Part shown: piece after piece, positions 1-64,000 of the stretch
How positions within the stretch are numbered: position 1 is the first letter of the stretch
Layout: each line of letters begins with the position of its first letter
NCBI RefSeq assembly: GCF_022808815.1
Contig: NZ_JAKZLC010000004.1
Span: 1 to 64,000, forward strand
Length of the DNA stretch: 64,000 nucleotides
Source of the DNA: Geothrix paludis
GTDB lineage: Bacteria; Acidobacteriota; Holophagae; Holophagales; Holophagaceae
Reading direction: 5' to 3'
The notes under the pieces: generated by a model
What the model saw: the letters and a program-made list of their open reading frames with translations, nothing else
Databases searched by the model: none
What the model was told of the DNA's origin: nothing
Position numbers and translations under genes: made by a program

Positions 1-881
1 GTCTCGCCCTGGCTCACGTTGCCTTCGGGATCGGTCTCCTGGAACTCGATGGCCGCGGGCCAGGAGCCCACGTCGGACCAGCGGAAGCGGGTGGGCACCA
101 CCGCCACCGTCTCGGCCTTCTCCATGAGTGCCACGTCGATGGCCACCTTGGGCAGCTGGCGGTAGGCGGCGCCGAGGGCCGCGGGATCGGCGCCGGCCGC
201 CACCCAGGCGTCCAGGGGCTTCAGCACTTCCGGCGCGTGCTTCGCCAGCCCCTCGCGGAAATCGGTCAGGGTCCACACGAACATGCCGGCGTTCCAGTAG
301 TGGCGGCCTGATTCGAGGTACTGGACCGCCACCTCCACCGGCGGCTTCTCGCGGAAGGCCACCACCTTCTGCACGGGGCCGTGGCCCTCGGATTCGATGT
401 AGCCGTAGCCCGTCTCCGGGTAGGTGGGCTTGATGCCGAAGGTGACCAGCTCATGCTCCCAGGCGGCATGCTTCACGGCCGTGTCCAGGTCCTCCAGAAA
501 CAGGTCCCGGTCGCCGATCCAGTGGTCCGCCGACAGCACGGCCATGACGCCGTGGGGCACCTTCCGCTCGATCTGAACCAGGGCCAGGGCCAGGCAGGGC
601 GCGGTGTTGCGGCCCTCGGGCTCCACGATCACGTTCTCCGGCGGCAGCTCGGGCAGCATGCGGCGCGTCTCGGCGGCCAGGTCCTCCGTGGTCACCACGA
701 AGATGCGCTCGGGGGCCACATGGCCGTCCAGGCGGCGCACGGTCTGGTGGAGCAGGGTCTCGGTGCCCACGATGGCCAGGAACTGCTTGGGGCGGGCGTT
801 GCGGCTACGGGGCCAGAACCGGGTCCCCCGCCCCCCGGCCATCACGACGGCGACCAGGGAATCCTTGTGGCTATCCGACAT
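1..881 (-). CDS. manC: mannose-1-phosphate guanylyltransferase, 3' end missing
   Basis: Makes GDP-mannose from mannose 1-phosphate and GTP, in the cytoplasm, for glycan synthesis. The first 293 codons are present and the C-terminus lies beyond the window. The nucleotidyltransferase signature GGRGTRFWP is at residues 16-24, followed by RPKQF. An EGRNTAP motif and an LSADHWI segment, both typical of the family, follow. The ATG at 881 has an AGGAGG ribosome site 5 nt upstream, which fixes the start. Whether an isomerase domain is fused (as in ManC/AlgA) cannot be told from this fragment, so the symbol is provisional. Confidence 0.88.
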   Translation of the reverse strand, partial: MSDSHKDSLVAVVMAGGRGTRFWPRSRNARPKQFLAIVGTETLLHQTVRRLDGHVAPERIFVVTTEDLAAETRRMLPELPPENVIVEPEGRNTAPCLALALVQIERKVPHGVMAVLSADHWIGDRDLFLEDLDTAVKHAAWEHELVTFGIKPTYPETGYGYIESEGHGPVQKVVAFREKPPVEVAVQYLESGRHYWNAGMFVWTLTDFREGLAKHAPEVLKPLDAWVAAGADPAALGAAYRQLPKVAIDVALMEKAETVAVVPTRFRWSDVGSWPAAIEFQETDPEGNVSQGE

Positions 882-946
882 CACCTGCCTCCTGCAATCC
901 TGCGACCTTCCAGGGGAACACAGGGGCCGCGCCCCTCACAAGCCAC

Positions 947-1915
947 CTAGCGTGAAAGGACGTCCACCAGATCGCTCAGGTCCTCCGGAGGCGCGGGCGG
1001 AGAATCGAGGATGCGGGCCAGGGGCTGGACCGCGAGGGCCCCGGCCACCTCGCCCAGGTAGAAGCCGCCCTTCCCCGCGTCCAGGAGCCGCACGGCCTCG
1101 GCGCCCCAGCGGCAGCCCCAGATGCGGTCCAGGGCGGAAGGACTCCCGCCCCGTTGGATGTGGCCGAGCACCACCACGCGCAGATCCAGGCCGTAGTCCC
1201 GGCGGAGCCGGTCGCCCACGGCCACGGCGCTGCCCAGGCCGTCGCCTTCGGCCACCACCACGATGGAGCTGCGCTTGCCCCGCAGCCAGTTGGCGTTGAG
1301 GCGCGCCACCAGGGCCTGGTAGGAGCCGTCCGGCGACTCGGGAAACAGCACGGCCTCGGCGCCGCAGGCCAGGGCCGTGTGGACGGCCAGCATGCCCGAG
1401 CTGCGCCCCATGACTTCCACCAGGAAGAGCCGTCCGTGGCTGGAGGCCGTGTCCCGGATGCGGTCGATGGCCTCCACTGCGGTGTTCAGGGCGGTGTCGA
1501 AACCCAGGGTGCGGTCCGTGCCGGGCAGGTCGTTGTCGATGGTGCCCGGAATGCCCGCGCAGGGGACGCCTTGCTCCCGGTGGAGGGCCTCGGCGGCCCG
1601 GAAGCTGCCATCCCCGCCGATGACCACCAGGGCCTGGATGCCCGCCTCCCGCAGGTTCACCGCGGCCTCGGCACGCCGGGCCGCCTCGTGGAACTCCGGG
1701 CAGCGGGCCGTGTGCAGCACCGTCCCCCCGCGCTGGAGGATGTTGGCGCAGGCGCGGCTGGGCATGGGGGCCCAGTCCTTCTCCAGCACCCCCTGGAAGC
1801 CGCGCCGGATGCCCCAGGCCTCATGCCCCAGGGCGTCCGCCTGGCGGACCGCCGCGCGGATGGCGGCATTCATGCCCGGAGCGTCCCCCCCGGAGGTGAG
1901 GACGCCGATCCTCAT
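947..1915 (-). CDS. pfkA: ATP-dependent 6-phosphofructokinase
   Basis: Phosphorylates fructose 6-phosphate in glycolysis. The 322-residue product has family length. GGDAPGMN lies at 9-16, the ATP-loop GGDGS at 100-104, catalytic TIDND at 125-129 and GRSSG at 170-174. Gly rather than Asp in GGDGS, and Gly rather than Lys before TIDND, point to ATP and not pyrophosphate as phosphoryl donor; this rests on family knowledge. The frame stays open far upstream, but the ATG at 1915 begins the conserved MRIGVLTSGGD and overlaps the stop of the upstream small gene by four bases (ATGA), so the two are probably translationally coupled. Confidence 0.95.
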   Translation of the reverse strand: MRIGVLTSGGDAPGMNAAIRAAVRQADALGHEAWGIRRGFQGVLEKDWAPMPSRACANILQRGGTVLHTARCPEFHEAARRAEAAVNLREAGIQALVVIGGDGSFRAAEALHREQGVPCAGIPGTIDNDLPGTDRTLGFDTALNTAVEAIDRIRDTASSHGRLFLVEVMGRSSGMLAVHTALACGAEAVLFPESPDGSYQALVARLNANWLRGKRSSIVVVAEGDGLGSAVAVGDRLRRDYGLDLRVVVLGHIQRGGSPSALDRIWGCRWGAEAVRLLDAGKGGFYLGEVAGALAVQPLARILDSPPAPPEDLSDLVDVLSR

Positions 1916-2226
1916 TTCGCCTTCCGGTGGGCCGGCAGCTTGGAGCGGGACACGGAGCCCCTGCCCTTGGCCGAGGCCGCCTTGCTCCGCTTGTGGGCCT
2001 TGCCCCTGACCCGCCGGCCCTTCCGCGTGTCCTTCACGTGGGCTTCCGGCGGCGGCAGGGGGGGTGGCTCGACGATGCCCCTGGGCACCGGCGGGAGGTC
2101 CCCCTCGGAGATGCCCTGGGCCGAGGCCCGCTGGGCCCGGATCTTCATCACGGGATCGTCCTGGGGCCGCGGGGCGGCCACCAGCCCCAGGGCCAGGCTG
2201 CTGATGAACAAGACGCGTCGCGGCAT
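1912..2226 (-). CDS. small secreted Lys/Arg-rich protein, unknown function
   Basis: A 104-residue product with an N-terminal hydrophobic signal-like segment (MPRRVLFISSLALGLVAA). A proline-rich middle and a very basic C-terminal half rich in Lys, Arg and Ser follow. The ATG at 2226 has AGGAGG 5 nt upstream, better placed than the ATG six codons earlier. Its stop overlaps the pfkA start. I recognise no domain. The basic tail could bind envelope polyanions or nucleic acid, which is speculation. It is probably real because of the strong ribosome site, signal peptide and coupling to pfkA. Confidence 0.6.
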   Translation of the reverse strand: MPRRVLFISSLALGLVAAPRPQDDPVMKIRAQRASAQGISEGDLPPVPRGIVEPPPLPPPEAHVKDTRKGRRVRGKAHKRSKAASAKGRGSVSRSKLPAHRKAK

Positions 2227-2338
2227 GGTCCCTCCTGTAATCAATTATCGCGCATCCGGACGGATGCGGCGCTCCACCTGTCCTGTGCGCCGCGTTTTGG
2301 ATTCGTCCCCCCGGCCCCCCTCGCGATAAACTTGCTGA

Positions 2339-4213
<1,875 letters not shown>

Positions 4214-4228
4214 TTCGCTCCCTGTGCG

Positions 4229-4260
4229 AAAAAAGCCCCGCCGCCGGCGGGGCTTTTTCG
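4229..4260 (+). terminator. intrinsic terminator after thiC
   Basis: An A-run is followed by the GC stem GCCCCGCCG/CGGCGGGGC and then TTTTT, 16 nt after the thiC stop. It is nearly symmetrical, so it could also work in reverse. Confidence 0.9.
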
Positions 4261-4307
4261 TGGATGGGCGCGTATCATCGGGGCGGTTTCTCATCCAGGA
4301 GGCAGTC

Positions 4308-4889
4308 ATGGCCGCGAAGAAGATCCTCATGCTCGTGGGCGATTTCGGAGAGGACTACGAAATCATGGTGCCCTTCCAGACTCTGCTGGCCGTGGGCCAC
4401 ACGGTCCACGCCGCGTGCCCCGACAAGAAGGCCGGCGAATCCGTGGCCACGGCCATCCACGACTTCGAAGGCCACCAGACCTACTCCGAAAAGCCCGGCC
4501 ACCGCTTCGCCCTCAACGCCACCTTCGCGGACGTCAAGCCGGACCAGTACGACGCCCTCGTGATCCCCGGCGGCCGCGCCCCCGAGTACCTGCGCCTCAA
4601 CCCCAAGGTGCTGGAGATCGTCCGCCACTTCTTCACCGCGAAGAAGCCCGTGGCCGCCATCTGCCACGGTGCCCAGATCCTCTCCGCCGCGGGCGTGCTC
4701 GAGGGCCGCACCTGCTCCGCCTATCCCGCCTGCCGCGCCGAAGTGGAAGTGGCCAAGGGGAAGTACGCCGACATCGCCATCGATGGCGCCGTCACGGACG
4801 GCAACCTCGTCACCGCCCCGGCATGGCCCGCCCATCCCGCCTGGATCGCCCAGTTCCTGCAGGTGCTGGGAACCCGCATCACCCTTTGA
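4308..4889 (+). CDS. DJ-1/PfpI family protein
   Basis: A 193-residue single-domain protein of the DJ-1/PfpI superfamily, whose members include deglycases, chaperones and proteases. The nucleophile elbow AICHG places the reactive Cys at 119, and a Glu at about position 15 (GDFGEDYE) fits the usual acid partner. The [12 protein letters not shown] segment matches the superfamily. The ATG at 4308 has AGGAGGC six bases upstream; an earlier in-frame start lies inside the thiC terminator and is rejected. Substrate unknown. It stands alone between the thiC terminator and the SAM riboswitch promoter. Confidence 0.88.
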
Positions 4890-4915
4890 TCCGCGAGCCG
4901 GCCCTCAAATGCCTG

Positions 4916-4944
4916 TTGGCATACCTATCTTCTCTCTTCATACT
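4916..4944 (+). promoter_or_regulatory. sigma70-like promoter of the SAM riboswitch
   Basis: TTGGCA (4916-4921), a 17-nt spacer, then CATACT (4939-4944). It would start transcription near 4951, about 20 nt before the aptamer. Confidence 0.55.
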
Positions 4945-4971
4945 GGTCGTCCACAGGATCTTTGCCAGTTT

Positions 4972-5083
4972 CATCACGCGATATCCAGAAAGGTGGAGGG
5001 ACGGGCCCTGTGAAACCTTGGCAACCTGCGAGAGCAAGGTGCCAATTCCTGCCGCAAGCGATTGCGGAGAGATGCTGACGTGT
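4972..5083 (+). promoter_or_regulatory. SAM-I (S-box) riboswitch aptamer
   Basis: The conserved S-box core is present in order. AGAAAGGTGGAGGGAC starts at 4987, GGCCC...TGAAACC...GGCAACC follows, then AAGGTGCCAATTCCTGC at about 5035-5052, and the 3' strand GAGAGATG closes P1 with the 5' ATC (4983-4985). Outer P1 pairing may extend through CACG/CGTG. Known S-box RNAs bind S-adenosylmethionine and shut off methionine and cysteine genes. That agrees with the trans-sulfuration gene downstream. Confidence 0.93.
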
Positions 5084-5097
5084 CAGAAGCTGACATG

Positions 5098-5127
5098 CGA
5101 AGGGGCCCGAGAAATCGGGCCCCTTCG
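5098..5127 (+). terminator. expression-platform terminator hairpin of the SAM riboswitch
   Basis: A 13-bp perfect stem (CGAAGGGGCCCGA with TCGGGCCCCTTCG) and a GAAA loop follow the aptamer. The preceding segment at 5074-5096 contains two CTGAC copies and a GTCAG that could form alternative pairings. The usual T-tract is absent: only TT follows before the palindromic element begins at 5130. Confidence 0.75.
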
Positions 5128-5129
5128 TT

Positions 5130-5401
5130 AGAGTGCCTAACCAAACCCCGACCGGGCCGCGAGAAAGCCAGGCGGGATGCACCGCAAGGAAGGGCCCGCA
5201 GGGCGATGTGGTTCATCGTTCAAGGGCCGTGACGCCGCGGGGCGCCCACCTGGCTTTCTCCCTCCGGGCGAGGGCCAGCGGGCGTCGCGGTGCCGCGTCA
5301 CGCTCGTCGCGCGTAGTACCCGCTACGCGTCTCCTCGCGTTCCTCGCCTCGCTCGCCCGGTGGCCCTCGCGCGGCCCCGTGGGGGTTTGGTTAGGCACTC
5401 T
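5130..5401. repeat. 272-bp palindromic element folding as a three-way junction
   Basis: Outer arms 5130-5160 and 5371-5401 are inverted repeats matching at 29 of 31 positions (AGAGTGCCTAACCAAACCCC...). Directly inside, 5161-5176 pairs with 5245-5260 (15/16), closing a 100-nt arm. Then 5268-5284 pairs with 5354-5370 (16/17), closing a second arm whose interior holds a 7-bp hairpin (5310-5329). The arms abut with almost no gap, giving a cloverleaf on either strand. No target-site duplication and no plausible gene are visible. It resembles a MITE or REP-like element inserted between riboswitch and gene. Confidence 0.85.
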
Positions 5402-5451
5402 GATTTGGATCGCAGTGGAACGACGGAGGTCCTCCCTTTCCGGAGGCTCCC

Positions 5452-6720
5452 TTGAGCGAGCATTACCTCGATACCAACGTGCCGGGCAACCCGGCCTACC
5501 ACTTCACCATCCTGCCCCCGGCGCGGGAGAGCGAGGCCGGCTGGATCCACCGGGCCGGGCTGGTGCCGGACGCGGGCCTGGGCACCCAGTGCGTGCACGC
5601 GGGCGTGCAACCCGATCCGGCCTATGGGTCGGTCATGCCGCCGCTGTACCTCTCGTCCACCTTCGCGTTCAAAGACATCTGCACCAACGCCGGCTACGAC
5701 TACACCCGCAGCGGCAACCCCACCCGAGCGGCCCTGGAGGAAGCCCTCGCCCTGCTGGAGGGCGGCCACGGCGCCACCTGCACCAGCACGGGCATGAGCG
5801 CCATCCTCGTGGCGCTGAACCTGCTGCCCCACGGCAGCCACCTCGTCTGCACCGTGGACTGCTACGGCGGCACCTTCCGCCTGCTGGAGCACGCCAAGCG
5901 CTTCTACGGCCTGGAGGTCACCTACCTCGACCTCGCAGACCTGGACGCGGTGGCGGCAGCCATCCGGCCCAACACACGCCTCATCTGGATCGAGTCGCCC
6001 TCGAACCCCCTGCTGCGCCTCACGGACATCGCCGCTGTGGCGGAGCTGGCCCACCGCCAGCCGGACTGCCTGGTGGCCGTGGACAACACCTTCCTCTCGC
6101 CCTACCTCCAGCGCCCCTTCGAGCTGGGCGCCGACCTCGTCATCCACTCCACGACCAAGTACCTCAACGGCCACAGCGACGTGGTGGGTGGCGCCGTGGT
6201 GGCGGGGCCAGGCTGCCTGGCCCTCACCCAGCAGATCCAGAGCGTGAACAACCTGCTGGGCACCTCGCAGGCGCCCCACGACTGCTTCCTGGTGCTGCGT
6301 GGTCTGAAGACGCTGCCGCTGCGCATGCGCCAGCACGAGGCCACGGCTCAGGTGCTGGCGGAGTTCCTGGCCGCTCATCCCGCCGTGGGGAAGGTCCACT
6401 ACCCGGGCCTGCCCGGCCACCCGCAGCACGGGCTGGCAAAGCGGCAGCAGCGCGGCTTCGGCGCCATGCTCAGCTTCGAGCTGAAAGAGGGCGGTACCGA
6501 ACGCCTGAACCACGTGCTCCGGAAGCTGCGCTGGTTCACGCTGGCCGAGAGCCTGGGCGGCGTGGAGTCGCTGGTGGCCCACCCGGCCTCCATGACCCAC
6601 GCCTCCATGACGCCCGAGGCCCGGCACCGCGCCGGCATCAGCGACGACCTCGTCCGGCTTTCCGTGGGCCTGGAGGACGTACAGGACCTGCGCGCGGACC
6701 TGGCCCAGGCCCTGGCCTGA
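5452..6720 (+). CDS. metB: PLP-dependent trans-sulfuration enzyme (cystathionine gamma-synthase / gamma-lyase type)
   Basis: Member of the Cys/Met metabolism PLP family, acting on homoserine esters or cystathionine in methionine/cysteine synthesis. The 422-residue product has the phosphate-binding YTRSGNPT (84-91), Asp211 in VDNTF for the pyridine nitrogen, and Schiff-base Lys236 in HSTTKYLNG. The first 45 or so residues extend beyond most homologues. The start is TTG at 5452 with GGAGG seven bases upstream; no ATG is better placed. Control by the upstream SAM riboswitch favours a methionine-synthetic role. The family does not separate gamma-synthase, sulfhydrylase and gamma-lyase by motif, so the symbol is tentative. 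Confidence 0.85.
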   Translation: MSEHYLDTNVPGNPAYHFTILPPARESEAGWIHRAGLVPDAGLGTQCVHAGVQPDPAYGSVMPPLYLSSTFAFKDICTNAGYDYTRSGNPTRAALEEALALLEGGHGATCTSTGMSAILVALNLLPHGSHLVCTVDCYGGTFRLLEHAKRFYGLEVTYLDLADLDAVAAAIRPNTRLIWIESPSNPLLRLTDIAAVAELAHRQPDCLVAVDNTFLSPYLQRPFELGADLVIHSTTKYLNGHSDVVGGAVVAGPGCLALTQQIQSVNNLLGTSQAPHDCFLVLRGLKTLPLRMRQHEATAQVLAEFLAAHPAVGKVHYPGLPGHPQHGLAKRQQRGFGAMLSFELKEGGTERLNHVLRKLRWFTLAESLGGVESLVAHPASMTHASMTPEARHRAGISDDLVRLSVGLEDVQDLRADLAQALA

Positions 6721-6740
6721 ACCCAAGACTTCAACAACCT

Positions 6741-6877
6741 CCACGAAGGGCACGAAGAAGCAATCTAAAGGCCACGAAGAGGGGCACCAGCGTTCCGTCC
6801 TAGGACATCCGGGCTCTGGCCCCCGATCGCGCATCGCGCGAGCGGCTTCGTGTTCTTCGTGGTGATCTTTTTCTGCC
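6741..6877. repeat. purine-word inverted repeat between convergent genes
   Basis: CCACGAAGGGCACGAAG near 6741 is inverted as CTTCGTGTTCTTCGTGG at 6846-6862 (15/17). A third partial copy of CCACGAAGAG sits at 6772. A T-rich run (CTTTTTCTG) follows the right arm. Lying between the 3' ends of metB and the FKBP gene, it could act as a bidirectional terminator. Confidence 0.6.
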
Positions 6878-6886
6878 GATGTGGAG

Positions 6887-7330
6887 CTACTGGACCCCCA
6901 GCAGCTCCACATCGAAGATCAGGTCGGCGTTGGGCGGGATGTCCCCACCCGCGCCACGGGCGCCGTACCCCAGCGCCGCAGGGATGTAGAGGGTGCGCTT
7001 GCCGCCCACCTTCATGGTCATGAGCCCTTCGTCCCAGCCCTTGATGACGCGGCCCACGCCGATGGGGATGGCCAGCGGCTCGCCGCGGTCCACGGAGCTG
7101 TCGAATTTCTTCCCCTTCTTCCCGTGATCCGAGAGCCAGCCCGTGTAGTGGACGAGGCAGCGCTGGCCCCGCTGGGGCGCGGCTCCCGTGCCCACCTTCG
7201 TGTCCACGTACTTCAACCCGCTGGCCGTGGTGACCAGGGCGGGCGCCTTCACCTTGGGGCGCCCAGCCGACTGGGCGGGAGTCGCCAGCGTCAGCAGGGC
7301 GAGAGACCAGACTGGCATTGCATGGGGCAT
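6887..7330 (-). CDS. secreted FKBP-type peptidyl-prolyl isomerase
   Basis: Catalyses proline cis-trans isomerisation, here probably in the periplasm because the protein begins with a signal peptide (cleavage near ATPAQSA, residues 17-23). One FKBP domain covers about residues 38-147, with the family segments VHYTGWL, FDSS, VIKGWDEGL and IPPNADLIFDVELL. The 147-residue length is normal for single-domain secreted FKBPs. The ATG at 7330 has GGAG nine bases upstream. It is monocistronic and convergent with metB. Confidence 0.93.
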   Translation of the reverse strand: MPHAMPVWSLALLTLATPAQSAGRPKVKAPALVTTASGLKYVDTKVGTGAAPQRGQRCLVHYTGWLSDHGKKGKKFDSSVDRGEPLAIPIGVGRVIKGWDEGLMTMKVGGKRTLYIPAALGYGARGAGGDIPPNADLIFDVELLGVQ

Positions 7331-7899
7331 GGGGATCTCCTCTGAAACGGGTGTGATGACAGGCCCCGCCGTTCAAGTCTGCCAGAGGATGCGCCCGCGG
7401 GCCGGCCGCCCTCCGCCTGACGCACCCTGCCCCGCAGGGCCCTCCTGCTCCTCGCGGCGCTCGCCCGCTGAGTCGGGACCTCCAGGGATTCAAAATCCCT
7501 TTCAGTTTGGGCTCCGCAGTGAATCCGGCCGACCGACTTCCCGGTGAGAGGCATCTACAGATCCTCTGGGAACAGGCCACAAACAGAGAATGGCGCGGAA
7601 ATCAAATCGCCCTGATGGATCTGGTGGACGTCCAAAGACCAGCCAGCCGTCATTACGGCACTCGGTCTCGGCCGGATTCCCTGGGGAAGGATCAGGGAAC
7701 AGCTCGAGACGAAACAGGGAACACCGCTAGCTGGAGATGAAAAACTTCAGTAATAGCCCACAGCCCCTTGCGTGGAAGAGGCGCGCCCGACCCGGATCCG
7801 GAGGGGTTGGAGAGGTCCACTCCATGGGATCGGCCCGGCGATCAGTCATCACCGACATGGACTAGGGATTGGAAAACGACAGGTGCTGGGATCCGCCGT
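7331..7899. other. 569-bp region without recognisable genes
   Basis: Short open frames here lack ribosome sites and family resemblance. I found no tRNA fold, no terminator and no convincing repeat. The part from 7540 to 7790 is less GC-rich than its surroundings and may be remnant DNA. Confidence 0.4.
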
Positions 7900-8607
7900 T
7901 CAGGCCGCATCCTGGAAAATCAGGCCTAGCACATGGCGCCGCCCGGCCCGCACCTCGCTCACGCCGTGCCGCACGTGCACCTGGTGGAAGCCGCGTTCTC
8001 CGCGACCAGGCCGGACGTGGCTCGGGAAGATCAGGGCCTCGCCCTGGGCCGGGCGGAAGGCCAGGCCTCGAGACTGGGCCCGGGGGTGCTGCTCCACCAG
8101 CAGGAATTCGCCGCCCTCGTAGTCCAGCCCGGGATCATCCAGGAAGACCGCCATCTGCAGCGGAAAGGTGAGGTCCCCGTAGAGATCCTGGTGCAGGCAG
8201 TTGTGGTCGCCGGGGCCGTAGCGCAGGAGCAGGGGCGTAGGACGCGTCTGCCCTGCGGCGACGCAGGCCTCCAGGAAGGCCGCATGGGTGGGCGGATACC
8301 GCACCGGCTGGCGCAGAGCCTCCATCCAGGCATTCGCCAGGGAGGCCAACCGGGCGTAGACCTCCGAGCGCAGGACCTGCACCAGGGACGGCAGAGGTGC
8401 GGCAAAGTACTTGTATTCCCCCTTTCCGAAGCGGTGGCGGGCCATGTCGATGCGGCTGCGGAAGACCCCTGTGTCGTAGGTTGCGACAAGCTTCCTGCAG
8501 GCTCCAGGTGCCAGCAAACCGGGAATTCGGGCCACGCCGCGAGACCAGAGCTCCTCCTGGACCCGATCCCAGGGAAGGGTGTGGACGTCGGGGCTCAAGG
8601 GGTGCAT
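7900..8607 (-). CDS. 2-oxoglutarate/Fe(II)-dependent oxygenase
   Basis: A 235-residue 2OG-Fe(II) dioxygenase of the prolyl-4-hydroxylase-like group. The iron ligands HQD lie at 139-141, with the distal His at 211 or 214 and a 2OG-binding Arg in the following SEVRAGRRH segment. GEFLLVEQ and GEALIFPSH match the jelly-roll core. The ATG at 8607 is preceded by AGGAGC at seven bases; a GTG one codon earlier is possible. The substrate could be protein, nucleic acid or small molecule. No operon partner is visible. Confidence 0.85.
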   Translation of the reverse strand: MHPLSPDVHTLPWDRVQEELWSRGVARIPGLLAPGACRKLVATYDTGVFRSRIDMARHRFGKGEYKYFAAPLPSLVQVLRSEVYARLASLANAWMEALRQPVRYPPTHAAFLEACVAAGQTRPTPLLLRYGPGDHNCLHQDLYGDLTFPLQMAVFLDDPGLDYEGGEFLLVEQHPRAQSRGLAFRPAQGEALIFPSHVRPGRGERGFHQVHVRHGVSEVRAGRRHVLGLIFQDAA

Positions 8608-8778
8608 CACGGAAGCTCCTGGGTCGTCCTGCGTCGAAGGTGGAGTGTGCGGGATCCGCGACCCACCCGTTTGTTACGCCGAGTGCGGTTGAGACGAGTC
8701 GCCCAGGTCTTCATGAAGCCCCCGTCACCAGGAGATGGATGAGTCCTTGGGAATCGCCTGGCACCGGCCGGGTCGCCG

Positions 8779-9576
8779 TCATCCAAGAAAGGACCCGCCC
8801 GAGACGTCCAGGTACTGGCCCGTGATCCAGCGGCTGTCGGGACCAGCGAGGAATGCCGCCGCATCAGCCACCTCCTCGACCGTTCCCACTCGGCCGAGGG
8901 CGGACAGGGATTCCACGTAGCGCCGGTTCCCGGAGTCGCTCAGCAGTTGGGCATTCATGTCCGTATCGATGACGCCTGGGGCGAGCGCGTTCACCGTGAT
9001 ACCGCGTGGACCGAGTTCCTTCGCCAGCAGCAGGCTCAGCGTGTCGATGGCCCCCTTGGTCATGGCGTAGGCCGCCTCCGGAGGGTAGGCCATGCGCGTC
9101 ACCAGCGAGGACAGGTTGATGATCCTGCCGCCGTCGCGGAGCCTGGGGACCAGGGCCTGCAGCAGGAAGAAGGGAGCCTTCACGTTCACCGCGAACACTT
9201 CGTCGAAGGCGGCCTCCGTCGTCGCGCCCAGAGTTCCCTGGGAGGCGATCCCCGCGTTGTTGATGAGGATGTCCAGCCCGGTGGAACCCAGCCGTCCGAG
9301 GAGCCCTTTCTCCAGTTCCCGGACGAGGCGCTCGATTCCCGTCATCGTGCCCAGATCGGCCTGGATGGCCCAGGCCGCTCCCGAGGCCCCTTCGATCTCT
9401 TCCACCAGGGCCTGGGCGGAGGCCTCCTCGTGCCGGTAGTGGATCACCGTGAAGGCACCTTCCCGGGCCAGGCGCAGGGCGATGGCCCTCCCGATCCCCC
9501 GACTCGCGCCCGTCACCAGCGCGACCTTGCCTCCCAGGCGCCTGCCCTGGATCCCGTATTCCAGCCCTGCGTTCAT
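8779..9576 (-). CDS. SDR family NAD(P)-dependent oxidoreductase
   Basis: A classical short-chain dehydrogenase of 265 residues. It has the cofactor motif TGASRGIG (22-29), structural NNAG (106-109), and the catalytic Ser 156/157, Tyr170 and Lys174 in YAMTK. The C-terminal GQYLDVSGG is typical. It resembles 3-oxoacyl-ACP reductase-like members, but the substrate cannot be assigned. The ATG at 9576 has GGAGCG four bases upstream; the open frame extends 20 codons further without a better start. Confidence 0.92.
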   Translation of the reverse strand: MNAGLEYGIQGRRLGGKVALVTGASRGIGRAIALRLAREGAFTVIHYRHEEASAQALVEEIEGASGAAWAIQADLGTMTGIERLVRELEKGLLGRLGSTGLDILINNAGIASQGTLGATTEAAFDEVFAVNVKAPFFLLQALVPRLRDGGRIINLSSLVTRMAYPPEAAYAMTKGAIDTLSLLLAKELGPRGITVNALAPGVIDTDMNAQLLSDSGNRRYVESLSALGRVGTVEEVADAAAFLAGPDSRWITGQYLDVSGGSFLG

Positions 9577-9855
9577 GATCGCTCCTTCGCTGAGGGAGCC
9601 CGGGAGGGCCCGCCCCCACCGTCCCGGAAAGAACATCGCCCTGCATTCCGATCCTTGCGGCCGTATGCGGGTTGAGATCGGTGCGTTCTCAGACTGGAGG
9701 AGTCAGTCGAAGCGCAGATCGGCCAGGTTCAACCGTCAGCGCTTCGAGGAACCGTCCGATGGAGGCGCTCAGGTCGACTACTGGTTCGAGGAATCCCTGA
9801 CGCCCGGGCGCTGCGGGGATTCCAGCCTCTACCTCGGCGCTGCCCCGATAATCAA
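9577..9855. other. intergenic stretch without recognised content
   Basis: No supported gene, RNA or repeat. It separates the SDR gene from the tRNA-tail repeats at the integration site. Confidence 0.4.
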
Positions 9856-9880
9856 ACGCCCCACCGAGCTGGTGGGGCGT
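9856..9880 (-). terminator. terminator next to the degenerate tRNA tail
   Basis: A 10-bp stem (ACGCCCCACC/GGTGGGGCGT) with a 5-nt loop, followed on the minus strand by TTTGATTA. Its position relative to the tRNA tail at 9887 mirrors the terminator behind the intact tRNA-Asn. Confidence 0.65.
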
Positions 9881-9886
9881 CTTGTC

Positions 9887-9912
9887 TGGCTCCGGAGGGG
9901 GGATTTGAACCC
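9887..9912 (-). repeat. degenerate tRNA-Asn 3'-end copy (older attachment site?)
   Basis: TGGCTCCGGAG followed by GATTTGAACCC matches the 3' tail of tRNA-Asn, including encoded CCA, with one substitution within 26 bp. The T-stem beyond it does not pair and no tRNA body follows. It lies 181 bp outside the left island repeat. The segment 9887-10020 is also an imperfect palindrome, with a second T-loop-like GGGGTCCAAATCC at about 10000 on the plus strand. Confidence 0.6.
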
Positions 9913-10023
9913 GTTGCCGGCGACCACTCGCGCTTCATCCGTTCCGGCAGCGCCCCGCGCTGCCGGAGCGGCGCGCTCGCGGGCCGGCTGTCACTCGGGG
10001 GTCCAAATCCGCCAGATCCTAGC

Positions 10024-10070
10024 CCAACAAAGAACAAGGGGTCCCGGTGGGACCCCTTGTTCTTTGTTGG
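10024..10070. terminator. 22-bp perfect palindrome abutting attL
   Basis: 10024-10045 and 10049-10070 are perfectly complementary around a 3-nt loop (GGT); the stem contains AAGGGGTCCC. It runs into the first three bases of the 45-bp attachment repeat. In the minus direction it would end a transcript reading through the tRNA tail. Confidence 0.7.
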
Positions 10071-10112
10071 CTCCGGAGGAGGGATTTGAACCCCCGACCT
10101 AGTGATTAACAG
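10068..10112 (-). repeat. attL: 45-bp direct repeat of the tRNA-Asn 3' end
   Basis: Identical over 45 bp to 38543-38587, from TGGCTCCGGAGG to TGATTAACAG. It covers CCA, acceptor 3' strand, T-arm, variable loop and anticodon-loop bases. It bounds the island on the integrase side. Confidence 0.93.
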
Positions 10113-10276
10113 ATTCTTTTTGAGCATCACGACATCCCTTTGAAATTCAAACATAACATACATATTTATCAAATTTTATAAATATTTTCATCACCGCATA
10201 CCGTACTCTAAAACCCCCTGTAATACCGTGTTCCGCTGTAGCATTGCTGTAGCACGGTGCTACCGAGGGACAAAAA

Positions 10277-11554
10277 ATGGGTAAGACAGGTACAACCTCC
10301 CCTCGTCGAACCAAACTCACCAAGCGAATGATCGAAAGCTTGCCTGCAGACACCCAGGCCTACACGGTCTGGGACCAGGAGGTCCCAGGATTTGGGGTGC
10401 GGGTGCTTCCCTCTGGACAGAAGTCCTTCGTGTTGAAGTTCACGATCAACCGACAGCAGCGCTGGATCACCCTGGGGAGGTTCGGCGACCTCACACTTGA
10501 AGAAGGTCGAAAGCTCGCACTTTCACGACGCGGAGAGGCCGCCAAAGGCATCGACCCGACGATCGAGATTCGAGCCCAGAAGACCGCTCCCACCGTCAAG
10601 GAGCTCATCGATCGTTTCATCGAAGAACATGTCATCCCTAAGACACGAGAATCCACGGCCAGGGGCTACACAAGATTTCTCAAAAACGTTATCCAGCCCC
10701 GCCTTGGAAAGATGCTGGTCAAAGAGGTTTCCAGCGCCGAGATCGCTAAGTTTCACCACGACCTTCGGGCCACCCCACGCCAAGCCAACCAGGCGGTTGC
10801 CATCCTCCGGAAGATGTTCAACCTCGCAGAGGTTTGGAAGTACCGGCCGATCTCCAGCAATCCCTGCGTCCACATCGAGAAGAACCCTGAGCGGAAACGC
10901 GAGCGATACCTCTCCGATCCAGAGCTACATGCCCTCGGCGAAGCCCTTGTCGAGGCAGAAGACAAAGGGTCGGTCCCGCCAGCCGCGCTTGCTGCGATCC
11001 GCCTCCTAATCCTCACTGGGGCTAGACACAACGAGATCCTCAAGCTGCGGTGGAACCAGGTTGATCTCCAGAAGAACTGCCTGACATTCAAAGCCGACGA
11101 TCACAAAACCGGTGGCTCATCTGGGACCAAGACCATTCCCCTGAACCAGCCAGCATTGGATGTTCTGGCCTCGATCCCCCAAACACTAGGCAACCCCTAT
11201 GTCATCCAAGGGATCATCCCCGGAGGCCATTTCGTGGGTCTACAGAAGGTATGGGAACGGATCCGGAAGGATGTCTCCACCCGGGAAGCCGAGAGGGTGA
11301 AGCACAAGAAGAAGCGCAAGGAGGACGCGATCAGCCTTGAGGATGTCCGTATCCATGACCTGCGCCATACCTTCGCAAGCGTAGGAATCTCCAGTGGCTT
11401 CAGCTTGCCGACCATCGGGTCTTTGCTTGGTCATAGCCAACCCTCGGTCACCCAACGGTACGCCCATCTGGCCGACAACCCCCGAACCAAGGCTTCTGAA
11501 GAGATTGCCGCAAAGATATCTGGAGAGCTCTTCGGAAAATCACGAAATAGTTAA
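10277..11554 (+). CDS. int: tyrosine integrase with DUF4102-type arm-binding domain
   Basis: Site-specific recombinase of the P4/bacteriophage type, expected to act on the tRNA-Asn attachment site. The 425-residue product has an N-terminal arm-binding domain (about 12-100), a core-binding SAM-like domain (about 105-190) and the catalytic domain. Catalytic residues are Arg250 (TGARHNEI), His360 and Arg363 (HDLRH), His386 (LGHSQ) and nucleophile Tyr395. The ATG at 10277 has GAGGGA seven bases upstream. It lies at the end of the island away from the intact tRNA. Confidence 0.95.
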   Translation: MGKTGTTSPRRTKLTKRMIESLPADTQAYTVWDQEVPGFGVRVLPSGQKSFVLKFTINRQQRWITLGRFGDLTLEEGRKLALSRRGEAAKGIDPTIEIRAQKTAPTVKELIDRFIEEHVIPKTRESTARGYTRFLKNVIQPRLGKMLVKEVSSAEIAKFHHDLRATPRQANQAVAILRKMFNLAEVWKYRPISSNPCVHIEKNPERKRERYLSDPELHALGEALVEAEDKGSVPPAALAAIRLLILTGARHNEILKLRWNQVDLQKNCLTFKADDHKTGGSSGTKTIPLNQPALDVLASIPQTLGNPYVIQGIIPGGHFVGLQKVWERIRKDVSTREAERVKHKKKRKEDAISLEDVRIHDLRHTFASVGISSGFSLPTIGSLLGHSQPSVTQRYAHLADNPRTKASEEIAAKISGELFGKSRNS

Positions 11555-11642
11555 ACACATCATTATCAGTAAATAAATACATAGATAGCTACTCCGGTAG
11601 TTAGAGACGTTAGTGTTAGAATTCATCAACGGAGACGAAGAC

Positions 11643-11735
11643 ATGCTTCGGAAGGAACTCTATATCCAATCAGGCGATACGATCGGACTTTCGTTAGAAA
11701 TTCTCTTGACAATCTACTCAGCAGCCTTAAACTAG
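11643..11735 (+). CDS. possible 30-codon leader ORF upstream of abiEi
   Basis: ATG at 11643 opens a 30-residue frame (MLRKELYIQS...YSAALN) that stops with TAG inside the left arm of the 20-bp palindrome. A GGAG lies about 10 bases before the start. Its end inside the hairpin is what a leader peptide would show, but length and composition give no independent support, so it may be chance. Confidence 0.25.
   Translation: MLRKELYIQSGDTIGLSLEILLTIYSAALN
11706..11733 (+). promoter_or_regulatory. promoter of the abiE operon, overlapping its operator
   Basis: Perfect TTGACA at 11706-11711, a 16-nt spacer and TAAACT at 11728-11733. The -10 lies inside the left arm of the palindrome. Confidence 0.6.
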
Positions 11736-11763
11736 CGTCCTCAGGACGCTAGTTTAAGGCTGC
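11721..11763. promoter_or_regulatory. 20-bp perfect palindrome, probable AbiEi operator
   Basis: 11721-11740 and 11744-11763 are perfectly complementary around a TCA loop. The palindrome covers the predicted -10 and ends 11 bases before the abiEi ATG. Studied AbiEi antitoxins repress their own operon by binding inverted repeats in the promoter, so an operator role is likely. In RNA it would form a stable hairpin just before the start, where no ribosome site is seen. Confidence 0.65.
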
Positions 11764-11774
11764 GTAGCATAGAT

Positions 11775-12683
11775 ATGGAAAAACACCCTACGAGAATCCT
11801 GGAAGAATTCCTCGCCCCGGAAGGACGGCGAGTCCTCGCCGATTGGCGAGCGGGGGTGCTGATTCGTCGGGCCATCCGCCAAGGTCAACAGGTTTCGAAT
11901 GCCCTCAAGAGAGACAGCAGCACACGCTCGGTTCGCCGTCTCCTGGAACGCCTGAGTCAGGCCGGAGAGTTCGAAGAACTAGAGGAGTGCCCTCACCTCT
12001 TCCTGGTGAAGTCCCCGTATGCTCTGGGGGAGCCCATCCAGGAATGGGAGGTGCTGATGGAGGCACATCCATTGGCCGCCTTCAGCCATGACTCTGCGCT
12101 GGTCTTCCACCGGCTCACAGAAACCTTCCCACAGACCTTCCATCTCATTCTCCCGGTCATTAACCCAGATTGGCTCCCGATTGGGACAGATGATCGTGAT
12201 TGGGATAACGAGAAGCCACCCAAGGGACGTCGGCCCGAAACGATCTTCGGAAAGACCGTCTACTGGCATAAGGTGAAGGAAACCAGAGGTGTTCAGGAAT
12301 ACCGTCCATTTGGGTATCCGGTCAGGGTCACCACGCCTGCACGAACACTCCTAGACGGCCTTCTGGAGCCCTCCTGGTGCGGCGGCATCGAGAATGTTTT
12401 CCGTGCCTGGGCCTCGAGCAAGGACACCCTGGATCTTCCTGCCGTCCTCGATCTGGTGGATACCTTCGACAAGTCGATTCTTCGACAGCGAGCAGGATTC
12501 GTCCTGGAGGCTCTGGGATTCACCTCGCCAAGGATTGAGGCCTGGCAGTCAAAGATTTCGACCGGAGGATCCAGTCGGCTTCTGGCCAGCGAAGCATTCG
12601 ATGCTATTCCCGGCAACTTCAGCGAGAAATGGCGAATGGCCATCAATGTACCGACCGCCACACTCACCGAGGGTTGGATATGA
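11775..12683 (+). CDS. abiEi: AbiEi-family antitoxin and autorepressor
   Basis: Antitoxin of a type IV toxin-antitoxin/abortive infection system that counters AbiEii without binding it, and represses the operon (family knowledge). The 302-residue product has an N-terminal winged-helix-like part (about 1-80). The AbiEi C-terminal region includes the YPVRVTTPARTLLDGL segment near residues 180-195. No clear ribosome site precedes the ATG at 11775, which follows the palindrome directly. Its stop overlaps the next start (ATGA), giving coupled expression with the toxin gene. Confidence 0.82.
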   Translation: MEKHPTRILEEFLAPEGRRVLADWRAGVLIRRAIRQGQQVSNALKRDSSTRSVRRLLERLSQAGEFEELEECPHLFLVKSPYALGEPIQEWEVLMEAHPLAAFSHDSALVFHRLTETFPQTFHLILPVINPDWLPIGTDDRDWDNEKPPKGRRPETIFGKTVYWHKVKETRGVQEYRPFGYPVRVTTPARTLLDGLLEPSWCGGIENVFRAWASSKDTLDLPAVLDLVDTFDKSILRQRAGFVLEALGFTSPRIEAWQSKISTGGSSRLLASEAFDAIPGNFSEKWRMAINVPTATLTEGWI

Positions 12684-13546
12684 AGTCCAACTACCCAGCC
12701 AATTTCCAGGAAATCAGCATTTGGTCCAAAGACCATGGAATCACCCCGGCGCAGGCCAGAGAGAGGTATGCCCAATACGGTGTGCTCCGGGCCATCGCCA
12801 ATAGTCATTCCCTCAGCGATCTCCTCGTCTTCAAGGGTGGCAACGCCTTGGATTTCGTATGGATGCCGAACCGGAGCACCAGGGATCTCGATTTCTCGGC
12901 ACGAACCTCAGAGGGTGTTACCGAAGCGCACCTTGAAAAGCTGTTCAATGGTGCACTCGGCACAGTCACCAATGACCTGGGCACCCACTACCGGGTCCAC
13001 TCAGTGAAAAAGAACCCTCCTGGACCTGATAGGTCGTTCCCCACCCATGTTGTAACCATCGGCTATGCCCTGCCGGATGATCAACGCAATCGCATGGCCA
13101 TTCAATCCGGCCTCCACTCTCGGGCAACGATCCAGGTAGAGGTCAGCCTGAACGAACCCATCTGCGGGACTGAACCCACGGAATTCGATGGAGCACACCC
13201 TGTCAGCGTGGCAACCCCGGAGGACATCGCCGCAGAGAAGCTCAGAGCCCTGCTTCAACAGATTCCCCGAAATCGGCGGCGTCCCCAGGACCTCCTCGAC
13301 ATCTCTGTCATGCTCCGCGAAAAAGCCGGTCTTGATCTTGGCCTGATATCAGCTTTCCTGCTGCGCAAGGCAGAAGCCCGGGACATCCTGGCGATAAAGT
13401 CTGCTTTCCTGGTTTCGGAAATTTGGGAGCGTGCCAGCACCGGGTACGAAGACCTCCGGATCACCAGCCGGGGGCTCTTCGTCCCATTCGAAGAAGCCCG
13501 GGAAGTACTCCTTGACCTAGTCTCCAGACTTCAAATCCCTGATTGA
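12680..13546 (+). CDS. abiEii: AbiEii-family nucleotidyltransferase toxin
   Basis: Predicted nucleotidyltransferase toxin of the AbiEii/DUF1814 family; relatives add nucleotides to tRNA and block growth of infected cells. The 288-residue product has the GSX-like motif FKGGNAL (51-57) and the metal-binding RDLDFS (Asp69, Asp71). The conserved TPEDIAAEKLRALL segment lies further on. The frame is open upstream, but ATG 12680 overlaps the abiEi stop and begins the conserved region. It ends 27 bp from a convergent gene. Confidence 0.88.
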   Translation: MKSNYPANFQEISIWSKDHGITPAQARERYAQYGVLRAIANSHSLSDLLVFKGGNALDFVWMPNRSTRDLDFSARTSEGVTEAHLEKLFNGALGTVTNDLGTHYRVHSVKKNPPGPDRSFPTHVVTIGYALPDDQRNRMAIQSGLHSRATIQVEVSLNEPICGTEPTEFDGAHPVSVATPEDIAAEKLRALLQQIPRNRRRPQDLLDISVMLREKAGLDLGLISAFLLRKAEARDILAIKSAFLVSEIWERASTGYEDLRITSRGLFVPFEEAREVLLDLVSRLQIPD

Positions 13547-13573
13547 GCCATGTAGTCCAGGGTCAGGCAGATG

Positions 13574-14905
13574 TCAGAACTGGACGATTTGAAGGTCACA
13601 GGCTCCAGCCCCAGCCCGACAGGGCAAGCTGTGGATCGGGGGAACCCCCGAAAGCGGTAGGCCGACATGGCCAAGATTCGGTCTCAGACCAGAAGTCCTT
13701 CGTTCTAGGGCGGGCGCCCAACCTGCCGAGCGGTGGTTCGCCTCGGTTGCAGGCAAGGCGTGATTGTAGGTGTTGCCTGGACCAAATGAATAGACAAGTC
13801 GGTTGCCGGGACTACCCGAACACGAAGGCACACGCTTGCTACTCATCCAACCGCCGTGGTGAGGCACCACAATCGCAGAGAAAACCGAACCAAGGACCCC
13901 CGGTATGGCGGAATATCTGGCATCTCCAGGAAACAGGATCTGTTCACCAGACTCGCAATCGTTTACGACTACAGCGAGTCCACTATGATTCGTCCCCTTC
14001 CCTGTGCATTTCCGGATCTCAAATTCTGAGGTCTCTATAGCAGACAGTTGAGACGGCCAAATCAGGATGTTTCCACCGGCAGCTTTCAAACTCTGGACAA
14101 AAGTCCAATGCACTAGACCTATCCGTTGGCGCGGAACTATCCATGTCGCAGATAGCGCTCTTTTGTCACGCAATGCTGATGACCAGTGGTCCCAATCCCA
14201 ATGGGAGAGAATGATTGGCGGATTATTGTAGAAACAGAATTGACTGAGAGAGCCTGGAAAGGTGCGTGCATGTCCCTGCACTCCTCCTCCAAAATCCAGA
14301 TAGGTGAGTACGCTCCCCTTCCTATCAAGAAGCGCACCACAGCTCCCTTGGCCCACATCATAGACAGCCGCCATGTTTATTTCTCTTACCCATATGAGCG
14401 TGTCGACCAGCTCATCATCGGTGGCAGCTCTGTCACCTGCTAAAGAGTAATGGCGAAGCCGCAACAGAGAGTCTCCTGCGACATCCTCCTCGCGAACCAC
14501 ATGCACAGACTCGCTGACTTCCGAGAATAGATTCCAGTAAAGCCGAGGTGATTCATCAGTCGCACCCTTCGAAATAGCTAGCGATAGCCATGGCGCATTC
14601 CGGCGGTGGAACCGAATAAAGGGTAGAAGGTCATGGAAGGGATGATTCGTATCGTCTGCTTGGAATTCAACCTGGAGAATGAAAATGGGCACATTCTCAG
14701 CGAACGATGAATCCGAAGTTTGGCTCTCGTTTGTGATCCAGCGCGCATCGACGCAATCAAAATAGAGACGGTATGTTTCTTCGTCTCCTTCCAATCTTTC
14801 CGACTGATCTAAGTGGGCAAAAACCCGTAAGGGGAGTTCCGGTTTGGGTCCTTCCGTCTGGCCTGATTCAAGAAATGGATTCACGGAATCTCCTGAAATC
14901 GTCAT
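13574..14905 (-). CDS. MBL-fold metallohydrolase, ComEC-like, in defence context
   Basis: A 443-residue protein. The first 170 residues form an unassigned domain. A metallo-beta-lactamase fold then begins with DVGQG (183-187). It continues with the metal-binding HWDWDH (235-240), a distal GDARYSAI strand and PHHGG. DVGQG and HXDXDH are shared with the ComEC/Rec2 beta-lactamase domain, suggesting a phosphodiesterase or nuclease activity; no membrane segments are present. It stands alone between abiE and the replication module. MBL-fold proteins of this general kind occur in anti-phage systems such as AVAST type 1, but no STAND ATPase partner is nearby. The start is uncertain because its GGAG lies 12 bases away. 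Confidence 0.7.
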   Translation of the reverse strand: MTISGDSVNPFLESGQTEGPKPELPLRVFAHLDQSERLEGDEETYRLYFDCVDARWITNESQTSDSSFAENVPIFILQVEFQADDTNHPFHDLLPFIRFHRRNAPWLSLAISKGATDESPRLYWNLFSEVSESVHVVREEDVAGDSLLRLRHYSLAGDRAATDDELVDTLIWVREINMAAVYDVGQGSCGALLDRKGSVLTYLDFGGGVQGHARTFPGSLSQFCFYNNPPIILSHWDWDHWSSALRDKRALSATWIVPRQRIGLVHWTFVQSLKAAGGNILIWPSQLSAIETSEFEIRKCTGKGTNHSGLAVVVNDCESGEQILFPGDARYSAIPGVLGSVFSAIVVPHHGGWMSSKRVPSCSGSPGNRLVYSFGPGNTYNHALPATEANHRSAGWAPALERRTSGLRPNLGHVGLPLSGVPPIHSLPCRAGAGACDLQIVQF

Positions 14906-15026
14906 GGAATTAATTCACTCCGAAAAGGATACCCACGCATCGCCATCCACCTGGCTTGTCATTTTCACCCTATTGCAATCCTCCGTTCGGATCTCACATC
15001 CCCTTCACGCTCCACCAAAGGAGAAC

Positions 15027-15072
15027 AGCCCCCAGGGCCAAGTCCTCCTTTCGGTAGACCTCCCTGGGGGCT
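15027..15072 (-). terminator. hairpin downstream of the replication-module operon
   Basis: 11-bp stem AGCCCCCAGGG/CCCTGGGGGCT with a 24-nt loop, followed on the minus strand by TTCTCCTTT. It is placed to end the leftward operon that includes the 108-residue gene. Confidence 0.55.
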
Positions 15073-15138
15073 TGTGTGTCCTGATTGAAGGCGCAGCAAT
15101 TCTGACAGAATTCAGGCCCCCGCCCTTGCTGATCCAGA

Positions 15139-15465
15139 CTAGGCCAGAAGCTCGCTCATGGTCCCGGTGATGAGACATTGCATTACAGCGTCCATCCCCT
15201 TTTGCATCTCCTGCCGGCTCCGGAAAATGGTCAGAAAGACCCGAGCGGGATCTCCATCGTTGGCCTCTGATTCCAATACCCCAACGATGACCCAGTTCCC
15301 GTTCTTGAGGTCGATCACCCTCACATAATCGCACCCCTCCCGACGAACACCCCTGACGAAAGCGACCTCGGGACGCATCTTGAAGGCAAACCTGAGGGTG
15401 GGGGCCTCCATCACCAGGCTCGCAAGGAACGTGTAGGTGGAAGTTTCGTCGAACATCTTATTCAT
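15139..15465 (-). CDS. hypothetical protein (108 residues)
   Basis: I do not recognise the family. The product is a small alpha/beta protein without signal peptide or membrane segment; the pattern of hydrophobic strands (YVRVIDLKNGNWVIVGVLE) suggests a compact sheet. A ribosome site (AAGGAGAG) precedes the ATG at 15465. It is last in the leftward replication-module gene set, 120 bp after the ATPase gene, and is followed by a terminator. Confidence 0.6.
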   Translation of the reverse strand: MNKMFDETSTYTFLASLVMEAPTLRFAFKMRPEVAFVRGVRREGCDYVRVIDLKNGNWVIVGVLESEANDGDPARVFLTIFRSRQEMQKGMDAVMQCLITGTMSELLA

Positions 15466-15585
15466 GCTTCTCTCCTTCTGGGCACTCAGGTGCCCGCTGT
15501 GGCACAGGCCTCCGGCCAGTGCGGTTAAAACGGCACTACCAACTCCTCCTCAGCGGCCCTTGCAGGACCGTTAAGAGCGAACTCT

Positions 15586-16194
15586 TTAAGTGGTTTTCAT
15601 TCGAGCCTTCAATCCGACCAACCGCAGATCCTGTGATCTGACCTTGTTGACCGGAGAGACAGTGAGGAGGCGGCTCATGAGTCGAGCTCCGTATCTTGTC
15701 GTCAACTGAGACTCGTCGAGGTTGGAGGTCCAGAAGATCGGCAGTTGGTTTCGATATCGGTAGTCCAGCACTTCCGCGAACACACCCTGCGCATAATCTT
15801 TTTCCGAACCGAACCTCTCCTGCCCGATGTCATCAAGGTAGAGCTGGCGGGCTTCCTTCCAAAGGGTGATCAGCGAGTCCAGTTCCCGGTGCCCATCTGT
15901 GGCACTCATCCGCTTCAGTTTTTCGACTTCTTCCGGCCAACTGATCCATCGGGCAAATGGATAAAAGGGGAAGACTGCCTTCTCTGGATCCGGGCTCTCG
16001 ACCACAAACCTTTCGATGGTTTCCGCAAGCCGGTGCACAAGCTGAGAAGTCTTGGCTGCACCTGTTCCGCCGATGAGCCCGTATCCAGATGGAACATGCG
16101 GAATGGGATGGAACACCGGCATGTCCAGGCACTCCAATTCGGCAGGGGCAACCCCAATCTTCGAAAGAAGGTGAAGCGTCCTAGGATGCACCAT
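15586..16194 (-). CDS. DnaC/IstB-like ATPase, probable helicase loader
   Basis: A 202-residue AAA+ ATPase resembling phage and plasmid DnaC-type helicase loaders. The P-loop is GGTGAAKTS (Ala where Gly is usual before Lys), Walker B is LYLDDIG, and sensor region IFWTSNLDESQL is followed by an Arg-finger segment RLMSRLL. The ATG at 16194 follows a GAGGAGGG site and overlaps the previous gene by 14 bases. Context with a DUF1376-like protein suggests initiation of element replication. It is not a transposase helper, because no IstA-like gene is near. Confidence 0.75.
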   Translation of the reverse strand: MVHPRTLHLLSKIGVAPAELECLDMPVFHPIPHVPSGYGLIGGTGAAKTSQLVHRLAETIERFVVESPDPEKAVFPFYPFARWISWPEEVEKLKRMSATDGHRELDSLITLWKEARQLYLDDIGQERFGSEKDYAQGVFAEVLDYRYRNQLPIFWTSNLDESQLTTRYGARLMSRLLTVSPVNKVRSQDLRLVGLKARMKTT

Positions 16195-17002
16195 CACCAC
16201 CCTCCTCTTCCTCAGATCGCCCCAGCTGGTCCAGGAAATCCTTGTCCAACCCAGGTGTTCGCGACAGAGGTTTCGTATCACATACCCTGGAGATACCCGG
16301 GCCCTGTCCGGGTTCCTTCGCCCGGGCCAGCCAGGAATAGGCAAACCGCTCCATTCCCCCAGGGGTCTTCTGCCTGTGAGGATTGGCATTCAGCCAAGCC
16401 CTCATCTTCAGGACCTCCGTCAGAAGATCGAGTCCAGGGAAGGCCTGCTCCCACTGCCGCCAGACCCCATTAGGGATCTCCCAACCCGGAGCGGATTTGC
16501 CGCGACAAGGAAGAGAGAGAGGAGTGCCGCCGCGCGCGGGAGTCGGAGCATCCGACTCCGCGCAAGCATTTCTCTCACTCTCTTCTTCTCTATTCTTCTC
16601 TTCTGTACTCTCCTGTACTCCTGAACCGTGGTTAACCGCGGTGATATCGCCTTCGTCAGCGCCCTTCAACCTGCGCTGAGCCTGTCGGAGGCGTACCTGG
16701 TCCTGGCTCGCTCTTACCGCTTCGATCCAGGGGCACGAAAGGACACCCTCACCGGAGGGGGCGAACCAGCGCATCACCCGTGGCAAGAGATCGCGAATTT
16801 CACTGGCTTCGACAGCCAATCGTTCGGCGAGGGCCTCCACATCAGCTGGGATAGTCCGGCCCAGGTAACACTCGTCCAGGAGTTCCCTGGCTAGGCCTTT
16901 CTCGGCCCACGAGAGTCTCTGAAAGTGGCGATCGGACATCCACTCCGAGGGAGGCCAAGGGTACCAGGTCAACGGAACCTCCAGCCTGCTGACTCGCACC
17001 AT
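16181..17002 (-). CDS. DUF1376/YdaU-like replication protein
   Basis: A 273-residue protein. The N-terminal 90 residues (WYPWPPSEWM...LSWAEKGLARELLD) look like the DUF1376/YdaU winged-helix domain of phage replication proteins. A low-complexity Glu/Ser linker follows near 140-175, then a C-terminal helical part (VWRQWEQAFPGL...AYSWLARAK) like those that contact helicase loaders. The start overlaps the stop of the upstream HTH gene (TAATG) with GGAGGTGGAG before it. The pairing with the DnaC-like gene is that of a phage-type initiator and loader. Confidence 0.65.
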   Translation of the reverse strand: MVRVSRLEVPLTWYPWPPSEWMSDRHFQRLSWAEKGLARELLDECYLGRTIPADVEALAERLAVEASEIRDLLPRVMRWFAPSGEGVLSCPWIEAVRASQDQVRLRQAQRRLKGADEGDITAVNHGSGVQESTEEKNREEESERNACAESDAPTPARGGTPLSLPCRGKSAPGWEIPNGVWRQWEQAFPGLDLLTEVLKMRAWLNANPHRQKTPGGMERFAYSWLARAKEPGQGPGISRVCDTKPLSRTPGLDKDFLDQLGRSEEEEGGDGAS

Positions 17003-17244
17003 TACTCCACCTCCGAAGACGATGAGAGGCCAGCTTCGGAGGTGTTGCGACGACGGGATCGTTCGGCCCAAATCACCAGGTCATGGATCGCATATGTCAC
17101 CTTATGATGTCCGAGCTTGAGATACTCGGGCCCCCCACCGATCTGGCGGAGCAGCTCCAACCAGCGGTTAGAAATCCCAAGGAAGGCGGCAGCATCCTTG
17201 GTCGAGAGGTAGCCCTGGGGAGGCTGGTGAGACTTCAGGTTCAT
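17002..17244 (-). CDS. excisionase/AlpA-like helix-turn-helix protein
   Basis: An 80-residue HTH_17/MerR-type DNA-binding protein. YLSTKDAAAFLGISNRWLELLRQ forms the helix-turn-helix near residues 12-35 (shown here in two parts: YLSTKDAAAFLG and ISNRWLELLRQ), followed by a beta wing. Such proteins in integrated elements act as excisionase or as activator of integrase. The start at 17244 follows AAAGGTGA. It is first gene of the leftward replication set, so it may control it. Confidence 0.7.
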   Translation of the reverse strand: MNLKSHQPPQGYLSTKDAAAFLGISNRWLELLRQIGGGPEYLKLGHHKVTYAIHDLVIWAERSRRRNTSEAGLSSSSEVE

Positions 17245-17613
17245 GATGGGTTCACCTTTCGTTGGTTTTTTAGGCAGACCTTTCCTGACCTCATGGAGGA
17301 ATGGTGTTGGTCGATTGTGGTTTTGAGGTGTCCTGTTCAACGCTCGGCGCCAGCGTGGAACCTTGGAAGAGATGAAAAGGCGAGTGGGCAACCTTCAGGG
17401 TCAGATCTTCCCACCCGCCGATAGGACTGAATGGAACCCTCTTCCCTCAGGGAAGTACTCTTACTTCGTAAGAGTAATGGGCCGACCTCAGAATTAGGAA
17501 TGACGGTCATCTCGATAGACGATTTCTCAATTTTTTGATAATATATATTATGTTTTTTTATACATAGATATTAGGCCACACAGATAACATGTATTTTATT
17601 TAAAGGAATAATT
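17245..17613. other. divergent control region, possible element origin
   Basis: This region separates the leftward replication genes from the rightward RepL-like gene. It holds two adjacent tight hairpins, CTTCCC-TCA-GGGAAG (17441-17455) and TACTCTTAC-TTC-GTAAGAGTA (17456-17476). An AT-rich tract from about 17520 to 17613 with TTTTTTGATAATATATATTA follows. Paired palindromes next to AT-rich DNA and replication genes are typical of origins or divergent operators. Confidence 0.45.
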
Positions 17614-18381
17614 ATGGTTAAAATAAAGAAAGATCCAGAACTAGGTTCTGATTCAAAAAATCCTTTACTCGCCGCGGGAAGTTCCTCCCCAATCAAGAGG
17701 ACAAGCTACTTAACCATCCAGCAACGGCAAATCTTCTCGATTCTTGGGATCAAGCCGGAAGATCCACCCAAGGAGGATGAGAGTACATCGGTTCTTGACT
17801 GTAGTTTTCCAGTGCGCGCTCCTGACAAAACAAAAGCGGGTACCAAGAAAACAGCACTAAAGCACCCCGATCGGCTATTACCAACTGAGCTGCGTGTGCT
17901 CCTGCACCTATTTTCTCGGATGGAGTTCAGGAATTGGGTTCTTCAGGGCCAGGTAACACTTGCGAGGGAGCTCGGTATAACGGCACAGGCCTATAGCAGC
18001 GCATTGAAGCGGCTACAAGAGTTCAACATTCTCATTCGTCCGTGGGTCCGGACATCGAGTGGGACCCGCCCATGCATCCTTCTCAACCCGCTTCTGGTAA
18101 ATAGAGGGAAGAAGGAAGATCAGGAAAAGGCCGAAGCACTTTTTCTAAAATTGGCTGGCAAGATCAGCCGTCGTGGTCCCGCATCGAGGGTTCCCAAGAA
18201 AAAAAGGGCACACAAAGTGCGGGGATCGATCAAACCTGATCAGAACAAAGGAACCAGCCAACCACTCCCTGGTGAAACATTCGAGAGCAACTCATCAATA
18301 CCAACGAACCCTGATGAGTTCCGTGAAACAAAGGTGAGTGGCCTAAGGTCCATGGCAAGAACAAAGAAAAACGCCAAGTAA
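17614..18381 (+). CDS. RepL-like winged-helix protein (probable replication or control protein)
   Basis: A 255-residue basic protein. Its centre (about 88-150) carries a winged-helix: LPTELRVLLHLFSRM, then VTLARELGITAQAYSSALKRL, with an ILIRP wing (all shortened here). Plasmid RepL initiators and phage replication proteins share this layout. Both flanks are Lys/Ser-rich and probably disordered. Codon use is AT-rich at the start (AAAATAAAGAAA), unlike the chromosome. AAAGGA precedes the ATG. It faces the DnaC/DUF1376 operon across the AT-rich region. Confidence 0.55.
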   Translation: MVKIKKDPELGSDSKNPLLAAGSSSPIKRTSYLTIQQRQIFSILGIKPEDPPKEDESTSVLDCSFPVRAPDKTKAGTKKTALKHPDRLLPTELRVLLHLFSRMEFRNWVLQGQVTLARELGITAQAYSSALKRLQEFNILIRPWVRTSSGTRPCILLNPLLVNRGKKEDQEKAEALFLKLAGKISRRGPASRVPKKKRAHKVRGSIKPDQNKGTSQPLPGETFESNSSIPTNPDEFRETKVSGLRSMARTKKNAK

Positions 18382-18496
18382 TCACAACCTGGGTGGCCCA
18401 TCGGATCGAAAGGAAACCTCCGGCCTTTGGCGAATCTGTTTGTGCAGGCTAGTGTACTTTTCTGGCTCAAATAATCTGGATGAAACCTTAGATCGT

Positions 18497-21400
18497 CTAA
18501 GCCACAGCCCTCTGCCGTATGTCCGCCAATACCCCAAGCAGCAGCTCAACTTGCGGTGGGTTGAATACACCCTCCACACCCATCGGATTGATATCCGTGT
18601 AGGGAGATTCGTACAGCAGTGCCGGGTTCATTGCACCGTGTTCAGTTAGGTGATCGATTACCATACCCAAGAAGTCGATCTGACTGGCGTTCAGTGTCGA
18701 GCCCTGAATGAACTCTGCAAAGGCCGCTTTCGCCGCCGCTCGGTCCAGGCCGATCAGTGAGCGCACGAAGAGACCAAGCCCATGGCTTTCCTGCTTGGCC
18801 TTCTCCAGCTCGTCCTCATTACCAAGCCCGGCTTCCCGCAGCATGCGCTCCAACTCCTCCAGATCCATCGCCGTGAGCGGCTCGTTCATGCGCAGGCGGT
18901 GGATGGTGAAGTGGTTCTCGTGGTTGAGGAGGAACTGGCGAGCCTTGGCGCGGAAGCGCTCCATGTTGACGCCCATAGGGACATAGACAGGATCAGAGAT
19001 CTTCTCTTCGCCCAGCTCGTCCGTGAAATCGGTGTAGAGTACCTTCCGATCCACGCGATCCATGAGCTTCACCAGATCCCGCAGCTTCCGGCGGGCCTGC
19101 TCCAGCATGGGCAGGGTGAGCCCCTCCCACCAAAGGTCCGAGCAGATGTCGTGGATCAGTTCCATCTGAGCCGCCACCATCGGGATGTTGCCCTTGGACG
19201 CCAGGGCGTGTGCGATGGCGACCAGACGATCCTGATGCCGCTCCCAACCCGCATCCTTTCGCAACACGGCAAGCTGAAGGTTAAGCACCAACAAATCGAA
19301 ACGCTTGGCCTCTTCGCCTCCATCCTCCAGCCCAGTGGGAAGACCACCCAGGATCTTGATGGCCTCTGGTGTTTCCATGACTGTTACGGCATTCCAGGCT
19401 TCTGGTTTCGAGAATCGCTCCACCAGGCGCAGGTGTGGGCGTACGAGGAAGGATTCAGGATTGAGCGCTGTCACCTGCTGTTGAAGGGAATTCGCCGTCT
19501 CGTCCCTCAGGATCCACTCTGGTTCATTCCCACCCTCGGACACACGATCGCCCAGGACTTTGTCCAAACCAAGGACCAACTCCGTGCGGGCACGGAAGAG
19601 CTGCTGGCCAAGGCTGTCCGGCAGGGGTGACGGTTTGGAGTTGGGATTCTGCCGGAAGTACTCGAAGTTCTCGAAGAAGTCGAAAATCAGGAAGTGGCTC
19701 TTATCCTTGCCGGGGCCAAAGAGGTCCGGACAAAGGCGCGTCCCGCGCCCGATCATCTGCCAGAACTTCGTCTTTGAACGAACCGGCTTGAAGAAGGCCA
19801 GGTTCAAGACCTCGGGCACATCAATGCCCGTGTCCAGCATGTCCACGGAGACGGCGATGTGGGGGGTCTGGTTGGCTTTCGAGAAGGCATCTATCAAGGT
19901 CTGCGCGTAATTGACTTTGAAATCGATCACCTGGGCGAAGTGGCCTTTCAGGTGGGGGAAAAGCTCGTCGAAGCGCTGGACAATGAACTCAGCGTGGGGG
20001 TGATTTCTCGCAAAGAAGATGGTCTTCCCCAATCGGTCTCCACCTTCCACCTTGAGGCCGTGTTTCATGACATGGCCCAGCACCTTGTCCACGGTGTCTG
20101 CGTTGAACAGCCAGTCGTGGAGGGCATTACCAGGGACAGAGTCCGGCACTTCGCCATCCTCCCATTCCAGCGCATCCCAGGCGTCCTTCTCCTCTTCAGA
20201 GAGCTGGTCGTATTTGATGCCTTCGCGGTGGAACTTCAGAGGCACCTCGCGGCTTCGGTATTCCACCAAATAGCCGTCCTTAATGGCCTCCTCCAGCTCG
20301 TAGGCGTCCGTAGGAACGCCCTTCTCCAGGTCGAAGAGCCCGTAGGTGTCCCGGTCCACCTCGTCCCGTGGAGTGGCCGTGAGGCCCACCAGGTAGCTAT
20401 CGAAGTGACGGAAGATGGCACGGTATTTCTGATACACACTCCGGTGCGCCTCGTCGATGATGATGAGATCGAAGTGGCCCGGCCCGAAGCGCCGCTGCCC
20501 GTCCGTCACCTCGTCAATGAGGCCCATCATCGTGGGATAGGTGGAGACATAGATGCGGCCTTCCGTATCCTTGTCTGTCACCAGGTTCACGGGATTGTTT
20601 TCGGGCAGGAACTTCTTGAATGCGTTGATGGCCTGGTTTACCAAGGCCACCCGATCCGCCAGGAAGAGGATCCGCTTGGCCCAGTTGCAGCGCATCAGCA
20701 GATCGGACAGGGCGATCACCGTGCGAGTCTTTCCAGCCCCCGTCGCCATGACCACCAGGGCCTTGCGGTGGTTTTCCTTCTCGAAGGTTTCGCAAATGCG
20801 CCGGATAGCCCGGTGCTGGTATGAACGCTCCACGATGACGGTGTTGATTTCCGCTTCCCCCAAAGGCTTGCGGCTGGTTCGGCGCTGGATGGTCAGCTCC
20901 AACTCGGCTTTAGTCAGGAAGCCCTGCACCTCGCGGGGTGGGTGCTGGGTATCGTCCCAAATCCAGTGCTCGTACCCGTTGGAGTAGAAGATCACAGGGC
21001 GCTGCCCGAAGATCCCCTCCAGGCCATCCGCGTAGAGTTTGGCCTGCTGCTTCCCTTCCTGGGGGCTCTTGGATGTGCGTTTGGCTTCTACCACTGCCAG
21101 GGGTTTGCCGTCGCTCCCCCAGAGCACGTAATCCGCGTAACCCACGCCGCTCTCATTGGGGAAGGGGCGAATTTCGAATTCCCGGTCACGCTCCTGGTCC
21201 AAGGGCCAGCCCGCCTCATTCAGGAGGAGGTCGATGAAGAAGGCGCGGGTTTCGGCCTCGGAATAATCATGGGTATCCGGCACCACCTGGTTCTGGGCCT
21301 TAACCTGGGCGATCTCCGCCCTCAGCCGCTCCAGTTCAGCATCCAGATCCACGCGCGCCTTCTGGGCGGCGGCCAGGGCCTCGTCTTTCTCCGCCAGCTC

Positions 21401-21880
21401 CAGGTTCAACCGCTGGAGCTGGGCCAGGGTTTGCGCCGCCACCTGGGTCACCGGGGGTGGAAGCTCGCTGGCCCGGAATGCCAAATTCTCCGAGGGGCGC
21501 TCTTGTCGGGCATAGGTCCTTGCGAGCCAAAAACCAAGATGGAAGAGATCCCGCACAGCGGCGACCGCATCCTCCACCCGCACCGGCTTGGTGCTGTGCA
21601 CCGCCAGATTGCCCAGATCCTTAATGAGCTTGGCTTTTGCCACCAGGCGCGATTCCAGGAGGCCCTGGAAGGTGGGCTCAAAGATTAAGGCACTCAAATG
21701 GTCCTGGTAGGGCCTTCTGAGCGAGCCATCGTGCTCGTAGAGCCACGTCACCATCAGCTCCAGCGCCCGCCGGGAATAGAAGCACGCCGTGCGGGGATCC
21801 CCCATGACCAAAGACTCCGCCTTGATGGCGGAAGCCGCGATTTGCGGCCATTCGGATTGGAGGAAAACGAAGTGAGTCAT
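18497..21880 (-). CDS. hsdR: type I restriction endonuclease subunit R (EcoEI type)
   Basis: Translocating motor and nuclease subunit of the type I restriction enzyme. Domains in the 1127 residues: a DUF4145-like N-terminus (about 15-120), a coiled coil (145-198), the HsdR nuclease domain with Asp250 and VEAKR (264-268), and superfamily 2 helicase motors. Motifs seen are ATGAGKT (379-385), DEAH, GLTATP and QMIGRGTRL. The C-terminal third matches the EcoEI R-subunit type. It is the last gene of the operon, 26 bp after the DUF262 gene, separated from hsdS by four other genes. Confidence 0.95.
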   Translation of the reverse strand: MTHFVFLQSEWPQIAASAIKAESLVMGDPRTACFYSRRALELMVTWLYEHDGSLRRPYQDHLSALIFEPTFQGLLESRLVAKAKLIKDLGNLAVHSTKPVRVEDAVAAVRDLFHLGFWLARTYARQERPSENLAFRASELPPPVTQVAAQTLAQLQRLNLELAEKDEALAAAQKARVDLDAELERLRAEIAQVKAQNQVVPDTHDYSEAETRAFFIDLLLNEAGWPLDQERDREFEIRPFPNESGVGYADYVLWGSDGKPLAVVEAKRTSKSPQEGKQQAKLYADGLEGIFGQRPVIFYSNGYEHWIWDDTQHPPREVQGFLTKAELELTIQRRTSRKPLGEAEINTVIVERSYQHRAIRRICETFEKENHRKALVVMATGAGKTRTVIALSDLLMRCNWAKRILFLADRVALVNQAINAFKKFLPENNPVNLVTDKDTEGRIYVSTYPTMMGLIDEVTDGQRRFGPGHFDLIIIDEAHRSVYQKYRAIFRHFDSYLVGLTATPRDEVDRDTYGLFDLEKGVPTDAYELEEAIKDGYLVEYRSREVPLKFHREGIKYDQLSEEEKDAWDALEWEDGEVPDSVPGNALHDWLFNADTVDKVLGHVMKHGLKVEGGDRLGKTIFFARNHPHAEFIVQRFDELFPHLKGHFAQVIDFKVNYAQTLIDAFSKANQTPHIAVSVDMLDTGIDVPEVLNLAFFKPVRSKTKFWQMIGRGTRLCPDLFGPGKDKSHFLIFDFFENFEYFRQNPNSKPSPLPDSLGQQLFRARTELVLGLDKVLGDRVSEGGNEPEWILRDETANSLQQQVTALNPESFLVRPHLRLVERFSKPEAWNAVTVMETPEAIKILGGLPTGLEDGGEEAKRFDLLVLNLQLAVLRKDAGWERHQDRLVAIAHALASKGNIPMVAAQMELIHDICSDLWWEGLTLPMLEQARRKLRDLVKLMDRVDRKVLYTDFTDELGEEKISDPVYVPMGVNMERFRAKARQFLLNHENHFTIHRLRMNEPLTAMDLEELERMLREAGLGNEDELEKAKQESHGLGLFVRSLIGLDRAAAKAAFAEFIQGSTLNASQIDFLGMVIDHLTEHGAMNPALLYESPYTDINPMGVEGVFNPPQVELLLGVLADIRQRAVA

Positions 21881-21906
21881 GGCGGAAGGCCTCTGGCAGG
21901 GATGGG

Positions 21907-24498
21907 TCAGCGTCCGGAGGACTCCAATAGAAGGTCGATGGTGGATCGATACAGAGCCGCCATGTCTTCGGCCGCTTGTTCCACGAGATCAGGCGATGGG
22001 TTCATGGCCGGGCGAGAGAAATACAGCCTGGACCAGTTCTGGCCCCAGTTCCGAACGAATTCGATCTGCACGTTGGGCGGAAGTCCCTTTTGCCACTCAG
22101 CGAAGCGCTGCTGGAAATGATCGAGGCGCGGGTGGTTCTGGGAAGCCTCTTTCGATTCAAAGTGGAGTTCGATTCCGAGGCTCTGGCGGGGTCTTCCGTG
22201 GAATCCCCACTCATAGTGCACACCGGAAATGCCTACGGGAATCTGGTGATAGTGCTTGCCGGAAACTGTGCCTGACTTGGCTTGAGGGCAGAGTTCCAGG
22301 AATCGAGCCTGCAGTGCTTCAAAAAAGGCACGATATTCCGCCTTCTGAGCTGAGCCCGAGGGGTTTCTGCCAGTAGGATCCTCAAGTTCGCCGTTTCCGG
22401 CACCACCCACGAATTCGAGCTGCCGTTCAAATGCCTGGCGGATTAAGCCAATGGCGTAGGGGATATCGCCCTCTGTCGCGACGCCCAGCTCAACATCGCC
22501 ATTCCCCCAACGCCCGAGCCCCGTCACGTCGCGGGTCAACCCCCTAGGATCGTCCAACTCGGGATACGGGATGTTGATGGAAAGCAGAAGGCGGCCTGCC
22601 TGGGGAATGATGTCTACGAAGTTCGTTTCGGCCTTATAGGCAATATAGAGCTTCAGGAACTCCTCGTTGACGCAGGCATCGAGGCTGAGGATCGCCTGGC
22701 GGAGCATCTGGAAGAGCCCCTTCATCGCCCCCGTCGCCACATGGGGGTGATCGTCGATGGAGTAGGGCGTGGAAGTGCTTGCCACCTTGCGGGTCAACAT
22801 CGCAATCGTCGACTCATCCAGAACAGGGGCGGTCCACACATTGCAGCACTGATCCGCGAGTTGGGTGGCGCGTTGAAGGATGGCCGCCTCGTTCCAAGTT
22901 TCAAGCAGGCCGATGCCCCGATTCACACGCAAGGGGCTTTCCCGGAATCCTCCTTCCATGTCCCGTTTTTCCGCAAATGGCTTGTCACTGTATTCCGAGT
23001 TGTACCCGGTGAGCGTGAGATTCCCGAGTTTGTGCAGGTAGGTCCCATGGATACGCTGCCAATCCTCTCCCAGTTCTTGCTGCCAAGCTGCGGGCACATT
23101 TTCGTTCTGGGGCATGATGTGCTCAATGGTGTATTCCTCCACTGAGATGGGCTCCTTGCGTCCGTGGTTCTCCAACCGGCGCAGCCAATAGCTGCGGCTA
23201 CGGAAGTGGTACATGTCCCGTTCCTGGAGCTGGCGCTTAAACTCGTCGTTTTTCGGGAAGCGCCTGTAGGAGGGTAGGGTCATGAATTGCGCCCTGAGGC
23301 TGTCCAGATAGCGGTCCTTCTTCAGGCCCTTTGTGAAGGTCGCGAAGGTCTTGTTGAGTGAATTCGTGGGGATCTCGCAGACAGCACGGCGAAACACATA
23401 GCTCTCTATCAGGCGCAGGACCTCCAGGAAGCCCTCCTTGGACAGGAGGCCCTGGTCGTAGTCCGCATAGAGCTCCAGCAGTAGGGGAAAAGCCACTTCC
23501 ACCTTCAGCTCCCTTAAATCCTTGAAGGCTGCCCGCAGGCCTGGATCCGGCTCGGTATGCAGGGCCATTCGGCAGAAGTAGGAAGCGTGGGTCCGGATGT
23601 CCTTCACCAGAGCCTCGACCCCCTCATCTCCCGTCTCGAAACTCTGGGAGTACTGCTTGAACTCCCGGTAGACATGCTCTTCTTTCGGGATGACGCCTGT
23701 CTTGACGGTTAGGTAATGCCGCATGAACCCATCGAATTCCTCGGAGTACGCGCGCTGACCAAACTCCCGCTCCATGGGCCGCCAGTAGTGCTCGTAAAGC
23801 CGCTTCTGAGGCGCCCAGTCGAGACTCATCAGGATGAAGTTCCGGATCAGATCGGCCTGGCTCAACTCTAGGCCCGTGGAGTTCATGCTCTCGAAGATGA
23901 GCTGTGGGTTGTCCTGGTCCCGGTCCAGGGAGATGTCCACCACCATGAGCTTGGCCAGACCTTCGCAGATGGCCGAGAGTTCATCGGAGGCCTCGGTAAT
24001 CCAGGAACGAAACAGGTCCAGGTTCTCTTTCACCCGGATTGAGTGTTCCTGCGGCAAGGGCGTCCCACCCACCAGGGCGGTCAGCGTGGCCGTATCCGTT
24101 TGCGACAGGAGAAGCTTGAAATAGCGCTCGCCCTCTTCTTCCGCGTTAACCAGGTAGTAATGCCGCAGTCTCCTTGCAGAAAAACCCTCGATCGGTTCTG
24201 CGGTGCCTAGAGCCTCGGCCAAAGCCAGGATGAGGAGCGACACCGTAGTGAGCCGTTGCTGACCGTCGATCACCAACAGGGGCGACTGGGTCGTCACGGA
24301 GTACAGGCCCTGCTCCACGTAGACGATGGAGCCAACGAAGTGGCCCGAAATTTTGTTGCTTCGCCCTGCCTTCAGGATGTCATTCCAGAGCTGGCGGCAT
24401 TCCCGCTCCGTCCACGAATAGGAGCGCTGGTAGATGGGAATCACGAACTGGGGAGACTTCTTTAGGAAGGCCAGGAGCTTTGCTTCGACAGCTTTCAT
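21907..24498 (-). CDS. DUF262/HNH (GmrSD-like) nuclease with C-terminal DUF4268-like domain
   Basis: An 863-residue predicted nucleotide-dependent nuclease. The N-terminal DUF262 (ParB-like) domain has IYQRSYSW (22-29) and DGQQRLTT (78-85). A helical middle leads to a DUF1524 HNH domain with EHIMPQN. The C-terminal 150 residues, with YHQIPVGISGVHYEW, resemble DUF4268. GmrSD, BrxU and SspE share DUF262 plus HNH and attack modified DNA; that activity here is inference. The start at 24498 lies 4 bp after the DUF429 stop. It sits inside the Hsd operon, which is unusual. Confidence 0.82.
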   Translation of the reverse strand: MKAVEAKLLAFLKKSPQFVIPIYQRSYSWTERECRQLWNDILKAGRSNKISGHFVGSIVYVEQGLYSVTTQSPLLVIDGQQRLTTVSLLILALAEALGTAEPIEGFSARRLRHYYLVNAEEEGERYFKLLLSQTDTATLTALVGGTPLPQEHSIRVKENLDLFRSWITEASDELSAICEGLAKLMVVDISLDRDQDNPQLIFESMNSTGLELSQADLIRNFILMSLDWAPQKRLYEHYWRPMEREFGQRAYSEEFDGFMRHYLTVKTGVIPKEEHVYREFKQYSQSFETGDEGVEALVKDIRTHASYFCRMALHTEPDPGLRAAFKDLRELKVEVAFPLLLELYADYDQGLLSKEGFLEVLRLIESYVFRRAVCEIPTNSLNKTFATFTKGLKKDRYLDSLRAQFMTLPSYRRFPKNDEFKRQLQERDMYHFRSRSYWLRRLENHGRKEPISVEEYTIEHIMPQNENVPAAWQQELGEDWQRIHGTYLHKLGNLTLTGYNSEYSDKPFAEKRDMEGGFRESPLRVNRGIGLLETWNEAAILQRATQLADQCCNVWTAPVLDESTIAMLTRKVASTSTPYSIDDHPHVATGAMKGLFQMLRQAILSLDACVNEEFLKLYIAYKAETNFVDIIPQAGRLLLSINIPYPELDDPRGLTRDVTGLGRWGNGDVELGVATEGDIPYAIGLIRQAFERQLEFVGGAGNGELEDPTGRNPSGSAQKAEYRAFFEALQARFLELCPQAKSGTVSGKHYHQIPVGISGVHYEWGFHGRPRQSLGIELHFESKEASQNHPRLDHFQQRFAEWQKGLPPNVQIEFVRNWGQNWSRLYFSRPAMNPSPDLVEQAAEDMAALYRSTIDLLLESSGR

Positions 24499-24502
24499 GG
24501 AT

Positions 24503-25210
24503 TCAACCTTCGGGCGTGAGAGAGGGTTGGGGCCACCAATAATGCGTGGGTCCCAGCGGACAGATCCTTGCACCGCAGCGTGGATCTTGGAGGCTGTGAA
24601 GGTCCAGGGCCCATTCGCCATTAAGAGCGCGCAAGGCGGGAAGCAACGAGAGGGCGGCGTCGAAAGGGTGGTCCTGGTCGCCGAAGGAGATTGTGGATGG
24701 GTCGAGATTCAGTTCTTGAAGGAGCCATGCGGCCATGGCCTCGCGCTGTTCGGCCCATGCGTGCTTCCGGCCCGTGAGGGCGTAAAAGAGCACTTTGGGA
24801 TGGGCCTCTGTGATCCAACCGCCGTCCTGCACCAGACGCGGGCGTAAAAGGGTCAGAAAAGCCATGCCACCGACGGGCATGGATCCGAAGATGGAATTAG
24901 GCGCCGCCACACTGTTCTGCACCGTCGGGTAGGCACGGCGCAGCCAGCGGTCCGCCGGGCGCCAACCTGCCGAGCCGCCGTTCCATTCCGTAAGAGTGTC
25001 TACTCCAATGGCAAGGAGGGGCCCATCCAGAGTATGCGTCTGCACCCATTCCGCAGCTTCCTCCAGGCAGCGGCTGGAAGCGAAATGGAGCCCCTTGACA
25101 CGCCATCGGCCATCCTCTTGGTGTACGGCACATGCCGCAACGCCATGGGCGCCGTCCCCGCCGGGGTCGTAACCAACTATCCAGGCCTGAGAGTGAACAC
25201 TGGGGGTCAT
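24503..25210 (-). CDS. DUF429 family predicted RNase H-like nuclease
   Basis: A 235-residue protein resembling DUF429, predicted to have an RNase H fold. Acidic residues sit at the expected places: GYDPGG near 13-18, GVDTLTEW near 69-76 and DHPFDAALS near 180-188. Other conserved pieces are PNSIFGSMP and ITEAHPKVLFYAL. The ATG overlaps the stop of the upstream gene (ATGA), and its stop is 4 bp before the DUF262 gene, so it belongs to the restriction operon. Its substrate is unknown. Confidence 0.7.
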   Translation of the reverse strand: MTPSVHSQAWIVGYDPGGDGAHGVAACAVHQEDGRWRVKGLHFASSRCLEEAAEWVQTHTLDGPLLAIGVDTLTEWNGGSAGWRPADRWLRRAYPTVQNSVAAPNSIFGSMPVGGMAFLTLLRPRLVQDGGWITEAHPKVLFYALTGRKHAWAEQREAMAAWLLQELNLDPSTISFGDQDHPFDAALSLLPALRALNGEWALDLHSLQDPRCGARICPLGPTHYWWPQPSLTPEG

Positions 25211-26013
25211 CCACGCCCCCCAAAGTCCGTCGGAACACAGTTATCTAACTTTCGATGCAACATGGATAGGAACGTCAGGTAGTCGGCGGCATCGTCCTCA
25301 CCCTGCCAGAGAATCTTCGGGCCATGGGCAATGGGGTTCCGGATCGCTCCGTGGGCACCCTTCAGGAGCATGGCGAAGCCCTTATGCTCGGATTGCTCTG
25401 TCTCGGTCCGCAGCGTGTTGAAGGCGAGGTGGGGGCGTTCACTGGAGAACGCCTTATCCACCAGGGCAGCGCCATCCAGCGAGAGGCCTGACATCTCGCG
25501 GATCCGCTGGAATAGGCCCTTCACTGCCTCGAAGACGGCGTGAAAGTAATTCTCCTGGAGTAGCTCGGCCCGGCAGTATCTGGTTACTTCAGGGTGAATG
25601 GGCCGCCCGTGCAGCTTGGAGCGCAGAACCCGAGCACGTTCCTCCGCCTCTGGGATGGTCTTGGCAGCTTTCACCGGACGGAACTCCCCATCTGCACCGA
25701 AGTCCAATCCCGCAAAGGCGAGGACCGCATTGAGTTCCCGACGATGGGCATCGAACTCGTCCTGCCTTCCCACGAAACGGGAGGGGCTCAGGAAGGTGCG
25801 AATGAAGCTCAGAATGTGGTTTGCACACCGGTCCTGCGATTGCCTGGCCATGAATAGGGCATAGAGCCGCTTCCACTTAGTGGATTCGCCGGAATCGTCC
25901 TCCCATCCGCAACTCGCAATGATGCGAGAGATGTCCGTACCAGAGCCGCACTCCCCAAGGACCTTTGCCAAGCCTTCGAGGAGTGATGCGGGGAAGCACG
26001 GAACGGCGCTCAT
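25207..26013 (-). CDS. TIGR02391 (Ymh) family protein, HEPN-like
   Basis: A 268-residue protein whose C-terminal half matches the TIGR02391/Hypoth_ymh family. YFHAVFEAVKGLFQRI is followed by a GAALVDKAF segment and by GAHGAIRNPIAHG. The RNPIAHG motif resembles the RxxxxH active site of HEPN ribonucleases, which suggests RNA cleavage or nucleic-acid sensing; this is inference. The N-terminal 100 residues are unassigned. The start at 26013 lies one base after the upstream stop. The longer open frame upstream is only the antisense of that gene. Confidence 0.7.
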   Translation of the reverse strand: MSAVPCFPASLLEGLAKVLGECGSGTDISRIIASCGWEDDSGESTKWKRLYALFMARQSQDRCANHILSFIRTFLSPSRFVGRQDEFDAHRRELNAVLAFAGLDFGADGEFRPVKAAKTIPEAEERARVLRSKLHGRPIHPEVTRYCRAELLQENYFHAVFEAVKGLFQRIREMSGLSLDGAALVDKAFSSERPHLAFNTLRTETEQSEHKGFAMLLKGAHGAIRNPIAHGPKILWQGEDDAADYLTFLSMLHRKLDNCVPTDFGGRG

Positions 26014-26014
26014 C

Positions 26015-26845
26015 TCATCGCCCCTGATAAACCGCGTCAGCGTCGATCTGGGTGGTGAGGTAGGGCGTAAATCCCGCAAGCAAAATGGACACCACGACCA
26101 AGTCCCGCATCTCCATGGAGCGGAGTGAACCACCCCGGCTCCCTCCATGGCGAATGCCCGGATAATCAGACGCAAATCCGTAGAGGCTCGAAAGAGAAGC
26201 CCGAACCGCCTTGTGCGGCCATGTGGTTATCTGGCCGCAGATCTGCCCAAGATCAGATCCTGTGACATCGGGATGTGTCTGTCCAAGGGCCTCCAGGAGG
26301 TTTACCTGTCTTTGAATGCAGGTCTTGATTCGCTCATCGGAGCAATCAATGCGCAGGTCCCGAATGCTGTTGTCGTAGGCCCGCATTAGGTTATGGAGAT
26401 GTTCATCCTGGCTCGTCAACTCCCGAAGCTGATTCACCAAACTGGCAAAAACACCGGGGAGTGTGGGGCACAGCGTGCACGGGCGCCGCAGGTCATACCT
26501 CAGGCTGAACTTCTGAATGAAGATCTCCAGCAGGTTGAAATAGCTATTAGAGAGAGGGTCACCACCTAGGTCGTCCAGCACATCGTGAGCCGATTCCAGG
26601 AAGGCCAGCAACGCTCGCTCTCCCTTGAATGCTTCGCAAGGCGTCCGCTGAAAGGCCTCCGTACTGATGGCGGAATCATCCACAATGTCCGCCAGCGCCT
26701 CGACGCCTGGTTCTTCTTTCATGGCACGGGCCAGTTCACGAAACAGCTCACAGAACAGGTCTGAAGGCGACTCCTCGTGGGCCGACAGAGGCTCCCAGAT
26801 CCAAGTCCAGGTTTCCGGCCAGACGCTGATGAATTCACCCTGCAT
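26015..26845 (-). CDS. abortive-infection-like protein (Abi_C type)
   Basis: A 276-residue protein. The last 60 residues (LSSLYGFASDYPGIRHGG then MRDLVVVSILLAGF) look like the C-terminal domain of Abi proteins, which is HEPN-related; GIRHGG could hold catalytic Arg and His. A CxxC-containing segment (PCTLCPTLPG) lies mid-protein. The ATG at 26845 is 2 bp after the hsdS stop, so it is the first of the four extra genes. Function is inferred from the domain and the defence operon only. Confidence 0.6.
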   Translation of the reverse strand: MQGEFISVWPETWTWIWEPLSAHEESPSDLFCELFRELARAMKEEPGVEALADIVDDSAISTEAFQRTPCEAFKGERALLAFLESAHDVLDDLGGDPLSNSYFNLLEIFIQKFSLRYDLRRPCTLCPTLPGVFASLVNQLRELTSQDEHLHNLMRAYDNSIRDLRIDCSDERIKTCIQRQVNLLEALGQTHPDVTGSDLGQICGQITTWPHKAVRASLSSLYGFASDYPGIRHGGSRGGSLRSMEMRDLVVVSILLAGFTPYLTTQIDADAVYQGR

Positions 26846-26847
26846 GG

Positions 26848-28029
26848 CTACAGCTCCCCCCGAAATGCTCGGTACTGGAGGGAGGCGAAAAGGGCGTCGA
26901 AGTGAGCGAGGGAACGGCGATGTTCAGTCTTCATGTGATCCACCAGGTCCATCCGCTTCGCAAATACCTCCTGCAAGGCCATCGGTGGAAGCAGCAGGGG
27001 AAATCCTCGGAGCTGCGTCATGTTGATGCTGGCAATGCCGGTCGTCTGCTTGGCTGACTTGAGGAAATAAGTCTTTCCGCGTCTGCTGCCAACAAGCCAG
27101 TTGAGGAACAGTGGATGGACCACTCGCGATGTCAACCGCACCCTGAATACGTGATTCTGATGGATGCACTCAACCACTTCACCATGCCAAAGAGAGCCTC
27201 GCCCCAGCTTGTCGGGGTCACCTCCCTCCGTCAACAATAGGTCGTTCTTTTGAAGTCGAAACCTAGCTATCTCAACTTCCGTGGCTTCAGTGGATTTGAG
27301 AACATCTAGCCGTATCTCCCGATCTTGCACGTTCACAACAGCCAGGTATGGCACTTCGCGAGTTGCGAGCCCATCCAGGTTTCTACCTATCGTGATACCG
27401 GACACAATATCGGCCACATCACCAAGAGGCGTCGTATCTGGCCATCCCATTGAATTCGCCACAGGATCACCAAACGTCTCGATGAAAATACTCTGAGCGA
27501 GGGTGTCGAGCTTGGCAAGGGCAGTGCGACGCTTGGCCCGGAGAACCTCGACCTGATCCAGGATCGCCGCGATACGACGCTGTTCTAAGAGGGGCGGGAG
27601 AGGGAGAGAGAGTTGCTCGAATTTTGACTTGCTAACAATTGCCACAGTGGTAGCGGGCGCCATCCCTACGAGCTTTTTCTTGAGTAATCGACATGCGTGG
27701 AACCCGTATCTCGGCCAGACTAAGTCCTCGTTGAATACAATCGAATTGATTTGCTGGTTTGTCGCGAGAGGTTGTCCCGCAATTCCAACCTTTCCAAGGG
27801 AACCGATGCAGCAAACCAATACGGCCCCCTGTGGCAACATCCTCGCAACGCTCTCGCCCGCAGCGCTGATCGTTCTCTCTGCCTTAGTTATGGGGTCGAA
27901 ATGGTCCAATTCCCCAGGAGTTACAAAGGGAATATTGCCACCCCAAAGGGAGTCATCTGCCGTGGAAGGTGTCGACCCCGTGTACACGGTCCCTAGATCG
28001 GCAATCGGATGCGAAGGCCATGAAGTCAT
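26848..28029 (-). CDS. hsdS: type I restriction specificity subunit S
   Basis: Determines the bipartite DNA target of the restriction-modification complex. The 393 residues contain two target-recognition domains (about 1-150 and 200-340). They are separated by the conserved LPPLLEQRRIAAILDQ helix region and end with a second spacer helix (ALQEVFAKRMDLVDHM). The ATG overlaps the hsdM stop by four bases (ATGA). Length is normal and no truncation is seen. Confidence 0.93.
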   Translation of the reverse strand: MTSWPSHPIADLGTVYTGSTPSTADDSLWGGNIPFVTPGELDHFDPITKAERTISAAGESVARMLPQGAVLVCCIGSLGKVGIAGQPLATNQQINSIVFNEDLVWPRYGFHACRLLKKKLVGMAPATTVAIVSKSKFEQLSLPLPPLLEQRRIAAILDQVEVLRAKRRTALAKLDTLAQSIFIETFGDPVANSMGWPDTTPLGDVADIVSGITIGRNLDGLATREVPYLAVVNVQDREIRLDVLKSTEATEVEIARFRLQKNDLLLTEGGDPDKLGRGSLWHGEVVECIHQNHVFRVRLTSRVVHPLFLNWLVGSRRGKTYFLKSAKQTTGIASINMTQLRGFPLLLPPMALQEVFAKRMDLVDHMKTEHRRSLAHFDALFASLQYRAFRGEL

Positions 28030-29561
28030 CCCAGCATCCCCTCCAGCTCTGCCATCCCGTGCTGGATCTCGACTTCTAGCCTCTTCAGTTCCGCCATGAT
28101 CTGCTTGGGGCTTTCATGTTCCACGGCCTCATGTACCACTTCCTTGTGGCGGTTGAGGCTTAAGTCGTACCCCTTGGCTGCGAGTTCGGCCTTAGGCACG
28201 CAAAAACTCTGGGCCGTGCGGTCCCGTTCCCTCTCGGTGGTGGTCCGCTGAATCCAGCGAGTGAGGACATCAGGCAAGTTGTTTTTGGTGTGCTCCGCCT
28301 CGGTAAGACCTGTGGCCAAGGCGCCCAGCTTCTCCTCGTCAAGCAGCGGATTTCGCTTATCGTCCAGGCTCCAGCCATCGGCCTGCATATCGTAGAACCA
28401 GACGTGATCCGTGCCGCCACTGTTGGTCTTGGTGAAGATGAGGATGCCGCAGGAGACGCCCGCGTAGGGCCGAAAAACGCCGCCGGGAAGGCTAATGACA
28501 GCTTCTAGCTTCTGGTCCTCCACCAGCATCCGCCTCAATTCCTTGTGGGCCTTGCTGCTGCCGAAGAGCACGCCATCGGGCACGATGACAGCCGCCCGCC
28601 CACCGGGCTTGAGCAGGCGCAGGAAGAGGGCCAGGAAGAGCAGCTCGGTCTTCTTGGTCTTCACGATGGCCAGCAGGTCCTTGGCGGTGCCCTCGTAGTC
28701 CAGGCTTCCTGCAAAGGGTGGATTGGCCAGCACCAGGGTGTATTTTTCGTCCTCCCCCGCGTGATCCTGGCTGAGGCTGTCCCGGTAGACCACCTCGGGG
28801 TTCTCCACGCCATGGAGCAGCAGGTTCATGCTGCCGATGCGCAGCATCGTGTTATCGAAATCGAAGCCGTGGAAGAGCTTGTGGTGGAAGTGCTCTCGGA
28901 GCTCCGGATCCCGCAGGATCTCGGGATGGCGCTGTCGCAGGTATTCGCCCACCGCCACCAGGAAACCGCAGGTACCCGCCGCCGGATCGCATACGAGGTC
29001 CGTGGGCTTGGGCTCCATCAACTCCACCATGAGCTGGATGATGTGGCGCGGCGTACGAAACTGGCCGTTCTGCCCGGCGGTGGCAATCTTGCCGAGCATG
29101 TATTCGTAGAGGTCGCCCTTGGTATCCCGGTCCTCCATGGGCACCTTGTCAATCATGTCCACCACCTTGGCCAGCAGATCGGCCTTGGGGATGGTGAATC
29201 GGGCGTCCTTCATGTGGTGGGCATAGGTGCTTTCGTCGCCACCGATCCTTTGCAGGAACGGGAAGACATGATCAGCCACCACGCTAAACATCTCCCGCGC
29301 TTCAAAATTCTTGAATCGCGACCAGCGCAGATCCGCAAAGGGGCGCCCCTTAGGGTCGTTGTCATCCGGGAAGATGCTCCGCTCCATGGGCTTACCAAAA
29401 CGGTTGGCCTTGAGCTCCTCCACCGTGTGCAGATCGTCCAGCCGCCGTAGGAAGAGCAGGTAGGTAATCTGCTCGATGACCTCCAGGGGGTTGCTGATTC
29501 CACCCGTCCAGAAGGCGTTCCAAATGGCATCGACTTGGTTGCGGATCTCGCCTGTGAGCAC
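28026..29561 (-). CDS. hsdM: type I restriction adenine methyltransferase subunit M
   Basis: N6-adenine methyltransferase subunit that protects host DNA and forms the core of the restriction complex. The 511-residue product has an N-terminal HsdM_N domain, the SAM-binding CDPAAGTCGFLV and catalytic NPPF in LANPPFAGS. I place the start at GTG 29561: it begins the conserved LTGEIRNQVDAIWNAF and has GGAG seven bases upstream. The frame is open 41 codons further with no conserved sequence. It is first gene of the seven-gene leftward operon. Confidence 0.94.
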   Translation of the reverse strand: MLTGEIRNQVDAIWNAFWTGGISNPLEVIEQITYLLFLRRLDDLHTVEELKANRFGKPMERSIFPDDNDPKGRPFADLRWSRFKNFEAREMFSVVADHVFPFLQRIGGDESTYAHHMKDARFTIPKADLLAKVVDMIDKVPMEDRDTKGDLYEYMLGKIATAGQNGQFRTPRHIIQLMVELMEPKPTDLVCDPAAGTCGFLVAVGEYLRQRHPEILRDPELREHFHHKLFHGFDFDNTMLRIGSMNLLLHGVENPEVVYRDSLSQDHAGEDEKYTLVLANPPFAGSLDYEGTAKDLLAIVKTKKTELLFLALFLRLLKPGGRAAVIVPDGVLFGSSKAHKELRRMLVEDQKLEAVISLPGGVFRPYAGVSCGILIFTKTNSGGTDHVWFYDMQADGWSLDDKRNPLLDEEKLGALATGLTEAEHTKNNLPDVLTRWIQRTTTERERDRTAQSFCVPKAELAAKGYDLSLNRHKEVVHEAVEHESPKQIMAELKRLEVEIQHGMAELEGMLG

Positions 29562-29733
29562 AATCAACTCCAGATCTATCCCTAGCAAAGGCAAGAGGTA
29601 TTCAGCATATTCCCATGGTTCATCCCTTTTCGGTTGGTATCCTCTGCAGCAAGAACCGACACCAGTGGACATGGGGGGGATCACCCAGGCCTTGGTTTCA
29701 CGACATCACATCAGAGAGACTCAAGGAATGCCA

Positions 29734-31638
29734 ATGCCTACGGACCAATTAGGCCATCTATCTTCCACCGTTCCGGGAGATGCTTGGCACGCCTCTTGGT
29801 CCTATGTCCGTCTACTGTTGCTCCAACCGCAGGTCAGAGTCGAAGGACTATGGAAGCTCGGGGACAAGTTCTACGCTGTGTGCCCGGATCTCCCCAGGGG
29901 GCTGTTGGCGAAAAATGGCGACCCGCTAGACACCTGGTTCAAAGACAACAAAGCCATAACCTGCCCGATCAGCCTCGCAGCCTCCATTCCAGAAGGTGGG
30001 TTGAAGATCCTAGAGCAACAAGCCGCAGACTTGGCGATGCTCCGGGGGACTCCGCTAACAATTCATGATGTAAATGTGCAGTTGGCAATCCTCTTGCCGA
30101 AGAGTTTTCCTGATTTCACCTTTGACGACCTGCCACCTGAAAAAGGCTTTGTGTTTGTCTCAAGGGAACTGACACACGAAGAAACATCGGTAATCCATGG
30201 GACCTTGAAACCCTTTTTAGTTGGTCTCCCACTCCGTGTTGAAGTGGTGGTCGCACCGAACCGCTTCGTTAGTGCTGAGGCTGCTGTCCCCGAAATCCCT
30301 TCTTCCAATGGGCTCAACCTGCTCCCGGCACGGTGGCTGAATCCAACTACTCCAATACCCATCCGCCAGGCAGTAGAGGAGGACGACGATTTTTGGGCTT
30401 CTCGCCATGTTGAGATTCTCAGTGGGCCGTCAGCCGACCCGAAGGATTGGTTAGGTAATGGAATTCCAATAGATGGGTCGAGGTGCTTAATTGATGCGTC
30501 AGTATTGCCCCCGCGCAATATCCGAACCAGCTTGGCCCTGTTCCGCTATGTCACGCTCGTAGCCCCACTCAGAGACCACCACGATATTGCACTGAAGGGA
30601 TTGGCAATCAGCGAAAGTGACCTCATTGAACTAGCTCATCGCGGCCGAATTCAGGTTCTGTTTCCACAGCCTATAAATCGCTACTCCACTGGCTTCCTGG
30701 AGAGACTATTCGAACTGGACAGCAGGCCATACATCCTGTCAAGGCGTCTCGCTGCGGCCACGGTAGCAGACGCCCGAAGGCGAATGCCATTGCTTTACCC
30801 TCCTGTTGGAGTAGCTGAAAGAAGAATCTTATTAGAATTACTCCAAATGGTTCAAGACAACGCTCCGGCACCATGGCGAGAAGGGCTGATTACTGGACTT
30901 GGGGAATCCTGGACATCCGCCGAATACGCCCTGCACTCCAAGGGGGCTATGGCGACCTCCCTGAATGGATTCGGACGAATCCTAGGCGAGATGGTTCGGA
31001 GAGAGACTGGGAAGGACTTACTGCTGGAGCTTCTCTTCTCCTCCATGCCCGTCGAGTGGGCAGGGGCTTTGGGTGCCACGATCATGCCGGTAGGGCTGGA
31101 GAATGAAGGTCCACAAAAGATGGCGGAGTTTTGTGCCAGCGCATACTCGGGCGCGGTCACTGGCACTCAGCTGGCTTCCATCGGAACTGTCGAAGCAGTG
31201 TTGGAAGAGGTGCTTGCGCTGGAGGGCGATGCCCCAGTTCGAGAATTAGATACAGCATTTAGTCCCCGGGATATCTCGCAACTGAACGATCTGGTCTATG
31301 GAATCGTGAGAGGTAATTTGACTGGCCAGGACCTTAGAAAGGCGGTTCGAGATTTGAACGACAAGGTCAGGTATTACAACTCCAGCACTAAACGGGTGGC
31401 ATGGCTAAACCTCATGGCTCCGACGGGGGCTCTCGCAACGTACGCACTGACGGGAAATCCAGGGGGCGCGACGTTCGTTGGACTGGGGTCCTGGCTGTTG
31501 GGACTGATGGTGAAGGATCTCGACGCAAGTCGGCATCCTTGTGGTGGGCTTATCGATTGGGTCCGTAGTGTCAACGCCCGTACTACTCCAGATGTCGTTC
31601 TAGTGAGTCGGCTAAAGAAAGCCATTAAGGAAGGGTGA
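29734..31638 (+). CDS. unknown 634-residue protein divergent from the hsd operon
   Basis: I do not recognise this family. It starts at ATG 29734, with AAGGA six bases upstream. The sequence is globular, without clear nucleotide-binding or nuclease motifs. One moderately hydrophobic glycine-rich segment lies near the C-terminus (about residues 557-592), followed by a basic tail. It shares a 170-bp divergent control region with hsdM, so it may be expressed with the restriction operon. A defence, immunity or sensor role is suggested only by position. Confidence 0.6.
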   Translation: MPTDQLGHLSSTVPGDAWHASWSYVRLLLLQPQVRVEGLWKLGDKFYAVCPDLPRGLLAKNGDPLDTWFKDNKAITCPISLAASIPEGGLKILEQQAADLAMLRGTPLTIHDVNVQLAILLPKSFPDFTFDDLPPEKGFVFVSRELTHEETSVIHGTLKPFLVGLPLRVEVVVAPNRFVSAEAAVPEIPSSNGLNLLPARWLNPTTPIPIRQAVEEDDDFWASRHVEILSGPSADPKDWLGNGIPIDGSRCLIDASVLPPRNIRTSLALFRYVTLVAPLRDHHDIALKGLAISESDLIELAHRGRIQVLFPQPINRYSTGFLERLFELDSRPYILSRRLAAATVADARRRMPLLYPPVGVAERRILLELLQMVQDNAPAPWREGLITGLGESWTSAEYALHSKGAMATSLNGFGRILGEMVRRETGKDLLLELLFSSMPVEWAGALGATIMPVGLENEGPQKMAEFCASAYSGAVTGTQLASIGTVEAVLEEVLALEGDAPVRELDTAFSPRDISQLNDLVYGIVRGNLTGQDLRKAVRDLNDKVRYYNSSTKRVAWLNLMAPTGALATYALTGNPGGATFVGLGSWLLGLMVKDLDASRHPCGGLIDWVRSVNARTTPDVVLVSRLKKAIKEG

Positions 31639-31739
31639 TGGCCTCCTTCCGAGGCACTGTGCCATAGGTCTTGAGGGCTTCTAGCAACCACCTTTCTTCG
31701 GGAAACCGGCATCTGGCTACTTGTTAAGCAAGCTGGTCA

Positions 31740-32435
31740 TCACCTATCCCACCCATCTGCGGCACGGAAGCTGTGCCAAGTGTCGCGACCGATGACCATG
31801 TGATCCACCAGAGGCACCCCCAGACTCTCGCCAGCAGCACGCATGCGGTTCGTGAGCAGTATGTCTTCACGGGACGGTGTGGGATCCCCAGAAGGATGGT
31901 TGTGCCAAGCCAGGGCCGAGGTGGCACCAAACCGGAGTGCCTCTCGGAAGAACTCCCGCGGGCTGATGAGGCAGGCGGTGGCGGTGCCGTGAGCCAGGAT
32001 CCGGTCGGCGATTAGATCTCCCTTCGCATTGAGGGCCAGCATCCCAAAGCGTTCCTCAGTCCAGCCCTGGATCTTGGGCAACAAATAGGTGCCTGCGGCG
32101 CGGGGGGAAGAGATTCTTGGGCGCTCGAAGCTGCGGGTGGATCGTCGCTGCACTTCCTGGAGCACCGCGAAGCGGGCCATCTCACCCTTCGTGAGCCCGA
32201 TGGTCTGGAGTTCGGCAGGCCCCAGGGCCACCAAGCGCCCCAGGCTCTCGACCTGGCGGAGGATCTCCTCGGCACGTCCAGGGCGGGCGCGATTCAGCAT
32301 GGCCTCGATGATCTGGGCATCGGAGAGAGCTTCCGGCCCATAGAGAGCCACGGTTTCGGAGACAGGAAAGTTCCGAATTTGTGCAGGAACGCTCGCGTTC
32401 GGCTGATCGAAGAGGGGAAGGTTGGAAGAGGTCAT
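31740..32435 (-). CDS. radC: RadC-family JAB/MPN domain protein
   Basis: A 231-residue protein with an N-terminal helix-hairpin-helix-like part (about 30-95) and a C-terminal JAMM metal-binding domain, HNHPSGDPTPS followed by ED. Despite the name, a repair role is unproven; relatives are frequent on mobile elements. The ATG at 32435 has GGAGA nine bases upstream. A hairpin (CGTGCCC/GGGCACG, 32446-32468) lies just before the ribosome site. Confidence 0.88.
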   Translation of the reverse strand: MTSSNLPLFDQPNASVPAQIRNFPVSETVALYGPEALSDAQIIEAMLNRARPGRAEEILRQVESLGRLVALGPAELQTIGLTKGEMARFAVLQEVQRRSTRSFERPRISSPRAAGTYLLPKIQGWTEERFGMLALNAKGDLIADRILAHGTATACLISPREFFREALRFGATSALAWHNHPSGDPTPSREDILLTNRMRAAGESLGVPLVDHMVIGRDTWHSFRAADGWDR

Positions 32436-32499
32436 GGCGTTTCTCCGTGCCCACCGGGTCGGGGCACGAAACGCCGGGGTCCCCCGCTCCCCAGGCCTG

Positions 32500-32595
32500 G
32501 ACCGGGAACGAACCGGGTAACGCAGTGAACCGGGCAGAGAGCGGGTAGGGCCGCTGTGGCGCGGGATCAGGACAACCGGCAGTGCCTGAACCGGA
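32500..32595. repeat. cluster of AACCGG direct repeats upstream of radC
   Basis: AACCGG or ACCGGG occurs five times within 95 bp (32501, 32511, 32528, 32574, 32589), the middle copies as GAACCGGG. No gene is predicted in 32436-32729. The arrangement is iteron-like but irregular in spacing. Confidence 0.45.
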
Positions 32596-32729
32596 GATGG
32601 GCATGCAAAGCCGTGAGTCCATGCCTCCGACTCGAATATCGCCAAGTGCCACAAGAGCTGTTTACCCAAATATCAGGATCTGAATGAACCCGCTTCGCCA
32701 TGGTCGGTGGGCCTGTGAGCTTCTGGCTG

Positions 32730-33455
32730 CTACTCCAGGCAAGGGCTCGTCTTCGTCCCATTTGATACTGGGTGATCGTCGTCGGTTGGCCCAGACTGTT
32801 GAAGGGCCATGACAAAGGCTTCCATCTTCGAGCCCAACTCGTCGAGCCATCGACTGATTGCCCGATAGGAACACCAGAACAGCTTTGGATGTCCGTGCCT
32901 TCCCACCAGCCGGATACCGAACCCGAAGATCTTCCGCCGATAAGGATTCTTGCAGCTGATCAGCGAAAAGCATTGGCCCATGCGAAGGTCGAAAAGGTCA
33001 TCCAAGAATTCCAACTGTCCCATGCCGGCGGCGACCTTTTCCTCATCAATGTACAGGCGCCCCTTTCGCGCAGATGTGACCTCTGACCATCTCGATTCAG
33101 AAGGGAAAAAGCCCGGTTCCGCGCCAATCCGGTGCCGGGCCATCCATCCGATACGCAGGGGCCGAAGCGAAGACAAATAAGCGTCCAGGATTTCCTGCCC
33201 TAGGCCCTCAAGGAGGGTTGGCAGTTTCTCGTGAGGAATTTTCAGAATGGTTTCATGGACCTCTGGTTCACCTTTCACCCGTCGGGTGCGATGGACATCC
33301 ATGACCTTAGTCGCCGGACCAAAGTGGAAGGTGTAGTGGTTGTGCGAATTCTTGGGGTTGAAGGTGATCTTGTCGCCGAGGAAGGCCAGAACGGCATCGC
33401 CCAGATCGAGCTTCTTCATGCCATGAGGTAGTGGTGAATCGCCGTTTGTTGCCAT
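32730..33455 (-). CDS. hypothetical protein (241 residues)
   Basis: Family not recognised. The product is soluble, without signal peptide, moderately basic, with a Phe/His-rich segment (HNHYTFHFG) near residue 40. The start at 33455 (MATNGDS) has GAGGGGAC before it; the frame is open upstream but carries no conserved sequence. It lies on the island between radC and the mobilisation genes. Confidence 0.6.
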   Translation of the reverse strand: MATNGDSPLPHGMKKLDLGDAVLAFLGDKITFNPKNSHNHYTFHFGPATKVMDVHRTRRVKGEPEVHETILKIPHEKLPTLLEGLGQEILDAYLSSLRPLRIGWMARHRIGAEPGFFPSESRWSEVTSARKGRLYIDEEKVAAGMGQLEFLDDLFDLRMGQCFSLISCKNPYRRKIFGFGIRLVGRHGHPKLFWCSYRAISRWLDELGSKMEAFVMALQQSGPTDDDHPVSNGTKTSPCLE

Positions 33456-33715
33456 ACGGTCCCCTCTGCCTTTCCAGCTCGCAAGTGGAAGAAGTCTCTT
33501 CGTGATGTTGGACCTCGTCACCATTACACGCAATTCGGAGTGTTGCGTGTATGTGTCGTGGCCATTCTCTCGGCATGCCATGGGAGGCCATTCCCCAGCA
33601 GAGCGGAAGCCGAGGCCTAGCCGCCCCGGGGCGCGCGAAGAGAAGCGCAGCCCAGGCCAACACGACATGCAGATGTGGAGCCCCTGGCCCTAACCACTTT
33701 CGCGCATGCAGCGGA
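33456..33715. other. intergenic region between cargo and mobilisation module
   Basis: No supported gene. Short frames on both strands lack ribosome sites. Confidence 0.35.
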
Positions 33716-33746
33716 AAGCGCACGGGAGCATGGCCTCCGTGCGCTC
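33716..33746 (-). terminator. terminator of the mobilisation operon
   Basis: Stem AGCGCACGG/CCGTGCGCT with a short interior bulge lies 35 bp after the last stop of the leftward operon. A TTTCC run follows on the minus strand. Confidence 0.6.
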
Positions 33747-33780
33747 CACCACCACAAATACACGCTCTCAAGCCCCATCC

Positions 33781-34248
33781 TTAGCTGCCGAAGTCTCTCG
33801 GGGACCGGGTGGCGGTGCATTCGCCCACGCCTGGGAAGAAGTAATCGACCACCTCCCGTGCCTCATCCCTATTCGAATCCTCGGGGTCCCTCAGCAAGGC
33901 GGCACGAACGACCGGAGGGATTTCGCCCTCCTCCAAGCCTGGGAGCACCACCCGGAGCATGTCCGCCGGGGCCATCCCGACCTCCATGAGTGCATGTGCC
34001 ACATCTCCCCACCCGGCCGAGACCTCATCCCGGAGGTGCCGGACGATTTCCTCGTACGGGAAGCCGTGCTGCTTCCACTCCCGGGCCTCCTCGGCCCAGG
34101 CCTGATGTTCCCGGAGAACCGCGGATATCACCTCCTCGTCGAGGCCCTCGCCCCGAAGATCCACGACGATGTCAGCCCAACCTTCCTGGCTGGCAAGGCT
34201 GTCCTCCACCAGGCCCCGCGCGTAAGAAACCCATCCCTGATCGCTCAC
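33781..34248 (-). CDS. hypothetical protein coupled to the mobilisation operon
   Basis: A 155-residue acidic, helical protein of unknown family, with repeated EE/RE helices and no membrane segment. The start is GTG 34248, which overlaps the stop of the coupling-protein gene (GTGA); this makes translational coupling likely and rules out the longer GC-rich open frame upstream. Its place after the coupling protein suggests a mobilisation accessory role. Confidence 0.65.
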   Translation of the reverse strand: MSDQGWVSYARGLVEDSLASQEGWADIVVDLRGEGLDEEVISAVLREHQAWAEEAREWKQHGFPYEEIVRHLRDEVSAGWGDVAHALMEVGMAPADMLRVVLPGLEEGEIPPVVRAALLRDPEDSNRDEAREVVDYFFPGVGECTATRSPRDFGS

Positions 34249-36101
34249 AGCCAGTCCTCCCCCGCCGGGAGCACGAGCACCTCGGGAGCGACCGAAGGAG
34301 CCACGAGGCCAGCCGGGATCTGGATCGATTCCGGCTTCCAGTCCGGCGGCGTGACGGCCTGAATGGCAGCCTTCGCCAGGGCCTCGGCCTCCTCCCAGGG
34401 ATCCACGGCCACCACCGGCACCCCCAGGGGCGGGCGGGTCACGGTCAGGCTCAGGGGCAGCCAGTAGGTGAACCCGTGGGACCGGGCCAGCGCCGCCCGC
34501 TCCTCGGACCAGCGCCCCCAGGCATCCACAGGCATCAGGTCGGCCTCCTTCTCCGTCGGTTGGGCGTTCTTGTTGACCGGGGGGATGCGGCGGGTCCACT
34601 TGCCCAGAACCCGGCTCAGCTTCTCCCGGAGATCGTCCTCCATGTTCCGGGCCAGCCAGATCTTGGTGCCGAACCCCTGGAGCACCGCCTGCCAGTTCCT
34701 GGGGTAGACATCCTGGAGCAGCCCCATGTTCTGGATGCCCGCCACGATGGACACGCCCTTGGAGCGCAGGAGCACCAGGGCCCGCTCGATGTTCGGGAGC
34801 CGCCCGCAGTCCCCGAACTCGTCCAGCAGGAGGATGATCGGTGAGGCGCCCTCGGCCCGGTTCCGGAGGCGACCGAAGATCATGCCCCAGAAGCAGTGGA
34901 CCGGCACCCGCAGGGCATCGGACATCTCGCAGTTCATGACATACCCGCCCCGGCGGATGAAGTCGTCGATGGTGACGGTGCTGGGACCCTCGGTGATGGC
35001 GCTGATGCGCTCGGTCTCCCAGCGACTCAGGGAGACCACCAGATCCTGGAGCACCGGCACCTGGCTCTTGGGCTCGGACATCGCATCCCGGTAGATGGGA
35101 TCCAGACCATCAAGGAACGGCTCCAGTCGGCTCTCCCTCAGCGTCCGGGCGATCTCCTGGATGCTGGACCAGCGGCGGGAAGCCAGAATCGCCCCAAAGA
35201 CCGCCCGGGCCATGTCCCGGACCCACGGGTTCGCATCGTGGGGGTTGCTGGGAAAGAGGTAGTCCACCAGCAGATCCCGGTCCTCCTTCGAGCGGATCTC
35301 CTCCATGGGATTCCAGACACCCGAACGAGTCTCATGGCCCCGAACATCCAACCCCCAGAGGCAGGTGTTGGGGAAGGTGTCCCGGAAGGGCAGCTCGGCT
35401 TTCGAGTCCTGGTAGATCCAGGGGCACAGGGCCGAATGCTGGATATGCCCGAAGACGGTTGTGGTTTTCCCCGAGCCCTGGACCCCGAAGACGAAGAGAT
35501 GGCGGCTGAGGGTTTCCCAGGTGAGGGAGACCAGGGTCAGGAAGCCCTTGAACCGCTGCCGCAGCACCAGCGTCCAGCGCGATGCCAGGGTGGGAGCACG
35601 GAATCCGAGCAGTTCGGCCGTGGGCCTGCCGTCACCCTTCCGGCGCCCGTCCTGGACCTCGTAGGGACCGAAGTCCTCAGGGACATCCTTGAACTGGGCC
35701 TCGGCCCTACCTTCGCCTGAGCGAATGTAATTGGGCTTCCGGTCCCAGGTGAGCCAGACCAGGAAGGCCAGGAGCACGAGACCCGCATGAAAGCCAAGGA
35801 ACAGCGCCGCGTTCCGGAAGGCCAACAGGAGGAATTCCTTCTGCTCCAGGGCCAGGAGCATCCCACCCCCGAGGCCGAGGGCCGCCAGGCTCACGGGCAG
35901 GGTCTTCTTCGAGCGACGATGGCGGAGCAACCAGCGGGTCACCCCGTCAAAGCGGTTGTGGAGGAGGGCCAAGGGCTCCTCTTGCTCCACGAGGTACCAG
36001 CGGGTGAAGGACCAGAAGGCCCCAAGGAACCCGAAGGCCAGGAGCAGGTACGCCCCCCAGGCCTTCCAGGCGGAAAGGAAGTGGAAAACAAGGTCCGTCA
36101 T
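34245..36101 (-). CDS. VirD4/TraD-like type IV coupling ATPase
   Basis: Membrane ATPase that would bring the relaxase-DNA complex to a type IV secretion channel. The 618 residues begin with membrane segments at about 12-35 and 68-118. The ATPase domain has Walker A GVQGSGKT (206-213) and Walker B ILLLDEFGD. The ATG overlaps the relaxase stop (ATGA). The presence of a coupling protein without mating-pore genes is typical of some mobilisable elements that borrow a helper's channel. Confidence 0.85.
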   Translation of the reverse strand: MTDLVFHFLSAWKAWGAYLLLAFGFLGAFWSFTRWYLVEQEEPLALLHNRFDGVTRWLLRHRRSKKTLPVSLAALGLGGGMLLALEQKEFLLLAFRNAALFLGFHAGLVLLAFLVWLTWDRKPNYIRSGEGRAEAQFKDVPEDFGPYEVQDGRRKGDGRPTAELLGFRAPTLASRWTLVLRQRFKGFLTLVSLTWETLSRHLFVFGVQGSGKTTTVFGHIQHSALCPWIYQDSKAELPFRDTFPNTCLWGLDVRGHETRSGVWNPMEEIRSKEDRDLLVDYLFPSNPHDANPWVRDMARAVFGAILASRRWSSIQEIARTLRESRLEPFLDGLDPIYRDAMSEPKSQVPVLQDLVVSLSRWETERISAITEGPSTVTIDDFIRRGGYVMNCEMSDALRVPVHCFWGMIFGRLRNRAEGASPIILLLDEFGDCGRLPNIERALVLLRSKGVSIVAGIQNMGLLQDVYPRNWQAVLQGFGTKIWLARNMEDDLREKLSRVLGKWTRRIPPVNKNAQPTEKEADLMPVDAWGRWSEERAALARSHGFTYWLPLSLTVTRPPLGVPVVAVDPWEEAEALAKAAIQAVTPPDWKPESIQIPAGLVAPSVAPEVLVLPAGEDWL

Positions 36102-37651
36102 CGGTCTACCTCCGGGCCGCGGGATGCGGCATGAGCGACGGTGTTCGTGGTTTCGGCCGCCACCTCGGCGACCTTCGAGACGCTCCCCACAGCGGGAAGC
36201 CATCCGATCACTTGCAGGGCCCGCCGCATGGGCTCGGGGAGTTTGGCTGTCAGGCCAGCACTCCGAGCCGCCGTGGCGCCCAGGTCCGTGGCCCCTCCTG
36301 CCAGGGTCCTGCCCAGCGAAAGGGGAGAGAGGGTAACAAGATCCTTGGTGGCGCCTGCCGCCGTCCGGGCCGTCGCTGCGGCCATCTGGACCCCCGCCTG
36401 GATTTCTTGGGGCAGCAGCTCACGCCCACCTGCGGCCAGGGCACGGCCAGCCCCCTTGCCCAGTTCGGCCCCTGCGCGGGTGGCCCCTTGGCCCAACTCT
36501 TTGCCAGCCTGGGCCAGGTCCTGACCCGCTTCCTTTCCGGCCACCTTCAGCGAGGCCCCAGCGGTCGGCAAGGCCGCCACCAGTCCCTTGGCCAGCTTCG
36601 CGGAGGCCTGTCCCACATGGATCCCGCTCCGGGCTGCGGCTTTGGCCACCTCCATGGAGGCCCGGATCGAGGCCTGCGCCGCCTCCTGGACCAGCACCAG
36701 GCCCGCACGGCTGACCTTGCGGAGTGGGGCAGGGACCCCGAGTTCCTTCATGGCCTTGTCCAAAGCCATCCGTCCGACACGACCAGCCACTCGGGCCCCG
36801 CGCTGCACTACGCGACCGCCCTGATCCACGGCCCGGCCCAGACGCGCCTTGGCTACACCAAGCTCCCGGGAGGTCTCCCGCTTCTCCAGGCGACGCAGCG
36901 ACCCGGTGCGGCGATGCTCGATCTGCTCCAACTCTGCTTTGTGCCGCGGGCTGCCGAGCATCCCTCGGGACTCGTAGCGGGCCCGGAGCGCTGCCAGCTC
37001 TGTCAGACAGCGCCGCTCGATGAGCAGTCGAGCCTTCCGCTCGAAGGGGCGTGCGGCTTCGACCTTGCGCCCGGGCTCGGCCCGCTTCACGGCCTCCCGA
37101 CGCTGACGCTCGTTCTCCTTCTGCTCCCGGATGACCCCCTGGAGCCGGACCTTCTCTGCCTTGAACCTCTGATGGGCTTCCCAGTCCCGGATCCTCGGCT
37201 CGTCCCCGAACAACTCCCGATCCCAGTGCTTCTGCAAGGAACCGTGCCGCCCGAGGGTCTGTTCGGGCATGCTTCCGCGCACGGCGATGTGGAAGTGAAA
37301 GCGTCCATCCTGCTCGTGGATGGCGAGGAGATAGGGGCGCCCGTTGGCATAGGCCCTGGCCAGACGATGCCCCGATTCCTCCGCGGCCCGGGAAGGATCC
37401 GACGGATTACGACCCAGGATCGTTCGGCATTCGGACTCGGAGGGAGACACGATGACTTCGTGGTACGAAGCCGTCTTCCCGCCCATGGCCTCAATGGCCT
37501 GGGAAGGGGTGAGATCCTTCCCCTCCATCCCGAGGAGTCGCGCAGAATCCCGGCCTTGCTGGGCCACCAGGTAGTGCGCCCGTCGACTCAAGCTGGGAGG
37601 GGAAGTGCGCCCCCGGAATCCCGGCCGGAAGCCGGGCTTGATGATGGCCAT
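36098..37651 (-). CDS. HUH-type relaxase (MobA/VirD2-like)
   Basis: Nicks the transfer origin and pilots DNA. In the 517 residues the N-terminal 160 form the relaxase domain. The metal-binding histidine motif lies in IHEQDGRFHFHIA (His112, 119, 121), and Tyr27 or Tyr63 is a candidate nucleophile. A coiled, Arg/Lys/Glu-rich region follows, then a long Ala/Gly-rich tail (about 290-500). The start at 37651 is one base after the stop of the RHH gene. Confidence 0.82.
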   Translation of the reverse strand: MAIIKPGFRPGFRGRTSPPSLSRRAHYLVAQQGRDSARLLGMEGKDLTPSQAIEAMGGKTASYHEVIVSPSESECRTILGRNPSDPSRAAEESGHRLARAYANGRPYLLAIHEQDGRFHFHIAVRGSMPEQTLGRHGSLQKHWDRELFGDEPRIRDWEAHQRFKAEKVRLQGVIREQKENERQRREAVKRAEPGRKVEAARPFERKARLLIERRCLTELAALRARYESRGMLGSPRHKAELEQIEHRRTGSLRRLEKRETSRELGVAKARLGRAVDQGGRVVQRGARVAGRVGRMALDKAMKELGVPAPLRKVSRAGLVLVQEAAQASIRASMEVAKAAARSGIHVGQASAKLAKGLVAALPTAGASLKVAGKEAGQDLAQAGKELGQGATRAGAELGKGAGRALAAGGRELLPQEIQAGVQMAAATARTAAGATKDLVTLSPLSLGRTLAGGATDLGATAARSAGLTAKLPEPMRRALQVIGWLPAVGSVSKVAEVAAETTNTVAHAASRGPEVDR

Positions 37652-37652
37652 G

Positions 37653-38099
37653 TCAGGCCTCCCCTCGAAGGGCCTGGACCTTCGCCTCCCCAGAGGCAGT
37701 GATATCCGCCGCCCGTGGGCTGGTCTCCACCACGCCCATCAGGTAGGCGTAGGTGTGCTGGGTGAGGCTCGTCACCACCGCCAGTGTCTGGAGGATCTGG
37801 GCCTCCCGCTCGGCCTGGCCTTCCTCCACCTTGCGGATGATGGCGACCAGGGCTTCGAGGCGAGTGGCGTGGCGGGCCTGCTGCTCGACGATGCTGGTCA
37901 GGGTTCGCGCCAAGGATTCCAGCCGTGTCCCGGAGGTGTCCTCCAGCTCACGTTGCTTCAAGTCGCTGAGGACATCCCTCAAGGCCTGGGTCAGGCTGCA
38001 TCCTCGCCGCTCGGCGTAGGATTCGAGGGTTTGGTAGTGGTCGCGCCCAACACGGCTGTGCAACACAAGTTTGGCGCTGTCGTTTGCTTTGCGGTTCAT
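37653..38099 (-). CDS. RHH/MobC-like mobilisation accessory protein
   Basis: A 148-residue protein. Residues 10-50 (LVLHSRVGRDHYQTLESYAERRG) are compatible with a ribbon-helix-helix DNA-binding domain that guides the relaxase to oriT. The rest is a coiled-coil-like helix (KVEEGQAEREAQILQTL). It is the first gene of the leftward mobilisation operon, directly beside the likely transfer origin. Confidence 0.65.
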   Translation of the reverse strand: MNRKANDSAKLVLHSRVGRDHYQTLESYAERRGCSLTQALRDVLSDLKQRELEDTSGTRLESLARTLTSIVEQQARHATRLEALVAIIRKVEEGQAEREAQILQTLAVVTSLTQHTYAYLMGVVETSPRAADITASGEAKVQALRGEA

Positions 38100-38495
38100 G
38101 CGGATTCTCCTGGATGGTTGCGATTCGGGTGCGGGAGCTCACGCCTGCGCCAAGGACTGGCGCGCGCAGAACCGCACCACGATTGGCTTTCCATCCGATC
38201 CGCAACAGTCAGGCGCCACGCCCAACTTGCCACCCAGAGGGTTCCAGGCCTCCGGCCTTCCGCCCTCTGCCTTCCATCACCCATCGGGGTGACCTTGTAC
38301 GAATGCCCGAAAGCCTCCTCCGGCGCCGTGCTACAGCAGTCAACCCAGCCCACCACCCCCGGCCAAACCGTGGAGGAGCCGGTTCTCATCACCTGTTGCA
38401 CCCCGAGCCCGCAGCCCATTCGCAGGTGCGTCACCGCACCAGACCGCACTGGGCCGCACACAGCACGGCTAGAGGCTGTAGCACGGTTGTAGCAA
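38100..38495. other. non-coding region beside the relaxase operon, probable oriT
   Basis: No gene is supported in this stretch upstream of the RHH-relaxase operon. A hairpin GCGCCA-AGGAC-TGGCGC at 38147-38163 lies 48 bp before the operon start. Transfer origins of mobilisable elements usually sit here. The nic site cannot be named from the sequence alone. Confidence 0.4.
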
Positions 38496-38527
38496 AACAA
38501 AAAAGCGCCACCCGTGAAGGTGGCGCT
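38496..38527 (-). terminator. terminator of the tRNA-Asn transcript
   Basis: Stem AGCGCCACC/GGTGGCGCT with a 6-nt loop, followed on the minus strand by TTTTTTGTTTT. It is 16 bp past the tRNA 3' end and lies inside the island, so the element supplies the tRNA terminator. Confidence 0.85.
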
Positions 38528-38542
38528 AACTGCTTTGTTTTC

Positions 38543-38587
38543 TGGCTCCGGAGGAGGGATTTGAACCCCCGACCTAGTGATTAACAG
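38543..38587 (-). repeat. attR: 45-bp direct repeat in the intact tRNA-Asn
   Basis: Identical to 10068-10112. The element end replaced the tRNA tail without changing its sequence, leaving the gene functional. Confidence 0.93.
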
Positions 38588-38618
38588 TCACCCGCTCTGA
38601 CCCCTGAGCTACTCCGGA
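38543..38618 (-). tRNA. tRNA-Asn (GTT)
   Basis: Reads 5'-TCCGGAG acceptor, D-arm GCTC...GAGC, anticodon loop CTGTTAA with GTT, T-arm GGGGG-TTCAAAT-CCCTC, acceptor CTCCGGA, discriminator G and encoded CCA. Total 76 nt. All four arms pair. It is the integration target of the island. Confidence 0.97.
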
Positions 38619-38698
38619 AAGCGTGAACATCCATTCTACCGGAGGCGGGCCTGGATTCAAGCGGGGAGGGGCGGGACCTGTGATCCTTGTCGTCCGCC

Positions 38699-39283
38699 CT
38701 AGTTCTTCTGGAGCTCCATCAGGATCTGGCGGGCGGCGGCCTTGAGGGTCTCGATGACGCCGGTGCCCTGGCTGGCCACGGCTTCGATCATGGGCTCGTT
38801 CCGGAAACGAAGCAGGCGCTCCATCTCGGCCACGGGCACGGCGGAGGGCATGTCCCGCTTGTTCAGCTGGAGGACGTAGGGGATGTTGCGGACGTCGAAG
38901 CCGTTCTCTTTGAGATTGGTCGCCAGGTTCGCGATGGACTCGATGTTGGCCTCCATGCGCGCCTTCTGGCTGTCGGCCACGAAGATGATGCCGTCGCAGC
39001 CGCGCAGGATGAGCTTGCGGCTGGCGTCATAGAACACCTGGCCAGGCACGGTGTAGAGGTGGAACCGCACCTTGAAGCCCTTGACCGTGCCCATGTCCAG
39101 GGGCAGGAAGTCGAAGAAGAGGGTGCGATCCGTCTCGGTGGCGAGGCTGACCAGCTTGCCCTTCTTGTCGGGGTTCGCCTGCTCGTAGATCCACTGGATG
39201 TTCGTCGTCTTACCGCAGAGGCCGGGGCCGTAGTAGACGATCTTGCAGTTGATCTCGCGGGACGCGTAGTTGATGAAGGTCAT
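38699..39283 (-). CDS. mglA: Ras-like small GTPase MglA
   Basis: Polarity GTPase of the MglA family, 194 residues, close to the family norm of 195. The P-loop is GPGLCGKTTN (19-28). Switch regions ATETDRTLFFD and TVPGQVFYDASR and the base motif LNKRD are present. MglA sets cell poles and directs motility or envelope machinery in myxobacteria and others. It lies 15 bp downstream of its partner gene mglB. Confidence 0.95.
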   Translation of the reverse strand: MTFINYASREINCKIVYYGPGLCGKTTNIQWIYEQANPDKKGKLVSLATETDRTLFFDFLPLDMGTVKGFKVRFHLYTVPGQVFYDASRKLILRGCDGIIFVADSQKARMEANIESIANLATNLKENGFDVRNIPYVLQLNKRDMPSAVPVAEMERLLRFRNEPMIEAVASQGTGVIETLKAAARQILMELQKN

Positions 39284-39298
39284 GTCCGTGCCCCAGGC

Positions 39299-39796
39299 TT
39301 AGTCGCCGAAGAGGCGGTCGATGTCTTCGTCCGTGATCTCCGAGAAGGGGCTCTCGAAGCGGTTGCCGCTGTCGGATTCCTTCTGCGCGCGCTGTTCCAC
39401 CTGGTCGAAGATCTCCTGGAGTTCCTTGCTGGCCTTCTTCACCCGCAGGCGCACCAGCGCCAGGCTGGAATTCTGATCGAAGATGACCACCAGGATCCCG
39501 CGCTTGCCCACGATCGAGATGTGCAGGTTGTCCCGCTCGCCCTCGTGGAAGAGGAGGCTGAATTCCTTTTCGCCGATGAGCTTGGCCAGGCCGTCCGTGG
39601 CCGCCACGTTGCCAGCGGTGAGGGAGGCGAGGCTGGTGGCGTCGATGCTCTTCACGTCGCCCGCGGCGGCGATCTGCTGGCCGTTCTTGTCCACCAGGAA
39701 CACCACCTTGGCGGAGGCGTCCTTCTGGAGGCGGCCGATGATCTCGTGGAGGAGCTTGTACTCCTCCTCGAACATGATGAGATCAAGCTTTGCCAC
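39299..39796 (-). CDS. mglB: MglB, roadblock/LC7 GAP partner of MglA
   Basis: Roadblock/LC7 protein that stimulates GTP hydrolysis by MglA. The 165-residue product has the conserved KVVFLVDKNGQ, DATSLASLTAGNVAA and HISIVGKRGILVVIFD segments and an acidic C-terminus. I choose GTG 39796 (MAKLDLIMFEEEYK) because GGAGG lies five bases upstream and the length matches homologues; an ATG seven codons later is the alternative. It is in an operon with mglA. Confidence 0.93.
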   Translation of the reverse strand: MAKLDLIMFEEEYKLLHEIIGRLQKDASAKVVFLVDKNGQQIAAAGDVKSIDATSLASLTAGNVAATDGLAKLIGEKEFSLLFHEGERDNLHISIVGKRGILVVIFDQNSSLALVRLRVKKASKELQEIFDQVEQRAQKESDSGNRFESPFSEITDEDIDRLFGD

Positions 39797-39838
39797 AAGA
39801 ACCTCCGCCGGGACTGCTATCTGTGAGGATAGCACTTT

Positions 39839-40687
39839 TCAGTAGGCCTCTGAGCCGGCTCCCCCCTGAATCACCGCCACGGAGGCGGAAAGCCCCAGGC
39901 GGGTGGCCCCGGCCAGGACCATGGCCAGCGCCTTCTCGTAGGTGCGGATGCCGCCGGAGGCTTTCACGCCCATGCCCGTGCCCACGGTCCGGCGCATGAG
40001 CGCGACATCGGCCTCGGTGGCGCCGCCCGTTGAGAAGCCGGTGGAGGTCTTCACGAAATCGAGGCCCGCCTCCAGCGCGAGCGCCGAGGCCCGCTCCTTC
40101 TCGGCATCCGTGAGCAGGCAGGTCTCCAGAATGACCTTGAGCACCGTGGGCGCGGGAACGGCCGCTCTCAGCCCTTCCAGGTCCCGGCGGACCATGTCCC
40201 AGTCGCCGCCCTTCGCGGCACCGACGGCCAGCACCATGTCCACCTCCTGCGCCCCTTCCTTCACGGCCACTTCTGCCTCGTGGGCCTTGGCGGACAGGGA
40301 GGACGCCCCCAGGGGGAAGCCGACCACCGTGCAGGTCCGGACGGCGCTGCCCTTCAGCAGGGACGAGGCCAGGGGCACCCACAGGGGGTTGACGCAGACC
40401 GAGGCGAAGCCGTGCTTCAGGGCTTCGGCACAGAGGACCTCCACCTGCGCGCCCGTGGCCTCGGCCTTCAGCAGGGTGTGGTCGATGAGGGGGGACAGGT
40501 CCCAGGGCCCGGCGGGAAGGGCCGCCTGCGCCGAGGTCCGATGGTGCAGCCCCGCATGGTCGTGGAGCAGGCAGGCGCCCTCCACGCATCCCAGGAGCTG
40601 GGGCCTCCGCCCCTCGGGAAGCGGCTGGAGCCGGGCGCGGATCTCTGCGGTGAGGTCGAGAAGCGGGTCGATCATGGTTTCCATCAT
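39839..40687 (-). CDS. deoC: deoxyribose-phosphate aldolase
   Basis: Cleaves 2-deoxyribose 5-phosphate into acetaldehyde and glyceraldehyde 3-phosphate. Schiff-base Lys213 lies in FVKTSTGF, assisting Lys184 in LKVILET, and SVCVNPLW near 96-103 is conserved. At 282 residues it is about 60 longer than usual; the extra residues are N-terminal and Gly/His/Leu-rich with no known domain. The start may be ATG 40687 or 40675, neither with a strong ribosome site. It is followed by mglB on the same strand. Confidence 0.9.
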
Positions 40688-40720
40688 GGCCCGGGGGCGT
40701 CCCGCCGGAAAGCCGTACGC

Positions 40721-40748
40721 GAAAAAGCGGGCCGAAGCCCGCCTTTTC
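40721..40748 (-). terminator. terminator of the Lys/Ala/Glu-rich gene
   Basis: GCGGGC-CGAA-GCCCGC flanked by an A-run and a T-run, 20 bp past the stop of the upstream leftward gene. Confidence 0.88.
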
Positions 40749-40766
40749 GTGAACCGGTGAAGCCTG

Positions 40767-41498
40767 TTACTTCTTGGCCTCTTCCTTCTTCTCGGCCTTC
40801 TTGGCAGCCTTCTTGGCCTTCTTCTCGGCCTTGGGGGCGGCTTCAGCCTTCTTCTCTTCGGCGGTCATGGCCTTCTTGGCCTCGGCCTTCTTCTCAGCCT
40901 TCTTCTCGGCCTTCTTCTCGGCCTTGGGCTCAGCCTTCTTCTCGGCCTTCTTCTCCTCGGAGGTCAGGGCCTTCTTCTCGGCGGCAGGAGCGGCGGGCTC
41001 GGCCTTCTTGGCAGCCTTCTTCGCCTTCTTGGCCTTCTTCTCAGCCTTGGGAGCGGCCTCGGCCTTCTTCTCTTCGGCGGTCATGGCCTTCTTGGCCTCG
41101 GCCTTCTTGGCCTCGGCCTTCTTCTCGGCCTTCTTCTCTTCCTTCTTGGGCTCAGCCTTCTTCTCGGCCTTCTTCTCCTCGGAGGTCAGGGCCTTCTTCT
41201 CGGCGGCGGGAGCAGCCTCGGCCTTCTTCTCGGCCTTCTTGTGGTGCTTCTTGGCCTTCTTCTCGGCCTTGGGGGCGGCTTCAGCCTTCTTCTCGGCCTT
41301 GGGAGCGGCCTCGGCCTTCTTCTCCTCGGCGACGGTCAGGGCCTTCTTGGCCTCTTCCTTCTTGGGCTCGGCCTTCTTCTCAGCCTTCTTCTCGGCCTTC
41401 TTGGTCTCGACCTTCTTCGCTTCAGGCTTCTTCGCCTCTTCCGCGAACACGGGGCTGATCAGAGCGGCGGCGACGAGCAGCGCAGCAAGCTTCTTCAT
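40767..41498 (-). CDS. secreted Lys/Ala/Glu-rich repeat protein
   Basis: A 243-residue protein with a clear signal peptide ([19 protein letters not shown]). The rest is almost entirely K, A, E and P in imperfect repeats. [18 protein letters not shown] occurs twice and [20 protein letters not shown] twice, spaced about 80 residues. Composition resembles histone H1-like tails and single alpha-helices. Role unknown; a periplasmic spacer or polyanion binder is possible. The repetitive DNA may vary in length between strains. Terminators flank it, so it is monocistronic. Confidence 0.8.
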
Positions 41499-41645
41499 GG
41501 GGGTTCTCCCTGGGTTGATCCGGCACGGCCGGAAGTGCCGTCAGGGTTGCATCATCTGGGCCAAACTTCAATTCAATTCAAAACAACACTTAGATAACAG
41601 CTTATCCTGGAAATCCTGTTGCATTCTGCCACTCGTGGCAGCCTG

Positions 41646-43016
41646 CTACTCCCCGTCGTGGAATCCGTAGCGCTTGAGCTTCCGGTAGAGGGTGGTCCTG
41701 TCCACCCCCAGGATGTCGGCGATGCGCTGCTTCTCCTTGTGGCGGCCCAGCAGGATCTGGATGTAGCGGCGCTCCAGCTCGTCCAGGGAGGGCCAATCCC
41801 CGATCAGGGAGGGGGTCTCCTCGGAAGGCTCGGGCTTGAGCAGGGCCCGCTTGAGCACGTCGGCCTGGATCTTGGCCGGCAGGTCGTCCACGGTTATCTC
41901 CCGGCCGCGGCTCAGCTGGGTGAGGTTCTCCACGGCATTGCCCAGTTCCCGCACGTTGCCCGGCCAGGAATAGGCCTCCAGCACCCTCCGGGCCTCCGGA
42001 TGCAGGCGGTAGGTCTGCTGATCCTTCTGTCCGAACTCCGCCAGGAAGTGGTCCAGGAGCGCGCCCACGTCGTCCCCGCGCTCGCGGAGGGGCGGCACGG
42101 CCAGCTCCACCACGCTGAGGCGGTAGTAGAGGTCCTCGCGGAAGGTCCCCGCCTTCACCATCTGCTGGAGGTCCCGGTTGGTGGCGGCGATGACCCGGGT
42201 GTCCACCTTGATGGTCTTGTTGCCCCCCACCCGGCGGATCTCCTGCTCCTGCAGCACTCGCAGCAGCCGGACCTGGAAGCTGGGGCTGGTCTCCCCGATC
42301 TCGTCCAGGAAGATGGTGCCGCCGGAGGCCTCCTCGAAGAGGCCCGGCTTCTCGCCCACGGCGCCCGTAAAGGAGCCCTTCACGTGCCCGAAGAGCTCGG
42401 ATTCTAGAAGGGTCTCCGTGAGGGCGCCACAGTTCACGGCCACGAAGGCGCGGTCCCGGCGGTCGCTGGAGAGGTGGATGCTGCGGGCCACCAGTTCCTT
42501 GCCGGTGCCGCTCTCCCCCGTGATGAGCACCGTGGCTCGGCTGTTCTGGAGGCTCGCGATGGTCTTGTAGACCGCCATCATCTTCGGACTGGAGCCGATC
42601 ATGAGGCTGCGCTTGGCTTTGGGCGAGGCGTCCTGGGTTTCGCCCTGGCCCGCCGACTGCCGCCGCGCGAGGGCCCGGGTCACCAGGGCCTTCAGCTCCT
42701 CGTTGTTCCAGGGCTTGCTGAGGAAGTCGAAGGCGCCCTCCCGCACGGCCTCGATGGCGGTCTCCAGGGTGCCGAAGCCCGACAGCAGGATGGTGTCCAC
42801 TCCCAGGGGCTTGGCTTCCCGCAACAGGTCCAGGCCGTCCTTCTTGGCCTCGAGGTTGATGTCGGACAGCAGCAGGTCGAAGCCCCCCTTCCGCAGCAGC
42901 TCGATGGCCCGGTCGGGATGCGTCGCCTTGGCGACATCGAGGCCCATGGTCCCCAGCAGCTCCTCCAGGAACTCGCAGGTCTCCTTGCTGTCGTCCACCA
43001 CGAGGACACGGGCCAT
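41646..43016 (-). CDS. NtrC-family sigma54-dependent response regulator
   Basis: Two-component activator of sigma54 promoters, 456 residues. The receiver domain (1-120) has acidic residues at 8-9, phospho-acceptor Asp52 and Lys101. The AAA+ domain has Walker A GESGTGKE (167-174) and GSFTGA (214-219), a variant of the sigma54-contact loop GAFTGA. The C-terminal Fis-type HTH is at about 420-452 (RIADILGVDRTTLYRKL). The start at 43016 begins MARVLVVDDS; the frame is open upstream without homology. No histidine kinase is adjacent. Confidence 0.93.
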   Translation of the reverse strand: MARVLVVDDSKETCEFLEELLGTMGLDVAKATHPDRAIELLRKGGFDLLLSDINLEAKKDGLDLLREAKPLGVDTILLSGFGTLETAIEAVREGAFDFLSKPWNNEELKALVTRALARRQSAGQGETQDASPKAKRSLMIGSSPKMMAVYKTIASLQNSRATVLITGESGTGKELVARSIHLSSDRRDRAFVAVNCGALTETLLESELFGHVKGSFTGAVGEKPGLFEEASGGTIFLDEIGETSPSFQVRLLRVLQEQEIRRVGGNKTIKVDTRVIAATNRDLQQMVKAGTFREDLYYRLSVVELAVPPLRERGDDVGALLDHFLAEFGQKDQQTYRLHPEARRVLEAYSWPGNVRELGNAVENLTQLSRGREITVDDLPAKIQADVLKRALLKPEPSEETPSLIGDWPSLDELERRYIQILLGRHKEKQRIADILGVDRTTLYRKLKRYGFHDGE

Positions 43017-43103
43017 GGCCACCCCCACCCTTGAAGGTATCCCACCTGGCCCCCGGCGAGTCCCCAGGGTATGCTCACGGCACCCCTCCCACGGAGAATT
43101 CCC

Positions 43104-43838
43104 ATGCGAACCCTTCTGGCTCTTGCCTTCGGAATGGCCGTTTCCCTGGCCAGCCTCGCCGCGGGCGACCTCACCATCACCTCCCAGGTCACGGGCAAGG
43201 GCGCCCTGGCCAAGGACGGCTCCCAGGTCCAGTACCTGAGCGCCACGCGGATGCGCGTCAACCACGCCGGATCGAAGGTGGACAGCCTGGTGGATTACGG
43301 CCACGAGGTGCTCTACAGCATCGACCACGGGAAGAAGGTCATCACCAAGATGACGTTCAAGGACATGCAGGAGGCCATGCAGGCCCTGGAAGACCAGATG
43401 GCCGGCATGCCCGAGATGGTGACGAAGATGATGTTCGGCGACGTGTCCGAGGTGAAGGTCGAGCAGCTGGGGCCGGATACCGTCCTGGGCCGGCCTTGCA
43501 AGAAGGTGCGCGTCATCCTCGGCAAGATGGTGGAAGAGCTGAGCATCGACCCCTCCCTCCAGTTCCCCATCAAGGACTACGCCAAGTCCATGGCCATGCT
43601 GAACCGCGTCCCCGGGCCCATGGGCGCCCTCTTCAAGCGGGTCTACCAGGAGACGGCCAAGCTCAAGGGCGTGCCCCTGAGGACCCACATCACCGGGCTC
43701 ATGGGCACGGACGTGACCACCGTGGCCACGGATGTCTCCACCGCCGCCATCCCTGAAAGCGCCTGGGCCCTACCCGCGGGCTACACCATGAAGGACGGCG
43801 GCAAGGAGATGAAGGACGCCGCGAAGGGGAAGCGGTAG
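43104..43838 (+). CDS. secreted protein of unknown function (DUF4412-like)
   Basis: A 244-residue exported protein with signal peptide cleaved near residue 20 (SLASLAAG). The mature part has alternating strands and several Met-rich helices (MQEAMQALEDQMAGMPEMVTKMM region), and loosely resembles DUF4412 lipoprotein-like proteins; this match is weak. GGAGA precedes ATG 43104 at six bases. It is divergent from the NtrC-type regulator with an 87-bp gap, so it could be under its control. Confidence 0.65.
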   Translation: MRTLLALAFGMAVSLASLAAGDLTITSQVTGKGALAKDGSQVQYLSATRMRVNHAGSKVDSLVDYGHEVLYSIDHGKKVITKMTFKDMQEAMQALEDQMAGMPEMVTKMMFGDVSEVKVEQLGPDTVLGRPCKKVRVILGKMVEELSIDPSLQFPIKDYAKSMAMLNRVPGPMGALFKRVYQETAKLKGVPLRTHITGLMGTDVTTVATDVSTAAIPESAWALPAGYTMKDGGKEMKDAAKGKR

Positions 43839-43892
43839 ACTGGGCGGGGCCCCCAGCGATCAGCTAGCGGGCCCCTTCCTTGCGGAATCCCC

Positions 43893-44132
43893 ATGAGCGC
43901 CCAACCCTCCTTCGACGATGGCCTGGACCGGCTGGAGGCCCTGGTGCAGCAGCTGGAGTCCGGCAGCCTCAGCCTGGAAGAGGCCCTGGCCCGCTTCGAG
44001 GAGGGCGTCCAGCTCAGCCAGGCGCTGCAGAAGCAGCTGGCCGACGCCCAGCGCCGCGTGGAGATCCTCAAGGCCGGCCTCGGCGGCGAATACCGGGCCG
44101 AACCCCTGGACGAAGGCAGGGAAGGTCGATGA
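43893..44132 (+). CDS. xseB: exodeoxyribonuclease VII small subunit
   Basis: Small helical subunit of exonuclease VII, 79 residues. The pattern FDDGLDRLEALVQQLESG and LSLEEALARFEEGVQL is diagnostic. The large subunit gene is not in the window. Its stop overlaps the ispA start (ATGA). The xseB-ispA-dxs order is common in bacteria. Confidence 0.93.
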   Translation: MSAQPSFDDGLDRLEALVQQLESGSLSLEEALARFEEGVQLSQALQKQLADAQRRVEILKAGLGGEYRAEPLDEGREGR

Positions 44133-45016
44133 ACGAGCCCGCCTCGCAGGTGCAGGCCGACCTGGACCGCCTGCTCCCCCTGCTGGACGTCCGTCTCACG
44201 GCCCCCTTCCGGGAGGGCGAAGCGGCCCGCCTGGGCGAGGCCATGCGCTACAGCCTGGAGGCCGGCGGCAAGCGCGTGCGGCCGGTCCTCTGCCTGCTGG
44301 CCGCCGAGGCCGTGGGCGGAACGGCGGCACAGGCGCTCCCCGGCGCCCTGGCCCTGGAATACGTCCACACCTATTCGCTCATCCATGACGACCTGCCGGC
44401 CATGGACGACGACGACCTGCGGCGGGGCCGGCCCACCAACCACAAGGTCTTCGGCGAAGGCCACGCCATCCTGGCGGGCGACGCCCTCCTCACCGAGGCC
44501 TTCGGCGTGCTGGCCTCCGCGGACCTGGATCCCGTCCGGCGGGCCGAGGCCCTGGTCCTGCTGGCCGAAGGCGCGGGCTGGCGCGGCATGGCCGGGGGCC
44601 AGGCCCTCGACCTCGAAGGCGAAACGCTGGACAGCTACGACCTGGACCACCTGCGCCTCATCCACCGCCTCAAGACCGGCGCCCTCCTGCGCGCCTCGCT
44701 GGAGATCGGCGCGGTGCTGGGCGGCGCGACCCCCGCGGACCGCTCCGCCCTGCGGGCCTACGGCGAAGCCATCGGGCTCGCCTTCCAGATCCAGGACGAC
44801 ATCCTGGACGCCACCGCCACCGACGCGGACCTGGGCAAGCGCGCCGGAAAAGATGCGGGCAAGGGTAAGATCACCTACCCTTCCCTCCTGGGCCTGGACG
44901 GCGCCCGCAAAGCCCTGAGTGAAGCGACCGAGAATGCCTTATGTCATCTAGCAACCCTTCCCAATCGCACGTCCTTGGCAGCCTGGGCCCGGTATCTGGC
45001 CCAGCGGGCGAACTAG
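44129..45016 (+). CDS. ispA: polyprenyl (farnesyl) diphosphate synthase
   Basis: Condenses isopentenyl diphosphate with allylic diphosphates to make farnesyl or geranylgeranyl diphosphate. The 295-residue product has the first Asp-rich motif DDLPAMD (87-93), RRGRPTNH, GQALDLEGE, and the second motif FQIQDDILD. KRVRPVL near 49-55 binds the substrate. The start at 44129 overlaps xseB; an upstream extension of the frame is rejected. Chain length cannot be set firmly from sequence alone. Confidence 0.92.
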   Translation: MNEPASQVQADLDRLLPLLDVRLTAPFREGEAARLGEAMRYSLEAGGKRVRPVLCLLAAEAVGGTAAQALPGALALEYVHTYSLIHDDLPAMDDDDLRRGRPTNHKVFGEGHAILAGDALLTEAFGVLASADLDPVRRAEALVLLAEGAGWRGMAGGQALDLEGETLDSYDLDHLRLIHRLKTGALLRASLEIGAVLGGATPADRSALRAYGEAIGLAFQIQDDILDATATDADLGKRAGKDAGKGKITYPSLLGLDGARKALSEATENALCHLATLPNRTSLAAWARYLAQRAN

Positions 45017-46950
45017 GCGTCCAGGTGGAGCCATCCGCCAACCCCTATCCCCTGCTGGACTCCCTGGCCGCCCCCCAGCAGATTCGCCACTTCACGCCGG
45101 AGCAGCTCGAGCGGCTCGCGGCGGAGGTGCGGGCCTTCATCATCGCCTCCGTGTCCGAGACCGGCGGCCACTTCAGCTCCAACCTCGGCACGGTGGAGCT
45201 GACGGTGGCCCTCTTCCACCACTTCGACTTCCTCCAGGACCGCATCGTGTGGGACGTGGGCCACCAGGCCTATCCCCACAAGATCCTCACGGGCCGCAAG
45301 GACCGCTTCCCCACCCTGCGCCAGCACCACGGCCTGTCGGGCTTCCTCAAGCGGGACGAGAGCCCCTACGACCACTTCGGCGCGGGCCACGCCAGCACGA
45401 GCATCTCCGCCGCCCTCGGCATGGCCAAGGCGCGGGACCTCCAGAAGCAGGACCACGCCTGCATCGCCGTCATCGGCGACGGCTCCATGACCGCCGGCAT
45501 GGCCTTCGAAGGCCTCAACCAGGCCGGCTACCTGGAGACGAAGAAGTTCCTGGTGATCCTCAACGACAACGACATGAGCATCAACCCCAATGTCGGCTCG
45601 CTGCAGGGCTACCTGAACCAGATCATGTCGGGCCAGTACTACCAGCGCTGGCGGGACCGCATCGAGCACGCCATCAAGGCCATCCCGCTGGAAGGCCTCA
45701 GCAAGGGCGTCGCCAAGGCCGCCAAGTGGAGCGAGGAGAGCATCAAGCGCCTGATGGTGCCGGGCCTGCTCTTCGAGGACCTGGGCTTCCGCTACATCGG
45801 GCCCGTGAACGGCCATGACCTGAACGCCACGTCCAAGGCCCTGGCCGAGGCCAAGGAGAAGATGAAGGACGGCCCCGTCCTGCTGCACGTGCAGACCAAG
45901 AAGGGCTACGGCTACGAGCCCGCCGTGCAGGACCCGCTGAAGTGGCACGGCGTGACGGCCTTCGACGCCGAATCCGGCGAGATCATCAAGGTCCAGGGGG
46001 ACCCGGCCAAGCCGGCCCCGCCCAGCTACACCAGCATCTTCGGCAAGGCCCTGGTGGACCTGGCCCGGCGGGACGAGAAGATCGTGGGCATCACCGCCGC
46101 CATGCTCGACGGCACCGGGCTGAACCTGCTGCAGAAGGCCTTCCCCGACCGCTGCTTCGACGTGGGCATCGCCGAGCAGCACGCCGTCACCTTCGCGGCC
46201 GGACTCGCGGCCCAGGGCATGCGGCCCGTGTGCGCCATCTACAGCACCTTCCTGCAGCGGGGCTTCGACCAGGTGGCCCACGACGTCTGCATCCAGGACC
46301 TGCCCGTGACCTTCGCCCTCGACCGGGCCGGCATCGTGGGCGCCGATGGCCCCACCCACCACGGCCTCTACGACCTGGCCTACCTGCGGTGCCTGCCCAA
46401 CCTCATCCTCATGGCCCCCAAGGACGAGAACGAGCTGCGGCGCATGCTGCTGACGGCCCTCTACTGCGGCCATCCCGCCGCGCTGCGCTACCCCCGGGGC
46501 AACGGCCTGGGCGTGGCCTTGGAAGAGCCCATCACGGCCCTGCCCGTGGGCAAGGGCGAGCTGCTGCGCGAAGGCAGCGACCTGCTGCTCTGCGCCCTGG
46601 GCGCCATGGTGGAGCCGGCCCGGAGGATCGCGGAGGTTCTGGCCGGGGAGGGGATCTCCTGCGCCGTCATCAACGCGCGGTTCGTGAAGCCCCTGGACGG
46701 CGCCCTCATCCATGCCTGGGCGGGCCGCTGCAAGGCTGTGGTGACCCTCGAAGAAGGCTGCGCCCCCGGCGGCTTCAGCGGGGCCGTCGCCGAGTCGCTG
46801 GCCGACGCGGGCCTGATTCGGCCCCTCCTCCGCTGCGCCGTTGCCGACCACCTCATCCACCATGGCGATCCCAGGCGCCTGCTGGAAGAAGAGGGCCTCA
46901 GCCCCGAGGCGCTCGAAGGCAGGATCCGGACTTTCTTCCGCGACATCTAA
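44941..46950 (+). CDS. dxs: 1-deoxy-D-xylulose-5-phosphate synthase
   Basis: Thiamine-diphosphate enzyme making DXP from pyruvate and glyceraldehyde 3-phosphate, first step of the MEP isoprenoid pathway. Seen are GHFSSNLGTVELTVAL, the ThDP motif GDGSMTAGMAFEGLN...NDNDMSI, and the transketolase-C pieces DVGIAEQHAVTFAAG and ARFVKPLD. The 669 residues include about 35 extra at the N-terminus. ATG 44941 lies inside the ispA end (76-bp overlap); a GTG at 45025 after the ispA stop is a plausible alternative start. Confidence 0.93.
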   Translation: MSSSNPSQSHVLGSLGPVSGPAGELGVQVEPSANPYPLLDSLAAPQQIRHFTPEQLERLAAEVRAFIIASVSETGGHFSSNLGTVELTVALFHHFDFLQDRIVWDVGHQAYPHKILTGRKDRFPTLRQHHGLSGFLKRDESPYDHFGAGHASTSISAALGMAKARDLQKQDHACIAVIGDGSMTAGMAFEGLNQAGYLETKKFLVILNDNDMSINPNVGSLQGYLNQIMSGQYYQRWRDRIEHAIKAIPLEGLSKGVAKAAKWSEESIKRLMVPGLLFEDLGFRYIGPVNGHDLNATSKALAEAKEKMKDGPVLLHVQTKKGYGYEPAVQDPLKWHGVTAFDAESGEIIKVQGDPAKPAPPSYTSIFGKALVDLARRDEKIVGITAAMLDGTGLNLLQKAFPDRCFDVGIAEQHAVTFAAGLAAQGMRPVCAIYSTFLQRGFDQVAHDVCIQDLPVTFALDRAGIVGADGPTHHGLYDLAYLRCLPNLILMAPKDENELRRMLLTALYCGHPAALRYPRGNGLGVALEEPITALPVGKGELLREGSDLLLCALGAMVEPARRIAEVLAGEGISCAVINARFVKPLDGALIHAWAGRCKAVVTLEEGCAPGGFSGAVAESLADAGLIRPLLRCAVADHLIHHGDPRRLLEEEGLSPEALEGRIRTFFRDI

Positions 46951-46959
46951 AGTAAAACC

Positions 46960-46988
46960 TTGCGAAAGACGAATGGAATTCCTATGGT
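46960..46988 (+). promoter_or_regulatory. sigma70-like promoter downstream of dxs
   Basis: TTGCGA (46960-46965), 17-nt spacer, TATGGT (46983-46988). It supports the later GTG start of the next gene, because an ATG at 46973 would fall inside the promoter. Confidence 0.5.
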
Positions 46989-47032
46989 TGGTCCCAACCC
47001 GCCGTGGCAGCGCGTTCTTTCCCGAGGCTCTC

Positions 47033-47932
47033 GTGAGGTCATACCCTATCTACGCGTCCATCCTGGGCGCCCTTCTCTGCCTAACCTCCGTGACGGCTTC
47101 CGCCCAGGCCTGGGATGCGGCCGGCAAGGCGACCAGCTGGGCCAAGCAGGACCGGGATGATTCCTTCACCTTCTATGACGCCTCCACGCGCAGCCTCTAC
47201 ACATGGGTCCGGGACGGCGGCCTCCTGGGAACCCTGCCCCTTGGGAAACTCGATGAGGAGCCGGAGCGCTGGGTCATCGACCCCCGCAACACCGCCTGGA
47301 TCGCCCACGGCACCTCCCTGACCCACATCGACCGGACCGGCCGGGTGCTGGGCAGCGTGAAGCTCCACGCCGAGGTGAGCGATGTCTGCTGGGACGCGGT
47401 GGGCCTCATCCTCTCCTTCCGCACGTCCGAACCCTATGTCGAGAAGCGCGACTTCCGCAACGCGGAGGTGATCTGGTCTTTCGGCGCGAAGCCCTCGAAG
47501 AAGGACGGCCCGGCCCCCCAGAACCGGCGCCCCCTCGCGCTGGACGACAGCGGCAACATCCTGATGGCCGACGGCAGCTCCTTGAACCTCAGCATCCTGG
47601 ACGCCAACACCGGCCGGAAGATCGGCGAAACCGCCCTGAAGTTCCACGGAGCTCCCACCCCGGCCCTCGAGGGCGATGCCACCAGCCGCGGCCCCCTGGC
47701 GGTCTGGGTGGGCAAGGGCGTGATCTTCGCGGCCGTGAAGGCCTCCCAGGTGCCGGCGGCGCAGCGGGGGACCCTCCAGGGCCTGGCCCTGGCCCGGCTG
47801 GACCTTCCGCACGCCACCCTCGACTTCCTGCCCACCGGCCTGGACGAGAGCCACATCCTGGTGGGTGTCCTCGATTCCGATGCGGTGTTCGTCAATCCCA
47901 AGGGCGGCCTGATGCTGGTGGGCGTCAAGTAG
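47033..47932 (+). CDS. secreted protein of unknown function, possible beta-propeller
   Basis: A 299-residue exported protein. Starting at GTG 47033 (GAGG five bases upstream) gives a good signal peptide (YASILGALLCLTSVTASAQA). The mature chain has repeated W/G-rich strand motifs (WVIDPRNTAWIAHG, LALDDSGNILMADG) spaced like the blades of a propeller. I do not recognise the family. It is convergent with the 5'-nucleotidase gene. Confidence 0.65.
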   Translation: MRSYPIYASILGALLCLTSVTASAQAWDAAGKATSWAKQDRDDSFTFYDASTRSLYTWVRDGGLLGTLPLGKLDEEPERWVIDPRNTAWIAHGTSLTHIDRTGRVLGSVKLHAEVSDVCWDAVGLILSFRTSEPYVEKRDFRNAEVIWSFGAKPSKKDGPAPQNRRPLALDDSGNILMADGSSLNLSILDANTGRKIGETALKFHGAPTPALEGDATSRGPLAVWVGKGVIFAAVKASQVPAAQRGTLQGLALARLDLPHATLDFLPTGLDESHILVGVLDSDAVFVNPKGGLMLVGVK

Positions 47933-47954
47933 CTCCGGCCGCCCAGGGGGAGAA

Positions 47955-49562
47955 TCACCGGGCCTGGTTCAGGACGCGCTCCCGATCCAGGTAGGGGATG
48001 GTCCGCCAGGCGTTGGGGACGGTCGGATTCAGCGTGGGATGGGCCAGGACATAGGCCAGCAGCAGGTTCCGCTGGGAGGCTTCGGTCACCAGGTCCGGGG
48101 CGCCCTTGAAGCCGATGGCCTCCATGTAGCCCCCGCCGCCCCACAGGCGGTAGGTGGAGAGGGCGAGCGTGAAGGTCTGGGCGGGCTTCACGGGCTGGCC
48201 CTGGAAGCTGAGGCCGACCACCCGGCTGCCGACCGGCCGGCCCAGGTCCAACGCGTAGGCCACGCCATCCACCAGGTCGAAGTCGTGGATGGGCACGTCG
48301 CGGTTGTAGAGCTCCGGCTCCCAGCTGTAGGTGTAGTGCCGGGCCGCGTGCTCGAGGTAGGCCTTGAGCTGGGCGCCGGTGATGCGGATGCGCGCCACCT
48401 GGTTCTCGTAGGGCGCCAGGGCGTAGAACTGCCGCACGCTGGTGGGGCCCTTGGGGATGAAGAGCTTGGCGCCGGGGCTGGCCGCGGCGGAAAGCTGGGC
48501 CCCCGTGGCCTGCCGCTGCACCTGGTGGATCAGCTGCATCAGGGGCGTGTCCTCCATGCGGGACCAGCGGCTGTCCAGGTCCACCGCCAGGCTGGTGGCG
48601 GCGGTGTCGAGGTAGCGATCCGTGGCCGTGCGCAGGTCCGCGGTCAGGCTCAGCACCTCCGGATCCACCGGCGTGTCGGACTCCGGCCGGATGAGCCTGC
48701 CCTGGCTCGCGACGACCTGCCAGTGGCCCCGCTCCTTCCGCAGGCTCAGGTCCACCACCGCGAGGGCCCTGCCATGGGCTTGGGCCTGCAGGATGGGAAT
48801 CCCCTTGTGCTCGGTCTGGATGGCCTGGTGGGTGTGGCCCGTGAAGATGGCATCAAGGCCGGGCACCTGATCCGCCAGGCGGAGCGCCTCATTCTCGTCG
48901 CCCTCCCTGCCGTCAACCTGCCCCAGGCCCGAGTGGACCAGGGCCACCACCACGTCGGCCTTCTCCTTGTCGCGGAGGCGGGGCACCAGCTCGCGGGCGG
49001 TGGTGACGATATCCCGGAAGGCAAGTCCCGCCCCGTTCTGCGGTCCGGCCAGGACGGCGGTCCGAGGGGTGGTGAAGCCCACGAGGGCCACCCGGATGCC
49101 GCCGACGGTCACCAGGACATGGGCGGGAAAGGCCTGGCCGCCCTTGGCCGTGAGGGTGTTGGCAGACAGGAAGGGGAACCGGGCCTGCTTCTCCACCTCG
49201 CGCAGCAGATCCTGGCCGAAGTCGTACTCGTGGTTGCCCACGGCCATGGCGGCATAGCCCAGGGCGTTCATGATGGCCACGCTGGGTTCCGGCAGGTCGC
49301 GGCGGAGGGTGTTCCGCACATAGTTGAGCGGCTCGCCCTGGATCGTGTCGCCGCAGTCCACCAGGATGGTGTCCGGGTTCAGGGCCTTCTGCCGGCGGAT
49401 GAGCGTGGCGATCTTCGCCCACCCCTGGTTCGCGGGCTGGAGACTGAAGGTGTCCTCGGCCATCACATGCCCGTGCATGTCCGTGGTGCCAAGAATCTGA
49501 ATCCGGGCCTCTTGGGCCTGGAGGCCCAGCGCGATCAACAGGATCCAGAACCAATGGCGCAT
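47955..49562 (-). CDS. secreted 5'-nucleotidase / UDP-sugar hydrolase family
   Basis: Periplasmic phosphoesterase that releases phosphate from nucleotides or related esters. After a signal peptide (about 1-16) the metallophosphatase domain shows TTDMHGH (26-32), a CGDTIQG motif, GNHEYDFG, and GHTHQAI near 260. The C-terminal 5'-nucleotidase domain (about 330-510) is present. The 535-residue length is normal. ATG 49562 has GGAGG four bases upstream. Substrate choice is not certain from sequence. Confidence 0.9.
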   Translation of the reverse strand: MRHWFWILLIALGLQAQEARIQILGTTDMHGHVMAEDTFSLQPANQGWAKIATLIRRQKALNPDTILVDCGDTIQGEPLNYVRNTLRRDLPEPSVAIMNALGYAAMAVGNHEYDFGQDLLREVEKQARFPFLSANTLTAKGGQAFPAHVLVTVGGIRVALVGFTTPRTAVLAGPQNGAGLAFRDIVTTARELVPRLRDKEKADVVVALVHSGLGQVDGREGDENEALRLADQVPGLDAIFTGHTHQAIQTEHKGIPILQAQAHGRALAVVDLSLRKERGHWQVVASQGRLIRPESDTPVDPEVLSLTADLRTATDRYLDTAATSLAVDLDSRWSRMEDTPLMQLIHQVQRQATGAQLSAAASPGAKLFIPKGPTSVRQFYALAPYENQVARIRITGAQLKAYLEHAARHYTYSWEPELYNRDVPIHDFDLVDGVAYALDLGRPVGSRVVGLSFQGQPVKPAQTFTLALSTYRLWGGGGYMEAIGFKGAPDLVTEASQRNLLLAYVLAHPTLNPTVPNAWRTIPYLDRERVLNQAR

Positions 49563-49662
49563 GCAGCCTCCGGGACCGGCCGCCAACCCGTGGTTGGATG
49601 GGACCGTCTTCAAGGGTAAACTTTCCCTTCACCCAAGGATGCCCCCTCTTTCCGGAGCCCCC

Positions 49663-50127
49663 ATGCAAGAAGTCCAGATCAAGGCCCCCAAGCATGAATT
49701 CACGCTGCTTTGCGATGACATCCGCCAGGAGATGGGCGGCAAGACCTCGCTGATGGGCCTGTACGACCACCACATCGTGGTGCCCCAGGTGCCCTTCACC
49801 CTGCCCAAGGTGTGCTTCTACACCCGCTTCTCCCGCATGGACGGCCAGTTCAAGTTCGGCTTCTCCATCGTGAGCCCCACCGGCGACCGCAAGGACGTGA
49901 TCCGCGACAGCGACGTGCAGATCCCCGACGGCGCCAAGGAAGGCACCTTCAACGTCATCGCGGCCCCCTTCGAAGTGACCGCCGAGGGCGTCTACGAGGT
50001 GATCATCGCCCTCACCAAGGGTGCCGACCGCTTCGAGTACATCTACAAGTTCGCCATCTCCGACGCCAGCCGCCTCCAGGCCGAGTACGAGAAGGCCATG
50101 GCCGAGGGCGCCCAGGCCGGGAACTAG
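49663..50127 (+). CDS. DUF6941-like protein of unknown function
   Basis: A 154-residue cytosolic protein resembling the family annotated as DUF6941. It begins with the conserved FTLLCDDIRQEMGGK, then VCFYTRFS and an immunoglobulin-like series of strands (VYEVIIALTKG). No catalytic motif is visible. The ATG at 49663 has CCGGAG seven bases before it. It is divergent from the 5'-nucleotidase gene and followed by a terminator. Confidence 0.7.
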   Translation: MQEVQIKAPKHEFTLLCDDIRQEMGGKTSLMGLYDHHIVVPQVPFTLPKVCFYTRFSRMDGQFKFGFSIVSPTGDRKDVIRDSDVQIPDGAKEGTFNVIAAPFEVTAEGVYEVIIALTKGADRFEYIYKFAISDASRLQAEYEKAMAEGAQAGN

Positions 50128-50130
50128 TCC

Positions 50131-50196
50131 TCAGGCTTCAGTTTTCAGCGCGGCGCCCCGATGGGGCGCCGTTGCTTTTAGACTGAGAACTGAAGA
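50131..50196 (+). terminator. terminator nested in a larger inverted repeat
   Basis: Inner stem GGCGCCCC/GGGGCGCC (50152-50170) is followed by TTGCTTTT. Around it CTTCAGTTTTCAG is inverted as CTGAGAACTGAAG, making a nested structure. Confidence 0.75.
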
Positions 50197-50214
50197 CTGA
50201 TCCCTGGGACTTCC

Positions 50215-51216
50215 TTGAACGACCGCTACGCCAAGCAACGCATCTTTCTCGGCCGCGAGGCGGACGGGGCCCTGCGCGCCAAGCGCGTGGCCGTGCTGGG
50301 TCTGGGGGCCCTGGGCTCGGTCATCGCGCCCTGGCTGGCCCGGGCGGGTGTGGGCCACCTCACCCTCATCGACCGGGACCTGGTGGAGGCGAGCAACCTC
50401 CAGCGCCAGCTCCTCTACGGCGAGTCGGACCTGGGCCGCCCCAAGGCCGAGGTGGCCGCGAAACGGCTGCGCGAAGCCAACTCTTCCATCGAACTGGAAG
50501 CCGTCGTGGCCGACCTCACCAGCGGCAACGCCCGGGAACTGCTCTCGGGCTTCGACCTCATCTGCGACGGCACCGACAACTTCGAGGCCCGCTTCCTCAT
50601 CAACGACGTGGCCATCCTCACGGGCACGCCCTGGATCTACGCCGGCGCCATCGGCGGCGAGGGCGTCGTCTGGCCCCTGAACCCGCCCCGCACCCCCTGC
50701 CTGCGCTGCCTCATCGAGGAACCGCCCGCGGGCGGCGACGTGGACACCTGCGACAGCGCCGGCGTGCTGGGCCCCGCCGTGGGGGTCATCGCCAGCTGGG
50801 CCGCCCTGGAGGCCATCAAGGTCCTCACGGGGAAGGCGCCCCATGCCGACCTGGCCCGCTTCGACTTCTGGCACGACGAGCGCCAGTTCCTGAAGCCCCC
50901 GAAGACCCGCTGCCGCTTCTGCACGGGGAAGGTCACGGAGTTCCTGGACGCCCGCTGGACGCTGAAGGCCAGCCCCCTCTGCGGCCTCGAGGGCGTGCAG
51001 ATCCGCGTGAACCCGCCCGGGAAGCTGGACCTGGCCGCGCTGAAGATCCGCTTGGAGGCCCGCACCCGCAGCCCCTGGAGGCAGGCCGGAATGATGCTCA
51101 AGGGCCAAGAGGGCCCCGACGAGATCACCCTCTTCGCCGACGGCCGCGCCCTCGTCCACGGCCCCATGACCCCCGAGCGCGCCCGCAGCTGGTACACGGA
51201 AGTTGTCGGGTGCTGA
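50215..51216 (+). CDS. ThiF/MoeB/HesA-like adenylyltransferase
   Basis: E1-like enzyme that adenylates the C-terminus of a ubiquitin-like sulfur carrier for thiamine or molybdopterin synthesis. The 333-residue product has the nucleotide-binding GLGALGSVIAPWLARAGVG, DNFEARFLIND, and zinc CxxC pairs CLRC and CRFC. About 80 residues after the second pair are extra; this part is unassigned. The start is TTG 50215. No ThiS or MoaD gene is beside it, so the pathway is open; thiC elsewhere in the window fits thiamine. Confidence 0.87.
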   Translation: MNDRYAKQRIFLGREADGALRAKRVAVLGLGALGSVIAPWLARAGVGHLTLIDRDLVEASNLQRQLLYGESDLGRPKAEVAAKRLREANSSIELEAVVADLTSGNARELLSGFDLICDGTDNFEARFLINDVAILTGTPWIYAGAIGGEGVVWPLNPPRTPCLRCLIEEPPAGGDVDTCDSAGVLGPAVGVIASWAALEAIKVLTGKAPHADLARFDFWHDERQFLKPPKTRCRFCTGKVTEFLDARWTLKASPLCGLEGVQIRVNPPGKLDLAALKIRLEARTRSPWRQAGMMLKGQEGPDEITLFADGRALVHGPMTPERARSWYTEVVGC

Positions 51217-51228
51217 AGGCTGAAAGAA

Positions 51229-51348
51229 TGAAATAAGCGGAGGAGAACGGAGAGGTGGAGGAAGCGGAGGCACTTCATGAAGTAGCCCGCTGAGGCCCCC
51301 GGGGGTCTTTCTCCGCTTTCCTCCGTTCCTCTGCTGCCCTCCGCTTTC
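51229..51348. repeat. purine-word inverted repeat (GCGGAGGA type)
   Basis: A left arm rich in GCGGAG and GGAGGA words (51229-51271) is inverted in 51307-51348 (CTCCGCTTTCCTCCG...CTCCGCTTTCA). A central palindrome GAGGCCCCCGGGGGTC near 51292 splits the arms. It lies between thiF-like gene and rdgB. Confidence 0.55.
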
Positions 51349-51384
51349 AACATTCCTTAGCTCTGATGAAAAGGTGATGCCTCG

Positions 51385-51984
51385 ATGCTGAAAGTCCTCC
51401 TCGCCTCCCGGAACGCCGGCAAGCTGCGCGAGTTCGCGGAGCTCCTGCCGGGCGTCACGCTTGTGCCCTGGCCCGCCGAGGCACCGGAGCTGCCGGAGAC
51501 CGGCGCCTTCTTTCAGGACAACGCCCTGCAGAAGGTGGAGGGTGCGCGGGCCTGGTGGCTGGCGCACGGCCGGGAGCCCGTGGATGGCGTGCTGGCGGAC
51601 GATTCCGGCCTCTGCGTGGATGCGCTGTGGGGCGGCCCGGGTGTGCTCTCCGCCCGCTTCGCCCCGGACCTACCCGCCTACCGCGACAAGAACCGCCGCC
51701 TGCTGGCCATGGTCTCCGACGGGGCGGACCGTTCGGCCCGGTTCGTCTGCGTGCTGGCCTACGCGCCCCTGCGCGGCGAACCCCTCACGACCAGCGGGGC
51801 GGTGGAGGGCTCCCTGGCCTTCGATCACCGCGGCGACGGCGGCTTCGGCTACGACCCCATCTTCATCCCCGACGGCTTCGACCGGACCTTCGGCGAGCTG
51901 CCCCCGGAGACCAAGCACACCCTCAGCCACCGCGCCCGGGCCTGCGCGGCGCTGCGGGAGCGGCTGGCCCGGCTTCCGCGCTAG
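51385..51984 (+). CDS. rdgB: XTP/dITP diphosphatase (RdgB/HAM1)
   Basis: Removes non-canonical purine nucleoside triphosphates from the pool. The 199 residues include the start motif ASRNAGKLREF, DDSGLCVDAL, and GFGYDPIFIP with SHRARA at the end, all diagnostic. The catalytic Asp is in ADDSGL near residue 72. It is followed 10 bp later by the DMT transporter gene, probably in one operon. Confidence 0.95.
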   Translation: MLKVLLASRNAGKLREFAELLPGVTLVPWPAEAPELPETGAFFQDNALQKVEGARAWWLAHGREPVDGVLADDSGLCVDALWGGPGVLSARFAPDLPAYRDKNRRLLAMVSDGADRSARFVCVLAYAPLRGEPLTTSGAVEGSLAFDHRGDGGFGYDPIFIPDGFDRTFGELPPETKHTLSHRARACAALRERLARLPR

Positions 51985-51993
51985 CGTGGAAGC

Positions 51994-52908
51994 ATGACCT
52001 GGAAGCGCGATCCCCGGACCTGGCTGGCCATCGCCGGCGTGCTGCTGCTGTGGTCCTCGGCCTTCGCGGGCATCCGGGCCGGCCTGCGGATCACGCCGGC
52101 GGGCCTGCCGGGCCTGGATGGCTACGGCCCCGGCGAGCTGGCCCTGCTGCGCTTCGGCACAGCCTCCGTCGTCCTGGCGCTGTACGCGCTGGCCACGCGC
52201 ATGCGGCTGCCGGAGCGGCGCGACCTGCCCGTGATCGCTCTGGCCGGCTTCCTGGGCATCAGCGTCTACCACGTGGCCCTCAACTTCGGAGAGCTGACGG
52301 TCCAGGCGGGCGCAGCCTCCCTGCTCATCGCGGCGGGCCCGGTGTTCACGGCCCTGCTCTCGGCCCTCTTCCTGGGCGAGCGTCTCACGCGCCTCGGCTG
52401 GGGCGGCATCCTGGTGGCCTTCACCGGCGTGGCCCTCATCGCCCTCAGCAGCGGCCGGGGCCTGCGCTTCACGCCCGGCGCCCTGCTCATCCTGCTGTCC
52501 GCCGCCGTGGCCGCCGTCTATTCCATCCTCTCCAAGCGGAGCTTCCGCCGCCATTCCGCCTTGGCCTTCACCTGCTACTCCATCTGGGCGGGCACCCTGC
52601 CCATGCTCGTGTTCCTGCCGGGCCTCCTCCACAAAGCCCCGCTGGCCGCGCCTTCCGCGACGGCGGCCGTGATCTACCTGGGCGTCTTCCCCGGAGCCAT
52701 CGCTTACGTGCTATGGAACCTCGCCCTCTCCCGCATGCCCGCTTCCCTGCTCTCCAGCTTCCTCTACCTCTCGCCGGTGCTGGCCAGCCTCATCGCCTGG
52801 GTGTGGCTCGGCGAGGTGCCGTCCCCGCTCACCATCCTGGGCGGCGCCATCGCCATCCTGGGCGTCATCCTCGTGCAGACGAAGGGTCACCGTCCCGCCG
52901 CCGGGTGA
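51994..52908 (+). CDS. EamA/DMT-family transporter
   Basis: Inner-membrane permease with ten predicted membrane helices in 304 residues, arranged as two EamA repeats of five. The repeat borders are visible near residues 10-145 and 155-295, with LAGFLGISVYHVALNFGEL and VYLGVFPGAIAYVLWNLAL-type segments. Substrates of this superfamily are metabolites or amino acids; none can be assigned here. The start lies 10 bp after rdgB. Confidence 0.9.
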   Translation: MTWKRDPRTWLAIAGVLLLWSSAFAGIRAGLRITPAGLPGLDGYGPGELALLRFGTASVVLALYALATRMRLPERRDLPVIALAGFLGISVYHVALNFGELTVQAGAASLLIAAGPVFTALLSALFLGERLTRLGWGGILVAFTGVALIALSSGRGLRFTPGALLILLSAAVAAVYSILSKRSFRRHSALAFTCYSIWAGTLPMLVFLPGLLHKAPLAAPSATAAVIYLGVFPGAIAYVLWNLALSRMPASLLSSFLYLSPVLASLIAWVWLGEVPSPLTILGGAIAILGVILVQTKGHRPAAG

Positions 52909-52932
52909 TCCGACCCGATCTCCAGGCGGGAC

Positions 52933-53913
52933 TCAGGGCACGGTCTGCGGGAGCCCCGCCAGGGCCCTCAGCGCCCCCCGCGCCTCCGCCTCGGCCCGTG
53001 CGGGCGGCCAGGCGGCCATCTCCTGCAGGGTGTGGGCCCGGGCCAGGTGGCGGATGACTTGGAGTCCCAGCCAATACCCCGTCCGGTCCGGCAGGTCGCC
53101 GCGAGACCCTGCCGGCGAGGCGTTGAACCACCGTCGGAAGGCCTCCGGATGCGCAGGGTCGGCCGCCAACCGGTCGGCATCCGCGAGAAAGTGTCGGCTG
53201 AGCTCGGGCAGCCGATCCAGGAGCAGCGCCCCCAGGTCCTCCTGGAGCAGCCATTGGCCCTCCGTGCGGTCGGGGGCCAGGGTCGCGCTGACGAAGGTGG
53301 CGATCCCCTCGGCGAAGAGGGGCAGCAGCAGCGTGGCCCCGGGCATCACCCCATCGTTGAGCACGCCGGCGCGGCGGGCGTGGTAGAGGTGGAACAGCTC
53401 GTGGGGCAGGAGAACACCCAGGTCGGCCTCCTCAAGGGCCAGCGAATCCACCGCCAGCAGCAGAACCGGGACGCCGTCCGGCCCCACGGCGCTCTTGGCG
53501 TCGAAGCCGGGGGCCAGCACCAGATGGACCGGCGGGCGAGCGGGCGCGTCGGGGAAAAGGGCCTTGAACCGGGCCTGCGTGCCGGGGAGTGCCTGCTCGA
53601 GCGCCCGCTCCTCCGCCGGAATCCGGGCCGCGAGGCGCCTGTAAGCGTCGAACCGCTGCCGGAGCAGCCGGGCTTTCCGGGCCCCTCCGTCGGGATGATC
53701 CCGCGTTTCCCAGACGGCCGCGTCGTAGAGGGCCCGGCGCGGCGCCTCGATCATCCGGTCCCAGAGGGCCGCCTGGACGTCGAAGGGTCGGCCCTCGGCC
53801 CGGGCCCAGAACGCCTGGAAGGCCGCCGCTGCGGAAGCCGCCGATTCGCCCGCCAGCGCCGAACCCGCAAGGGTCGAGACGAGAAAGACCGCCATCCCCG
53901 CCCGATGGATCAT
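52933..53913 (-). CDS. secreted HEXXH metalloprotease-like protein
   Basis: A 326-residue exported protein with signal peptide (AVFLVSTLAGSALAG). The HELFHLYHARR motif contains HEXXH, and a later Glu in FAEGIATF may be the third zinc ligand, as in gluzincin-type proteases. The family is not recognised. The start ATG 53913 shares bases with the stop of the upstream M23 gene (TGATG); the GTG one codon earlier is an alternative. Operon with the M23 peptidase suggests an envelope role. Confidence 0.72.
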   Translation of the reverse strand: MIHRAGMAVFLVSTLAGSALAGESAASAAAAFQAFWARAEGRPFDVQAALWDRMIEAPRRALYDAAVWETRDHPDGGARKARLLRQRFDAYRRLAARIPAEERALEQALPGTQARFKALFPDAPARPPVHLVLAPGFDAKSAVGPDGVPVLLLAVDSLALEEADLGVLLPHELFHLYHARRAGVLNDGVMPGATLLLPLFAEGIATFVSATLAPDRTEGQWLLQEDLGALLLDRLPELSRHFLADADRLAADPAHPEAFRRWFNASPAGSRGDLPDRTGYWLGLQVIRHLARAHTLQEMAAWPPARAEAEARGALRALAGLPQTVP

Positions 53914-54740
53914 CACCGCCCCAGGAAGAGCCGCGGATCCACGCGGGCGTTGTTGAGGCTGAGGGACCAGTGCAGGTGCGGGCCCGTCGCCCGGCCCGTC
54001 ATGCCGACCTCGCCCAGCAGGTCGCCGGCCTTCACCGCCTGGCCCTGAGTCACCTTGATCTTCGACAGGTGGGCGAAGAGGCTCACCACGCCTTCGCCGT
54101 GGGCCAGGAACACGGCGTTGCCGCTGAAGAAGAAGTCCCCCGTGAGCACCACCACGCCCGCGGCGGGAGCACGCACGGCCTGGCCCGCCGGAGCCTTGAT
54201 GTCAAGCCCCGCGTGGGGGGCGCGAGGCTGGCCGTTGAAGATCCGCCGCAGGCCGAAGGAGCTGGTGAGGCCGCCGGGCGTGGGCTGCTGAAAGCGCAGC
54301 GTGGGCACCTGCCCCTCGGGCCAGGCCTTCCAGGCGAGTCCCATCAGCGCCTGCTCCCGGGCGATGCGCGCCTCGTCCTCGGCGTTCGGTGTCACCTGGC
54401 GCTCGTCCTTCAGGCGGATGCGCTGCTCCGGGTAGCGCTTGGGACGGATGGTGAAGGGAATGGACCGCCCCTCCACCTCGACCTCCTGCCGGCCCGGCTT
54501 CGCGCTGAGCGGGATGCCCACCACCGCCACCCAGCCCCGGCCACTCCGCCGCACCAGCACGGGCTCTCCGCGGTAGGTCGCCTTCGGCGCGGTCTTTCCG
54601 TCCGCTAGAGCCACCACCGCCACACCACCGGGGACGGGGGAGGGCTTGAAGGGAAGCGGGGCGCGTTCCGCGCCGACCAGCAGAGACCCCACCGAAACCA
54701 GCGGGATCGCGGCGCCTGGCGCACTAAAGCATCGGGACAT
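53913..54740 (-). CDS. secreted M23 family peptidase (LytM)
   Basis: Peptidoglycan endopeptidase-like protein, 275 residues with signal peptide. The M23 domain (about 160-270) holds the zinc ligands in HAGLDIKAP and in the terminal HLHW, with SSFGLRRIF before. Both zinc-site motifs are intact, so the enzyme may be active. ATG 54740 has GGAGG five bases upstream; the long open frame further upstream is antisense-like and rejected. It is coupled to the HEXXH gene. Confidence 0.9.
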   Translation of the reverse strand: MSRCFSAPGAAIPLVSVGSLLVGAERAPLPFKPSPVPGGVAVVALADGKTAPKATYRGEPVLVRRSGRGWVAVVGIPLSAKPGRQEVEVEGRSIPFTIRPKRYPEQRIRLKDERQVTPNAEDEARIAREQALMGLAWKAWPEGQVPTLRFQQPTPGGLTSSFGLRRIFNGQPRAPHAGLDIKAPAGQAVRAPAAGVVVLTGDFFFSGNAVFLAHGEGVVSLFAHLSKIKVTQGQAVKAGDLLGEVGMTGRATGPHLHWSLSLNNARVDPRLFLGR

Positions 54741-54793
54741 GGGCCCTCCGGGGCTCCCGCCGGGGAGATCCCCAGGATAGCTGGCCATGGCGC

Positions 54794-55225
54794 TCAGCCG
54801 GCGAGGTCCGCCCCCAGCCCCGCCTCCCGCATCTTCACGGCCTCCTGGTAGGCGGCCAGGACGGCGGTGCGGACGCGAAGGTACGAGGTGTCGGTGACCT
54901 TGGTGTTGAAGGTCAGGGTGGCCACGAGGTAGTCGCGGCCGTCCGGCAGGGTCTGGGGGGTGCTGACCTGGATCTGGGGCGGCATGATGGCCGAGGAGCT
55001 GCCCTCCCGCAGGTCCACCGACAGACGCTCGCACCAGGCCTGGAGCCGCGGCGTGAGCGCCAGGCCCTCGACAGGGGAGGCCACCATCACGCGGCCGTAG
55101 AGCGTGAAGAACAGGCGCAGCTGCGGCGGGTCGAAGGCATGGTTCAGGTAGCCCGACATGCTCGCGATCTGCTGGAAGTCCTTCAGCAGGGCCTGGAGCT
55201 TGGGGCTGGCCTGGGCCGGGCTCAT
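54794..55225 (-). CDS. hypothetical protein after the MTAP gene
   Basis: A 143-residue cytosolic protein of unknown family, mixed helix and strand, with no motif I recognise. The ATG overlaps the stop of the phosphorylase gene (ATGA), giving a two-gene operon. The upstream open frame of the same register is out of frame with the phosphorylase and not coding. Confidence 0.7.
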   Translation of the reverse strand: MSPAQASPKLQALLKDFQQIASMSGYLNHAFDPPQLRLFFTLYGRVMVASPVEGLALTPRLQAWCERLSVDLREGSSSAIMPPQIQVSTPQTLPDGRDYLVATLTFNTKVTDTSYLRVRTAVLAAYQEAVKMREAGLGADLAG

Positions 55226-56097
55226 CCGCGGGTCCCGTATCCGTACCGGCCCACCAGCAGGTCCAGCCGCTTGCGGGCGTCCTCGGTGACCGCCTCCGGC
55301 GCCGTGAAGAGGGCCGCCTTCAGGGCATCGCCGCAGGCGCAGGCCCGCGGGGCCCCGGAAAGGCCTGGCACCACCGCGCGAAGCAGGCGCTGGGCCTTGT
55401 CCACGTTGGCGTGCATGACCTCCAGCACCGAGGCGGCATCCACGCCCTCCTCCTCCTCGCGCCAGGCGTCGTAGTCCGTCACCAGGGCGATGCAGGCGTA
55501 GCAGAGCTCCGCCTCGCGGGCCAGGCGGGCCTCGGTCACCTGGGTCATGCCGATGAGGTCCGCGCCCCAACTCTGGTGCAGGCGGCTCTCGGCGCGGGTG
55601 GAGAAGGCCGGCCCCTCCATGCAGACGTAGGTGGCGCCCCCCTCGATGGGAATGGACAGGGCCTGTCCAGCCTTGAGCAGGGCCGCGGTCGTGTGGGCGC
55701 AAACGGGTTCCGCGAAGCTCACGTGGGCCACCAGCCCCTCGCCGAAGAACGTGTCCTTCCGGTGGCGGGTCTTGTCGATGAACTGGCTCACGAGGCGCAG
55801 CTCGCCGGGCTTGTGGCGGGCCTGGAGGCTGCCCACGGCGGAGACAGAGATGAGGCGCTCGACGCCCAGGGACTTCAGGGCCCAGAGGTTCGCGCGGTAG
55901 TTCACCTCGCTGGGGGTGAAGCGGTGGCCTTCGCCGTGGCGGGCCAGGAAGGCCACGGGTGTGCCGTCCAGGGCGCCGAGGTGCACGGGACCCGAGGGCG
56001 CGCCGAAGGGGGTCTGCACCAGCTCCGTCCGGTCGAGGGAGAGCCCCTCCATCCGGTAGAGTCCACTGCCGCCGATGATGCCGATGGGTGCTCGCAT
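55222..56097 (-). CDS. MTAP/PNP family purine nucleoside phosphorylase
   Basis: Phosphorolysis of methylthioadenosine or other purine nucleosides, feeding methionine salvage and purine recovery. The 291 residues show GGSGLYRMEG (8-17), FLARHGEGHRFTPSEVNYRAN, EGPAFSTRAES and GMTQVTEARLARE. The last motif and length fit the MTAP branch. ATG 56097 is chosen because MRAPIGIIGGSG is the conserved start; the frame extends upstream into the B12 riboswitch DNA without homology. Confidence 0.9.
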   Translation of the reverse strand: MRAPIGIIGGSGLYRMEGLSLDRTELVQTPFGAPSGPVHLGALDGTPVAFLARHGEGHRFTPSEVNYRANLWALKSLGVERLISVSAVGSLQARHKPGELRLVSQFIDKTRHRKDTFFGEGLVAHVSFAEPVCAHTTAALLKAGQALSIPIEGGATYVCMEGPAFSTRAESRLHQSWGADLIGMTQVTEARLAREAELCYACIALVTDYDAWREEEEGVDAASVLEVMHANVDKAQRLLRAVVPGLSGAPRACACGDALKAALFTAPEAVTEDARKRLDLLVGRYGYGTRG

Positions 56098-56126
56098 GCG
56101 GCCATTGTACTTGCGGAATCCACCGG

Positions 56127-56330
56127 CGCCGTGGTTCTCTGAAGCCTGACAATTTCGTGCTGGATGCACGGGAAGCAGGTGAGACTCCTGCGCTGCCCCG
56201 CAACGGTATGCACCACGCCCACGCGTCACCGGGTGTGAGACCTCAAGTCCGAGTCACTGGGATCGTCCCGGGAAGGCTCGGAGGGAGCTGAAAGGCCCCT
56301 GTCGCGTGCGAGCCCGGAGACCGGTCCCGC
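56127..56330 (+). promoter_or_regulatory. cobalamin (B12) riboswitch
   Basis: The B12-box core is clear: GGGAAGCAGGTG, then CTGCCCCGCAACGGTA at about 56193-56208, GAGTCACTGG, GGGAAGG, and the 3' GAGCCCGGAGACCGG. The order and spacing match the family. Downstream a CCCGC/GCGGG pairing (56326-56352) may form part of the expression platform. All four genes following belong to vitamin B12 uptake, supporting the call. Confidence 0.93.
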
Positions 56331-56412
56331 ACCTCACCCCCCGTCGCGGGAACGGGCCGGGCCATTCCCTTGCGGGACGCCCAGCCGCCGCGACCTCATG
56401 CGTGGAGGCATG

Positions 56413-58437
56413 ATGGGTTCTGCCCGCATTCTCTTCTCCCTGGCGGCCGTGTCCGCCCTCTCCATGGCCGGAGAAGCCGACCGCAAGCCCGCCGAGGCCA
56501 CGGTCAGCGTCAACGCCGAGGCCCAGCCGGTGGAGGTCACCCGGACCCCGGGCCCCGTGCGCATCGTGGAGGCCGAGGAGCTGGCCCGCCTGGGCAGCCG
56601 CACCCTGGCCGATCTGCTGGATGTCCTCCAGCCTGGGGCCGTGATGGCCACCGGCGGCACGGGCAAGCAGGCCTCCGCCTTCCTCAACGGCACCCTCAGC
56701 CGCAACGTGGTGGTCCTGCTGGATGGTCTGCGCCTGAACGATCCCACGGCCCTCAGCCCCGACCTGGGCGCCCTCAGCCTCGTGGGCATTGCGCGCGTGG
56801 AGCTGATCCTCGGCCCCTCATCGGTGCTCTACGGCAGCGACGCCATCGGCGGTGTCATCGCCCTCACCAGCGCGGGCCGGGGCGCCGAGGGCTGCCACGG
56901 CCAGGCCGGCCTGAAGGTGGGCACGGACGGGCTGCTGGGTGGCACGGCCCAGGCGCAAGTCACCGGAAGCCGCGGCTGGATCGCCGCCGGCGCCGAAGCC
57001 CAGAAGCAGGAGAGCGGCTTTCCCGATGACGCCTTCCGCCAGGCCGGCGGCTTCCTGCGCATGGGCACGAAGCTGGGCGGGGCCGACCTGACCGCCTTCT
57101 ACCGCAACAGCGGCCAGACGGCGACCATCCCCTTCACCACCTCCGGCTGGCCCGCGGCCCGCAGCTACGAACCCCAGCGCGAGATGCGCGCCCGCCAGGA
57201 GAGCTGGGGCGCCAGCCTGCGCTGGGCCCTGGCGCCCACGCTGTCGCTGGAGAACACCCTCCAGGCCCTGGAGGGCCGCACGGGAGATCCCGGCGGGCCT
57301 CATCGCGAGCAGACGGACCGGGACTTCCGCCGCGTGGAGGACCAGCTCACCCTGCACTGGACACCGGCCCCCACCTTCCGCCTCTCCGGCCGCCTCGAGG
57401 GCCGCCAGGACACCAGCCACGCCCGGAACTACTACGACCCCGACACCTTCGCCGCCGTGCAGTACCGGGGAGAGGGCACGGACGTGGCCGGAGCCCTGGA
57501 GCTGCGTTGGACGCTGGCCGAGGGCCTGGACTGGACCGCGGGTCTGCGCCGCGACGCCGGCCACCGGGACCTCACCCGCTCGGACACGGGCCTCCGCAGC
57601 CGCGCAGGCAGCGCCGAGGCCGGCACCTGGCGCACGGGCCTCAACTGGGTGGTGGCGCCGGAGCTGCGCCTCTACGCCAGCGCGGGCCAGGGCTTCCGCA
57701 TGCCCAACACCACCGAGTTCGCCCTGAACGCCCAGGCGGAAAGCCAGGACGGCGTGGCCTATCCCATCCTGCCCGAGCGCAGCCGCACCGTGCAGCTCGG
57801 CGCCACGGGCCAGTTCGCCGGCCACTGGGAGTACCGGCTGGAGGCTCAGCGCACCCGTGTTTCCGAGCTGCTGGCCTACGTCTATGACACCAGCTTCGCC
57901 TTTCCGCCCCTCTTCACCTCGCACTACGCGAACCAGGGCTCCATCCGGGCCCAGAGCCTGGAGGGCGCGCTGGGCTGGCGGGGCGGCGAGGCGGTGGCCT
58001 ACGGCTGGGACCTGATCCTCCGCAACCAGGAGACCCGAGACCTGGACCACAACACGGAGGCGGACCGCTTCGGCGCCCAGAACACCGCCATCGTGCGGCA
58101 CCCCTTCTTCACCGCGGCCGTGGCGGGCTTCGTCCAGTCGCGGACTTGGCGTGCCGACGTGCGCTTCGCCCGAGTGGGGCCCCGCTACGACCTGAACGAC
58201 ACCACCTACGAGGTGACCTCCACGCGCAAGCCCTACCGCGACCTAAGCCTGGGCCTCTCCCACGAGCCGCTGAAGCACCTCACCCTGGCCCTGCGCGGCG
58301 AACACCTGCTGCAGCCGAAACAGACCGTCCAGGATTGGCTCAGCGGCCGCTACGATCAGGATGGCGACGCCAGCCTGGTCTACGGATTCCCGGCCCCGGG
58401 CCCCCGCTGGACCCTCGCCGCGACCTGGAGGTGGTGA
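56413..58437 (+). CDS. btuB: TonB-dependent outer-membrane cobalamin receptor
   Basis: Imports cobalamin across the outer membrane. The 674-residue product has signal peptide, a TonB-box-like VSVNA near residue 35, plug domain with NVVVLLDGLRLND and SSVLYGSDAIGGVI, and beta-barrel to the final aromatic residue (W-R-W end). The exact start is ATG 56413 or 56410; GGAGG lies immediately before. It is directly behind the B12 riboswitch and shares its stop with the btuF start (TGATG). Confidence 0.9.
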   Translation: MGSARILFSLAAVSALSMAGEADRKPAEATVSVNAEAQPVEVTRTPGPVRIVEAEELARLGSRTLADLLDVLQPGAVMATGGTGKQASAFLNGTLSRNVVVLLDGLRLNDPTALSPDLGALSLVGIARVELILGPSSVLYGSDAIGGVIALTSAGRGAEGCHGQAGLKVGTDGLLGGTAQAQVTGSRGWIAAGAEAQKQESGFPDDAFRQAGGFLRMGTKLGGADLTAFYRNSGQTATIPFTTSGWPAARSYEPQREMRARQESWGASLRWALAPTLSLENTLQALEGRTGDPGGPHREQTDRDFRRVEDQLTLHWTPAPTFRLSGRLEGRQDTSHARNYYDPDTFAAVQYRGEGTDVAGALELRWTLAEGLDWTAGLRRDAGHRDLTRSDTGLRSRAGSAEAGTWRTGLNWVVAPELRLYASAGQGFRMPNTTEFALNAQAESQDGVAYPILPERSRTVQLGATGQFAGHWEYRLEAQRTRVSELLAYVYDTSFAFPPLFTSHYANQGSIRAQSLEGALGWRGGEAVAYGWDLILRNQETRDLDHNTEADRFGAQNTAIVRHPFFTAAVAGFVQSRTWRADVRFARVGPRYDLNDTTYEVTSTRKPYRDLSLGLSHEPLKHLTLALRGEHLLQPKQTVQDWLSGRYDQDGDASLVYGFPAPGPRWTLAATWRW

Positions 58438-59273
58438 TGCGACGCTGGCTTGCCTTCCTGCTGCTGGCCGCGCTGCCTCTCCTGGCGGCACGGCCGCAGC
58501 GGGTGGTGAGCCAGGCCGTGGGCACGGACGAGCTGCTGCTGGCCCTGGCGGATCCCGGCCAGATCGCGGCCCTGAGCCACATCGGCCGCGACGCGCGGTT
58601 CAGCGCCGCGGCCGGCGAGGCCCAACGGTTCCCGGCCCTCAAGGACAGCGACGCGGAAAGCGTGCTCCGCTTCCGCCCCGACCTGGTGCTGGCCGCCAGC
58701 TTCACCCGCCCCGAGACCCTGGCCCTGCTCCGGCGGACCGGGGTCCGGCTCGTGGTGCTGGACCGCTTCGACACGCTGGAGGACGTCTACGCCAGCCTCA
58801 GGATCCTGGGTCGCGAGCTGGGCCAGGAGGCCCGTGCCGAGGCCCTCATCGCCCAGTGCCGCGGCCGGGTGCAGGCCCTCACGGATCGCCTCAAGGGTGT
58901 TCGTCCCGTCCGCGTGCTCACGGCCGGAGCCTATCCCTTCACCGCCGGTTCCGGCACCACCTTCCAGGACCTCTGCGACCACGCGGGGGCCCTGAACGTG
59001 GCCGCCGAGGCCGGACTCAAGGGCCACGCGCCCACGCCTTCGGAGAAGCTGCTCACCTGGAACGCCGAGGTGCTGGTGATCTCCGGAGACCGGCCCGACG
59101 GATCGGATACCCGCGCCCGCCTGGCGGAGATCCCCCACTATCGCGTCCTGCCCGCCTTCAAGGCCGGCCGCTTCGTGGTTCTCCCCGGCGCCCTCATGTC
59201 CAGCGTCTCGCATCGCCGCATCGACGCCTACGAGATGTTGGCCAGGGCCCTCCATCCCGAACGTTTCAGGTAG
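58437..59273 (+). CDS. btuF: periplasmic cobalamin-binding protein BtuF-like
   Basis: Substrate-binding protein of class III (BtuF/FhuD) with a signal peptide (about 1-18). In the 278 residues RVVSQAVGTDELLLAL, then ALSHIGRD and RFRPDLVLAAS with VVLDRFDTLEDVY match the fold. The ATG overlaps the btuB stop. It delivers B12 to the BtuCD transporter encoded downstream. Motifs do not exclude a siderophore, but the riboswitch favours cobalamin. Confidence 0.87.
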   Translation: MRRWLAFLLLAALPLLAARPQRVVSQAVGTDELLLALADPGQIAALSHIGRDARFSAAAGEAQRFPALKDSDAESVLRFRPDLVLAASFTRPETLALLRRTGVRLVVLDRFDTLEDVYASLRILGRELGQEARAEALIAQCRGRVQALTDRLKGVRPVRVLTAGAYPFTAGSGTTFQDLCDHAGALNVAAEAGLKGHAPTPSEKLLTWNAEVLVISGDRPDGSDTRARLAEIPHYRVLPAFKAGRFVVLPGALMSSVSHRRIDAYEMLARALHPERFR

Positions 59274-59282
59274 ACCACCCAT

Positions 59283-59365
59283 GAAAACGCCAACCGCGGA
59301 GAACGCATGAGAACGCAGAGGCCAGAAAGGTCCTTCTCTGCGTCCTCCGCCTTCTCGGTGGTGAA
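59283..59365. repeat. purine-word inverted repeat (CGCAGAG type)
   Basis: CCGCGGAGAACGCATGAGAACGCAGAG near 59291 is imperfectly inverted as CTCTGCGTCCTCCGCCTTCTCGG near 59336-59358 (each arm quoted in part). It lies between btuF and btuC. Confidence 0.5.
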
Positions 59366-59431
59366 CTTCCGGAAAGGGTGGGTCGGATTCCGGATGTCGC
59401 TGGGATCCCGCCTGCTGCCCGGGAGGAATCC

Positions 59432-60418
59432 TTGAGGAACCGCCTGGCCATCCCGGTCCTCGTGGCGCTGCTAGTCATGGCCTTCCTGGCCTCGCTGGCC
59501 TTCGGCGAGCTGCGGCTGTCCTTCTCGCAGGTCGTGGCCGCCCTGGGCGGCGGCAGCGATGACATCGCCCGGACGGTGGTACGCGACTTCCGCCTGCCCC
59601 GCGCCCTGGTGGGCATGGCGGCTGGCGCGGCCCTGGGCGCCAGTGGCGTGGTCATGCAGGCCTTCTTCCGCAACCCGCTCGCCAGCCCCGGCCTCCTGGG
59701 GGTGAGCAGCGGGGGCGCCCTGGGCGCCGTGGCGGTGCTGGCGCTGGGCCCCATGCTGGGTTTCGCCTCCGCCACGCTGTGGGCGCTGCCCGCGGCTTCG
59801 GTTCTGGGCGCCTTCGGTGCGACGGGTGCGGTGCTGATGCTCGCCCAGCGGGGCGCGGGCACCGAGCGGCTCCTGCTCTCCGGCGTGGCTCTGAACGCTC
59901 TCCTGGGCGCGGGGACCAGCTTCCTGCTCACCACCACGGTGGGCCACTTCGAGGTGAACGCCCAGATCCTCTTCTGGCTCATGGGCGGCCTGGAGAGCCG
60001 CAGCTGGGAGCACGTCTGGATGGGCGTGCCGGCCATCCTTGCGGGCTGCCTCCTCCTGCTGCCCCTGGGGCGGGCCATGGACCTGCTGAGCCTGGGCGAG
60101 CACAGCGCCCAGAGCCTGGGCGTGGACGTGCGCCGCCTGCGCCGCCAGCTCATTGCCCTGTCCACGGTGCTCACGGCCCTGGCCACGGCCACGGCCGGCG
60201 TCATCGGCTTCGTGGGCCTGGTGGTGCCGCACATCCTCCGACTGGCCTTCGGTCCGGCGCACCGGCGCCTGCTTCCCCATTCCATGCTGGGCGGCGCGGC
60301 CTTCCTCCTGGCCTGCGATCTCGTTACCCGCACCTTCCCCATCGGCCTGCGCCTGGGCGTCGTCACGGCCCTGGTGGGCGGCCCCTTCTTCCTGTGGCTG
60401 CTGCGGAGGCCGCGGTGA
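59432..60418 (+). CDS. btuC: FecCD/BtuC-type ABC permease
   Basis: Inner-membrane permease with about ten helices, 328 residues. Family motifs RLPRALVGMAAGAALGASG, NPLASPGLLGVSSG and GFVGLVVPHILR are present. The start is TTG 59432 with GGAGGAA upstream. A gap with an inverted repeat separates it from btuF, but gene order and strand agree with a single transport operon. Confidence 0.9.
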   Translation: MRNRLAIPVLVALLVMAFLASLAFGELRLSFSQVVAALGGGSDDIARTVVRDFRLPRALVGMAAGAALGASGVVMQAFFRNPLASPGLLGVSSGGALGAVAVLALGPMLGFASATLWALPAASVLGAFGATGAVLMLAQRGAGTERLLLSGVALNALLGAGTSFLLTTTVGHFEVNAQILFWLMGGLESRSWEHVWMGVPAILAGCLLLLPLGRAMDLLSLGEHSAQSLGVDVRRLRRQLIALSTVLTALATATAGVIGFVGLVVPHILRLAFGPAHRRLLPHSMLGGAAFLLACDLVTRTFPIGLRLGVVTALVGGPFFLWLLRRPR

Positions 60419-60473
60419 GGCGAGTCCCCGGTCCTCAGTCCTCAGTCTTCAGCCCGGACACGGAGGCGGCGCC

Positions 60474-61199
60474 ATGAGCGCGCCCGCCCTCCATGCCGCT
60501 GGGTTGTCCGTGCCGGGCCGGCTGGATGCCGTGTCGCTCGATCTCGGCCCCGGTGAACTGGTGGCGATGGTGGGGCCCAACGGGGCGGGCAAGTCCACGC
60601 TGATCCAGGCCCTGGCAGGATTGTTGCCGGCCCACGGAGCCATCCATTGGAATGGCCAATCACTGTCGCACATCCCTGCCGCAGAGCGGGGCCGGCGCCT
60701 GGCCTGGGTGGGACAGGAGGCCCACTTCGAGTTCGCCTTCCCGGTGCGCGAGGTGGTGGCCCAGGGCCGCTACGCCTGGGGCGACGATCCCACGGGCGTG
60801 GCCGAGGCTCTGGCGGAACTGGACTTGACGTTCCTGGCGGACCGCCCGGCGACGCGTCTCTCTGGCGGCGAACGCCACCGAGTGGCCCTGGCCCGGGCCC
60901 TGGCCACCCAGGCGCCCATCCAGCTCTGGGACGAGCCTGTGGCTCAGCTGGACGTGCGGCACGCGCTGGAGGTCATGCGCCTGGCCCGACGCCGGGCGGA
61001 CGGCGGCGGCACCGTCCTGGTGAGCCTCCACGACCTGCGCGCCGCCTATCGCTTCGATCGCGTGCTCGTCCTGGATCGGGGCCGCCTTGTGGGCAACGGC
61101 GGGCCCCACGAGGTCCTCACCGCCGACCTCATCCGCCAGGTCTTCCGCGTGGAGGCCACGTTCGTCGAGTCCCTGGTGCCTGAGCTGCCACAGGATTGA
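60474..61199 (+). CDS. btuD: ABC transporter ATP-binding protein BtuD-like
   Basis: ATPase of the cobalamin importer, 241 residues. It has Walker A GPNGAGKS (34-41), Q-loop VGQE, signature LSGGE, Walker B PIQLWDEP and H-loop LVSLHD. ATG 60474 follows GGAGG at six bases. The 55-bp gap after btuC includes a CAGTCCTCAGTCTTCAG word like those in other intergenic repeats here. Confidence 0.92.
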   Translation: MSAPALHAAGLSVPGRLDAVSLDLGPGELVAMVGPNGAGKSTLIQALAGLLPAHGAIHWNGQSLSHIPAAERGRRLAWVGQEAHFEFAFPVREVVAQGRYAWGDDPTGVAEALAELDLTFLADRPATRLSGGERHRVALARALATQAPIQLWDEPVAQLDVRHALEVMRLARRRADGGGTVLVSLHDLRAAYRFDRVLVLDRGRLVGNGGPHEVLTADLIRQVFRVEATFVESLVPELPQD

Positions 61200-61207
61200 G
61201 CGGTCTA

Positions 61208-61265
61208 TTCACCGCAGAAAACGCGGAGGGAAGAAGACCACCCTTCGCGTTCTTTGCGGTGAAAG
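61208..61265. repeat. inverted repeat between btuD and the antiporter gene
   Basis: TTCACCGCAGAAAACGCGGAG is inverted as CTTCGCGTTCTTTGCGGTGAA (about 19 of 23 paired). Located between convergent genes, it could end transcription on both strands. Confidence 0.6.
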
Positions 61266-61271
61266 GCTGTT

Positions 61272-62534
61272 TCAAGCTTTCGGCGCCTGCCGGGACAGCA
61301 CCCACCCCAGCCCCACGGGCCCTGCCACGGTGGTGAGCAGGAGGGCGCCGATGATGCCGGCCTGGATGTCGGGGCTCAGCAGGGGGGTGCCATGCCACTG
61401 GAGCTGAGCGCCGGTGGCCACGAAGATGAGGCCCACCTCGCCGCGGGGGACCATGCCCCAGCCCACCACCGCCGCGCGGGTGCCCCGGCCTCCCGTGTAG
61501 CCCGCCACGTACTTCCCGACCACGCCGAGCAGGGCCAGCACGGCCGCGAAGCCCAGGGTCCTGGGTCGGAAGAGGGCCGTGGGATCCACCTTGGCCCCCA
61601 TGAGCACGAAGAAGAGGGGGGAGAGCACCGTCACGAGGGGGTGGACCAGTTCCTCGAGGGAGTGCTTCTCCCGGTGCTCCAGGTCCACGATGTGGGCGGG
61701 CTCCAGGATGAGGCCCGCGGCGTAGGCGCCCACGATGGAGGCCAGGCCCGCCAGGCTGCCCAGCCAGGCCAGCAGGAAGGCGAAGCCGAGGCCCAGGGGC
61801 AGCAGCACCTGCTCGCCTCGGAACCGGCTGGCCAGGCGGAAGAGGCGCGGCGTCGCGACGCGACCCAGCGTGAGGGCCGCCGCGAGGAAGCCCAGGGCGA
61901 GGAGGAGGGTTCTCGCCAGCTCGGAACCCAGGGATCCGCCTGGTCCGCCCAGCCCGCCCGTGGCCGAGGCCCCCACGAGACCCGACACCGCCACCAGCAC
62001 CAGCAGGCCCAGCACGTCATCTACCACGGCGGCGCCCACGATGATGCGGCCTTCCACCGAGTCTGCCGCGCCCTTCTCCCGCAGCACCTGGGCGGAGATG
62101 CCGATGCTGGTGGCGCAGAGGCAGGCCCCGATGAACAAGTCCAGCACGAAGGGCGCGCCCTTGGGCAGCAGCAGCCAGGCCCCCGCCAGGCCCGCGGCCA
62201 TGGGCGCGACCACGCCGATGGAGGCCACCCGCAGCGAGGCCGCGCCCACCTTCATCATCTGCGGCACGGTGGATTCCAGCCCCACGGCGAACATGAGCAC
62301 CACCACGCCGAGGCCCCCCAGCAGCTCGGCGGCCGGGGAGGCCGCCACCTCCGGCACCAGGGGCCAGGCCCGGTGCAGGGCCGTGAGGGCCAGCCCCACG
62401 GCCAGCTCGCCGGTGACCGCGGGCAGCTTCAGGCGCACGGCCAGCTCCCCACCCACCTTGGCGGAGAGCCACAGCAGCGCCAGCAGCATCAGGGTGCCGG
62501 CGAGGGGGTCGTGAACCAGGAAGGCCAGGGTCAT
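61272..62534 (-). CDS. monovalent cation/proton antiporter (CPA2 type)
   Basis: Inner-membrane exchanger, 420 residues, about 12-13 hydrophobic segments. The CPA2/KefB-like motifs GLGVVVLMFAVGLES, GACLCATSIGISAQVL and AVVDDVLGLLVL are seen; the paired Asp in VVDDVLG is the ion-binding pair expected for electrogenic Na+/H+ exchange. There is no TrkA-N regulatory domain. No operon partner. Cation specificity is not resolved. Confidence 0.9.
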   Translation of the reverse strand: MTLAFLVHDPLAGTLMLLALLWLSAKVGGELAVRLKLPAVTGELAVGLALTALHRAWPLVPEVAASPAAELLGGLGVVVLMFAVGLESTVPQMMKVGAASLRVASIGVVAPMAAGLAGAWLLLPKGAPFVLDLFIGACLCATSIGISAQVLREKGAADSVEGRIIVGAAVVDDVLGLLVLVAVSGLVGASATGGLGGPGGSLGSELARTLLLALGFLAAALTLGRVATPRLFRLASRFRGEQVLLPLGLGFAFLLAWLGSLAGLASIVGAYAAGLILEPAHIVDLEHREKHSLEELVHPLVTVLSPLFFVLMGAKVDPTALFRPRTLGFAAVLALLGVVGKYVAGYTGGRGTRAAVVGWGMVPRGEVGLIFVATGAQLQWHGTPLLSPDIQAGIIGALLLTTVAGPVGLGWVLSRQAPKA

Positions 62535-62636
62535 CCGGTACCTCGGGAAATGGTGTGACCCGAGGATACCTCACGGTTCATGGACATTCCCGCTCAGCCG
62601 GAGCCACAACGGGCCTCCACCAGCGGATGGGCACCC

Positions 62637-63602
62637 TCAGCTCTCTGCCGTACCGGTTCCCTCGCCCTGCTTCAGCCAGGGCAGGTGGTGGACATGGATG
62701 CGGCCCTCGAAGGTCACGTGAAGCCCGTCGCGCGCGGCGTCCTGGTGGTTCAGCACGGAGCCCCGCGCCCGGGTCTGGTCCAGCACGGCCAGGTCGATGT
62801 CCCCCACCAGCACCATCTCGGAGTTCGGGGCGGCCTCGGTGGCGATGCCATCCATGGGGAAGTGGTAGTCGGAGGGCGTGTAGACGCCGCTCTGGGCGTA
62901 CTGCGCCGTGAGATCCGTGATGAGGGGCAGGCTGCCCACCATGCCGGCAGTCACCACGTAGATCTGGTTCTCCACGGCCCGAGCCCGGGCGCAGGTGGTG
63001 ACGCGGCTGTAGCCCCGGCGGTCGTCCGTGAGGTAGGGCACCACCAGCAGCTGGACCTCCTGCTCCGCCTGGATCCGCGCCACCTCGGGAAACTGCACGT
63101 CGTAGCAGATGGACACGCCCATCCGGCCGAAGTCCGTGTCGATGATGTGGATCTCCTGGCCCGGCTCAAAGCGCCAGACGTTCCGCTCCGTGGGGGTGAG
63201 GTGAAGCTTGGGCTGGTGGACCGGCCCGTGGCCCGGCACGAAGATGGAGGCCACGTTCTGCAGCTTCCCGTCCACGAAGCGGGGATGGGTGCCCGCCACG
63301 ATGATGCGGTCGTACTTCCGCGAGAGGTGGAGGAACAGTCCCTCGTAGTCGACCGTGAACCGCTCCGCCAGCTCCCGCATGGCCTCCGGCGGCGGGAAGC
63401 CGGGCCGCAGACAGCTCAGCAGCTGGACCGCCAGCAGTTCGGGAAACACGATGACATCGGCGTCGTAGTCGTCGCCCACATCCACGTAGTTCTCCACCTG
63501 GGTGGCGAAGGCGGCAAAGTCGGCCACGGGGCGCAGGGCGTACTGGATGCCGCAGACCCGCACGGGACGGGACAGGAATGGGGTGGGAGCCTTGAATCGC
63601 AT
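62637..63602 (-). CDS. carbon-nitrogen hydrolase (nitrilase superfamily)
   Basis: Amidase or nitrilase with intact triad: Glu55 in VFPELL, Lys132 in HQPKLHLT and Cys166 in SICYDVQFPE, in 321 residues. This branch is often paired or fused with a GNAT acetyltransferase, which is the case here (12 bp upstream). The natural substrate is unknown. Start ATG 63602 (MRFKAPT). Confidence 0.9.
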   Translation of the reverse strand: MRFKAPTPFLSRPVRVCGIQYALRPVADFAAFATQVENYVDVGDDYDADVIVFPELLAVQLLSCLRPGFPPPEAMRELAERFTVDYEGLFLHLSRKYDRIIVAGTHPRFVDGKLQNVASIFVPGHGPVHQPKLHLTPTERNVWRFEPGQEIHIIDTDFGRMGVSICYDVQFPEVARIQAEQEVQLLVVPYLTDDRRGYSRVTTCARARAVENQIYVVTAGMVGSLPLITDLTAQYAQSGVYTPSDYHFPMDGIATEAAPNSEMVLVGDIDLAVLDQTRARGSVLNHQDAARDGLHVTFEGRIHVHHLPWLKQGEGTGTAES

Positions 63603-63614
63603 GCCGTCGCCTCC

Positions 63615-64000
63615 TCAGAGTTCCATGACGATGAGAGCCGCGTGGCCCAGGGTCTCCGGGTCCGGAGCGTAGTCCCGGAGCACGCCGCGGACCTGGAACC
63701 CCACACGGAGCTGCTTGGACAGGGTGGAGTCGAAGATCCGGCCGGCCACCACGGCCTCCACGTAGGCCTCCGGGCTCATCTCGTGGGCCACGCGGTGGTA
63801 GCCGGGGATGCGGGCCCCGGCCACGAAGGCGCGGCAGCCCAGACGCCGGCCCAGCTCGATGCGGCCCTCGTAGAGAAGCCGCCCGATGCCCTGGTCCTGC
63901 CAGGCGGGATCCACGGCGATGTTCACGCCGTAGAGGGCGTCCCCCTCGGGATCATGGGTGGACAGGCTGCCCCGCCCTGTGATCAGGGACCAGGTGTGGG
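63615..64000 (-). CDS. GNAT N-acetyltransferase, 5' end outside the window
   Basis: The last 128 codons of an acetyltransferase are present and the frame is open to the window edge. The acetyl-CoA pyrophosphate-binding motif QDQGIGRLLYE and the preceding GVNIAVDP strand are clear; a SLSTHDPEGD segment lies upstream. A GTG at 63926 looks like a start but the conserved upstream part shows the gene begins further right. It is in operon with the nitrilase gene, a common pairing. Confidence 0.85.
   Translation of the reverse strand, partial: HTWSLITGRGSLSTHDPEGDALYGVNIAVDPAWQDQGIGRLLYEGRIELGRRLGCRAFVAGARIPGYHRVAHEMSPEAYVEAVVAGRIFDSTLSKQLRVGFQVRGVLRDYAPDPETLGHAALIVMEL

Follow-up and report, generated by a model that had tools for sequence, protein, structure and literature searches.

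The window, a stretch of 64,000 nucleotides of Geothrix paludis, carries near its start a methionine gene whose leader is interrupted. A SAM riboswitch aptamer at positions 4978 to 5078 of the plus strand (RF00162, 80.5 bits, E 2.3e-17) is followed on the same strand by the stem-loop of its intrinsic terminator at 5098 to 5127, a perfect 13-bp stem that the repeat finder pairs as 5098-5110 with 5115-5127 and after which only TT remains. There follow TTA at 5128 to 5130, an interrupted three-arm palindrome of 270 bp running from GAG to CTC at 5131 to 5400 (plus strand), and TGA at 5401 to 5403. Empty sites and statistics identify TTA and TGA as the left and right copies of a TNA target site, here unlike each other at the middle base, while the limits of the element itself are set by its copies, 89 full-length examples of which make up our alignment A1. 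The metB-like cystathionine gamma-synthase gene lies downstream of the insertion at 5452 to 6720 (plus strand); the best NCBIfam match of its product is TIGR02080 (E 4e-142), below the cut-off of that model. The aptamer belongs to the host leader and lies outside the element, and with the terminator stem ending at 5127 the placing of the palindrome two bases beyond it, made in an earlier note on this DNA, is correct. Elsewhere the window contains a cobalamin riboswitch (56145-56343, plus strand; RF00174, 68.4 bits) and a tyrosine integrase with Arm-DNA-bind_3, SAM-like and Phage_integrase domains (10277-11554, plus strand), which possibly marks an integrative element; a tRNA search at 9500-10300, near the integrase, found none.

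The outermost helix of the palindrome joins the two terminal inverted repeats, at 5131 to 5160 (GAGTGCCTAACCAAACCCC...) and 5371 to 5400 (both plus strand), with 29 of 31 positions paired between 5130-5160 and 5371-5401. For all three arms the repeat finder agrees with our recount. The left arm (5161 to 5260, plus strand) has 15 of 16 basal pairs, between 5161-5176 and 5245-5260, and an apical hairpin GGGCCCGCAGGGCGATG-TGGTT-CATCGTTCAAGGGCC; the right arm (5264 to 5374, plus strand) ends in a CGCGTAG/CTACGCG hairpin. Its base, previously described as 17 bp, proved longer on recounting, with 19 of 21 pairs between 5264-5284 and 5354-5374, while the sizes given for the other two arms stand. Across the family, covariation is seen in 22 of the 27 pairs of the terminal stem, in helices 2-4 of the left arm and in helices 6-7 of the right. 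As RNA the plus strand folds at -192.3 kcal/mol, against a mean of -132.3 for shuffled sequences (z -11.9; 0 of 200 shuffles as stable), and similarly extreme values for the minus strand (z -11.6) and for a DNA fold (z -9.8) bear out the three-way junction claimed for either strand. The element holds no gene, as had been thought, and the Rfam search of the window copy matched no RNA family; extended to other copies up to E 1, it returned nothing inside the element and one weak match outside.

The element is not confined to this locus, which removes the refuting case set out in the earlier note, that further copies are absent. The genome of Geothrix paludis holds about six full copies in all, with several partial or diverged ones; the five full copies besides that at metB are 96, 94, 93, 93 and 83% identical to it. 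Copies occur in 40 of 47 Geothrix genomes and in 58 of the 93 genomes searched across the class, spread over eight genera that all belong to one family, Holophagaceae; the class genomes outside that family lack it, and plasmid records gave no match. A literature search found no description of such a Geothrix element. Some copies are elaborated or reduced. In one (L008/L010; L008 1288-1695, G000:C2 about 348150-348561) further palindromes are nested in the arms: one arm of L008 encloses a second large palindrome, and the other has an insert, some 40 nt long and able to form a hairpin, that is similar to one in L012. At G036:C27:7227-7276 two terminal repeats stand end to end within 50 bp as a solo hairpin from which the core has gone.

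Relatives that lack the element at several of its sites reveal the target, with consensus CTNAG, of which the three bases TNA are duplicated. In the clearest case the empty site reads GGCGGCGC-TAA-GTCCGC and the occupied form TAA[element]TAA; other empty sites read TCA-G and CTTTTT-GGATC. TNA is present on both flanks in 34 copies, in 20 of which the middle base is equal where 11.1 would be expected (p 0.0015), although the two target copies are frequently unequal at that base, which we count against an origin by IS5-type transposition. All 82 copies checked for this fall outside predicted genes. In 33 of them (about 40%) the TNA duplication coincides with or overlaps the stop codon of a neighboring gene (L004, L009 and L012 are examples), compared with 1 in the start-side control; gene calls around these copies were made with a simple codon-usage script. 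At L231 and L221, otherwise empty sites in G001 and G009 retain the short sequences TAAGAGTGC and GAGTACGACCTCTTA, which resemble footprints left when the element was deleted.

These features allow the arrangement at metB to be read. The closest metB genes are those of G. terrae, G. fermentans DSM 14018, G. oryzisoli and G. campi, and in relatives a T tract follows directly on the terminator stem (e.g. CTTTTTGGATC), whereas the same site in the window reads TTA[GAG...CTC]TGATTTGGATC, so that the element has indeed displaced the T tract. A terminator scan past the aptamer called an intrinsic terminator in both G. terrae and G. fermentans but none in the window. The element is mobile and no part of the riboswitch, and its insertion, judged from the sequence, has probably weakened the riboswitch by splitting the T tract of its terminator. 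As only TT follows the stem, weaker termination and read-through into a 270-nt folded structure would be expected, and the insertion would thereby disable the terminator and leave metB less repressible by SAM.

The candidates for the mobilizing enzyme are transposases of the IS5 family. In another member of the genus (G022) an IS5-family transposase (NF033580) is encoded by an element that terminates in GAACGGCTAACAAAACCC and GAGTGCCTAACAATAC and is flanked by TTA on both sides, and a genome of another genus of Holophagaceae (G088) holds five copies of a related insertion sequence, also with an NF033580 transposase (66-68% transposase identity), whose ends, where the repeats are clear, read GAAGTGGTAACAAAACC and are flanked by TAA/TAA or TTA/TTA. 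Two genomes thus contain autonomous elements of the IS5 family that have similar ends and duplicate TNA. Two results speak against such an origin: transposases related to the likely one are rare (4 of 93 genomes), and in the genome of Geothrix paludis itself no DDE_Tnp_1 transposase was found. A pattern search of seven genomes for ends 0.7-2 kb apart gave only pairs of the size of the element or shorter and one end of the G022 insertion sequence. The inner TAACAAAACC is common to the element and to the IS5-family elements, while the outer eight bases are variable in both. This shared inner sequence, together with the TNA duplication, makes movement in trans by an IS5-type transposase likely.

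The features by which a MITE is recognized were found here: inverted repeats at both ends, a target duplication and empty sites, a length within 50-500 bp, no transposase gene, many copies, and ends shared with the IS5-family elements of G022 and G088, with which the outer eight bases match in part. We therefore consider it highly probable that Holophagaceae have here a transposable element of the non-autonomous kind, a MITE, which is likely to be moved in trans by an IS5-family transposase. Of the earlier suggestion of a new MITE/REP-like family, the MITE half is retained, given the copies, empty sites and target duplications, and the REP-like half is not supported by the length of 270 bp, the target duplication or the ends of IS5 type.

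What distinguishes this MITE is that its ends vary more than its core. Between copies the outer terminal stem is 78% identical and the core 88%, whereas within a copy the two halves of the terminal stem are 96% complementary, compared with 78% between copies. The ends fall into discrete types, which differ chiefly at positions 4, 5 and 7 (TGCCT, GTCGT, CTCAT and CGCCT), and these are scattered over the core tree, on which, its support being weak, the 22 changes of end type are a guide only. One explanation is that several transposases of distinct end specificity each serve a subfamily, the matching ends reflecting co-adaptation and the arms being passengers. The discreteness of the types, and the variability of IS5 ends themselves, would suit this, as would the resemblance of the GGGCCTGTCTTCAAAGTGG ends of one variant, L013, to the GGGCCTGTTTTCAAAGTC ends of an IS5-family element, L114, in G030. 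L013 is one of three copies in the home genome that combine a related core with different ends, the others being L012 (GAGTGTGTTTTAGAATTC) and L011 (GAGGGTGTCTGCAAATTC). Yet many end types are single-copy, an unusual end being found within its genome only at both ends of that one copy, and no donor insertion sequence for such ends was found in seven genomes, a pattern not predicted by simple movement via several transposases. Moreover, near-identical cores in one genome (G014) bear different end types, and the arm stems covary as well. We regard this as a serious possibility, though one that falls somewhat short of an even chance.

The pairing itself was analyzed in the 89 full copies. Standard pairs make up 96.5% of the pair cells. 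Both partners have changed in 55 of the 103 pairs, and 540 cells are double-changed, a figure that falls to 143 on shuffling and to no more than 50 if the partner is slid. When a pair of genomes shares an insertion at the same site and in the same orientation, all 34 stem differences are one-sided and none is double. By contrast, 27 of 91 differences between nearest copies at different sites are two-sided and 64 one-sided (Fisher p 6e-5, from comparisons that are few and not fully independent), and of these 27, 25 fall in the terminal stem and 2 in the arms. One-sided decay in the shared insertions suggests that pairing is renewed along jumping lineages and not in resting copies; it therefore accompanies copying, at the DNA level, rather than a role in the resting copy.

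Template switching is known to homogenize the arms of inverted repeats and to flip the spacers between them (PMC8604942, PMC8794818), and replication alone might in this way keep the palindrome perfect, without selection for mobility. In L124 (2989-3262) and L127 (2995-3269) two genomes have an insertion at the same site but with the core flipped, which fits switching between inverted repeats (PMC8604942; see also PMC8794818). L152 and L167, at the same site in two genomes with opposite core orientation, may be a second example, but the two differ enough for a replacement, or for another insertion at that site, to be possible instead. Two further candidate pairs, L006/L045 and L047/L169, were rejected as separate insertions within one region. 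Resident switching should, however, have homogenized the shared insertions (0 of 34) and should treat all stems alike, contrary to the 25 recent double changes in the terminal stem and 2 in the arms, and as the whole explanation we think it unlikely. We are just as hesitant about a self-matching transposon, in which each jump would rewrite the terminal stem at both ends in one step by palindrome-dependent copying; the ends would then remain complementary while their sequence was free, though IS5-type elements are not known to copy in this way.

The earlier note had also allowed for a structured RNA, and a riboregulator or long UTR element that spread by transposition and was selected at its new sites would explain the very stable fold and the strong covariation. 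It could likewise account for the conserved loop-side motifs, for the few fixed G-T pairs, two of them conserved in tandem in the left apical hairpin, and for the orientation bias of 30:14 relative to flanking tandem genes (p 0.02). Compensatory changes are present, but G-T and A-C intermediates number 126 and 142 in the element, against 110 and 28 in the RNase P RNA of the same class, and this want of a G-T excess does not support selection of an RNA on one strand. Both strands fold equally, Rfam offers no match, the shared insertions lose pairs uncompensated, and at some sites relatives keep only short remnants. We accordingly set the RNA reading aside as quite improbable. An integron-type attC site, with the terminal GCCTAAC/GTTAGGC as R boxes and folding as a single strand, fits RYYYAAC/GTTRRRY in the window copy, but it can be dismissed, since the AAC/GTT triplets vary in the family (columns 14-16), the copies are dispersed outside cassette arrays, and a TNA duplication is unexpected for integrase recombination.

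The MITE reading suggests the following course of events. An IS5-family transposase acting in trans would cut at GAG...CTC, and insertion into CTNAG would duplicate TNA. The transposase may require matching ends, and in lineages still jumping both ends and arms would be re-matched, the copying step being probably arm-to-arm template switching on the palindrome.

Known systems show parts of this behavior. MITEs derived from IS5 elements with NF033580 transposases are likewise short and gene-free, with IS5-like terminal repeats, a short duplication and many intergenic copies, but the terminal repeats of the Geothrix element are its most variable part, matched copy by copy, and it is GC-rich, has a conserved three-way junction as its core and, in some arms, nested hairpins. 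REP and BIME elements, which go with RAYT transposases and a GTAG/CGTC-type tag, resemble it in being palindromic and extragenic. REP units are 20-40 bp long (PMC3733652), compared with 270 bp, a target duplication and IS5-type ends here. The QMITEs of Coxiella burnetii are also MITEs whose transcripts are predicted to be strongly structured, but their duplications measure 7-9 bp and their repeats 23-29 bp, and copy-specific matched ends are not described in the parts of the review consulted (PMC10969869). Quasipalindromes homogenized by template switching show arms matched by multi-base compensatory change and inversion of the spacer (PMC8794818, PMC8604942); they are resident sequences, whereas the matched changes of the Geothrix element arise between sites and not within shared insertions.

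The element is a real, unusual and family-wide MITE. The ends of ordinary MITEs are conserved because the transposase reads them. In this one conservation lies in the core, and the ends drift in agreeing pairs, which provides a natural data set on how transposon ends shift their specificity and yet stay functional. It also cautions that covariation alone is no proof of a functional RNA, the ratio of G-T to A-C pairs and the fate of shared insertions being what discriminates. At metB, a methionine gene, the element offers an example of mobile DNA that cuts off a riboswitch from its terminator.

Follow-up and report, generated by a model that had tools for sequence, protein, structure and literature searches.

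The window analysed here, a stretch of 64,000 nucleotides from Geothrix paludis, contains an orphan gene, P0001, which is divergent from an expanded type I restriction-modification (Hsd) operon and convergent with a RadC-like gene. The features of the locus are given below, with the evidence for each in brackets.

18497-21880, minus strand: hsdR with an N-terminal DUF4145 (profile matches)
21907-24621, minus strand: GmrSD-type, type IV restriction-like gene (profiles; PADLOC Orf5/HEC-06)
24503-25210, minus strand: DUF429 gene (Pfam profile)
25207-26175, minus strand: TIGR02391/Hypoth_Ymh gene (PD-Lambda-3_B match, E 1.9e-72)
26015-26845, minus strand: gene of 276 aa between hsdS and the Ymh gene (weak PADLOC PDC-S32 match, E 1.8e-6)
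26848-28029, minus strand: hsdS (similarity)
28026-29561, minus strand: hsdM, divergent from P0001; likely start, in a frame opening at 29684 (similarity)
29723-29727, plus strand: AAGGA, likely ribosome-binding site, six bases 5' of ATG 29734 (direct reading)
29734-31638, plus strand: P0001, orphan gene, 634 aa (ORF list; full-length conservation in relatives)
30046-30261, plus strand: residues 105-176, small predicted alpha/beta domain with a KH or PrgH-like ring-building likeness (model, VIA)
30376-30396, plus strand: EEDDDFW, residues 215-221, best conserved of the family's motifs (EEDxDFW), inside a long predicted helix (alignment, model)
30481-30783, plus strand: core residues 250-350, with invariant C251, R264, G304 and R305 and near-invariant N262 and R337 (alignment, model)
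31417-31515, plus strand: residues 562-594, Gly-rich, mildly hydrophobic C-terminal segment (sequence; model pLDDT below 50)
31740-32669, minus strand: presumed RadC-like (JAB) gene, convergent with P0001 (motif)
38543-38618, minus strand: tRNA-Asn just past the mobilisation genes, the likely end of an integrated element (RNA gene)

The P0001 frame is open from 29476 to 31638 on the plus strand, and its start codon is the ATG at 29734. The length of 634 residues is considered sound, because the AAGGA is well placed and the alignments of relatives to P0001 begin at about residues 16-24. Nor is the frame a chance one, since the protein is conserved over its whole length in relatives, at 21-31% identity, and dN/dS values of 0.06-0.21 in 7 pairs of relatives indicate purifying selection. 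Searches with P0001 gave no match at E ≤ 1 in Pfam, NCBIfam or PADLOC and nothing below E 1.6 among PDB sequences, so that the description of the product as an unrecognised protein, made in a first-pass annotation, holds. The GC3 of P0001 (0.56) is unlike that of hsdM (0.80), hsdR (0.77) and the four flanking non-island genes (0.90-0.95), which points to a separate origin, although hsdS (0.60) is closer.

The same annotation had placed P0001 about 170 bp from hsdM, across a control region common to both genes. The distance stands if hsdM starts at about 29561, where a candidate GTG lies just before LTGEIRNQ, and falls to about 50 bp if the first GTG of the frame, at 29684, is used. The shared control region comes down to the divergent geometry; promoter-like sites numbered 0 within 29400-31760, with 1.1 expected by chance, and the arrangement is not conserved.

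On the right side of P0001 lie RadC-like and mobilisation genes, which we take to be such from their motifs. Because these mobilisation genes and the tRNA-Asn stand together on this side, the region looks like a mobile element integrated at a tRNA. A convergent RadC-like gene accompanies the P0001 relative of a second genome of the phylum as well (G177; L101:1493-2008), and RadC-like genes, presumed in part from the same motifs, also occur in the loci L010, L011 and L052. The left part of the element encodes a metallo-beta-lactamase-like protein of 443 aa (13574-14905, minus strand), with a Pfam E of 4.5e-4 that falls below the cut-off.

Relatives were collected by using several searches. Tblastn with P0001 found four records of a plasmid collection, at 23-27% identity; a pattern scan of species genomes retained 14 further loci out of 156 candidate stretches, and one contig of a viral collection carries a family member. 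Tblastn of P0001 and of the Salmonella member gave no phage record, and broader viral scans added nothing to that single contig. The full-length copies were aligned as 16 members, from Vibrio, Photobacterium, Aeromonas, Pseudomonas, two proteobacterial MAGs, Niastella, E. coli, Salmonella, the viral-collection contig and the window; L015 (frameshifted), L016 and L019 (cut) and L004 (a second Salmonella copy) were omitted, and L052, L054, L056, L057 and L101, found later, stand outside this alignment. The copy in L015 (Vibrio sp. Hep-1b-8) is split over separate frames, while relatives elsewhere are intact. One of the records, NZ_OL790696.1 (L002), is filed as an E. coli plasmid, but with 4.8 Mb and 86 annotated features it looks like a chromosome.

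The 16 proteins measure 606-636 aa. Invariant positions include E215, E216, D217, D219, F220, W221, C251 and R264, as well as L300, G304, R305, Y317, A340, G404 and D499. The alignment was extended to 22 rows by the distant relatives L058 and L059 and four more sequences (one, L101, cut by the end of its contig), and E215, D217, W221, C251, N262, R264, R305 and R337 are kept in at least 20 of them.

All 16 members match the profile phrog_36744 (for P0001, E 6.1e-30 over residues 99-596 of 634); this cluster carries no assigned function and explains nothing. When the alignment was compared with Pfam, NCBIfam and PADLOC, no relevant match was obtained; among the 16 members searched singly against PADLOC-DB 2.0.0, one reached JetA at E 0.001, with nothing else relevant. 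A search of PDB sequences with the 16-member profile gave a best E of 0.0052, for a protein named OT3, over 71 residues. A relation of P0001 to DUF6236 was suspected from a motif; neither P0001 nor the alignment matched DUF6236 in Pfam, and no DUF6236 member appeared in the 41 and 149 genomes searched. In the open-licence full-text literature no paper was found for three protein accessions of the family, for that of the neighbouring integrase or for phrog_36744, and P0001 appears to represent a previously undescribed family. Passages in PMC4219756, PMC3853940 and PMC7767384 do not allow the family relative to be assigned to one of the Salmonella STM275x-276x tags, and a text search of PMC10121019 gave no name for the E. 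coli site of the gene.

The family is sparsely distributed. In the taxonomic family of the window's own genome, 1 of 77 genomes carries the gene, and the phylum sample has 2 carriers among 396. The corresponding figures are 15/329 for the family of a Vibrio genome (G439) and 3/75, two of them distant, for that of Aeromonas tecta (G438). Among complete genomes of E. coli, 189 of 5426 are positive, strains 536, CFT073 and Nissle 1917 included, with one copy each that is always chromosomal. An integrase gene directly precedes the family gene in the four E. coli loci read (4/4), while the cargo beyond it varies between PtuAB Septu, TIR and macro-domain genes, and an AAA ATPase. In Salmonella the gene adjoins an integrase gene, and it is also carried by Salmonella plasmids.

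The predicted structure was examined both for the whole protein and for its central part. The full-length model (pLDDT 63.8, pTM 0.65) had no counterpart in PDB or BFVD by Foldseek (E ≤ 0.001), and its sole VIA rows fall at about residues 105-176, where 66 residues superpose on KH and secretion-ring domains with a Z of about 6 and an rmsd of 2.6-2.8, too little to show kinship. Residues 196-455 modelled alone reached a pLDDT of 84.6 and a pTM of 0.85; the model consists of the long EEDxDFW helix, a beta-alpha-beta-alpha-alpha-beta-alpha-beta-alpha core and further helices. Against the PDB no chain stands out for this domain, the best values being a VIA Z of 3.7 and a Foldseek E of 0.12, although a weak or missing match does not make the fold a new one. 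TIR domains (PdTIR 3h16, BtpA 4lzp) stood in the top rows, with a VIA Z of 3.5 over 92-93 aligned residues at rmsd 3.9-4.2, but unrelated folds score equally there, the Z is far too low to be meaningful, and the Foldseek E is 0.84. The structure prediction proposed earlier for this protein models the central domain well and gave no clear fold match in the PDB; nothing in the fold searches supports a catalytic role.

The setting of the family was evaluated by comparing neighbours with a control. At each of 15 family loci with usable flanks, up to three genes per side were taken, the nearest ones encoding 150 aa or more, for a total of 84 genes; the count left out the window, L003, L004, L005, L006, L015, L016, L019, L020, L058, L059 and L101. 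The same rule gave 88 control genes when applied to 15 arbitrarily chosen positions, drawn from nine of these genomes. At PADLOC E ≤ 1e-40, at least 12 of the 84 neighbours, in 6 of the 15 loci, are defence genes (IetA and IetS twice each, HamA, HamB, HsdM, HsdS, HsdR, Avs4, PD-T7-3 and PtuA), vs 0/88 in the control (Fisher p = 1.2e-4 by gene and 0.017 by locus). The count of 12 is a lower bound, because it rests on the 25 listed of 60 matched profiles; matches were assigned to L010 from the likeness of that locus to L011, and HsdS was assigned from its position within the operon of L052. Because of the kinship between L010 and L011, their IetAS cases are not independent; counted once, they leave 5/14 vs 0/15 loci. 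At nine of the 15 family loci no PADLOC gene was identified among the nearest genes at this threshold, and the copies of L054, L056 and L018 stand alone among ordinary genes.

Further neighbours fall outside this tally. They are an F-type Cas8/5 gene, some 4 kb upstream in L012, RnlA toxin in L003, PtuB in L002, PP2C and kinase genes in L008, and, in the window itself, the GmrSD and PD-Lambda-3_B matches. Of the two distant relatives, L059 lies beside a retron-type RT and L058 within a tandem run of small genes. The defence setting first proposed for P0001 is borne out by its relatives, which recur beside IetAS, Hachiman, Septu, type I RM, and Avs4 with PD-T7-3. In L007 a protein of 1348 aa with an N-terminal helix-turn-helix and no other family (5740-9786, minus strand) is encoded divergently to the family member; it may be a large partner or another island gene.

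The extent of the DNA shared between loci was determined by pairwise blastn of whole family loci. For 6 of the 10 pairs, whose contexts differ, the common block is made up of the family gene and a flank no longer than about 370 bp. L056 and L057 share 2229 bp at 95.9% identity, corresponding to the gene plus some 254 bp on its 5' side and 112 bp on its 3' side, L057 being an Avs4/PD-T7-3 array and L056 an unrelated chromosomal place. The block measures 1932 bp for L012/L003, 1864 columns for L017/L018 and 2268 columns, 372 bp of them before the gene, for L005/L020. L010 and L011 each have 1835 bp in common with L052, only the family gene being shared at that place; short stretches several kb off, RadC-like genes among them, are common to the three, and their islands are partly related. 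Among the remaining four pairs, a short contig sets the limit for L006/L007; homology takes in IetAS in L010/L011 and continues for about 590 bp downstream of the gene in L015/L010, and two E. coli loci have island and chromosome in common. Judged from these alignments, the unit that moves appears to extend hardly beyond the gene, and a single gene should therefore suffice for the function of the family.

The place of P0001 next to hsdM had suggested a role within the expanded Hsd operon, as a regulator, a sensor or a further effector, the 170-bp gap then controlling both sides. Relatives of the window's HsdR in the phylum sample comprise five full-length proteins at 51-59% identity, another at 37% and one that is divided between contigs. 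Six hsdMSR regions were read, those of the five full-length relatives and of the 37% one: hsdM, hsdS and hsdR are present in 6/6 and P0001 in 0/6. The GmrSD, DUF429, Ymh and 276-aa genes are likewise absent from all six, and the expanded cassette (18497-29684) is, on gene content, itself composite. Conversely, G177, the other holder in the phylum, has a P0001 relative (39% identical over 408 residues) and a convergent RadC-like gene, with no HsdR match. Co-occurrence with the hsd cassette does extend to one locus beyond the window: in L052, from a Vibrio-family genome, the family gene is the last one of an hsdM-hsdS-hsdR operon, on the same strand and 5 bp after hsdR. The HsdM and HsdR of this operon, however, show only 25-28% identity to those of the window over short stretches and belong to another subtype. 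Hsd genes are missing from the vicinity of most family loci, no Hsd profile recognises P0001, and the GC3 of the gene departs from that of hsdM and hsdR. The comparison of L010 and L011 with L052, where neighbours switch from IetAS to Hsd around the family gene, agrees with the other pairs in that the common DNA ends at or near the gene. P0001 and the Hsd genes are not a conserved pair, and membership of the Hsd unit, though suggested by the divergent gene in the window and by L052, is very unlikely.

The bond with mobile elements might instead mean that P0001 serves the element, by exclusion of rivals, by maintenance or by a toxin-like addiction. Its position immediately after the integrase in E. 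coli islands and beside one in Salmonella, its presence on plasmids and on a viral-collection contig, and the convergent RadC-like gene of the two phylum members are consistent with such a role. No conserved partner could act as an antitoxin, transfer units are little larger than the gene, and antiviral genes are enriched around it, so that a service to the element is unlikely, if not negligibly so. An effector acting on membranes, whose Gly-rich segment would insert and depolarise the cell on infection, is less likely still. The segment noted in the first annotation does exist, at about residues 562-594; the most hydrophobic window lies within the C-terminal 110 residues in 17 of 22 members, and RefSeq names the Salmonella copy 'membrane protein'. 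Yet the best C-terminal 19-residue Kyte-Doolittle mean (1.18 in P0001, 0.93-1.83 in the family) is ordinary for other proteins, two sets of which have median maxima of 1.22 and 1.50; the segment is modelled below pLDDT 50, and the most conserved residues are in the central core and not in the tail. Membrane insertion is accordingly possible, with mild hydrophobicity as its support. The isolated copies of L054, L056 and L018 would fit an ordinary metabolic or housekeeping gene, a reading made scarcely credible by the rarity of the gene in its own family, its single-copy presence in a small part of E. coli, its atypical GC3 and the lack of NCBIfam, Pfam or PDB matches.

P0001 is probably best regarded as a stand-alone, horizontally moving single-gene defence module in the cargo of mobile elements, whose place by hsdM reflects clustering within an island. 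Residence in an island alone is no proof of defence, because islands also carry virulence and metabolic cargo; the argument for a stand-alone defence gene is drawn from the gene-sized transfer, the changing defence company and the lack of a conserved partner. PD-type genes such as PD-T7-3, and others in PADLOC, are likewise single island-borne genes, of unrelated sequence; PD-T7-3 is a near neighbour of the family member in L057, whereas P0001 matches no PADLOC model. A more specific version, to be held tentatively and with somewhat less than even confidence, is that the family comprises new single-gene antiviral effectors with a fold outside the PDB, which spread through Tn7-like elements, islands, plasmids and a prophage-like contig in cassettes of a single gene. 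The predicted fold of such effectors would combine the EEDxDFW helix with a small alpha/beta core bearing invariant Cys and Arg and a near-invariant Asn.

As a stand-alone module, P0001 would most likely suffice on its own to protect the cell, or the element, against phage or rival elements, sensing and acting in one polypeptide, probably by abortive infection. With less assurance, an N-terminal sensing part (residues 1-200, with the small KH-like domain) may control the central alpha/beta core. The residues conserved in this core, which are acidic, Cys, Asn and Arg (EEDxDFW, C251, N262, R264, R305, R337), suggest that it could bind or cut a nucleotide or nucleic acid, an attack that might in turn lead to abortive infection. 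The C-terminal helices and the Gly-rich segment may serve for assembly or membrane contact. If the anti-phage role that we infer is correct, a gene of 189 E. coli genomes, of Salmonella plasmids and of vibrios would be antiviral and missed by PADLOC-DB 2.0.0; the conserved core residues are ready targets for mutation.

A separate observation concerns the array of L057 (G567:C1:260600-280500), where a recurring joint, TTTCTGTCC, 6 nt, GAG(T/C)TAGCT, is found on the minus strand at about 16583, 8953 and 6793. The joint is also present in L107, L108, L110, L111, L113 and L115; some copies add a matching GCTAACTC arm, then TGCCCC, and many share further sequence just upstream. It sits behind several island genes, namely the family gene and a two-gene unit that precedes PD-T7-3, and also close to Avs4. 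The exact pattern occurs in 4 of 324 genomes of that Vibrio family, vs 0 for the reversed control, and the joint resembles the right-hand end of small cassettes or mobile units with one or two genes each.
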